A program made the translations under genes and the position numbers. From IMG/VR virus record IMGVR_UViG_3300006916_000211, positions 1 through 30,920 of that record: a stretch of DNA of 30,920 bases; one strand, written 5' to 3'. Shown one piece after another: positions 1-30,920 of the stretch. Numbering within the stretch: the first letter of the stretch is position 1; the number at the start of each line of letters is the position of its first letter. Source of the DNA: a virus. The notes below the pieces were generated by a model that ran no database searches, had not been told where the DNA came from, and saw nothing but the letters and a program-made list of their open reading frames with translations.

Positions 1-454
1 AAGATTCAGCTTGATGCCTGAAAAGATTAGAACTATTCTTGAACCTAACACAAGTACTATTGAAGAAAGACTAAATGCTATTAATGAGTTTAAAGCAGCA
101 GGCTATGATGTACATCTTAACTTTAGTCCTGTAGTGGTATATGATGGTTGGGAAAATGATTATATAGAATTATTTAAGAAAGTTAATTCTACTGTAAAAG
201 AAGAATACAAACCTGAAGTACTTGCTGAAGTTATATTTCTTACTCATAATATTAAAAAACATGAGTATAATACTTTAAATAATTTACCTGGAGAAGATCT
301 ATTATGGACACCAGAATTACAAGAAAGTAAAACATCTCAATATGGAGGAGAAAATATTCGCTATAAAGCTTATGTTAAAAACGGAATGGTATCCACATTT
401 AAAAAGCTCCATAATCAAATAATACCTTGGAATACAATAAGATACATATTTTAA
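1..454 (+). CDS. Spore photoproduct lyase-like radical SAM protein, C-terminal part (5' truncated by window edge)
   Basis: The frame is open to base 2 and reads RFSLMPEKIRTILEPNTS at the left edge, so the TTG/ATG near 11-14 is internal and the true start lies outside the window. The visible 150 residues match the C-terminal half of the spore photoproduct lyase (SPL) family as I know it: EPNTSTIEERLNAINEFKAA followed by GYDV, FSPVVVYDGWENDY, a FLTHN strand, a QESK-x-SQYGG stretch, and an aromatic end (IRYIF). SPL uses a 4Fe-4S cluster and SAM to reverse spore photoproduct lesions in UV-damaged DNA. The CxxxCxxC cluster motif would lie in the missing N-terminal part, so catalytic competence cannot be judged. 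Phages do not sporulate, so the likely role is repair of a thymine lesion or a diverged radical SAM reaction. Family assignment is fairly sure; substrate is inference. It heads the small-gene operon in this window. Confidence 0.75.
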   Translation, partial: RFSLMPEKIRTILEPNTSTIEERLNAINEFKAAGYDVHLNFSPVVVYDGWENDYIELFKKVNSTVKEEYKPEVLAEVIFLTHNIKKHEYNTLNNLPGEDLLWTPELQESKTSQYGGENIRYKAYVKNGMVSTFKKLHNQIIPWNTIRYIF

Positions 455-464
455 ATTAAAAGTT

Positions 465-590
465 ATGGGAAAAATGAAAAAAGCTTTAATTTGGATTGAA
501 GAAAATAAATTACAAAAAGATCCTAAAGCATTAACTAAATATATTAAATACATAAATACAAAAAACAATGGGAACATTTTGTCCAAATAA
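465..590 (+). CDS. Small lysine-rich hypothetical protein (41 aa)
   Basis: A 41-codon ORF starts with ATG at 465, ten bases after the preceding stop, and ends with TAA at 588-590. It overlaps the next start (568) out of frame. The product, MGKMKKALIWIEENKLQKDP followed by a lysine- and asparagine-rich tail, is basic and probably helical. No domain is recognised. It fills what would otherwise be the only gap of more than 100 bases in this part of the block, and codon usage resembles its neighbours. The second ATG at 474 is an alternative start. Function unknown. Confidence 0.5.
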   Translation: MGKMKKALIWIEENKLQKDPKALTKYIKYINTKNNGNILSK

Positions 591-777
591 AACTATATAT
601 AAAGCTGGCTGGTGGATACAAGTTAGTCCACTAGCTAAAATAGATCCTGAAGAATGGATTGTAGCTGTACATAAAAAAGGTAAAACATCTTGGATAACTG
701 ATGCAGTAGAAGATGGATTTACTGATCCTCTTACAGCTAAACAATGGGGAGAAGATTATATTAACAAAAACAAATAA
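568..777 (+). CDS. Hypothetical protein (69 aa)
   Basis: This 69-residue protein starts MGTFCPNKTIYKAGWWIQVS and is rich in Trp (WW, EEWIVAV, SWITDAV, KQWGEDY), which suggests a compact beta-containing fold. The start ATG at 568 is preceded by an A-rich run (aatacaaaaaacA), the usual initiation context in this window. It overlaps the end of the previous small gene and ends one base before the next ATG at 779. I do not recognise a family. Its size and place in a dense early-type operon fit an accessory host-interaction protein, but that is inference. Confidence 0.7.
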   Translation: MGTFCPNKTIYKAGWWIQVSPLAKIDPEEWIVAVHKKGKTSWITDAVEDGFTDPLTAKQWGEDYINKNK

Positions 778-778
778 T

Positions 779-937
779 ATGACAGCAGCAGAGTTTTTAG
801 GGTTACTTACAATTATAGCTATGCTAGGATTAGGAATAATAGCAGCAATATGGTGGATAGGAACAGATATCCTCCATGAATTGAGATATCAAAATCACTT
901 ATTAAAAGAACAAAACAAAGATGATTACAATATTTAG
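779..937 (+). CDS. Small single-pass membrane protein (52 aa)
   Basis: I chose ATG 779, just after the previous stop (775-777), over the in-frame ATG at 713, which would overlap the previous gene by 65 bases and add a non-hydrophobic extension. The 52-residue product is MTAAEFLGLLTIIAMLGLGI, then a run to IAAIWW and a charged tail (HELRYQNHLLKEQNKDDYNI). Residues 6-27 form one transmembrane helix. The tail resembles a soluble helical cytoplasmic segment. Its last residues (EQNKDD) are encoded by the A-rich leader of the next gene, which starts inside it at 921. It could be a small membrane effector such as a superinfection-exclusion or holin-like peptide, but nothing specific shows this. Confidence 0.7.
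   Translation: MTAAEFLGLLTIIAMLGLGIIAAIWWIGTDILHELRYQNHLLKEQNKDDYNI
911..923 (+). repeat. A-rich start-codon box, copy 1 (core CAAAACAAAGATG)
   Basis: The 13-base core that ends in the ATG of the next gene is identical to the core at 2219-2231, 2379-2391 and 2798-2810. It lies inside the upstream coding sequence and contributes its QNKDD codons. Confidence 0.6.
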
Positions 938-1343
938 AACAGGTTACATACTCTTATTGAGCTATAACCCCTGTGATGTATTTTATTATTTTAATGTAGA
1001 AGAAATGCACGGACTCTCTTTAACAGAATGTCAAGCATATGCAAATACAAAAGATTCAGCATATATTGCTGGATGGAGCAATTTTGTTCCTAAAGAATCA
1101 GGTGAGTATGATGATAATGATGCCAGATTTGTATTCATTAATTTATCAAGATGTACAGATCCTGTAAAAACAACAGGTCTTATTATGCATGAACTAATGC
1201 ATCATTCTTTTCATCTTAATCATAATTTTGATGAAGAGAAAATAATTACTTGGGCTGAAGAGGAAACCTATGAAGTTTATAACTTAGTTAAACCTATGTT
1301 AGCTAAAGTAGTTAAACAAGCAATAACCTTTAAATCAGAATAG
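921..1343 (+). CDS. Small HExxH zincin-type metallopeptidase-like protein (140 aa)
   Basis: The protein contains HELMHHSFHLNH starting at residue 90, an HExxH zinc-binding motif (H90, E91, H94) in the expected helix after a hydrophobic strand (FVFINLS) and a short TTGLIM lead-in. Candidate third ligands are H98, H101 or the acidic cluster at 105-106 and 113-115 (DEEKIITWAEEE). The motif plus a preceding strand is the minimal zincin core. It is short for a family protease, so it may be a minimal or regulatory version. It starts at ATG 921 directly behind an A-rich box, overlapping the membrane gene by 17 bases. The first residues (FRTGYILLLSY) are hydrophobic but too short for a clear signal peptide. 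Protease fold is likely; substrate unknown. Confidence 0.65.
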   Translation: MITIFRTGYILLLSYNPCDVFYYFNVEEMHGLSLTECQAYANTKDSAYIAGWSNFVPKESGEYDDNDARFVFINLSRCTDPVKTTGLIMHELMHHSFHLNHNFDEEKIITWAEEETYEVYNLVKPMLAKVVKQAITFKSE

Positions 1344-1351
1344 AATGAAAA
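1325..1351 (+). repeat. 27-base junction repeat, copy 1
   Basis: An exact 27-base match to 1536-1562. It covers the last codons of the upstream gene (TFKSE then TAG), the one-base spacer and the ATG of the next gene. Confidence 0.8.
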
Positions 1352-1554
1352 CAGCAGTAGAATTATTTAAGTTAAGACTAATTCAAAGAAGAATTGGATA
1401 TAGAGAGGAAGATTTTAAAGAAGCCAAAGAAATGGAGAAAGAGCAATTAAGAAATGCATTTCTAGCAGGAGGAAAATCAAGGGATAATCTTTTTAAAGGA
1501 CTTGAATTTCAAACAATAGAAGAATATATTGAAGAAACCTTTAAATCAGAATAG
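1345..1554 (+). CDS. Hypothetical protein, charged helical (69 aa)
   Basis: The product is almost entirely charged alpha-helix (KLRLIQRRIGYREEDFKEAK, then EMEKEQLRNAFLAGGKSRDN) ending in an acidic tail IEEYIEETFKSE. The pattern KE-x-EKEQ plus a small AF-x-AG turn plus a final EEYIEETF resembles short proteins I associate with Bacteroidota phages, but no function is known to me. ATG 1345 lies one base after the previous stop. Both ends of the gene sit in copies of the same 27-base repeat, so the last five residues (TFKSE) are the same as those of the preceding, unrelated protein. Confidence 0.7.
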   Translation: MKTAVELFKLRLIQRRIGYREEDFKEAKEMEKEQLRNAFLAGGKSRDNLFKGLEFQTIEEYIEETFKSE

Positions 1555-1562
1555 AATGAAAA
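1536..1562 (+). repeat. 27-base junction repeat, copy 2
   Basis: Exact copy of 1325-1351, again spanning the codons for TFKSE, the TAG stop and the following ATG. Confidence 0.8.
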
Positions 1563-1816
1563 AAATATTATTAGGAATGGGTTACTTAACTTGGATAGTT
1601 TGTAACCTCGCAATTATTTATGGAATAGGATGGGGAGCAATGAAACTCTTAGAATTTGAATCAGTAGGAGAATTCCTTTTATACTTTGCATTTAGTATGA
1701 TCATGTTATTTTGTATTGTTCTGATGAGTATTTTGTCTCTTCTGTTAATTACTAGATTATTTGGCAGTAAAGAAATGCAAAAGAAAATAGAAGACAAGAT
1801 AGATATTAATATTTAA
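1556..1816 (+). CDS. Two-helix membrane protein (86 aa)
   Basis: ATG 1556 is preferred because it lies one base after the previous stop, as at the neighbouring junction; the in-frame ATG at 1529 would overlap by 26 bases and add a polar extension. The protein begins MKKILLGMGYLTWIVCNLAI and has two transmembrane helices, roughly residues 4-28 and 38-67, separated by a short loop (KLLEFESVGEF). A charged C-terminal tail (GSKEMQKKIEDKIDINI) is probably cytoplasmic. The length and topology would fit a class II-like holin or a small inner-membrane effector. It does not lie beside a lysin, so holin is only one option. Confidence 0.65.
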   Translation: MKKILLGMGYLTWIVCNLAIIYGIGWGAMKLLEFESVGEFLLYFAFSMIMLFCIVLMSILSLLLITRLFGSKEMQKKIEDKIDINI

Positions 1817-1836
1817 TTAATTAAAAGACATAACAG

Positions 1837-2079
1837 ATGAAAATAACAATAGAATTTGACGGAATAGAAGAGCAAGATGATGTTAGAACAGCATTGGATG
1901 GTTACAAGTGGAAATCAGCAATGTGGAATTTTGACCAATTGTTACGATCAACTACAAAATACGATGTATCTATATTGAACCACAACGAGCAAGCAAGTGA
2001 AGCAGAATACGAAATAGCTGAAAAATTGAGGGAAGAAATAAGAAGAATATTAGAAGAACATAATTTAAGTTTAGATTAA
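1837..2079 (+). CDS. Conserved phage hypothetical protein (80 aa)
   Basis: The 80-residue acidic protein opens with a beta strand (MKITIEFDGIEEQDDVRTAL), then a Trp-containing helix (DGYKWKSAMWNFDQLLRSTT) and a final charged helix ending LEEHNLSLD. This arrangement, with W-K-x-x-MW and the DQ-x-LR motif, recalls a small family common in Bacteroidota phages, to which I cannot give a function. It stands alone with a 20-base spacer upstream. Its TAA stop (2077-2079) is inside the A-rich start box of the next gene. It may be a small DNA- or protein-binding regulator, but nothing shows it directly. Confidence 0.7.
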   Translation: MKITIEFDGIEEQDDVRTALDGYKWKSAMWNFDQLLRSTTKYDVSILNHNEQASEAEYEIAEKLREEIRRILEEHNLSLD

Positions 2080-2094
2080 ACCAAAACAAATATG
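2075..2094 (+). repeat. A-rich start-codon box, copy 2
   Basis: This reads ATTAAACCAAAACAAATATG, one mismatch from the perfect 20-base pair at 2372-2391 and 2791-2810. It overlaps the stop of the upstream gene and ends in the next ATG. Confidence 0.75.
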
Positions 2095-2232
2095 AGTAAG
2101 GAAAAACTTGTTGGTATGATATGTAAAGAGAGGTTGCAAACTCTTGAGGAGAATCCACCCCGTTGCCCGTACAGTAAGGGAATAAAGAAAGTCCTCACAC
2201 CTTATTCATTTATTAAAGCAAAACAAAGATGA
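2092..2232 (+). CDS. Small basic hypothetical protein (46 aa), atypical composition
   Basis: An ATG directly behind an A-rich box opens a 46-codon frame that ends TGA at 2230-2232, sharing ATGA with the next start. The product, MSKEKLVGMICKERLQTLEE then NPPRCPYSKGIKKV, is basic with two cysteines (C11, C25). Codon use differs from its neighbours: CCA CCC CGT TGC CCG and several GAG codons make it locally richer in G and C, hinting at a recent arrival or an RNA constraint. The leader and the start-stop overlap with the next gene argue that it is translated. No family is recognised. Confidence 0.5.
   Translation: MSKEKLVGMICKERLQTLEENPPRCPYSKGIKKVLTPYSFIKAKQR
2212..2231 (+). repeat. A-rich start-codon box, copy 3
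   Basis: ATTAAAGCAAAACAAAGATG, one mismatch from the consensus. It encodes the C-terminal residues (KAKQR) of the upstream frame and ends in the next ATG; the following ATGAGTAAG is also shared with starts at 2092 and 2808. Confidence 0.75.
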
Positions 2233-2396
2233 GTAAGATACCTTTAAAAGTTAAAGTAGAAGCAGAAATAATGCAAGCTAGAGAAGAAAGTAGTCATTCT
2301 AGCAGATCAGAGTTAGTAAGAATAAGAAGGTTAGAAAAACTTATTATCATATTAGCTGATGTTATTGACAGATTAAACCAAAACAAAGATGACTGA
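2229..2396 (+). CDS. Small helical hypothetical protein (55 aa)
   Basis: The frame starts at ATG 2229, overlapping the previous TGA as ATGA, and stops at TGA 2394-2396 after running over the next ATG (2389). The product MSKIPLKVKVEAEIMQAREE continues with a serine/arginine-rich middle (SSHSSRSELVRIRRLEKL) and a hydrophobic helix (IIILADVIDRL). It is probably a helical, possibly dimeric, small protein. The last residues LNQNKDD are encoded by the A-rich box of the following gene and match the end of an unrelated protein at 2815. Function unknown. Confidence 0.6.
   Translation: MSKIPLKVKVEAEIMQAREESSHSSRSELVRIRRLEKLIIILADVIDRLNQNKDD
2372..2391 (+). repeat. A-rich start-codon box, copy 4
   Basis: ATTAAACCAAAACAAAGATG, identical over 20 bases to 2791-2810. 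It encodes the tail of the upstream protein and the start of the next. Confidence 0.85.
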
Positions 2397-2640
2397 AAAA
2401 GAAGTACAACTATTAGGATTTGAAAGAAAAGATGAATCTGAACAACCTAATCCATACTATTATTATGTGTATAAAATTGCTGATGGAGTAGACTTTATTA
2501 CTTCAGCTAATGATGAGATAGAAAATGAAGAATGGGCAGTAGAATTTTTAGAAGCAAATCCTAAGATAATATTTACAAAATTTGAAGAAGTTCAAACATT
2601 AATTAATCTGTTAAAAAAAAGGTTATTAAATGAAAGATAA
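2389..2640 (+). CDS. Conserved phage hypothetical protein (83 aa)
   Basis: The protein opens MTEKEVQLLGFERKDESEQP, followed by a tyrosine-rich strand (YYYYVYKIADGVDFITSAND), an acidic stretch (EIENEEWAVEF) and a C-terminal helix (FEEVQTLINLLKKRL). The layout of LGFER, aromatic strands, SANDE-x-E and a final LI-x-LL helix is one I associate with a frequent small hypothetical family in Bacteroidota phages. The fold is probably a small alpha/beta sheet. Its start overlaps the previous stop by eight bases and lies at the end of a perfect A-rich box. Its end overlaps the next start at 2630 by 11 bases. Function unknown. Confidence 0.7.
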   Translation: MTEKEVQLLGFERKDESEQPNPYYYYVYKIADGVDFITSANDEIENEEWAVEFLEANPKIIFTKFEEVQTLINLLKKRLLNER

Positions 2641-2815
2641 AATAGTAGAACAAGTAGTAAAAAAATACAATAAAAGATCTGAAGTAGGTATTAAAAAATA
2701 TGGAACTACTCTTGATGAAAATGATACTGATGACTTTTTAATTCATCTTCAAGAAGAACTCATGGATGCTACTTTATATATAGAAAAACTATTAAACCAA
2801 AACAAAGATGAGTAA
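2630..2815 (+). CDS. MazG-like small helical protein (61 aa), putative
   Basis: Residues 12-56 contain KKYNKRSEVGIKKYGTTLDE and then HLQEELMDATLYIEKLL. The pairing of an R-x-x-x-G-x-x-KYG segment with an H-x-x-EE-x-x-DA-x-Y helix is typical of short MazG-like or DUF5664-type nucleotide-pyrophosphohydrolase relatives in phages, where acidic residues on the helix bind Mg2+. At 61 residues it is shorter than a full MazG domain (about 100), so it may be a partial helical bundle that works as an oligomer. A role in cleaning up or remodelling the dNTP pool is inference. The terminal LNQNKDE is supplied by the next A-rich box. Confidence 0.6.
   Translation: MKDKIVEQVVKKYNKRSEVGIKKYGTTLDENDTDDFLIHLQEELMDATLYIEKLLNQNKDE
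2791..2810 (+). repeat. A-rich start-codon box, copy 5
   Basis: Identical over 20 bases to 2372-2391 and followed by AGTAAG as at 2092 and 2229. It overlaps the end of one coding sequence and the ATG of the next. Confidence 0.85.
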
Positions 2816-3005
2816 GTTTGTTATTATAAGCCCCGATGGATTTCCAATACATCCAACAAATACATATACAGAAAAAGAAATAACAACAGCGTTTGTTAAT
2901 TGGAAATCTAACTATCAGGATCAAGGGTACTACTCATCGGTGTCCTATGGGAGAATACAATTAGATGAATTAGAGAAGTATTGTGAAATAATTAAAATAA
3001 AATAA
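2808..3005 (+). CDS. Conserved phage hypothetical protein (65 aa)
   Basis: The sequence MSKFVIISPDGFPIHPTNTY, a helix (TEKEITTAFVNWKSNYQDQG), then YYSSVSYGRIQLDELEKYCE and a terminal strand IIKIK. The motifs F-P-IHPT and QGYYSS-x-x-GRI-x-LDELE-x-C belong to a small protein family I remember from Bacteroidota phages, without a known function. It is probably an alpha/beta fold with exposed conserved aromatics. It starts inside the end of the previous gene directly at a perfect A-rich box and is followed after one base by the next small gene. Confidence 0.7.
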   Translation: MSKFVIISPDGFPIHPTNTYTEKEITTAFVNWKSNYQDQGYYSSVSYGRIQLDELEKYCEIIKIK

Positions 3006-3006
3006 A

Positions 3007-3162
3007 ATGAGAGAAAAACTAATTAATGCTATTATAGAATACGCAGGAGATGAACTAAGCGAATATGATTATGCTGATATAGCTAGAGAGTCTGAAGAAG
3101 AATTAGTAGATAGACTAATATATGTATTAGAATATTATTTTAATGAATATAACAATGGCTAA
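3007..3162 (+). CDS. Small acidic hypothetical protein (51 aa)
   Basis: ATG 3007 is one base after the preceding TAA and opens a 51-codon frame ending TAA at 3160-3162. The product MREKLINAIIEYAGDELSEY continues DYADIARESEEELVDRLIYV and ends in aromatic residues (LEYYFNEYNNG). It is strongly acidic and predicted helical throughout, a look shared with DNA-mimic or toxin-neutralising phage proteins, but that is only a resemblance. It overlaps the next gene at ATGGCTAA. No family recognised. Confidence 0.6.
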   Translation: MREKLINAIIEYAGDELSEYDYADIARESEEELVDRLIYVLEYYFNEYNNG

Positions 3163-3379
3163 ATTTACAACATATTACAATCCAGGATTATCAAGCGGTT
3201 GCATGCAAAAGATAAGAGAGTATGTAACACCATCTATGGTATCAATAGATGAAACATCAGGACAATACTGTATAAGTATGATAACAGAATTACTTGATTC
3301 AGAAATAATCAATGACGATGATGACATCAAACTAATCAGTAAATACATTAAAGATAAAATAGATTATTTAGAATTTTAA
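3155..3379 (+). CDS. Hypothetical protein (74 aa), last gene before terminator
   Basis: I favour ATG 3155 (AACAATGGCTAA), overlapping the previous stop by eight bases, as at 3998; an in-frame ATG at 3143 would add four residues. The product MAKFTTYYNPGLSSGCMQKI continues with a Ser/Met-rich middle (REYVTPSMVSIDETSGQYCI) and an acidic C-terminal half (SEIINDDDDIKLISKYIKDK). Two cysteines are present. No domain is recognised. It is followed within five bases by a Rho-independent terminator, so it closes this operon. Confidence 0.65.
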   Translation: MAKFTTYYNPGLSSGCMQKIREYVTPSMVSIDETSGQYCISMITELLDSEIINDDDDIKLISKYIKDKIDYLEF

Positions 3380-3383
3380 TTTT

Positions 3384-3411
3384 AAGGGGGCATTTAGCCC
3401 TCTTTTTTTTT
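3384..3411 (+). terminator. Rho-independent terminator
   Basis: A 7-bp stem (AGGGGGC at 3385-3391 with GCCCTCT at 3397-3403, one G-T pair) has a five-base loop ATTTA and is followed by a run of nine T (3403-3411). It lies right after the TAA at 3377-3379. Confidence 0.9.
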
Positions 3412-3480
3412 AAAATATCTATCAGATAGAGTTTACTATCATCATGCATATACAAGCAATTACAAATCAAAACAAATCAT
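3412..3480 (+). promoter_or_regulatory. Probable promoter/operator region of the second small-gene operon
   Basis: The 69 bases between the terminator and ATG 3481 hold a perfect inverted repeat TCTATC-A-GATAGA (3418-3430), whose right arm pairs again with CTATC at 3436-3440, giving three alternating arms. An A-rich leader CAAAACAAAT (3468-3477) precedes the ATG. Because a terminator lies just upstream, a promoter is needed here, but I cannot point to a convincing -7/-33 Bacteroidota promoter. The repeat may be an operator. Confidence 0.4.
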
Positions 3481-4005
3481 ATGTCAAATAATCTTGTAGA
3501 CAAACTAGAAGAAAAATACAAAGAGCTCATAGAAGAATACAAACTAGAGCTTAAACACTTCAAAAGACATTACGCTAGTAATGGATATGAACACTATAGG
3601 TTTCAAGTATATTCTAGGACGCACCCTGCTCTTGAATATTGTACATCAGATGAAGTATGTATATCACTGAATCAATCAGGTAAAACGCTTATTCCAGCAT
3701 TAACTGCAAAACTACATTCAGTATGGAAATCAGTAAAAAATACAGATCACCTAGTACCTGAAGTATTACTAAATACTTTTATGGACTACTTAGCATCTAA
3801 AAAAAATAGAGAGTTGGAAGACCGTAAGGGTATATTCTACAGAGACGACAATAATGTTTTCATAGTAAGATTTGGTGGCAAAACGCTTATTAGTCAAACA
3901 CCAGCAGCTCAACAGCAAATACAAAACAGAATTGACTCTATTAAAGCTAAAGGTCACACTATACTAAATGCAGATTACTTAAAAGAAATAGGATACGATG
4001 TGTAA
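3481..4005 (+). CDS. Hypothetical protein with N-terminal coiled coil (174 aa)
   Basis: The first gene after the terminator. Residues 1-30 are a charged helix likely to form a coiled coil (NLVDKLEEKYKELIEEYKLE). The rest is mixed alpha/beta, with HYRFQVYSRTHPALEYCTSD, a region LNQSGKTLIPALTAKLHSVW, a basic helix (ASKKNRELEDRKG), and a strand pair FIVRFGGKTLISQTP. SGKTL looks like a P-loop end, but the GxxxxGK(S/T) context is missing, so I do not call it an NTPase. The same words GKTLI occur twice (about residues 67 and 132), perhaps an internal duplication of a short hairpin. No family recognised. It is the most likely candidate in this operon for a regulatory or structural role, without proof. 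Confidence 0.75.
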   Translation: MSNNLVDKLEEKYKELIEEYKLELKHFKRHYASNGYEHYRFQVYSRTHPALEYCTSDEVCISLNQSGKTLIPALTAKLHSVWKSVKNTDHLVPEVLLNTFMDYLASKKNRELEDRKGIFYRDDNNVFIVRFGGKTLISQTPAAQQQIQNRIDSIKAKGHTILNADYLKEIGYDV

Positions 4006-4222
4006 TAAAACATTTCAAGAAATAGTTCTATCTAAATTCTATGAAATTAGTTACTGCAGCAAATGTATTAGTAAAAATCAAAATAAGAAATTTACTAAGT
4101 GGTTTGTAAAAAAAGCCAAAAAAGAATTAAACTGGAGTAAATTTAAATCAGAAAAAGAAATAAACAATTTTTATTTAACGTTAAACATTAAAATTCAAAA
4201 TTATGGGAGCAGTACTAATTGA
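3998..4222 (+). CDS. Small basic hypothetical protein (74 aa)
   Basis: ATG 3998 overlaps the previous stop in ATGTGTAA, the same eight-base geometry as at 3155-3162. The product MCNKTFQEIVLSKFYEISYC has CSKC at residues 20-23, a possible half zinc knuckle, then a very basic helix (KNQNKKFTKWFVKKAKKELN) and a polar tail. The net charge is strongly positive, so nucleic-acid binding is plausible but unproven. Only three cysteines occur (2, 20, 23), so a full zinc finger would need H or an oligomer. It overlaps the next gene by 20 bases. Confidence 0.6.
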   Translation: MCNKTFQEIVLSKFYEISYCSKCISKNQNKKFTKWFVKKAKKELNWSKFKSEKEINNFYLTLNIKIQNYGSSTN

Positions 4223-4751
4223 TTCATACAGTAAAGGTAAAAACATCTCAGAAGCATGGGATGATTTATACGAAAGTGCTGAAGATTATTCAGGACATCA
4301 ACAAGGATACTCAGGAGACTTTAATAGTTGTCGATTTACTAAAGATCTTACAAGCAGATTGACATACACTTCTAAAAAAGAACTAGATGAATATATTGAA
4401 GAAAATGTACCTAAAGGAGAAGCCTGGGGTTATTGTGTGACAGAACCAAAAATAAATAACAATAAAATTAAATCTGCAGTACATAATATAGTACAAAAAG
4501 GTGCTAGAAAATGGGAAACTGTATATGAAGCAATGGACAGTGAAGGAAACATTGTTGTAAGCGCACCAACCCAAACAGAATGTATTAAAAAAGCAAGGGC
4601 CTATGTAGAAAAAAATAATACAAGAAAATTAGAAATAATTATTTCAAAAAGATTATCTTCGGGTAATCATCAGTGTGCTATAGTAGAATATAAAAAGTCT
4701 ACAAACGAAGCACCTGGAAAATATAAATTTATCGCATTAGCGCGATGTTAA
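4203..4751 (+). CDS. Conserved phage hypothetical protein (182 aa)
   Basis: The N-terminal part, MGAVLIDSYSKGKNISEAWD, an acidic helix, then EDYSGHQQGYSGDFNSCRFT, fits a pattern I recall from Bacteroidota phage proteins in which G-H-x-x-YSG-x-(I/F) follows a helix with EA-x-x-x-A; function unknown. Residues 58-77 (TYTSKKELDEYIEENVPKGE) lead to W-G-Y-C. The C-terminal 85 residues form two strand-helix-strand units (KWETVYEAMDSEGNIVVSAP with ECIKKARAYVE, then KLEIIISKRLSSGNHQCAIV), a small alpha/beta domain. It ends in ALARC. ATG 4203 follows an A/T-rich leader. Confidence 0.7.
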   Translation: MGAVLIDSYSKGKNISEAWDDLYESAEDYSGHQQGYSGDFNSCRFTKDLTSRLTYTSKKELDEYIEENVPKGEAWGYCVTEPKINNNKIKSAVHNIVQKGARKWETVYEAMDSEGNIVVSAPTQTECIKKARAYVEKNNTRKLEIIISKRLSSGNHQCAIVEYKKSTNEAPGKYKFIALARC

Positions 4752-4764
4752 TAAAATTTAATAT

Positions 4765-5304
4765 ATGCATTATAACATTTTAAATGAAATTAAAGAAAAC
4801 GCAGGCTTTAACAAAAGTTCTTTATTCTTACTACCAATGCTAGGATTAGATAAAGACATTAAACCTTTAAATACTTATTTAGGTTTTGTAGATATTGAGC
4901 TTGATAACCCTTTAATTTTATTATTTTCAAAAAAACAAAAATACTATGAACAATGGCATAACAAATTAATAGAACATAAACTATATGATTTTAGTATAGA
5001 GGAAGATGATTTTGTATATTATATATTTAATCTGTATCCAATTGAAGAGGACTATAACAAAATAGTAACAGGAAACTATTCTAAAATTAGTAGTCCTCTA
5101 AAGAACATACTAAATATTATAGGGAATCCATTAGTACACATTGCTCTAAATCCTGAATTATTTTATAATGATCTGGCAGAAGAATTAAATACTTCTCCAG
5201 AAGATATAAAAAATAATGTAGAGATTGTTACTAAACCATCAGTTAAAAATGAATACATATACATCTCAAAAGATGTAAAAGAATTAGTACTTGCTAATAT
5301 ATAA
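4765..5304 (+). CDS. Hypothetical protein (179 aa), last gene of the + strand block
   Basis: No family is recognised. The protein starts MHYNILNEIKENAGFNKSSL and is rich in aromatic and acidic residues, with a central run FSIEEDDFVYYIFNLYPIEE and a segment SSPLKNILNIIGNPLVHIAL that could be a hydrophobic helix around residues 110-130. The composition suggests a soluble alpha/beta protein. It begins 13 bases after the previous stop and its own stop is followed within four bases by the hairpin of the convergent terminator, so it closes the operon. It may be produced together with the two preceding genes. Confidence 0.7.
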   Translation: MHYNILNEIKENAGFNKSSLFLLPMLGLDKDIKPLNTYLGFVDIELDNPLILLFSKKQKYYEQWHNKLIEHKLYDFSIEEDDFVYYIFNLYPIEEDYNKIVTGNYSKISSPLKNILNIIGNPLVHIALNPELFYNDLAEELNTSPEDIKNNVEIVTKPSVKNEYIYISKDVKELVLANI

Positions 5305-5305
5305 A

Positions 5306-5341
5306 ACAAAAGAGGGGAGTTAATAGCTCCCCTTTTTTTTA
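5306..5341. terminator. Bidirectional terminator between convergent operons
   Basis: A hairpin with a 12-bp stem: 5308-5319 (AAAAGAGGGGAG) pairs with 5327-5338 (CTCCCCTTTTTT), one G-T pair, loop of seven bases (TTAATAG). T runs follow it on the + strand (5333-5340), and T-rich sequence (CTTTTGTTTT) follows it on the - strand. The T tract on the right reaches the TAA stop of the 1,953-aa gene, so it serves both operons with no spare sequence. Confidence 0.9.
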
Positions 5342-8300
5342 TTCTTTCCCACCTTCGATGGTCTTAGCCCACTTCCAGTCCCTTGGTAAATACTGTAAAT
5401 TACTTTGTATTTTAGCAGCAGGATCTAATACCATACCATTAAAACCATAAGACCTTCCTATTATGTTGTATATTTTCCAAGCACCTTTGTTCTGCCACCA
5501 ATAAGGTCCAGCTTTTTTACCAATTAAAGATTTATCTCTATTTTCATGCACTCTGTACAATCTATTCCCCTCAAGCATTTCTTCTATTTCTTCTTCTTCT
5601 GTTAAATAAGAATTATCAGCAGCAAACTTAAACGCTCTAGTTAGTTCGGCAGGAATACCACCAAAGAATGGAGAACTACCTGTCATATAACCAGAAACAG
5701 TATGTAATAAATCAGGAGCAAAGAAAGTTTCATTTTCTCTTTCTACTTCAATTAATAAATTAATTAAATGCAGCTTTGTATATTCTTTTAAATCAAATCC
5801 CTTACTAGCAACATCATCATCAACCCACGGCAAATCGGGTAATTTAACATTATCAGACCATTTTTTAAATTCAATGCCACTCCTACCACCTAATTCATCA
5901 ATTGTAAATTCTTCATCATCATCATCACTTAATAAACCAGTAAAAGTCATAGTCAATAAACTACCTATTGTGTATCTAATAAGTTCTGTCATTAAAACAG
6001 CAGAAACTAATTGAGCTAAAGCTACGTATTGACGATAACCTATATTTCTTTTTTTGAATCCAGAATAACCGCTTTCTGCTATATCTAAACCAATCTTCAC
6101 AGCATCAATAAAGTATCCACGTTCTGCTCCACCTGTAAGCCAGTTTCTTCTTCTTTGAAGTTTTATTTTTTGATACGTAGGTGCTGATTTATCATATCTA
6201 ATTTTAGCACCATACCTATACATAGACATAGGTACAATAAATTTCATCATAGAAAATAAAACTCTACCTATTATAGTACGAGATATAAAATCACCTTCAT
6301 GATTTTTACCACCCATACCAACAGTTTTTAGCAAATAATCTTCTTGAGTTTTTATTAACTCTTTGATTTTTTTTCCTAATACTACATTACCGCTTTCATC
6401 ATAGCTAATTTTAAAATCTTCAGGTACACCTTCTTTAGTTTGAACTTTGCCGTCAACTACTTCTACAGCATCATCTAACGTAGTAGACTTACCGTTAAGC
6501 TTAAACTTAAACTTTTTATTATTCATAAAAGCATAAGATGCCTGATAGTTAAAAGAGTGAGTAAGTGTAGTTCTTAAGTAATAACCAATCCTAAAAGAAA
6601 CTAAATCATTTAGCATACTTCTGTTACCAGCATCCGCCTGCATTTGTAAATATTTATCAGGAGATGCATTCAAAATATCCATTAATTGCATTTGAGCAGT
6701 CTTCTCTCTAGCAGAATAACCTCTAGACTGATAATGGAGTAATGTTTTATTTGCTTTAGCTGCACCTACAACAAAATCAACAGGCGTTACATAATTTTTA
6801 AAATCCCAAAGTAAATAAAAAGCTTGTATTTGACCAGAAGCATAGTTTCTTATACCAGCTACTGGATTCAACATAAAGAATTTTCTACTTGTCCATTTAG
6901 AAGCTTTATCAACCCATTTACCCCATACACTACCTTTTTGACCTCCTTTTAATTGTATACCTCTAATGTATCTATCAACTATATCAGAAACATTTTGAGC
7001 AGTATTTCTATCTTCTTTATTTTTACTAGCAAGAGATACAAAAGAAGATTTAAGCTTAGCATTTTTTAAAGTACCATCGCTATTAAATTCAGTTAAAGTT
7101 CTCTGCACAGTATTAGCATAGGGAAACAACTCATTAGCAACTTCAAACTCTTGAAGTGAATGCTGATACCTTTGCATTGTTTCAAATATATCAGTACTTA
7201 ATTCATTGAGAGGTAATCCTTCCCAAACACCAATAACTGGCCTATCTACTTCATTAATAGTTTTAGAAGTAAATGTTTCACCAGATCTTTTATCAAATCT
7301 AACACCTTCGTCAAAATCATCAGCTCTTGTTGTAAACATGTCACCCATTCTGTAAACACGTCTTCTCCAATAACCTTTAGTAAAATAATCTTCAGCTCCA
7401 TTCTTTCTCAACTTCGGATAAGAAATATAAAGCTTTTTATTATTAGGTTTATTTTTTTGATTATCTAAATGCCAATCTTTTACATAGTTTAATAAGTCCC
7501 ACATAGGTCTGTTATTATTAAACATATCATAGTAAGATTCATTTCTATACTCTGATGATTCTTTAGGCAACCATTGACCTTTATTAGTTTTATTAGCGAC
7601 TACCAAATTACCATTGGCATCTACAAAATCTTTTTCTATTTCTTTAGTTTTAAAATCTTCTTTAACTTCTCTATTTTGAAAGTTAAATCCAGGAATTCTT
7701 AATGTATTATTTCTATCTCTTAATAATTCAATATCATTTCCAAATTCATCTTGTAAAGAAAAAGTATTATAAGCATCTTCATCAAGAGGTTGTGAAAATT
7801 GCCAGACAGATGTATTTCTCAATATAGTTACGGTAATATTTTTACCATCAGGTTGTTCTTCTTGTCTTTCAATTTCAATATGATTGTTTTCTATAAACGT
7901 ATCAAAGTCAGAATTTATTCCGCGTAACTCATTTAAAAAAGATTTATTATAACCTTTAAACAATTCTTTTATATGTTTTTCTTGAACAATATAATTGTCA
8001 TCTAAATTAAAATCATCATCGCTTATTTTTATAAGAAACTCATCCATTACTTCCTTAAAGCCTGAATCTGAATCATAAAACTCCTGAAAAGTATTTAAAT
8101 AATGTATTGTAAAAACACTTTGACTCATTTCAGATAATCTTTTTTCTATATCAATTAATTCTTTTTGATCTTCTTCACTAATTTTAAAAATAGAAAGACC
8201 TTCTCGCATTGTATCTAAATAAGAATCCAAAAGATCTTGTTCATAAGACTCTAAAACGTAGCCTTCAGAATAACTATTCCATAATTCAAAAAACTCTTCT

Positions 8301-11200
8301 AATTCATTACCTGTTAAACCTTTTCCAATAGCAGAATACAATTCTTTTTTAGATGTTTCAATTGCTTGTTGTAAATCACGCAATAAAATCTGTTGACTAG
8401 GAGTAAGTTTATAACCATTATACTGACCAGACTCATCTCTAGTCATTCTAATTATTTCATAAACTCTCTCATAGATTTCACTTAAATCGACTATCTTATC
8501 ATTTTTTTCTTTTATAGGAGCAAGTATTTCTTCTCTTCTTTCTAATAAGTATTTTCTTTCTTCATAATACTCATCAGAAATAGAAACTGTAGTATTTCTA
8601 TCTATCCATTGATTTAGTAATTCTTGTTGAACCTCTAAACTTCTAGGTATTTGATTACCATCGGCATCAATTTCATATTTAGAATCTTCAACAGCTTCAT
8701 TATACTTAGCTTGAAATAAAGCAGCATCTACTGTTGATTCATAAAACTCTTTTCTTCTATCGAAGTACTCTTTAAGTCTTTCAGCTATTAATAAATCATT
8801 CCCAGTTTTATAATCTAAGTTCTCATCAAGTAAACTTCTTAATCTAATTAATTCAGCAAACTTATCTGCACGAACTCTATCAATTTCTGGATTACTAATA
8901 GCATCAATAGGATCACCTAAGTAATTTAATTCCTTATAGATATCATCCATAAGCATTCTAGCTTGAGTACCTATATCATCTTGATACAATAAAGCTTCTA
9001 CATCATAAAAAGAATCTACATTTTTCTGAACAAAATTGTTTTTAAGTTCAAAAAATAACTCATTTTGAGCTTCATATAAAGCAGTCTTAGTTGTTGTAGT
9101 TTGCAAATTTACATATTTAATACTAGCTTCTTTTATTTTTTCTTTTAAGAATTTTAAACGACCTTCAAAATCTTTAAATGCTGATTTAAATTGCCATTCT
9201 AAATTTTCTTCTAACTCTAATTTATTATTTAATTGGCCAACATCAACCAACTCACCTAGTTCTCTTCCTAATTTTGGAGAATTTAAATGCCTTCTATTTC
9301 CCCAACCAGCAGCTTTCAATAAATCATTTAATTTATTATCAGCTAATAATTCTGCTTGACGAGCATTAGATTTTAAATTAACTTCATCTAAATATTTTTT
9401 TAAAAAAGAACTAAAAGAACCAACAATAGTATCTTGATTATACAAATAAGATTCAAGGCTGTTATTTAACATTTTTAAAATACCAGCTCTAGCTTCAGGT
9501 GCAAAAAATAATTCTTTGAACTCTTCTCTAGTAATTGAAAATCCTTTTATTTTTTTATTAAGTAATTCTAATCTTCTATTTCTTTCAGTAGTATTAAGAC
9601 TAGATCTAGCTTCTAAAGCGTTAAACTCAGAAAGTTCTTCTGGAGTTAATCCATAATACTCTGTATGAGCTCTTATATACTCTTGATCAGTTCCTGATTC
9701 TTTTAAAACGCGTAATTCATTTTCATAAAAAGATTGACCTTTATCAGATGTTTCTTGAATATGATCATACAAAACATCAATAGTAGATGAAATTTTCTTT
9801 TCATTAACAGCAGCATACAACTGATCAACTTTAAATTTAATTTCAGAAAGTTTTGTTGTAAGCTCTGATGTTATAAGACTAGGATATTCTGTTTTATTTA
9901 TACCAGCTTTTTCTAAATAATATAAATATTGTTCTAAGATTTCAGAAATAGTAAATAATTGTTTTATATCAGATAAACTATCTAAATTATTATTTCTTAA
10001 TTCTACAAACCTATCATTTAAAATATCTGCTATTTTTTCAATTTTTAAAACCTGACTAATAAATGTATTCAACCTATTAGCAATTTGCTCATTAGTTAAT
10101 ATTTGAGACTCTGTTAATTCAGAAACAAGTTTGCTTTTAGATAAACTTTCAGGTATTGTTTTACCAGCCATTTGTCTTAAAATCAAATTCATGTTATCTA
10201 TTAAACCATTTGCATCATCGTTAGTTAAATCTGCGTATATAGGAGAAATAGCGTTTTGATTTTTTAAATATACGCTTTGGTTTTCAATTGTTTCAGCAAG
10301 ATCATTTATTAAAGCTTGAAACTCTTCCTTAACTTGTTGATTAATAGCATCCATCTGAACATCATACTCTTTCATTAAGTATACAACGTCATCGACACTT
10401 AAAAAATCTGTATCTAGATTAATAGTATCCATATTAATCATAGTTACAAAATCTTTTAATTTAGTTTTACCAGACAGATTGCTAAGATCAATTGATTTAC
10501 CAAAAAATTTTCTTAATATCTTTTTAATATTATAAAATATATTACCTATTACAGTTCTATTCTTAATCTCTTCAGCATTAGCTTCTGTAAGGGCCTGAAC
10601 AACTATTTCTTCTTTAAACTCTTGTGAGTCTTTTTCATAATTATTTTCATAGTCTCTAACAACTCTATCATAAATAACCTGCCCTTTATTTGTATTTATT
10701 AAATCATTATACAGTTTATCAAATAACTCAGCATTATCTTTTGCTAATACTTTAACAACAGGATGAGCAAACTCATGAAAAACATTATCAGAACTATATA
10801 AACCGTCAGCAAAGTATACAGTTCCTTTAGAATAAAAAGCATTTATTTTAGATCCAGGTTTATTTTCATAAAAAATCACTGGAACATTCAATCTAGTAGA
10901 AAAATCTTCAATTGCTTTTTGTGAATTCTCAGAATTTGTTCTAGCAAATATTTGTTCAAAGCTAGAACGAATATCTTTTTCTGATAATTCTAAATCTGAA
11001 GTATCATCATAAACCTTAGATTCAATATTTAAATCTGCGGGTTTTGTAAATTCATTTTCTAAATCTTGAATAACTGCTCTTGGAGATCTTACTAAACCGT
11101 TATGTCTAACAACATCCGCCATTGCTGCATTCTCACCAACTATTTCAGAAAGTATATCAAACTTTCTTTTATCCTCTTCATTTGTAAAACATACAGCCAT
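5339..11200 (-). CDS. Giant polyvalent virion protein: N-terminal zincin, helical middle, C-terminal membrane-associated region (1953 aa)
   Basis: Residues 105-205 form a zincin-type metallopeptidase domain: strands VPVIFY and AFYSKGTVYFADG, then VFHEFAHPVV with H142, E143 and H146, and a possible third ligand at E197/E198 (FKEEIVVQAL). This strand-strand-HExxH order is typical of zincin domains in large polyvalent phage and plasmid proteins. About 250-1250 is charged and mostly helical, with long coiled-coil stretches. The C-terminal third contains FMLNPVAGIRNYASG (about 1443), a motif seen in large polyvalent-protein-associated regions, and hydrophobic segments near 1635-1655 and 1718-1757 ending in SDDDDEE. 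This fits a cargo protein that is ejected and meets the host envelope. The start ATG is one base after the upstream stop. The C-terminus (EGGKE) lacks the Cys ending of the other giants. Fold of the zincin is likely; role in ejection is inference. Confidence 0.8.
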   Translation of the reverse strand: MAVCFTNEEDKRKFDILSEIVGENAAMADVVRHNGLVRSPRAVIQDLENEFTKPADLNIESKVYDDTSDLELSEKDIRSSFEQIFARTNSENSQKAIEDFSTRLNVPVIFYENKPGSKINAFYSKGTVYFADGLYSSDNVFHEFAHPVVKVLAKDNAELFDKLYNDLINTNKGQVIYDRVVRDYENNYEKDSQEFKEEIVVQALTEANAEEIKNRTVIGNIFYNIKKILRKFFGKSIDLSNLSGKTKLKDFVTMINMDTINLDTDFLSVDDVVYLMKEYDVQMDAINQQVKEEFQALINDLAETIENQSVYLKNQNAISPIYADLTNDDANGLIDNMNLILRQMAGKTIPESLSKSKLVSELTESQILTNEQIANRLNTFISQVLKIEKIADILNDRFVELRNNNLDSLSDIKQLFTISEILEQYLYYLEKAGINKTEYPSLITSELTTKLSEIKFKVDQLYAAVNEKKISSTIDVLYDHIQETSDKGQSFYENELRVLKESGTDQEYIRAHTEYYGLTPEELSEFNALEARSSLNTTERNRRLELLNKKIKGFSITREEFKELFFAPEARAGILKMLNNSLESYLYNQDTIVGSFSSFLKKYLDEVNLKSNARQAELLADNKLNDLLKAAGWGNRRHLNSPKLGRELGELVDVGQLNNKLELEENLEWQFKSAFKDFEGRLKFLKEKIKEASIKYVNLQTTTTKTALYEAQNELFFELKNNFVQKNVDSFYDVEALLYQDDIGTQARMLMDDIYKELNYLGDPIDAISNPEIDRVRADKFAELIRLRSLLDENLDYKTGNDLLIAERLKEYFDRRKEFYESTVDAALFQAKYNEAVEDSKYEIDADGNQIPRSLEVQQELLNQWIDRNTTVSISDEYYEERKYLLERREEILAPIKEKNDKIVDLSEIYERVYEIIRMTRDESGQYNGYKLTPSQQILLRDLQQAIETSKKELYSAIGKGLTGNELEEFFELWNSYSEGYVLESYEQDLLDSYLDTMREGLSIFKISEEDQKELIDIEKRLSEMSQSVFTIHYLNTFQEFYDSDSGFKEVMDEFLIKISDDDFNLDDNYIVQEKHIKELFKGYNKSFLNELRGINSDFDTFIENNHIEIERQEEQPDGKNITVTILRNTSVWQFSQPLDEDAYNTFSLQDEFGNDIELLRDRNNTLRIPGFNFQNREVKEDFKTKEIEKDFVDANGNLVVANKTNKGQWLPKESSEYRNESYYDMFNNNRPMWDLLNYVKDWHLDNQKNKPNNKKLYISYPKLRKNGAEDYFTKGYWRRRVYRMGDMFTTRADDFDEGVRFDKRSGETFTSKTINEVDRPVIGVWEGLPLNELSTDIFETMQRYQHSLQEFEVANELFPYANTVQRTLTEFNSDGTLKNAKLKSSFVSLASKNKEDRNTAQNVSDIVDRYIRGIQLKGGQKGSVWGKWVDKASKWTSRKFFMLNPVAGIRNYASGQIQAFYLLWDFKNYVTPVDFVVGAAKANKTLLHYQSRGYSAREKTAQMQLMDILNASPDKYLQMQADAGNRSMLNDLVSFRIGYYLRTTLTHSFNYQASYAFMNNKKFKFKLNGKSTTLDDAVEVVDGKVQTKEGVPEDFKISYDESGNVVLGKKIKELIKTQEDYLLKTVGMGGKNHEGDFISRTIIGRVLFSMMKFIVPMSMYRYGAKIRYDKSAPTYQKIKLQRRRNWLTGGAERGYFIDAVKIGLDIAESGYSGFKKRNIGYRQYVALAQLVSAVLMTELIRYTIGSLLTMTFTGLLSDDDDEEFTIDELGGRSGIEFKKWSDNVKLPDLPWVDDDVASKGFDLKEYTKLHLINLLIEVERENETFFAPDLLHTVSGYMTGSSPFFGGIPAELTRAFKFAADNSYLTEEEEIEEMLEGNRLYRVHENRDKSLIGKKAGPYWWQNKGAWKIYNIIGRSYGFNGMVLDPAAKIQSNLQYLPRDWKWAKTIEGGKE

Positions 11201-11201
11201 A

Positions 11202-11831
11202 TTAACACTTTTTGTTACGTTCTTTAATAATATTTTCTACACTGTTATAATCAACACGTGCATTATTGGTTTGAGCACTCTCATCAAAATAAAAATCTAA
11301 AGTTAGTTGTTCAGCTTCAGATTTAATTTCTCTTTCAGTTTCAGCAAATTCATTAATAAAAAATGAAAATGATCTTTCTTCTTGTTCCCGCAAAGCTACA
11401 TTAGAAGCACTATTCATTTCTGCCATTAACTCTTTAGTAAAAGCAACACTATTCATTTCTGCTAAAGTCTCAGCAATGTCTAGATCATAAATAATAGATT
11501 CTCTAGCAGCCATAATTGAACGAGGAACAGATAAAATTACAACAGCTTTATTCCAGTAATCATATTCAACTCTAGCCCATCCATCTTTATAGTTTTCACC
11601 ATATGTTTCTTCAGCCCAATCCTCAACCTTATCTCTTAACTTATTTGCTAAACTAACAACTTGAGGTTTAGTAAGACCTTCTCTTTCGTATATATTAATA
11701 GTATCATTTACAATTTTATATACAGGCTTTTTATCAGTAACCTTAGCTGCAACTTCTTCTAATGTAAGATTCAAAAGTCTTTGCATTTCTTTTAAATCAT
11801 TTACCCTTTGATCTTCTATTGAACACGCCAT
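11202..11831 (-). CDS. Hypothetical protein between two giants (209 aa)
   Basis: A small acidic, mostly helical protein placed between the 3,837- and 1,953-aa genes with spacings of two bases and one base. It starts MACSIEDQRVNDLKEMQRLL and ends IIKERNKKC. A beta-rich centre (WARVEYDYWNKAVVILSVPR) is flanked by helices, and the phrase AEMNS occurs twice within about 15 residues (LAEMNSVAF and MAEMNSASN), encoded by a 16-base direct repeat. No enzyme motif is visible. Coupled translation with the giants suggests a stoichiometric partner, such as a chaperone or a minor virion protein. It shares the terminal Cys features of the neighbours. Confidence 0.8.
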   Translation of the reverse strand: MACSIEDQRVNDLKEMQRLLNLTLEEVAAKVTDKKPVYKIVNDTINIYEREGLTKPQVVSLANKLRDKVEDWAEETYGENYKDGWARVEYDYWNKAVVILSVPRSIMAARESIIYDLDIAETLAEMNSVAFTKELMAEMNSASNVALREQEERSFSFFINEFAETEREIKSEAEQLTLDFYFDESAQTNNARVDYNSVENIIKERNKKC

Positions 11832-11833
11832 TA

Positions 11834-14800
11834 TTAACAGTTTTTATTTTGAGCATTCTTTATATCTTCTACTGTATAGTTTGCCATTCTAACAAAAGTA
11901 TACTCTATAGCATATGGATATTGACCTACTAACCTATCAGTAACATCTTTAGTCCATCCTTCTTTTTGCCAAGTAGCATCTTGATACTCTTGTGTAAATT
12001 TAGCAACATTTGTGATTTTAACAACCGCTTTTCCTGGAAACTTTCCAGTACTATCGAACATTAATACCTCTTGACCTACTAAATCTGATACCTTATCTAC
12101 ATTAGCAGCTTTCATATAACGAGCTATTTCTGTTTTGCTGCGGGTACTTCTAGTTCTTGAACCATCAACAACCATTTCCATAGTAGACTTGCCTTTAAAT
12201 TGTGGCATCATAGTTCTTGCTTTCCAAGTATTTCCATCTTTATAAGTTGAACCATCAGCAAAATTTTGTTCTATTACTAATGAAGGTATACCTGTTTCTA
12301 TTTCATTTAAATTTCTAAATGGAGAGATAAAACCATTTATAGTAATATTATTAGTTCTCTTTAATAGATTATTGTTGTCTACAGTAAAGATCACATTATT
12401 TACAGAAAGAGATGGATTAACAACATAGTTATATATTTTACCATTAGTTGTGTTTTTTAATCTAATAGAAACATGTTCAGGATTTGTTTTATTTCTAGAA
12501 ATATTTAAAACTTCCGTTTGAGATTTAACTACTTCATCATTTATAACAAATTCAACAAATAAAACATCACCTTTTTTAACTGGTTGTGCATCTCTACTTC
12601 TTTCTCTATTTACTCTTTGCTGACTATCAGCTTGACGTTTGCTTATTACTTGCGCTCTTATTTCCATTAAAAATCTTTCTAGGTAAACGCTTTGCAATCC
12701 AGAACCTTCTACAATAGGAGAATTAGATGACGCTATCAAAACTTCTTGAAACTTATTTCTAAATCCAGGAGCTTGATCATTTGTAAAGTTTATAAAAGAC
12801 ATAAAATTAGCTTTAGCCATAGCATAACCAATCCCATCATTTAATTCATTTTGATTTAACTTATTTAGTTTATTGTTTAAATCTTCAGAGTAAAATGATT
12901 TTCCAAGAACCTTGCTTACAGAAACAGATGGTTCATTAAACTTATGTAAGTCTACTGCTTGTTCTTTATATGTATCATTTACAACTTCATAATATTTACC
13001 AAGATCAGTATATCTAGCCATTGGATAAAAACCTTTTTCTTTTAAATAATCTAATGCTAATTGATCTACACCAGAAGCATCACCAATAAAGAATGTAGTT
13101 ACTCCAGCTTTTAATGCTTGATCTATATATTTTTTATGATAATCGTTAAATGTTTTTTCAACATTAGCTTCCCACTGTTCTTTCTTCATTACACCCTTAT
13201 AGGCATTTTCAAAAATACCTGATCCAAATATCCAAACTTTATCGGAAGATTTAAATTTAATCCTGTTACCTGCTAATTTAGTTGGATACTTTTTATTAAT
13301 AGAGTTTACATAGGCCTTAGACGAAGATTGATATTTAGGTGCTGCACCTTCAGTTGCTCTACCTATAGCTACAGTAGAACTATTTGCCATTGCCTCATCC
13401 TTAACTGAATATTTTTTTAATATTTCAGAATCAGATATAGAAATATTATTACTTGTTTGTCCTTTAGATACAATTAATGCTTTAGCATACTTTCCGCTAT
13501 TGTCAATATTTAAATAATTATTGAGGGCTATATCCAACTCTTGTTGAGAACCATTTTCTGGTGCAATAAATTTACTATTACTTAAGATAGCTATTTTTTC
13601 ATCTTGAATACTTTCTAGGTATTCAGTATTAATACTACCATCATCATTAAATATATCATCTACATTTAATTTTACAAAACCAGCAGGTATGTTTTTAAAT
13701 GAAGAATATACTCCTACATTCTGATAAGACAATGCTGTGTTTATAACACCATCTTCTACATTCTCTACAGTATCGGAAATGTAGTTTACACCCTTACCTC
13801 TAGTTCTATACGCATTCTCATCTTTAGATACTCGATCAAAAAGTTCAGCAAATACATTTAGATATGGTACATCTAATTCTGATAATTTTTGACCTTGATT
13901 TAATAGTTTAGAATACTTATCTAATAACTCAGTAATTTTATTAACGTCATATGCACTATCAATAGATGTAGAAAAAACAGACTCATCTATAATTCTAGTT
14001 AAATTATATTTACCTTTAGTTAATCCAGATTGCATTAAAGCATAATTAGTAAATTGACTAAAGAAATCAGATACTTCTGGAATAGGACTATTAATTAATT
14101 CAATTAAATTTTCTTTATAAGCTCTTATTATACTTCCATCATCATCAGTTAATTTATCTAAAAATAAATTAGCATTTTTTTCAAATAAATCATATCTCAA
14201 ATCCTGAAACAACTGATTATGTAAAAGACTTTCTCTATGTTTAACTTGAATATTTTTAAAGATTGTAGCAAATCCTAAAGTATAATTAAACATTGCTACG
14301 TTATTTCCAGAATAAAACAAAGCCATCTTTTTAATAGTTCCTTTTTTAGTAAAAGATCTATCACCGATGTTGTTAAAATAATAAAACTTGTCTTTAAATT
14401 CTTCATCAGACATTTCTTCAACATCAGCTTCTATTCTTTGTCTTTCTATTTCATATCTAATATAATGGCCATTAGTAGGAAAAACATCTAATATACCAGT
14501 TAAACCTAAATTATATAACTCATCATCAATTGCTTTTTCAATTAAATTAGAATTTACAGACACATTAAAACCATCAATTGATATAGCTTGTTCTTGTTCT
14601 AAATTTTCTGAAATTCTAAAATCTTTATAAGAATTATTTCTATAAATTGAATTTTGAAACAAAAACCAAATAAAGTCGTTCTTAAAGTTATTATAATGGT
14701 ACGCTTTATCAACTCCTTTTGGTCTAAAAGAACTAATTGATTTTTTAATTACAACTGAATTATTACGAACTCCAAAATACTTACTCAATAAATCTAATAT

Positions 14801-17800
14801 AAATTGATCATTTGCAAATTTACCAACAGGTGTATCTTTAATTTCTTCAAACCAGTCATTTGCATAACTTTTTTCTTTACTTTGTATTTCAATTGTTTGA
14901 TCAATTCTTTCCTGAGCTTGAGATAAATTTTGAAGCTTTTCAGTATCAAATTTATTTACCATAGTAAATTCAGTAATGTCGTTAGACATATCCTCTATAG
15001 CAATATAGTGAGCAAGTAATTGAATATCTCTAGTATTATACTTTCCTTTTTCTTTAGTTAAAGCAGCATCTTTGAGCTCTTTAGATGTAAAGTTCTTGTC
15101 GATAGTTTTATTTACAGTATTAAAAGTAAAAATACCAGAAGGAAATAAATCTTGATATTTATCTGTCATTCTTGCTCTTGCTTCTTTAGTAGCTTGACCT
15201 TGACTTAAAATAACTGGTTTCTTAGCATCAGTAGTTAAGTTTGCAAAAACACCTGACAACTCTGCTTTCATTTTATTATACTCAATAACAAGTGGATGTG
15301 AAGATAAGAAAACAGCATCGTTTACTTTAGCTCCAGCCATTATCATAAATAATAATTGAGGAGTATTTTGTAAGTTACCTTGTACATTATAAATCCATGC
15401 TTTTTTAGCAACATCCACATATCCATTTATTAATTGACCTATAATATTTGAAATTGTAATACCATCTTTATTATTCAAATTAGATAAACTTACGTAACCA
15501 TCTAATTTTTGAGAATCAATTTTTAAAGAATAATCTTTATATGCTTTTATAATAATAGAAGCTTTAGTTAATTGAGCATTTTCTAATGGAGATAAATTTT
15601 GTTTAGCACCTAACTCTTTGGCTTTTTCTAAAGCTTTAGTAAATTCTATTTGTTCTGCTTGAGATACACCATTTAACTTAGCACCCATTTGAGTAAAAAT
15701 AGCATAGAATGTAGATGTTACAGCAGCTATACCTAATGAACGTAAACCAACAGAATTTTCTTGATGTTTTTGCAAATTATATCTATAATCATATATAGTT
15801 GTACCTGCAATACCATCACCAACTTTACCTTTACCTCTATTGTATTTATTATAAAAAGAAGTTTCGTTTAATTTTTTTTCTAATTCATTAGCAATATCAT
15901 CAAATAAATCTGTAGAGTTAGGTACAAGTAACTGATCTGCAGTATTTGCAAAGCTAACTCTTTCAGCAAATAATAACATTAATTCGTTTTGCAAACCTTT
16001 AATAGATTTTTGATTTAGCTTTCGTAAAGCTGCATTTTTTTGCTTGGTTAATTTATTTCTCTTATCCTCTAAAGATTTTATTTTTTTATTTTCTTCAGCA
16101 AATAATTTAGTTCTATCTGTCTCACCAATTGTCTCTAAAGCAATTTCATCAATACGATCATTTATTTCTTTATTAATAGAGTTTCTTTCTTCAGATAGTT
16201 CATTTATTTTATTAGTAGATTTAATATGATATTCTTTTTGCTGAACGCGAGTATATTTTTTATACTTACCTATATTATTGTATACTTTAGATGCTTCATC
16301 TATTTCAGCATCTATTTGACTATTTAATTCATTTCTTTGTTCTACTAAATCTAAAAGTTCATTACTTACAAAATCTTCAATTTCTTGAAAGTTTTCAAAG
16401 ATTGTTGTTTTGTTAGCATATAACTGATTGATATTAGTATTTAAAGTTTTTAATTCTTCATTAATTTTTTCTAACTGATTATTTAATTTTTCATCAGAAT
16501 CAGTTATTGATTTATCATAAGTAATTATTTCTACTCCTTCACCACGATAATAAGCAATGTTTGGGAACATCATAAAAAGCTTATCGATATCATAATCAGA
16601 ACCAGCTTTGGCTACAATTTCAGAAGGTAGAATAATTTTATTACCCTCTATCGGAGGCAAAAATTCTTTAACCACCATAGACTCAATAGAGTTTTCTGCT
16701 TGAGTTGGAATACGTGGACCTACTAATCTTAATTTATCTTTGTGTTCTTCAAAAAACTTTTCATCCTTTAAAGCTTCATTTAATCTAGCAAGTGATGCAT
16801 TAAAATCAAATTCTTTTTTTGTTTTACCAGTTTTTTCATCAACTACCTTATTATATTGAGCTATCTGACTTCCTTTATAATCAAGGTATAGTAAATTCAT
16901 AAAGTCGCCCTGTAGCGCGATTTTTACTTGAGCTTCAGCAACTCTAAAAAATCCTTTTTTATTTTTAGCAGGTTTTCCATTTTCATCAAGAACATGATAA
17001 AAAGAAAGACCGTTTGTACCATATTTAAATACATCTTCTTTACTTGCTAACTCAGGTTTAAATTTAGATTCTGCCATTGTACCTGGCATTTGAACTAATC
17101 CTTCACCAGCAAACTTAAGGTTTCTTAATTCATTATCTACTAAAGTCATCAAGACCTCTTCAATTTTAGATGAATTTAAAGAAAAAGATAAATCAGAAAT
17201 TAATTCACCAGAACCATCTGGTTTTAAAATACTTGCTACTTCTTCAGGTAATAAATTTTTATTAGTTAATTCTTGTTTAATATATTTTGCTAATTCTACA
17301 GTAGAACCAATATATTCTTTAGAACCATCTTTATTTACTTTTTCTTTTAATCCAATATTTTCCAGTAAATTATTTCTAGAAAAAGTTCTAATCTCATCTA
17401 AGACTGCATTATATCTTTTAATCCAAGAATAACTTTTAGATTTTTCTCTTTTTTCTGATTCGGATAATTTTTTCCAAGCTGTTTTAGTTCCTGAATAATC
17501 TGCAGGCTTACCATCACTATACAAACCAAGTGTAGAAATTTTACGCATCTGACTTGGTAAAGATATATATCCTTTAAATCCTTCAGACAAGTATACTTGA
17601 CTTTTTAAATGTTTTACATGAATTAAATTTTCAGTAATAGGATTGTTAGTTATTACCCTACCGTTTTTAACATCATAAATATTATCTAAAACAGGTTCTG
17701 TATTTAAATTTTGATTAGTAATAGTACTTATAGTACCTAGTTTAGAAGCGGAGCTCATAGCAATATAATCCCAATTCTCCTCCATCATTCTATTATGTAA

Positions 17801-20800
17801 ATCTTCTAATGGTGTATTTGCAATAGCTGTACTAGGAATTAAAGGAATGACAGAGTATTTGTGAAACGCATAAGGAGTTAATCCAATTTCTTTAAGTGCG
17901 TTATTAAATAAAGGACCGTAATACTGAAACTTTTTAATTGGAAAAGTATTTTTTATTTTACGTTGATCTATATTTTCTCCTTTCAACAAAGCCTGGTAAA
18001 CAGCTTCTTGGCCAGTAGACCATTCACCAATCGAATCAAGTAAAAATCTATATGTATCAAATTTTATCCAAGCAGCACCATCTGCTTCTTCTTGTTTATT
18101 ATAAGCCTTAATATCAAAGCCAAAAAGTTCTTTGTATGTATCAGCATACACAGACTCAGAAATTGCTTCAGCGATAATTCCTGTACGTAAATAACCTTGA
18201 TAAACTCTAGGTTGAAAAGTTTCAGGTAAATTTTTATTTTGTTTTTCTTCTACACTTAAAGATTCGTAATGTTTTTTAGCAAATGCATCTTTATTATATT
18301 TTTCAGAATTAAGATGATTAAACCAGGAATCTTCATTTAAGAAAATATCTCCAGCTGATATTTTACCAGCAATACGTTTATGATAATCTTCACCTTTTAT
18401 ATTGTAAGAAGAAGGATCACCTAAAAATAAAGATTGATATTCTAAATTGTTGTAAAAATTATTTAAAATAAATAAATGAAATAATCTATCCTTAGTAACT
18501 TTTATATCTTCGTCTACTGATAACTGATACTCAGAAACTAAATTATCAGATAAGATAGCTTTTTCTCCAAACTCCTTTAATAAATCCTCAGTTCTAAATT
18601 TAAAATAATCTAATAACTCAGTTTCTAAAACTTTCTTTTCTTCAATAGTTAATATATTATCTAGTTGAAAAGGTTTTAAAATTAATTCACCTTCTGCATT
18701 TTTTAATTTTTCTAATTTGCTTTTAGTTTCGTCAGTTAATATATTTTCAAATTTAATAAATGTAGATCCTCTGGATAAGAACTTTTGATCAAATGCAACA
18801 GATTCTAATTCTCCTGTTTCTATTTTATCTTTTAATTGTTTAATTCTATTAATACGAACCAATTCAGATTCTATATGCGATTTAAATAATTCGTATATAA
18901 TTAAACCTTGAGGCCCTTTTAGATCTTTATAATTCTCACTTAGTAATGTAAATACTTCCTCATTACTAAAAGCAGTTTTTTGCAATCTACCTTTTTTAAT
19001 TGTAGGCATTTGTACAATTACAGATGTTGACTTTGCCTCACTACGCATTATCTCTTGGTAGTTCTCTATAGTCGTATAAAGGTCTGTTGTAAACTTTGAA
19101 AACTCGTCTGTAGAAATACTTTTAACACCTTTATCTAAAGCACCTTCTTTAATTACAGATCCTACTAAATTTTCAGTATTAATAGACATGTTAAAATTTC
19201 TTTCACCGTAACTTGGATTATTTTCATCTAAGTCTAGATTAAACATTTTAACAAATGTATTATTAGCTGCAACTTCAGGATTTATTTCAATATCAAATTG
19301 CTGCATACCAGGAATAGTAATCAAACTAAAATAGTCTTCTGCAGAATTAATTAAAGATATCTCTACACTTAAAGAGCTATGTTTAGGTTTAGTAGATTGG
19401 TTTTCTCCTTCTGGAGTTTTTTGCATAAAAGTAGAATAGTCATCACTTCTAACTCCTGCAAGATTAGCTAATTGATTTAAATAACCAGATAAATTATTTT
19501 GTTTTTGATTCTGATTATTTTTTACATAAGTAAATGCTTTAAATAAATCTGATAATGTTTCAGGAAATTTAAATTGATCGTATGCTGTAACTCTGTTATT
19601 TATAGACTTCCAAAAAGAATCTATAAATTCAGCATCAATAAAATTAGATCCTTTTCTAATTTCTTCATTTACTTCGACAGTGTTTGGTAATATAATACCA
19701 AATATCTCTAGTAGTTTTACAGGTTCAGCTTTATACCTAACCATTGATTTTGTATTTGGTTGAGGTGTTTCAAAAACTCTTCCTGCATAATCTACATAAA
19801 CAGTTTCAGAAAAATCTTCAATAATAGCATCAAAATAAATCTCATCTTTAGACAAATACCCAGACAACTCTTCCGATGGATTATCTAAGTTATATTGATA
19901 CTCAAAAGACCAATCTCTTTTAATAATAGAAGTTTTAAATTGAACAGATGTTAGTTTAGATGTAATTGATTTTACTTGAGGGACTTCACCCATTTCTAAT
20001 TCAATTTCATCAAGTTTTTCTATTTCTCTTTCTAATTCAAAAGTTCTTAACCTTCTTGTAGCTTTAGCAAATGATTTCCAAAAGTTTCTCCACTGTTCAA
20101 TTTCTGCTTTAGTAATACCTTCTTTTTCAGGATTACCTAAACGAGTAAGTAAAACTTTAATAGATTGATTTTTATCTTCAATTGCTTTTAAGGAATCATA
20201 CATCTCTTTCATTGTAACATCCTTATAAGTAGCATTAGCTATTTGGAAAATAATAGAATTTAAATTAGTCAAAGAAGGAACTTCAAAAGAATTGGTAATT
20301 AGTTTACCATCGCTTCTATATTTTGGTAAAGTAGTTATAAGTTCTTTAGTTCTAGCATCAACTAGCTCCGACATTGGTTGTTCTGCACCTGTTCTATCAA
20401 ATAATAAATTTAAATTTTCAGATGTTTGATTTTGTAGATCTTCTTGGAATCCAGCTTCTTCTAACTGTATTGTAGAATAATTATTTAAAAATACTCCTAA
20501 TACAGTTTCTGAATCGTTTAAAAATTCTTTTACTGGCTGACTAACATCACCAAAATTTTTAATTATTTTTTCCAGAGACTCAATTAATTTTTCATTAACA
20601 GAAGAAGGATTTTCTTTTAAAGACTCTAATTTATTTTCAAACTTTGAAAGTATATAGTCAAAAGCTTTTTCTAAAAGTTCTGGATTATTTTCTAAAACAA
20701 ATAAACCATTAGAGTGAGGTGTTTCTCCTTTCTTTAATTCATTTAATTGATCAACGTATTCTTTACTTAATTTTTTATAATCTTTGTCGTTGTAAGGTAT

Positions 20801-23347
20801 CCTAGCCATTTCATTTAAAAGCTCGGCCATCTTTGTAGCTGTTGCTACATTTGATGTTGGATTAACAACTCTATCAATAAAACTATATAATAAAGAATTC
20901 ATTGACTCTACAGCCAAAGAGATTTCATTGTAACTTAATTCATTTTCTATTTCAAAACTAGAAAAATATTCTATGTTTGGTTTTACATTTTCAAATTTTG
21001 AAAAATCTACATTACCTTCATAAATATTATTAAAAATTGCATTTATTTTAGGAGATAAAGAATTTAATAATACAACCTCAGAATATGTATGATTACCAAA
21101 TAAACTTCTAAGCCTTTCTAAAAGCATTTCAAAGAACTGAGCAATTTTAGATTTTGGTTTGTTGTTATACTTAGATCTATTTCTAGCATAAGCTCTAAAT
21201 TCTTCAGCCAACCACTCCTCTAAAGTTAATTGGTCTTGGTTGTTATTTACATCAATAGAGTCAAACGAAAAGTTTTTCTTTACACCATTAACAATAACCT
21301 CTGCCGACTTACCTTTATTTTCATCAAGTATTTCCTGATATAATAGCTTACGCTCTTGTGTAGAAAGTATACCTCTAACATGAGCATGAAAAACTTCATG
21401 GTAAATTGCTGTTCTATCAGAGCCTTTCCATAGACCAATAGTATTACCAACAAATGATGCTACAAAAGACTTACCTTTTTCATGTATATCGCTGTAAGCT
21501 GCTACCTTAAGAATTGATCCCCAACCAGATTCTTCTAACCACTCATCAGCTCTTACTTCTTCTTCAGTAGTTGCTTGTGGAACATTTTTACCATTTCTTT
21601 TATTAGCTTCTTCAATAGTCATGTAATACTCTTCAAACTCAGTAGTATCTTCTTGAGTTCTATTTTCAGGAGTATAAAATGCTAAATAAGGAGAGTATGC
21701 TCTTATTTCATTTTTAGAATTTGGAATTATTGTTGTTTCTGTAGTTTCTTTTATTCTTTCAATTAATGGAACTTCTTTAGTTATAACAACATCATTATTT
21801 ATACTTGATACAACTTCAACAACAGCACTATTTATATCTGAAACACCTAAATAAACTTTAGTCCCAACACTTGGTTTTTTAGCTATAAATTTATTTCCAT
21901 CTTTATCTACAACAATCTGTTGATTATACGTAACTTTATCAATAGAGTCAACGGTAACATTTCCAACAGGCACGGAAGCTCTATATATAAATGGATAATA
22001 AGTAGAAATAAATTTTTGAAATCCAGCTTTAATATCTTCTGGATTATCTATTTCATATTTTTTACTTCCAAATTGAACTTCACTAACTTTACCTTTAGAA
22101 TAAGAAACTTTAAATATTGGATTAAAAGATGCATTAGCATTAAGATCAATGTACTGCTGAATTAATTTATTTCTTTTATCTTTAGTTAATTCTTGACCTT
22201 GTTGATCTTTTAAATTATTATTTGTTAATAGCTCTAATAAAAAATCTATTTGTTCTTTTGGCAAACTTTCTAGCGGTGCTGAGTACAATGGATAAGATTC
22301 ATTACTAAAAGGAACTCTTACCATTGGAACAATACTACTACCTTTAGGTTGTAATTCAATAGATAATTTATTTTGATTACTTAAAGTAGAAACTTTTGTA
22401 CGAACTGAATTATTTCTTTCAATAAAACCATAACTACTAGCAGCTAGATCTATTTCAAAAAGAACTTCCGAACCTTTTTTAACTTCGTTAATGGCAGCAT
22501 TTAAAGAATTAAAATATTCATTTTGCTCAGTAAGTATTTTTTTAGAAGCCTCTTTACTAGTTAAATTATTTATAGCCTGCTCATAAGCAATTAATGTTTT
22601 TAAAGTTTCTTTTTGCGCATTCTTATTTGTTACAAGATCTAATATTGCTAACTTACCTTTACTAGAGTTTGTAACATTACCAGCATCATCAAAATAAACA
22701 TCATTACCTTTGTTATCTACAATCTTTAAAGAAGCATCTCCTTCTTCTAAAATAAGTTTTAATTTAAAATTATTTTGATTTGATGTAGCCATGATAGCTC
22801 TACTAACTGCATTAGCTAATTCAAACTCAGGATTTGTTGCTTTTTCTGAATATGAATTTGTCTCTTTATTAAAAATAATTTCGTTAGGGTGAGATGTGTT
22901 AAATACAAGTTTTCTTGCACTATAACTATCGTATTTACGATCAGGTTTATTAATAACAAAATCAACATCAACTTCAATTATATTTTTAAAGTCATCAATT
23001 ATATTTTGAAAATTATTTAAATTATTTTCTTGAGATGCTTTATAAATATTTTTAGCATTTTCATTTATTGTTGATTCTAGCTCAGTATTATCTATTCCAA
23101 TATTATCTGCTAAATATGATTTAAGTATTTGAGGTACTACAGTTAAATGTTGTAAAATAATCTCATCATTACTTATACCCTCAGCACTAACAGGTTCTGT
23201 TAAAGCATCAAAATCTTTTAAAGTTTCTTTATATAAAAAATTTATTATTTCTTCGTAAGTAGAATTATTAGTAACAACACTAGGAAGTTTAGATTTAAAA
23301 TAAGTTCCTAAAAGTTTTATTGATTTATCTGTAATACAATTTCTCAT
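11834..23347 (-). CDS. Giant virion single-chain RNA polymerase with zincin and SLOG-like domains (3837 aa)
   Basis: Two double-psi beta-barrel signatures mark a one-polypeptide RNAP related to cellular beta/beta' and to crAss-like phage virion RNAPs. Beta'-like: RIPTQAENSIE (from R2212) to SDYDIDKLFMMFP, with D2251, D2253 and D2255 as the Mg2+-binding triad; the 39-residue spacing from R-x-PT mirrors beta' (R-A-PT to NADFDGD). Beta-like: YIAMSSASKLGTIS with K1869, followed by a LPSQMRKI segment. A coiled coil lies at about 2285-2440, then GLQNELMLLF and VGLRSLGIAAVTSTF. N-terminal: an HExxH zincin (H650, E651, H654; possible ligand E715/E716). Near 3370-3460: VWIFGSG and FFIGDASGVDQLALDYLKEKG, a SLOG-like nucleotide-binding domain. 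It is much longer than the roughly 2,200-residue RNAP of phage phi14:2. Expected role: packaged, injected, transcribes early genes. RNAP identity is strong; the other activities are inferred from motifs. Confidence 0.85.
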   Translation of the reverse strand: MRNCITDKSIKLLGTYFKSKLPSVVTNNSTYEEIINFLYKETLKDFDALTEPVSAEGISNDEIILQHLTVVPQILKSYLADNIGIDNTELESTINENAKNIYKASQENNLNNFQNIIDDFKNIIEVDVDFVINKPDRKYDSYSARKLVFNTSHPNEIIFNKETNSYSEKATNPEFELANAVSRAIMATSNQNNFKLKLILEEGDASLKIVDNKGNDVYFDDAGNVTNSSKGKLAILDLVTNKNAQKETLKTLIAYEQAINNLTSKEASKKILTEQNEYFNSLNAAINEVKKGSEVLFEIDLAASSYGFIERNNSVRTKVSTLSNQNKLSIELQPKGSSIVPMVRVPFSNESYPLYSAPLESLPKEQIDFLLELLTNNNLKDQQGQELTKDKRNKLIQQYIDLNANASFNPIFKVSYSKGKVSEVQFGSKKYEIDNPEDIKAGFQKFISTYYPFIYRASVPVGNVTVDSIDKVTYNQQIVVDKDGNKFIAKKPSVGTKVYLGVSDINSAVVEVVSSINNDVVITKEVPLIERIKETTETTIIPNSKNEIRAYSPYLAFYTPENRTQEDTTEFEEYYMTIEEANKRNGKNVPQATTEEEVRADEWLEESGWGSILKVAAYSDIHEKGKSFVASFVGNTIGLWKGSDRTAIYHEVFHAHVRGILSTQERKLLYQEILDENKGKSAEVIVNGVKKNFSFDSIDVNNNQDQLTLEEWLAEEFRAYARNRSKYNNKPKSKIAQFFEMLLERLRSLFGNHTYSEVVLLNSLSPKINAIFNNIYEGNVDFSKFENVKPNIEYFSSFEIENELSYNEISLAVESMNSLLYSFIDRVVNPTSNVATATKMAELLNEMARIPYNDKDYKKLSKEYVDQLNELKKGETPHSNGLFVLENNPELLEKAFDYILSKFENKLESLKENPSSVNEKLIESLEKIIKNFGDVSQPVKEFLNDSETVLGVFLNNYSTIQLEEAGFQEDLQNQTSENLNLLFDRTGAEQPMSELVDARTKELITTLPKYRSDGKLITNSFEVPSLTNLNSIIFQIANATYKDVTMKEMYDSLKAIEDKNQSIKVLLTRLGNPEKEGITKAEIEQWRNFWKSFAKATRRLRTFELEREIEKLDEIELEMGEVPQVKSITSKLTSVQFKTSIIKRDWSFEYQYNLDNPSEELSGYLSKDEIYFDAIIEDFSETVYVDYAGRVFETPQPNTKSMVRYKAEPVKLLEIFGIILPNTVEVNEEIRKGSNFIDAEFIDSFWKSINNRVTAYDQFKFPETLSDLFKAFTYVKNNQNQKQNNLSGYLNQLANLAGVRSDDYSTFMQKTPEGENQSTKPKHSSLSVEISLINSAEDYFSLITIPGMQQFDIEINPEVAANNTFVKMFNLDLDENNPSYGERNFNMSINTENLVGSVIKEGALDKGVKSISTDEFSKFTTDLYTTIENYQEIMRSEAKSTSVIVQMPTIKKGRLQKTAFSNEEVFTLLSENYKDLKGPQGLIIYELFKSHIESELVRINRIKQLKDKIETGELESVAFDQKFLSRGSTFIKFENILTDETKSKLEKLKNAEGELILKPFQLDNILTIEEKKVLETELLDYFKFRTEDLLKEFGEKAILSDNLVSEYQLSVDEDIKVTKDRLFHLFILNNFYNNLEYQSLFLGDPSSYNIKGEDYHKRIAGKISAGDIFLNEDSWFNHLNSEKYNKDAFAKKHYESLSVEEKQNKNLPETFQPRVYQGYLRTGIIAEAISESVYADTYKELFGFDIKAYNKQEEADGAAWIKFDTYRFLLDSIGEWSTGQEAVYQALLKGENIDQRKIKNTFPIKKFQYYGPLFNNALKEIGLTPYAFHKYSVIPLIPSTAIANTPLEDLHNRMMEENWDYIAMSSASKLGTISTITNQNLNTEPVLDNIYDVKNGRVITNNPITENLIHVKHLKSQVYLSEGFKGYISLPSQMRKISTLGLYSDGKPADYSGTKTAWKKLSESEKREKSKSYSWIKRYNAVLDEIRTFSRNNLLENIGLKEKVNKDGSKEYIGSTVELAKYIKQELTNKNLLPEEVASILKPDGSGELISDLSFSLNSSKIEEVLMTLVDNELRNLKFAGEGLVQMPGTMAESKFKPELASKEDVFKYGTNGLSFYHVLDENGKPAKNKKGFFRVAEAQVKIALQGDFMNLLYLDYKGSQIAQYNKVVDEKTGKTKKEFDFNASLARLNEALKDEKFFEEHKDKLRLVGPRIPTQAENSIESMVVKEFLPPIEGNKIILPSEIVAKAGSDYDIDKLFMMFPNIAYYRGEGVEIITYDKSITDSDEKLNNQLEKINEELKTLNTNINQLYANKTTIFENFQEIEDFVSNELLDLVEQRNELNSQIDAEIDEASKVYNNIGKYKKYTRVQQKEYHIKSTNKINELSEERNSINKEINDRIDEIALETIGETDRTKLFAEENKKIKSLEDKRNKLTKQKNAALRKLNQKSIKGLQNELMLLFAERVSFANTADQLLVPNSTDLFDDIANELEKKLNETSFYNKYNRGKGKVGDGIAGTTIYDYRYNLQKHQENSVGLRSLGIAAVTSTFYAIFTQMGAKLNGVSQAEQIEFTKALEKAKELGAKQNLSPLENAQLTKASIIIKAYKDYSLKIDSQKLDGYVSLSNLNNKDGITISNIIGQLINGYVDVAKKAWIYNVQGNLQNTPQLLFMIMAGAKVNDAVFLSSHPLVIEYNKMKAELSGVFANLTTDAKKPVILSQGQATKEARARMTDKYQDLFPSGIFTFNTVNKTIDKNFTSKELKDAALTKEKGKYNTRDIQLLAHYIAIEDMSNDITEFTMVNKFDTEKLQNLSQAQERIDQTIEIQSKEKSYANDWFEEIKDTPVGKFANDQFILDLLSKYFGVRNNSVVIKKSISSFRPKGVDKAYHYNNFKNDFIWFLFQNSIYRNNSYKDFRISENLEQEQAISIDGFNVSVNSNLIEKAIDDELYNLGLTGILDVFPTNGHYIRYEIERQRIEADVEEMSDEEFKDKFYYFNNIGDRSFTKKGTIKKMALFYSGNNVAMFNYTLGFATIFKNIQVKHRESLLHNQLFQDLRYDLFEKNANLFLDKLTDDDGSIIRAYKENLIELINSPIPEVSDFFSQFTNYALMQSGLTKGKYNLTRIIDESVFSTSIDSAYDVNKITELLDKYSKLLNQGQKLSELDVPYLNVFAELFDRVSKDENAYRTRGKGVNYISDTVENVEDGVINTALSYQNVGVYSSFKNIPAGFVKLNVDDIFNDDGSINTEYLESIQDEKIAILSNSKFIAPENGSQQELDIALNNYLNIDNSGKYAKALIVSKGQTSNNISISDSEILKKYSVKDEAMANSSTVAIGRATEGAAPKYQSSSKAYVNSINKKYPTKLAGNRIKFKSSDKVWIFGSGIFENAYKGVMKKEQWEANVEKTFNDYHKKYIDQALKAGVTTFFIGDASGVDQLALDYLKEKGFYPMARYTDLGKYYEVVNDTYKEQAVDLHKFNEPSVSVSKVLGKSFYSEDLNNKLNKLNQNELNDGIGYAMAKANFMSFINFTNDQAPGFRNKFQEVLIASSNSPIVEGSGLQSVYLERFLMEIRAQVISKRQADSQQRVNRERSRDAQPVKKGDVLFVEFVINDEVVKSQTEVLNISRNKTNPEHVSIRLKNTTNGKIYNYVVNPSLSVNNVIFTVDNNNLLKRTNNITINGFISPFRNLNEIETGIPSLVIEQNFADGSTYKDGNTWKARTMMPQFKGKSTMEMVVDGSRTRSTRSKTEIARYMKAANVDKVSDLVGQEVLMFDSTGKFPGKAVVKITNVAKFTQEYQDATWQKEGWTKDVTDRLVGQYPYAIEYTFVRMANYTVEDIKNAQNKNC
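12990..13245 (-). other. SLOG-like nucleotide-binding domain in the RNAP giant
   Basis: Residues about 3370-3455. A first strand with glycine loop (KVWIFGSGIF), a helical part, then TFFIGDASGVDQLALDYLKE with the G-(D/G)-A-x-G-x-D-x-LA pattern characteristic of YspA/DprA-related SLOG domains, which bind nucleotides or nucleotide-derived ligands. Confidence 0.6.
16030..16495 (-). other. Coiled-coil insertion directly after the RNAP catalytic motif
   Basis: Residues about 2285-2440 of the RNAP protein are a run of heptad-like charged helices (QLEKINEELKTLNTNINQLY, then QRNELNSQIDAEIDEASKVY and SKVYNNIGKYKKYTRV). It starts about 30 residues after D2255. Confidence 0.7.
16585..16716 (-). other. 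RNAP beta'-like double-psi barrel and Mg2+-binding loop
   Basis: These bases encode RNAP residues from R2212 (RIPT) to D2255 (DYDID). Cellular beta' enzymes have NADFDGD at this place; here the last variable residue is Ile instead of Gly. Confidence 0.85.
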
Positions 23348-26300
23348 TATTTACATTTATTAAATTCTTCTATAATTTGATTATTCAAATCAGTTTTTTC
23401 TAAGTTATCAAACTCAGAAATATTACTAGTAAAGTTACTAAAAATATCTGACAAACTTTCATTTAAAGAAGTCAAATCTTCTTTGTTCATAACAGTATCT
23501 ATAAGATTTGAATTTATTACTGTTTGATCTGCTTGAATTATTTTAAAATTATCAACTGATTCTGGAGCACCGTTACTAATAAATTCATCTACAGAGATAG
23601 TAGTTTTTGGTTTTTCTAATGCTTGTACATTAGTAAAAGCTAGTGTATTAAAATTACTTATTTCTATAGTATAAACGCCAGGTTGGATATTACCAATTGG
23701 CTGTAAAACTTGATACACACCAAAAGACATACTTGGATTATTTATAAAATCAATTAATTGTCTTTTTACTTCAGCGACCTGCCCTTTAGATAAAGTGCTT
23801 GAATATTGTTTTTCTAATACAGTGTTAATTATATCTAAGGGTTTATTAAAATCAATAACATCTGAATTTCGTAAAGCTTTAATAACTTCAGAAACTAAAG
23901 ATCTTGGATTAGAAAATGACTCAATACCATATTCTTGTAGATTTTTTGCTGCAATATTATATAAATTATTTTGAGCTTCTCGAGCTAAAATTGAATCAAA
24001 ATCTTCTTCAACAACTTCTTGTTCAACTTCTTGTTCATATAATCCTTCTGCTGCAGCTCTATCGTATAAATCTTTTTGAACATCTGTTAAAGATTCTCTA
24101 GTTCCTGTATATGCACCAACTTCAATTTTATATTCAATCGAGTTTTGATAGCTATCTAAAGTATTATAAAATTCATTTAAAGACTCATCTGTATATACTC
24201 CTTTACTAGCTTCTTCAAATTGTGTTTCTTCTAAAATTAAAGCCTCGCTCAAAGCTTCTTGACGAGCTTGTTCTTCAGGAGTAATACCACCCTCAGAAAT
24301 AATAATTGCTACTTCTGCATCTTTTATAAGTTGTGCTTTCATATTAGCAATAGAACCTAACTTTATAGCTTCTTCTAATGCATTTTTACCGGTAGTTATA
24401 TCATTATATAGTTCTGGAATTTCTTCATAAATATCATCAGCTAATTCATCAACTCTATTATAAATTTTTGTTTTATTTTTTGGCAATTTTGAATCTCTAT
24501 CAAAAATATAACCTTCTTGACCAGATTCTCTTCTAACACCAACATCACGAGTTCTATCGTTCCAAAGACCATACTCACCACTTGGCCCTAATGCATCGAT
24601 AGCTAAAGCTAAAGCCATTAAATCTGGAGTTGTGGATGCACTAGTTAAAGCAAAATCTCTAGCTTTTTGAAAAGTAACATCTACAACATCTGTTTGTTTT
24701 GGTTTAGAAACAGGAGTCTTTTTTGCTACAGGAACAAGTCTAGGAGAATTAAAAAAATCGTATTCTACTTTAAAAGGAAAGTTTTTAGAACGTAAAAAAT
24801 TATTAGTTTTAATTATAGCATTTCTGCTAAGTCTACGATCTTTATACTGATTATTCATTTCTGTCCTAACCGCATCATATAATTCATCTCTACTTGTTCT
24901 AGCAAATGTATTGGTTGGGTTATATTGCTTAGATAAACTATAGAAATTAAAAAGATCATTTAACATTTGTTCTTTTAATTTACGACGACTACTAAAAGTA
25001 TTATCTGTAGCAATAAAGTCTTCTATAATATTTCTGGGAATAGTTGTTACATCACTTGGTTTACTAGCAGCTTTTCTATTAAAACCAACCTTACTATTAG
25101 GAAATTTTCTATTTTTTCTAAGTTCTTCTGTGTTAGCATTTACTTTATCAACAAGCTCTTGTGCCTGTTCTTTAGTAAGGCCATTTTCTGCATTTTCATT
25201 TTCTAATTTTTTTTGTTTTACTCGATCTTCTAAATTAGCTAAATAATCAGCTCTCTCTTCAGCTGAATTTATATTATTGTATTCTTTTTTAAATTCTTGA
25301 GTTTCTTCTCTAGTAAATATATCTGTTAACCCTGGAATTAATTTTTCAAAAGAAGTAATGTTTAGTTGTTTAAATTTCTTTTCTTCAACTTCATCAGCTG
25401 CTTCATCAACAGAAACTGTTGCACTAAAACCTATTACACCATTGCTGCTAATTGGACTTACATAAACAATAGTTACTTTTGCTTGATTTGGATTATTACT
25501 ATTTAATACTTCTTTAGCTTCTTTAGATTCGTAAGGTAAGGCACCAATAACTTCCCCATCTTTATTTAATACATCTACAGAATACTCATATCCTTCAGCA
25601 ATGTTTTCTTCACCATATCTTACATTAACAGATAGTACGTCACCAACCTTTACTTTAGTTCTTGGTTTTTTTAAATTTTGTTTTGTACCACCTGTAATTG
25701 TTACTCCTGTTTTATCTTCTAATTTAATAATTGGAGACAATACAGGTAAATCAATACTAACAATATTACCGTTAATAGCTTCAGGTCCAGCTGTTGGTTT
25801 TTTCCAATATATATTATCTTCAGTCAATCCAAATTTTTCAAGATATGGTAATAGTGCTTTTTTTACCTTATCGAATTCTTCTTGATTCTTAACTCTTATA
25901 TTTAAAAACTTCCCTTTCTTAACAGGAACGCCTAAATCATTTACTAATGCATCGCCATTTATTGCAACTCTATTAGTTATTAAGTTTCCGCTTTTATCAT
26001 ACTCTAATTTATATATTCCGAGATCTATTTGATTTACCCAAAGCCTTAAACCATCTGTAGATATACTAGTCTTTTCAGTATATTTATGATCAGATGGTAA
26101 TCGTTCTTGTACAGAAGATATCATAGTCTTGAAATTCTCCTTTTTTTTCTTATCTATATCTTCATTTTTAGTTTCTTGATTTTCAAATTTTGAACTCCAT
26201 TTGTTAGTTGGTTTACCGTTTTCATATATTCTATAGTATCCTACAAAATTATTTTCTGAAAATCCACTTATAATAGTATCAATAAGTCCTGTTTTTTCAT

Positions 26301-27327
26301 TGGCGTATCTAACTACAGCTATTCCATTAATTACATCTATACTTACAGGCACTGAATTTTCTGGAGAGTCTGTTGGTAAAGTTGCGCCTATAAATAAATC
26401 AGTTACTCCTTCATTTTCAAGTTTAGATTCAGTTTCTTTATTTTTTTGAGTAATTTCATTAATCGGAATCTGATTAATACGCATATTAGAATTTAACAAT
26501 GCGCTCTTACTTTCTACTACTTCATCTACTTCTTTTTCTGAAACTACAACAGGCTTTTCAATTTTAGCATCTGATTTAGGAGCGTTTTTGGTTTTATTAA
26601 AATTATTTATAATATTAGCATAAGATGCTTTTTTTAAACTACTCTCAATAGCCTCTATAACTCCTGTAGAAACATTTGCTAATACCTCATTCATATTACT
26701 TAAATCACCAACGACAAGTCCTGAACCATACTTTCTTATATGATGAACTATTAATTCATATCTTAATTCTGCAGGAAAATTATTAAATTCGGTACTATTA
26801 TTTATAATTAAGCGTTCGGATTCTTCATTTACTTGTGGTAAAACTTCTTCTTCGGTAACTGGATTTTGTTTTACTACATCCTCTTCAGCTTTATTTTGAT
26901 TTCTTTCTTTACTTAAAAGCGATTCTTTATAAACAACTGAATCTAATTCATACTCTAACTTTCTAAGTTTTTTTCTTTTAGTAATTTTTTTTAATGGATT
27001 ACGAGTCTTGCTTATTTCTTTGTCTAAGCTTTCTATTTGTTTTTCAATATCTTTTCGCTGAGATTGTAATTTTTGAATTTCATTTTTTAATTGTTCTTCT
27101 TGAGTAGGCTGAGGAGTTTCTACAGGAGCAGCTTTTTTTTCAACTACTACAAATACAGGAGCAATATTTAATTCTTGTGCTGTAGGTAGCCTATTTTTAT
27201 CAGCTTCGTTTTCTTGTTTATCTTGCCACAATTTTACTTTAGTAGCTAATATATAAGGATTTATATTAACTTCTTTTTGTAAAACTTTAAAATCTTTATC
27301 ATCAATATTAACACATCTATCTGACAT
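23347..27327 (-). CDS. Giant virion-associated protein of unknown function (1326 aa)
   Basis: It lies directly upstream of the RNAP gene, with stop and start overlapping by one base (TAATG), so it is probably co-translated and co-packaged. Residues about 75-145 form a coiled coil (EEQLKNEIQKLQSQRKDIEK and on) ending in a basic patch (RNPLKKITKRKKLRKLEYEL). Around 300-470 and 550-640 are beta-rich domains; VKVGDVLSVNVRYGEENIAE resembles a small barrel, and VKKGDVLFVEFVINDEV in the RNAP protein looks similar. Around 890-950 is a distinct globular segment (TTPDLMALALAIDALGPSGE, YGLWNDRTRDVGVRRESGQE). The C-terminal third is acidic and helical. No catalytic motif is recognised. Likely a cargo or structural partner of the RNAP; this is from context. 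Confidence 0.75.
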   Translation of the reverse strand: MSDRCVNIDDKDFKVLQKEVNINPYILATKVKLWQDKQENEADKNRLPTAQELNIAPVFVVVEKKAAPVETPQPTQEEQLKNEIQKLQSQRKDIEKQIESLDKEISKTRNPLKKITKRKKLRKLEYELDSVVYKESLLSKERNQNKAEEDVVKQNPVTEEEVLPQVNEESERLIINNSTEFNNFPAELRYELIVHHIRKYGSGLVVGDLSNMNEVLANVSTGVIEAIESSLKKASYANIINNFNKTKNAPKSDAKIEKPVVVSEKEVDEVVESKSALLNSNMRINQIPINEITQKNKETESKLENEGVTDLFIGATLPTDSPENSVPVSIDVINGIAVVRYANEKTGLIDTIISGFSENNFVGYYRIYENGKPTNKWSSKFENQETKNEDIDKKKKENFKTMISSVQERLPSDHKYTEKTSISTDGLRLWVNQIDLGIYKLEYDKSGNLITNRVAINGDALVNDLGVPVKKGKFLNIRVKNQEEFDKVKKALLPYLEKFGLTEDNIYWKKPTAGPEAINGNIVSIDLPVLSPIIKLEDKTGVTITGGTKQNLKKPRTKVKVGDVLSVNVRYGEENIAEGYEYSVDVLNKDGEVIGALPYESKEAKEVLNSNNPNQAKVTIVYVSPISSNGVIGFSATVSVDEAADEVEEKKFKQLNITSFEKLIPGLTDIFTREETQEFKKEYNNINSAEERADYLANLEDRVKQKKLENENAENGLTKEQAQELVDKVNANTEELRKNRKFPNSKVGFNRKAASKPSDVTTIPRNIIEDFIATDNTFSSRRKLKEQMLNDLFNFYSLSKQYNPTNTFARTSRDELYDAVRTEMNNQYKDRRLSRNAIIKTNNFLRSKNFPFKVEYDFFNSPRLVPVAKKTPVSKPKQTDVVDVTFQKARDFALTSASTTPDLMALALAIDALGPSGEYGLWNDRTRDVGVRRESGQEGYIFDRDSKLPKNKTKIYNRVDELADDIYEEIPELYNDITTGKNALEEAIKLGSIANMKAQLIKDAEVAIIISEGGITPEEQARQEALSEALILEETQFEEASKGVYTDESLNEFYNTLDSYQNSIEYKIEVGAYTGTRESLTDVQKDLYDRAAAEGLYEQEVEQEVVEEDFDSILAREAQNNLYNIAAKNLQEYGIESFSNPRSLVSEVIKALRNSDVIDFNKPLDIINTVLEKQYSSTLSKGQVAEVKRQLIDFINNPSMSFGVYQVLQPIGNIQPGVYTIEISNFNTLAFTNVQALEKPKTTISVDEFISNGAPESVDNFKIIQADQTVINSNLIDTVMNKEDLTSLNESLSDIFSNFTSNISEFDNLEKTDLNNQIIEEFNKCK

Positions 27328-27329
27328 AA

Positions 27330-30300
27330 CTATCTACATTTACGAATATCATTTTTTTCTTCTTCTGTTAAAGCATCCCACTGTTCTTGGGTAATACCTA
27401 ACTCTTCTATTGTTATACCACCCTCAGTAGTAATTTCTTCAATAGTAGTTTCAGCTGTTTCAAAAGCACTTACATCTTCAGCACTAAAAGATAATTGAGC
27501 TAAACCTAAAGCACGCTCTAATAACGTACCTTCCAAATTTAACTCAAATATATCTTCTATACTATTTTTTAAAGAATTACTTATACTTACATTCCCTTGA
27601 GCAGAATCATCTTTAATTCCTACTAAGATTGTTTGTAAATCTTTATTATGCAACGACTCAGATAAAAAAGTAGCAACATCGTTAAGATATGGAATAGCAT
27701 TTACGTACTCTTCAGAACTTTCCCAACCCTGATCTTTTAATTGTTGAGTAAGTCTTTGATCTGTATCCAAAGTATTTTTAAAATCAACTTTAGTTTTTTC
27801 CATTAAACTTATAACACTATTTCTAAATGTTTCATTTTGCTCCAAAGCACTATTTAACTGAGTTGTTAATATTGCAGACATTGATAATGCTTCAAATCTA
27901 TTAGTACCTCCAACATAATCAGAACTAGCAAATCGAACATCAACAGATATAATAGATTTACCATCTTTTTCAACAATCTCTATTGGAGCATCTAATGAAT
28001 TACTAATTATAATTTCAGTATCTCTAAATCCTGGAATCAATTCTAGTTGATCTAGCACAGCTTCTTCAACTGCTAAAATATTTCTTCCAGTAATACGCAT
28101 AGCATCAATTAATTCTCCTACTGTAGAAACATGACCGTATTCTTCTAATAAATTAGCTGCAGTTCTTTTGTCAGATTTTAATTTTTTCCTAGTAAATTGT
28201 ACACCTTTTGTAGCTGTTATTTTTTTACCAGTTAAATTATTATATTCTCGATTAATTATTTCAAGAGCTATTTCGTATTCTTCTTTAGTAGCATCTTCGT
28301 TAGTTTTAGTATTAAATATTCGAGATGGCATAATACCTTTATTAACTAAGTCATCTATTTCTTTTAAACTAAAAGCTAAATTATTTGCTATTAATTTTTC
28401 TACTATTCTTTTAGCTGTTTCTTTTTCTGAAAGTGCTTTTAAAGATTCTTCAATAAATTGTTTTTTATTATTTTCTAAAAAAGTCAAAGACTCAACTAAT
28501 GATTCATGAAACCTTTCTCTATATTGAGGATCTAATAAAGATAAAGCATGTTCTTTAAACTTTTTGGATCTTTTATTAAGAATAGGAATATCCCATAAAA
28601 ATTTAAATTTATTTCTATTAATAGCTCTTCTTCCAACACTGTCAACTTCATTGTCAACAGTATTCATGTATTCATTAAAACCTTCAAACATTAAATCGTA
28701 AGCAGCTTCCTCAGACTTAGTTATTCTTTTAGCTTTTCCTTCTTCAAATAATTTAGCTCGCTCATTTAAAGTTTCATAAGCTTTTTGAATTTTTTTAAGA
28801 GCATTTAGTTTTGCTTTTTTTTCTAATGCATCTTCAGTTTGATTTAATCTATTTTCTTTTGTACTATACTCTTCGTTTTCTTTTATAATTTCTTCTAATG
28901 CATTTACTTCTTGATTCAAAAGATCTTCAGATACAAGTACATTTAATTCTGAATCAGATATATTAGAGTCTTCTTTAATCTTAGATTTCATTTTATCTAC
29001 TCGTTGAGCAAAATCATAGATAGCGTCTCTATTAAAAATATAATCGCTACGCATTAATTCCCAAGCTTGATAATTAATTATAGTATTTATATTCTCAGGA
29101 TTGTTTAACTCTAGTCCTTTCATTGAATAAGGATTAAGCATTCCAGGATTATTATTTCTTTCATCAAAGTTCTTTTTATATTCTTTGATTCTAGATACAT
29201 ACTCAGCAGCAGATTGAAGAACATCATCTTTATTTTCTTCAGTAATATCTTTTCTGTTAGTTGCTTGATTTAATTCTTCCAGAGTCATTTCATTCATTTG
29301 ACTAAAATGATCTATAAACTCTTTTTCAAAACCATGCTCTAAAACTTTTTCTAAACCGTATCTAAAAAAATCAGATTTAGAATCATGCGCTGTCATATCA
29401 TTACCAGTTCTAATAGCTTTAAGCATTTCAGAATGACTATTTATGGATGCGCTTAGGTTTTCATTAACTTGTTCTGCTACAAAGTTTCCTGATTGTTCAT
29501 AAAAAGCTGTTAATATTTCAGCAACTTCTTTTCTTCTTTCAAGATCTTTATAATATTTATCTGTTGCTTTAGATGACCATACATAGTTTTTATCACCTAC
29601 GGTATAGTCAGTTACAGTTTGAGTAACTAAATTTGTAGGACCAGCGACAAAACCAATTAAAAAACCTGACCAAAAAGATTCCCAGGTAGCTGCACTTTTA
29701 CCTTTATATATTCCATTTCCTGTTGCAGCATCGCCAATTGAATTAAAGAAATTAGCTCTTGCTTTTATACCTGTACTATTATAAGTTAATTTAGATAAAG
29801 CATTTGCAGTTTGATCTTGCAAATCTAAAAATTTATCAGAAAAATATTCTTTACCTCCAGCTTGATATATATCTTGAAACACTTCTTGAAAACCTTCTCC
29901 AGAAGATTGCACTATAAAACTTGCAGTTTTTTTAGCTGTTCCTATAAAAGATAAATTATTTAACCAATTATTTAGTCCTGTTTCTGTAGCCTCAAACGCA
30001 ACTTTTCCACCACCTTGACTAATAGCTTTAATACCACCAACACCCACACGAGCAACATTAGCTTTTGCTGTGCGCAAAGCTAAAGATGACATTGGTTTTA
30101 ATAAGTTATCTAAAGCAAGAGCATTAGTTGTATATATAGTAAGATAATTTGCATTATATACTCTTCCCCAAGCTTCATCGGCTGCTTTTTGGAAATTTTG
30201 ATAAACATCTAAAGGCATGACTTGCCCTGGATTATTTTTATACCACTCTGCAGTTGCTTCTTCTAAATTTTCATTTCTATTTATATCAGCTTCTAATTTA

Positions 30301-30920
30301 GATTCTGAATGAGCTAAATAAAATTTACGACCATCTCTTGCTAATGCGCCAGCACCCAAAGTTACTTTAGTTGCTTTATTAATATCTGATAAATTATCTA
30401 AATTTCTTAAAAATCCTGCAGTTGAACTAAGAGGCATAGCACCTCTAAATCCTCTACCTATAAGTCCTATTCCTTGAATTGCTCTACCTTTTAACCAGTC
30501 TTTTGTGTATCTAGCAGAAGAAGCCATTACTCTAGCTTCTCCTATTCTTCTAGCTCCTTTCCAAAAATTTACCATATCGCCAGCTTTATCATAAGCTTGT
30601 CCAAAAGCTTTTATTCCTTTTTGAAATTTAGAAATATTTGAAACAGCCCTCGCACCTAAAGCTGCTGTTTCAACTGCTTGAACTCCAGCACCACCTAAAC
30701 CTGTTAAAGCTGTTGTAGCTGTTAATAAAGCTTCTTCTGCAGCAATAGCTCCAATAATACCAACAGTATATCCCGAAGATAATAACGCATTACCAAATGT
30801 AGACACAGCTCCTTCTCTACTAGAGCTATAGGTATTCATAACTTCCATAAAGTCTACTGCATTATCATCTTCAGCCAAAAGACCAAAACCAAAAGTATCA
30901 GAAAAACCAATTTCAGCTAA
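27330..30920 (-). CDS. Giant virion-associated protein with hydrophobic N-terminal region, 5' end outside window (at least 1196 aa)
   Basis: The stop is TAG at 27330-27332, two bases from the next start. The frame is open to the right edge: upstream of the TTG at 30878 it reads LAEIGFSDTFGFGL, so that TTG is internal and the gene continues outside. The visible N-terminal 110 residues are rich in Gly/Ala with hydrophobic helices (VGIIGAIAAEEALLTATTAL, TGLGGAGVQAVETAALGARA) and basic patches, typical of membrane-interacting ejection proteins. A second hydrophobic segment is near 398-412 (SFWSGFLIGFVAGPTN). From about 430 it is long charged helix and coiled coil. It ends EEEKNDIRKCR. Role inferred: a virion cargo protein that helps DNA or protein pass the host membrane. 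Confidence 0.75.
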   Translation of the reverse strand, partial: LAEIGFSDTFGFGLLAEDDNAVDFMEVMNTYSSSREGAVSTFGNALLSSGYTVGIIGAIAAEEALLTATTALTGLGGAGVQAVETAALGARAVSNISKFQKGIKAFGQAYDKAGDMVNFWKGARRIGEARVMASSARYTKDWLKGRAIQGIGLIGRGFRGAMPLSSTAGFLRNLDNLSDINKATKVTLGAGALARDGRKFYLAHSESKLEADINRNENLEEATAEWYKNNPGQVMPLDVYQNFQKAADEAWGRVYNANYLTIYTTNALALDNLLKPMSSLALRTAKANVARVGVGGIKAISQGGGKVAFEATETGLNNWLNNLSFIGTAKKTASFIVQSSGEGFQEVFQDIYQAGGKEYFSDKFLDLQDQTANALSKLTYNSTGIKARANFFNSIGDAATGNGIYKGKSAATWESFWSGFLIGFVAGPTNLVTQTVTDYTVGDKNYVWSSKATDKYYKDLERRKEVAEILTAFYEQSGNFVAEQVNENLSASINSHSEMLKAIRTGNDMTAHDSKSDFFRYGLEKVLEHGFEKEFIDHFSQMNEMTLEELNQATNRKDITEENKDDVLQSAAEYVSRIKEYKKNFDERNNNPGMLNPYSMKGLELNNPENINTIINYQAWELMRSDYIFNRDAIYDFAQRVDKMKSKIKEDSNISDSELNVLVSEDLLNQEVNALEEIIKENEEYSTKENRLNQTEDALEKKAKLNALKKIQKAYETLNERAKLFEEGKAKRITKSEEAAYDLMFEGFNEYMNTVDNEVDSVGRRAINRNKFKFLWDIPILNKRSKKFKEHALSLLDPQYRERFHESLVESLTFLENNKKQFIEESLKALSEKETAKRIVEKLIANNLAFSLKEIDDLVNKGIMPSRIFNTKTNEDATKEEYEIALEIINREYNNLTGKKITATKGVQFTRKKLKSDKRTAANLLEEYGHVSTVGELIDAMRITGRNILAVEEAVLDQLELIPGFRDTEIIISNSLDAPIEIVEKDGKSIISVDVRFASSDYVGGTNRFEALSMSAILTTQLNSALEQNETFRNSVISLMEKTKVDFKNTLDTDQRLTQQLKDQGWESSEEYVNAIPYLNDVATFLSESLHNKDLQTILVGIKDDSAQGNVSISNSLKNSIEDIFELNLEGTLLERALGLAQLSFSAEDVSAFETAETTIEEITTEGGITIEELGITQEQWDALTEEEKNDIRKCR

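Follow-up and report, generated by a model that had tools for sequence, protein, structure and literature searches.

Giant phage polymerases and putative nucleotide-signal domains

A described counterpart of the protein discussed here is g066 of the crAss-like phage phi14:2, a virion RNA polymerase (RNAP) of 2,180 aa with its catalytic DxDxD motif at residue 1361, annotated as 'Catalytic RNA polymerase subunit' from MS/MS virion proteomics. A second point of reference is the class of polyvalent phage proteins, multidomain polypeptides which have been proposed to be injected together with the DNA and between which conflict domains are shuffled (Iyer et al., 2017, PMC5512222; the words crAss, SLOG and NADAR do not occur in that text). 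Viral SLOG, NADAR and Macro domains have been proposed to counter ADP-ribose signals, and phage SLOG domains to be able to serve as the sensor part of a fusion with an effector (PMC9503650).

Fusions of DprA-like domains, which are of SLOG type, to virion RNAPs already stand in public records, under other names, although the preliminary description of the DNA analysed here knew of no link between SLOG domains and a crAss-type RNAP. The RefSeq product name 'DprA-like DNA recombination-mediator protein' conceals polymerase giants in some cases: YP_010113266.1 of cr130_1 and YP_010112503.1 of cr109_1, both so named, are whole crAss RNAPs. Downstream of DxDxD, and with TAG read as a sense codon, the cr130_1 protein carries a DprA-like segment (HSGGAYGADTAW) followed by NADAR (2e-7) and DUF7831 (8e-7); in the available part of the cr109_1 protein, DFDID occurs at 2155 and is followed by HSGGAVGSDT at 3004. 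In Klebsiella phage Pylas, too, the virion RNAP, here of the N4-like type (YP_009882040.1; gp65, locus L065), contains a DprA-like domain (HSGGAVGSDTVW), at about residue 989 in the stretch that was translated. We found no paper in the open-access literature that discusses such a fusion. NC_055901.1 gp79 and NC_055892.1 gp53 are RNAP giants with the DprA-like name whose frames are open only if TAG is taken as sense.

The polymerase of the window

The stretch of DNA analysed as a whole, hereafter the window, is the 30,920-nt record IMGVR_UViG_3300006916_000211. Its longest gene encodes a protein of 3,837 aa:

11834..23347, minus strand: open reading frame of a crAss-like (Crassvirales) RNA polymerase giant of the DxDxD type (from its translation and from tblastn and blastp matches to phi14:2 g066)
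16583..16600, minus strand: SDYDID, residues 2250-2255, the DxDxD catalytic motif of the RNAP (aligned with residues 1316-1373 of phi14:2 g066)

The label of RNAP giant, given in the preliminary description, is borne out by both lines of evidence. In tblastn the protein matches crAss RNAPs, including phi14:2 g066, with E-values down to 5e-17, and in blastp it aligns with g066 over two stretches (E 1.9e-13 and 4.4e-11); SDYDID falls in the region aligned with the g066 stretch that holds the DxDxD motif of that protein. Both the motif and the homology that characterize a Crassvirales virion RNAP are thus found in the window. The two proteins share a homologous polymerase body, but g066 is much shorter and the domain described below was not found in the phi14:2 genome, in a survey run without a positive control. 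By analogy with g066, annotated from virion proteomics, and in view of PMC7886860, the window RNAP is probably also carried inside the virion. Three more giant genes flank it (5339-11200, 23347-27327 and 27330-30920, all on the minus strand); blastp of these against phi14:2 g065-g067 gave no convincing match.

A conserved domain in the polymerase polypeptide

Attention had been drawn earlier to two motifs in the C-terminal part of this protein, VWIFGSG and IGDASGVDQLA. The pair is real, could be located exactly and is conserved in relatives. The extent first assigned to it (12990-13245) lies in the right region but is too small; the features are as follows:

About 12968..13426, minus strand: the domain, residues ~3308-3460, compact alpha/beta, diverged from the other members of an unnamed family of phage domains (AlphaFold2 models, 17-sequence alignment, hhalign)
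13382..13405, minus strand: VKDEAMAN, residues 3315-3322, a conserved helix just before strand 1 (VAIG)
13217..13237, minus strand: VWIFGSG, residues 3371-3377, strand 2 and first glycine loop
13055..13087, minus strand: IGDASGVDQLA, residues 3421-3431, strand 3, second glycine loop and helix start

Relatives were gathered with the whole protein, an alignment of the domain and two RNAP-core alignments as queries. The domain is present in 17 distinct IMG/VR contigs (individual loci bear L numbers below), and in 16 of these DxDxD lies in the same open frame; the remaining contig, L033, is a fragment that begins inside the domain. The lineage is one of environmental crAss-like phages with the domain built into the RNAP polypeptide. 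All 17 aligned sequences retain the pattern D-x-V-W-[IV]-F-G, and 14 of them, namely the window and 13 of its 16 relatives, also G-x-A-x-G-[IVM]-D. The second loop reads GNYSGID in L009 and has been lost in L010 and L022; as it is also absent from the wider family described below, GxAxGxD need not be a catalytic signature. In a comparison with three relatives (overall identity ~35%), invariant residues, counted per 20 positions, are as frequent in the stretch that holds the domain as in the active-site region of the RNAP.

Three more distant RNAP relatives (L012-L014) lack the domain in their sequence as available, and two scans of genome contigs returned no cellular relative. Nor was the domain found in 13 named crAss-like genomes, phi14:2 among them, in a survey run without a positive control. 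Just ahead of it, phrog_17486 (unknown function) weakly matches window positions ~13390-13575 on the minus strand (residues ~3258-3319, E 0.0024), and this segment is also conserved in relatives.

Predicted fold

AlphaFold2 models the domain alone, from the 17 sequences, with a pLDDT of 88.9 and a pTM of 0.85, and in a longer model the pLDDT of the domain core reaches 95-98. The order of elements is helix, strand (VAIG), helix (SSSKAYV), strand (VWIFG), long helix, strand (TFFIG), helix, strand and antiparallel strand. A strand followed by a helix occurs three times in this order, before a fourth strand and a hairpin that closes the fold. The helix-joined strands are probably parallel, which would bring the AIG, FGSG and GDASG loops together on one edge of the sheet. 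What had been proposed as a Rossmann-like domain within a crAss-type RNAP is therefore a real and conserved entity whose glycine loops follow successive strands and whose predicted fold is probably Rossmann-like.

Foldseek gave no match to the model at E<=0.001 in PDB or BFVD, and neither phmmer nor profile searches against solved structures produced anything credible. Searched directly against Pfam, PHROG and NCBIfam, the domain returned sub-threshold hits only; Cyc-maltodext_C, PHR, T4_Cef and others were dropped as chance matches of this kind. Matches to a Riemerella phage (E 0.2) turned out to lie at the beginning of a protein resembling SPP1 gp7 and were likewise set aside as chance.

Kinship with a phage domain family

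A second, different domain in the tail of the L022 RNAP led to a family which we call KFIG-SST-GERE after its motifs (KFIG...SST..Y...DVVFVS...YNIGERE). Its members are proteins of the Vibrio phages Kuja (YP_009854075.1) and SUMAE (XQU59769.1), this second domain of L022 itself, and 12 IMG/VR loci, most of them in long open frames and including the L022 contig; one of these long frames also carries NADAR. The Kuja and SUMAE proteins stand alone, each adjoining a ribonucleotide reductase gene (L064 2459-2869 and L075 601-1005), a neighbourhood that may hint at a nucleotide ligand.

The window domain family aligns with KFIG-SST-GERE over 113 columns in hhalign (96%, P 3.4e-9). An earlier 12-sequence alignment of the family gave 94%, whereas two segments of the polymerase reached 0.1-0.3% and the family in reverse 0.1%. 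The match, profile to profile, spans the full length of the domain. The two are co-linear throughout: a KD helix, a T-x-x-I-G strand, an SST..Y helix and a Y-x-x-x-D-V-x-F-V-S strand are followed by an A-G-x-T strand, G[YF], a final helix and a G-x-W/Y end. They differ in the second loop, which is TDN...YNIGERE in KFIG-SST-GERE and G-x-A-x-G-I-D in the RNAP branch, and in the helix between the two loops, which is longer in most RNAP members. Because the RNAP branch lacks the YNIGERE-type motif before the last helix and has AxGIDxMA there instead, we regard the window domain as a divergent relative rather than a plain member. Scans with Pfam, NCBIfam and PHROG yielded no model for KFIG-SST-GERE in the first two and no convincing one in the third, and the motifs above now provide a description of this family. 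The L022 giant contains two distantly related copies (residues 2953-3086 and 3458-3592): the first is decayed and occupies the conserved position, the second is of the YNTGEK type and belongs to the tail.

Modules around the polymerase body

The polypeptides of several relatives continue behind the domain with modules recognized by Pfam: DUF7831 in L008 and L027 (9e-37 and 2e-34), NADAR in L037 and L043 (2e-12 and 2e-13), a 2OG-Fe(II) oxygenase in L010 and L022 (1e-11 and 2e-19) and a P-loop AAA_33 kinase in L021 (2e-19). The conflict reading suggested for this locus at the outset survives in another form, through the NAD/ADP-ribose-type domains that accompany the domain in relatives; the window's own tail gives no Pfam match at E<=0.01 and has no recognized NAD/ADP-ribose domain. 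Several conflict-type domains in one polypeptide, the hallmark of polyvalent proteins, are seen at the domain level in the relatives and in cr130_1, next to a window tail with no named Pfam domain. The window RNAP resembles polyvalent proteins in being multidomain and in its presumed co-injection and shuffled modules, but it is a crAss-type RNAP that serves as the chassis in this case.

One module of the window tail could be delimited by comparison:

11888..12274, minus strand: C-terminal tail module, residues ~3692-3820 (RTRSTRS...YPYAIEY; blastp to L044)

It is 52.7% identical over 129 aa (E 2e-40, blastp) to residues 736-853 of L044, where the corresponding module immediately precedes the same domain. 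That a module from the far end of the window protein adjoins the domain upstream in L044 indicates, at the level of sequence, that modules move around the polymerase body. By eye we take this tail module to be ASCH/PUA-like. The profile phrog_2072 (unknown function, with a VFVFGSN...-type start) was seen in four RNAP tails (L010, L021, L043 and L008), in L008 overlapping the DUF7831 match.

Possible roles of the domain

The reading we prefer, although tentatively, is that the domain, a ~150-residue Rossmann-like member of an unnamed phage family built into the RNAP, binds a nucleotide ligand as part of an injected counter-defence or host-sensing module. The RNAP polypeptide would enter the cell together with the phage DNA, and the domain would bind a nucleotide-type ligand at the loops that follow the presumably parallel strands (AIG, FGSG and IGDASGVD). 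Together with tails of the NADAR/DUF7831 kind, it could sense or process NAD/ADP-ribose-type signals raised by the host defence, or alternatively tune the polymerase to such signals. A role in counter-defence finds support in the cr130_1 RNAP giant, which follows the same logic with its DprA-like, NADAR and DUF7831 domains. Against it weigh the window tail with its lack of a recognized NAD/ADP-ribose domain, the fold searches that ended without a significant match, and the 13 named crAss-like genomes in which the uncontrolled survey did not find the domain.

The domain might instead be a true but very divergent SLOG member, from the YspA/DprA side of the superfamily, that senses or hydrolyses a base-ribose nucleotide. 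This was the original assignment; the searches do not support it and we do not class the domain as SLOG, a deep relationship being unlikely though not negligible. To the eye, the domain shares with YspA/YAcAr (PF10686) and DprA/Smf proteins a glycine loop after one strand and a GxAxGxD-like loop after the next, the latter being a SLOG feature that follows the second core strand. The order of strand and GSG, strand and GxAxGxD, then helix, resembles that of DprA and YspA. Aligned with DprA-like phage proteins in hhalign, the domain gives a local match (11%, P 0.003) whose 45 columns cover the second loop together with its helix, and other virion RNAPs do carry DprA-like domains. However, none of the SLOG profiles (YAcAr, DNA_processg_A and others) matched the window at E<=1 or the relatives at E<=0.5 to 1, and the IMG/VR records that carry the domain contain no Pfam YAcAr match. 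These missing matches say little, because HMMER profiles also fail to tie the phage DprA-like proteins themselves to solved structures; YAcAr reaches those proteins weakly, with an E-value of 3e-4 that is below the cut-off. Other points against SLOG membership are the second half of the DprA-like domain, whose RN and GGTxxA are invariant in our DprA-like alignment (A10) and absent from the window domain and its relatives, and the second loop, which is not conserved within the domain's own family. The model examined for a SLOG fold turned out to be a confident alpha/beta structure, probably Rossmann-like, and no SLOG structure is among the matches listed by Foldseek or VIA, a listing from which absence excludes nothing. 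A circular permutation, with the second half of the DprA-like domain corresponding to the first half of ours, aligned at 0.7% and was dropped.

The domains in cr130_1, cr109_1 and Pylas compare with that of the window as small putative nucleotide-signal domains within giant RNAPs, which in cr130_1 and cr109_1 also lie C-terminal of DxDxD. They differ from it in their HSGGAxGxD...RN...GGTxxA pattern and show no detectable homology to it over the length of the domain.

Besides SLOG membership, the chief competitor of our preferred reading is that the domain serves the polymerase itself as a structural or regulatory element, such as a clamp or a nucleic-acid- or nucleotide-sensing part, with no function in counter-defence. 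It is about as strongly conserved as the RNAP core, and it keeps a nearly constant distance from the catalytic motif while the tail behind it varies: in the window it begins ~1,060 residues C-terminal of DxDxD, ahead of the fast-changing tail, and in most relatives the spacing is about 1,050-1,120 residues (959 in L043, 1,272 in L018 and ~1,360 in L020). In L044, however, the domain lies ~1,770 residues N-terminal of DxDxD within a single open frame, adjoining the tail module. A polymerase part would also hardly be expected as the stand-alone relatives seen in Vibrio phages, nor to go unfound in phi14:2 and the 12 other named crAss-like genomes of the same uncontrolled survey. We judge this explanation fairly improbable.

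A degenerate class I methyltransferase-like Rossmann domain would account for the closing antiparallel hairpin of the model and for the best VIA alignments, which are to Rossmannoid methyltransferases (Z up to 5.6, rmsd 4.5 A over 122 residues). Values of Z under 8 are within the stated background of that tool, Foldseek gave no significant E-value and there is no sequence match, which makes this origin very improbable; we take the methyltransferase fold matches to reflect a common alpha/beta arrangement. That the motif pair arose by chance in a linker has a negligible probability, contradicted as it is by conservation of the domain in 17 contigs and by a high-confidence fold, and with a strict pattern that occurs once in the protein and in none of 2000 residue shuffles against 27 of 2000 for a loose one (both patterns were written after the motifs had been seen, so that these counts merely bound chance).

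A bolder extension of our preferred reading, which we regard as improbable, is that injected counter-defence cassettes have repeatedly found a docking place around the RNAP catalytic body, and that at least two unrelated RNAP types, crAss-like and N4-like, independently took up nucleotide-signal domains there. The window domain would then be the constant member of the cassette, a new NAD/ADP-ribose sensor or hydrolase; if this were true, the start of phage transcription would be coupled to the disarming of host signalling.

Finally, the N-terminal half of the RNAP polypeptide contains HEVFH in the window (21386-21400, minus strand, residue 650) and HEAWH in L044 (residue 1121), motifs that we take to be zincin-like. 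Genes adjoining the RNAP in other crAss phages are annotated as ZnMc or zincin proteases.

What the first reader, a model, noticed from the sequence alone, without database searches (positions are those of the whole stretch)
16585..17745. Single-chain RNAP with DYDID catalytic loop inside a 3,837-residue protein
Both barrels of a multi-subunit-type RNAP can be read in one frame: K1869 in SSASKLG and the acid triad D2251/D2253/D2255 after a beta'-like R-x-PT strand. The loop is DYDID where cellular enzymes have DFDGD; Ile in place of the tight-turn Gly should change the geometry of the metal loop. The polypeptide is far larger than the characterised phi14:2 enzyme.
Basis: partly seen in the sequence, partly recalled or inferred. 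Interest (0 to 1): 0.8.

Follow-up and report, generated by a model that had tools for sequence, protein, structure and literature searches.

The report
Phage polymerase in a cysteine-linked protein chain
The giant protein is the known type of RNA polymerase that crAss-like phages carry in their particles, with an ordinary active site for that family; but it has only two cysteines in 3,837 residues, one at each tip, and the same pattern in its neighbours and in dozens of related phages suggests that these phages join their injected proteins end to end through terminal cysteines.

Summary
K1869 and D2251/D2253/D2255 exist, are invariant in 39 relatives, and align with the solved phi14:2 virion RNA polymerase (6VR4, the only PDB match: profile E 1.6e-70, model match E 9.4e-26). 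The alleged oddities are family norms. Loop position 4 is Ile or Val in every sampled crAss-like phage (phi14:2 itself has DFDID). Complete homologues span 2,237-4,378 residues.

Following the protein outward showed something I found in no paper I could search. P0001 has exactly two cysteines, C4 and C3837. The neighbouring giant proteins fit the same scheme: first gene one C-terminal Cys (its N-terminus is cut off by the window), middle genes one at each end, last gene one N-terminal. In 41 genomes, 139/140 ends facing another chain member carry Cys within 10 residues, against 1/80 free ends; five genomes fetched later gave 18/18 and 0/10. Where neighbouring members are fused, the cysteines at that junction are missing; where the boundary moves, the pair moves too.

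Best reading: the virion RNA polymerase is the middle link of a head-to-tail chain of ejected proteins, joined by terminal disulfides that stand in for peptide bonds. The pattern is shown; bond and purpose are inferred.

The parts
11834..23347 (-). P0001 (link B): 3,837-aa virion RNA polymerase polypeptide; only cysteines are C4 and C3837
17741..17743 (-). K1869, conserved lysine of the first barrel (aligned with K1065 of phi14:2 RNAP)
   Evidence: invariant in A1 and A3; BLASTP
16583..16597 (-). D2251-Y-D2253-I-D2255 metal-binding loop; preceded by R2212-I-P-T
15188..18580 (-). RNAP core, residues 1590-2720, folded with AlphaFold2; best and only significant PDB match 6VR4
15308..15829 (-). 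Conserved region after the loop (residues about 2507-2680, ..LINGYVDVAKKAWI..), aligned with phi14:2 RNAP; probably the bridge-helix/trigger region (inference)
21386..21400 (-). H650-E-V-F-H654 zincin-like motif in the N-terminal part of P0001; HExxH and a downstream LAEEF conserved
23336..23338 (-). Cys4 of P0001, N-end junction cysteine; one of six invariant columns in the first 500 residues of 10 relatives
11837..11839 (-). Cys3837 of P0001 (last residue), C-end junction cysteine
27330..30920 (-). P0005 (link A1, first member of the chain, 5' end cut off by the window): only Cys is C1195 (27336-27338), next to last
   Evidence: homologous to the first part of A in relatives
23347..27327 (-). 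P0003 (link A2): only Cys are C5 (27313-27315) and C1325 (23353-23355); N-terminal cap homologous to that of the C protein of two relatives
11202..11831 (-). P0004 (link X, 209 aa): only Cys are C3 (11823-11825) and C209 (11205-11207)
5339..11200 (-). P0002 (link C, last member): only Cys is C4 (11189-11191); HEFAH zincin-like motif at residue 142

Best explanation
[quoted passage not shown] Shown: it is homologous to the solved phi14:2 enzyme; all chain proteins are almost free of internal cysteine; and each end that faces another chain member carries one cysteine, while the outer ends carry none. Inferred: the cysteine at the C-terminus of one protein forms a disulfide with the cysteine at the N-terminus of the next, in the virion after it leaves the reducing cell. 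The separate polypeptides then act as one thread of 5,400-9,300 residues. Pulled through the narrow tail N-terminus first, each protein drags the next, so zincin, polymerase and partner arrive in order and one to one. The reducing host cytoplasm then cuts the links and the polymerase transcribes early genes. In phages where two members are fused, the peptide bond does the same job and the cysteines at that junction are gone.
For: RNAP identity. Window: Cys at 1195 / 5 and 1325 / 4 and 3837 / 3 and 209 / 4, no others in 8,521 aa; about 112 expected at the 1.32% of other genes. Set of 41 genomes: junction ends 139/140, free ends 1/80. Five later-fetched genomes: 18/18 and 0/10. In 26 blocks, 116 Cys in 204,755 aa, 99 of them terminal; other genes of at least 300 aa in the same blocks: 7 of 195 with an N-terminal and 4 of 195 with a C-terminal Cys. 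Fusions: five Intestiviridae with B and C fused lack both inner cysteines, and homology proves the fusion (E 2e-26, 8e-17); ten A-B fusions lack them too. The A|B boundary lies before the zincin in window-like phages and after it in crAss001 and p-crAssphage, with the Cys pair at the boundary each time. The tree needs several changes of architecture. In crAss001, cr106_1, cr116_1 and cr85_1 A is on the opposite strand and still ends in Cys, and TGT:TGC use equals background: so selection acts on the protein, not on a junction DNA signal. Virion disulfides and partly unfolded cargo ejection are reported for crAss001 (PMC10172136).
Against: No disulfide between cargo proteins has been observed by me or in a paper I could read. 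Bacteroides and the gut are anaerobic, where oxidation is less sure, although the terminal cysteines are kept there. Gut phages tolerate more internal Cys (0-32 per chain). One A protein (G046) has its Cys 24th from the end. Some C1-like cargo proteins also end in Cys without an evident partner. Genomes share ancestry, so the counts are not independent, and the Fisher P of 5e-58 overstates the case.
Confidence: 0.62

Rival explanations
1. The terminal cysteines join or align the split parts of one polymerase complex during assembly or in the host cell (a docking bond), and have nothing to do with threading through the tail.
For: Same pairing logic and same fusion evidence; A and C are annotated as RNAP subunits in other records.
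Against: A disulfide is unstable in a reducing cytoplasm, where the polymerase works; the chain includes members of very different kinds and a 209-aa link.
Confidence: 0.15
2. The terminal cysteines bind a common partner (portal, C1 cargo, scaffold, or a metal site), not each other, as packaging tags.
For: Short exposed ends would suit a tag; the N-terminus is unstructured in a low-confidence model.
Against: A tag has no reason to be missing from the N-end of the first, the C-end of the last, and both sides of fused junctions.
Confidence: 0.11
3. Ordinary crAss-like virion RNAP; cysteine loss simply protects ejected proteins from the oxidising periplasm, and the terminal cysteines are chance or harmless remnants.
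For: N4 ejection proteins have no cysteine at all, and this reason was proposed for the LUZ7 enzyme (PMC3715699).
Against: 139/140 against 1/80 ends, Cys kept through very divergent tails, 18/18 and 0/10 in later genomes; Cys4 is one of six invariant columns in 500.
Confidence: 0.08
4. One reading: a structurally deviant polymerase in which Ile in the metal loop changes the active site, in an exceptionally large protein.
For: Cellular enzymes have Gly at this place (established knowledge); the loop itself is confirmed in the sequence.
Against: Ile/Val is the family norm, including the solved phi14:2 enzyme; the size is typical.
Confidence: 0.02
5. Each protein closes on itself by a disulfide between its own N- and C-terminal cysteine.
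For: The middle members have one Cys at each end.
Against: First and last members have a single Cys and cannot; fused proteins lose the inner pair.
Confidence: 0.02

Closest known systems
phi14:2 virion RNA polymerase gp66 (PDB 6VR4) and crAss-like vRNAPs
   Same: Two-barrel single-chain fold, conserved Lys, DFDID/DYDID loop, bridge/trigger region, block of giant virion proteins; the same terminal-cysteine scheme (gp65 C1797 only, gp66 C3 and C2179, gp67 C3 only)
   Different: Polypeptide 3,837 against 2,180 aa, with an N-terminal zincin part and a long helical insert after the loop; chain of five links against three
p-crAssphage gp44 / Intestiviridae RNAP fusions
   Same: Same enzyme core, size about 4,000 aa, zincin upstream
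   Different: B and C are one polypeptide and the cysteines of that junction are absent
N4 (Schitoviridae) virion RNA polymerase and ejection proteins
   Same: Giant polymerase ejected with DNA; internal cysteines eliminated (0 in 3,500, 644 and 150 aa)
   Different: Unrelated T7-type polymerase fold (established knowledge); no terminal cysteines, so no chain of this kind
P23-45 gp96 tape-measure-fused RNAP
   Same: Two-barrel virion RNAP joined to another giant protein (PMC10770324)
   Different: Joined by gene fusion; DFDGD loop; terminal cysteines not examined here

Membership tests
crAss-like virion RNA polymerase (phi14:2 type) | Sequence homology to phi14:2 RNAP over both barrels | tested here: met
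crAss-like virion RNA polymerase (phi14:2 type) | DxDxD metal loop and conserved catalytic-type lysine in one polypeptide | tested here: met
crAss-like virion RNA polymerase (phi14:2 type) | Fold matches 6VR4 rather than cellular RNAP | tested here: met
crAss-like virion RNA polymerase (phi14:2 type) | Lys and Asp triad facing each other across paired barrels | not testable with these tools
   no coordinates given; inferred from the alignment to 6VR4
crAss-like virion RNA polymerase (phi14:2 type) | Packaged in the virion and transcribes early genes | not testable with these tools
   needs virions and purified enzyme
Order Crassvirales | Giant transcription-block genes in the family order | tested here: met
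Order Crassvirales | TerL, MCP and portal of the order | not testable with these tools
   none of these genes was recognised in the 30.9-kb fragment
Terminal-cysteine cargo chain (proposed here) | Cys within 10 aa at each end facing another member, none at outer ends | tested here: met
   N-end of P0005 not seen (cut off)
Terminal-cysteine cargo chain (proposed here) | Disulfide between neighbouring ends | not testable with these tools
   needs virion biochemistry
N4-like cysteine-free ejection proteins | No cysteine at all | tested here: not met
   terminal cysteines present; N4 has none

The most novel reading that the evidence does not exclude
Crassviruses deliver their early-transcription proteins as a covalent train: separately translated giant proteins are joined C-terminus to N-terminus, in fixed order, by disulfides between single terminal cysteines that are interchangeable in evolution with peptide bonds, so that one thread is ejected and then falls apart in the host cytoplasm.
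Probability: 0.55. Interest if true: 0.9.

Novelty: new variant of a known kind. Interest (0 to 1): 0.74.

Why it matters
How a phage pushes megadaltons of folded protein through a tail channel less than 50 A wide, in the right order, is open. The papers on crassviruses describe giant polymerase proteins, variable gene boundaries and partial unfolding, but I found no mechanism for order or stoichiometry. Single cysteines at exactly the facing ends give a simple and testable one. They would also explain why gene boundaries in this block can wander, split and fuse freely between relatives: the thread stays continuous either way. If right, a non-reducing gel of an isolated phage (phi14:2 or crAss001) should show it at once, and the same signature can be looked for in other phages and injection systems.

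Tried and rejected
The unusual-loop idea was rejected: all sampled relatives have I/V. Unusual size was rejected. Pfam and PHROGs gave nothing useful for the five giant proteins, and a single-sequence PDB search missed 6VR4; only profiles and the model found it. The idea that the cysteines are by-products of a DNA signal at gene junctions (...TGTAAATAATG...) was rejected because A lies on the other strand in four phages and keeps its Cys, and codon use equals background. The genome-contig scan found no relative. phmmer of A against A-B fusions found nothing, and profiles were needed. For G033, G042, cr130_1 and cr7_1 the A-type N-terminus was not proved by profile; they were called fusions from size, from the zincin lying about 1,385-1,771 residues before the loop in the same frame (not measured for cr130_1), and, for G033, from its sister G043 (E 7e-26). 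The G038 exception is probably a mis-called start (55 bases of overlap). The zeta group, where polymerase genes are most broken up, could not be reached. The structure model of the first 500 residues is of low confidence.

Full report
1. What was claimed and what is there. The ORF at 11834-23347 (- strand) encodes 3,837 residues. The lysine in SSASKLG is K1869 (17741-17743), and the loop D2251-Y-D2253-I-D2255 lies at 16583-16597. The record is a 30.9-kb virus fragment. BLASTP against the phi14:2 polymerase aligns residues 1599-1880 (E 7e-14) and 2206-2263 (E 2e-11), putting K1869 over K1065 and the loop over DFDID at 1361-1365 of gp66. In an alignment of 39 relatives, K1869, the three aspartates and R-I-P before them are invariant. 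The profile of these relatives has a single PDB match, 6VR4, at E 1.6e-70. An AlphaFold2 model of residues 1590-2720 is good (pLDDT 84.9, pTM 0.79) and again has one significant PDB match, 6VR4, at E 9.4e-26; among predicted viral proteins it matches crAss-like proteins. So this is a virion RNA polymerase of the crAss-like kind.

2. What is not special about it. The loop has Ile or Val in fourth place in all sampled genomes: FDID 25, FDVD 12, YDID 3, and LDVD in cr111_1. The collection scan that found most IMG/VR relatives used a pattern containing this loop, so the unbiased part of the tally is the set of phage records found by tblastn, and it agrees. The size is also ordinary.

3. The unexpected feature. 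P0001 has two cysteines, C4 and C3837. P0003 has C5 and C1325 of 1,326; P0004 has C3 and C209 of 209; P0002, last in the row, only C4 of 1,953; P0005, first in the row and cut by the window end, only C1195 of 1,196. Other genes in relatives have 1.32% Cys, so about 112 would be expected in these 8,521 residues, and there are 8.

4. It is general. I took 50-kb blocks from 26 IMG/VR records, phi14:2, crAss001 and twelve gut crassviruses. Call the members A (before the polymerase), B (polymerase) and C (after it). phi14:2 shows it in pure form: gp65 (1,797 aa) has one Cys, its last residue; gp66 (2,180 aa) has C3 and C2179; gp67 (1,421 aa) has C3 only. Over 41 genomes, ends facing another member carry Cys within 10 residues in 139 of 140 cases and outer ends in 1 of 80. 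Among 58 complete polymerase ORFs, 49 have exactly two cysteines, both terminal; 75 of 75 complete C-ends have one. Other genes of at least 300 aa in the same blocks have an N-terminal Cys in 7 of 195 and a C-terminal one in 4 of 195. Five genomes fetched after the rule was formed gave 18/18 and 0/10.

5. A natural experiment. In five Intestiviridae, B and C are one protein; homology of its end to the C proteins of crAss001 and phi14:2 proves this (E 2e-26, 8e-17). There the C-end Cys of B and the N-end Cys of C are absent, while the A-B pair is present. In ten genomes A and B are one protein, and the A-B pair is absent while the B-C pair is present. A profile of the zincin part of A-B fusions matches the end of A in crAss001 (residues 2073-2257 of 2,341, E 4e-16) but the beginning of B in the window and its relatives: the boundary lies on different sides of one domain, and the pair sits at the boundary each time. 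The window shows two further boundaries not seen in its nearest relatives, A1|A2 and X (P0004), each with its pair. The cap of A2 resembles the cap of the C protein of two relatives (E 3e-6, 1e-8), which suggests how a new link can gain its cysteine. The tree needs at least three to four changes of architecture, so these are not one event. Some long branches make its deep joins unsure.

6. Protein level, not DNA level. In crAss001, cr106_1, cr116_1 and cr85_1 gene A is on the other strand from B and C, yet A still ends in Cys. Terminal cysteines use TGT and TGC as the background does. The tails around them vary while Cys stays within 0-9 residues of the end; at the N-end it is residue 3-6. Cys4 is one of six invariant columns in the first 500 residues of ten relatives that are 19-28% identical to the window. 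In a low-confidence model the first six residues are unstructured.

7. How it most likely works. Published work on crAss001 shows the polymerase-associated proteins in virions, several disulfides in the tail, a channel below 50 A and ejection N-terminus first with partial unfolding (PMC10172136). A chain in which C-end n is bonded to N-end n+1 fits that direction, gives order and equal numbers, and would come apart in a reducing cytoplasm. Internal cysteines would mispair in such a system, and they are nearly absent. In the 26 blocks, 99 of 116 cysteines are terminal. Bond formation, timing, threading and release are inference. The nearest precedent is the lack of cysteine in N4-like ejection proteins (PMC3715699; N4 checked here, zero in three proteins), which have no terminal cysteines. 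I could not read Drobysheva 2021 or Yutin 2018, so earlier notice of this pattern cannot be ruled out; searches of the open library found none.

8. Limits. Genomes are related, so counts are not independent trials. Several genomes reassign stop codons, and their internal counts are approximate, though their ends are not affected. A is cut in the window. Some C1-like cargo proteins end in Cys without a visible partner. Chemical linkage is untested.

Noticed in passing
window 2-454 (+): C-terminal half of a spore photoproduct lyase (Pfam SPL, E 1e-16), a DNA-repair enzyme, cut by the window end.
   Followed up: no
window 921-1343 (+): Small ORF with a HELMH zincin-like motif, a third such motif in the window besides P0001 and P0002.
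   Followed up: no
L003 5238-16828 (cr108_1): The polymerase frame stops inside the DxDxD loop (GSD*) and resumes downstream at YDID: an intron-like interruption at the active site.
   Followed up: partly
L177 15624 (crAss002): The annotated start of the polymerase gene is probably 32 codons too far upstream; an internal ATG gives MSCTPSN, matching the family's terminal cysteine.
   Followed up: partly
L095 25141-27714, L179 4528-6801, L177 4929-6602; G033 10476-14492: C1-like cargo proteins in some phages also end with a Cys (within 0-10 residues of the end) but have no evident N-terminal partner; unexplained.
   Followed up: no
C2-type cargo gene directly upstream of A in many blocks: Roughly 600-1,350-aa protein (MATYLQGV...) whose only cysteines are often C128 and C134, or none.
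   Followed up: no
P0001 residues about 3365-3440 and 3690-3825: By eye the C-terminal part looks like a DprA/SLOG-type and an ASCH-type domain; Pfam does not confirm either.
   Followed up: no
gut versus other records: Internal cysteines in the chain are 0-4 in phi14:2 and the IMG/VR records sampled but up to 32 in gut phages; perhaps relaxed constraint in anaerobic hosts.
   Followed up: no
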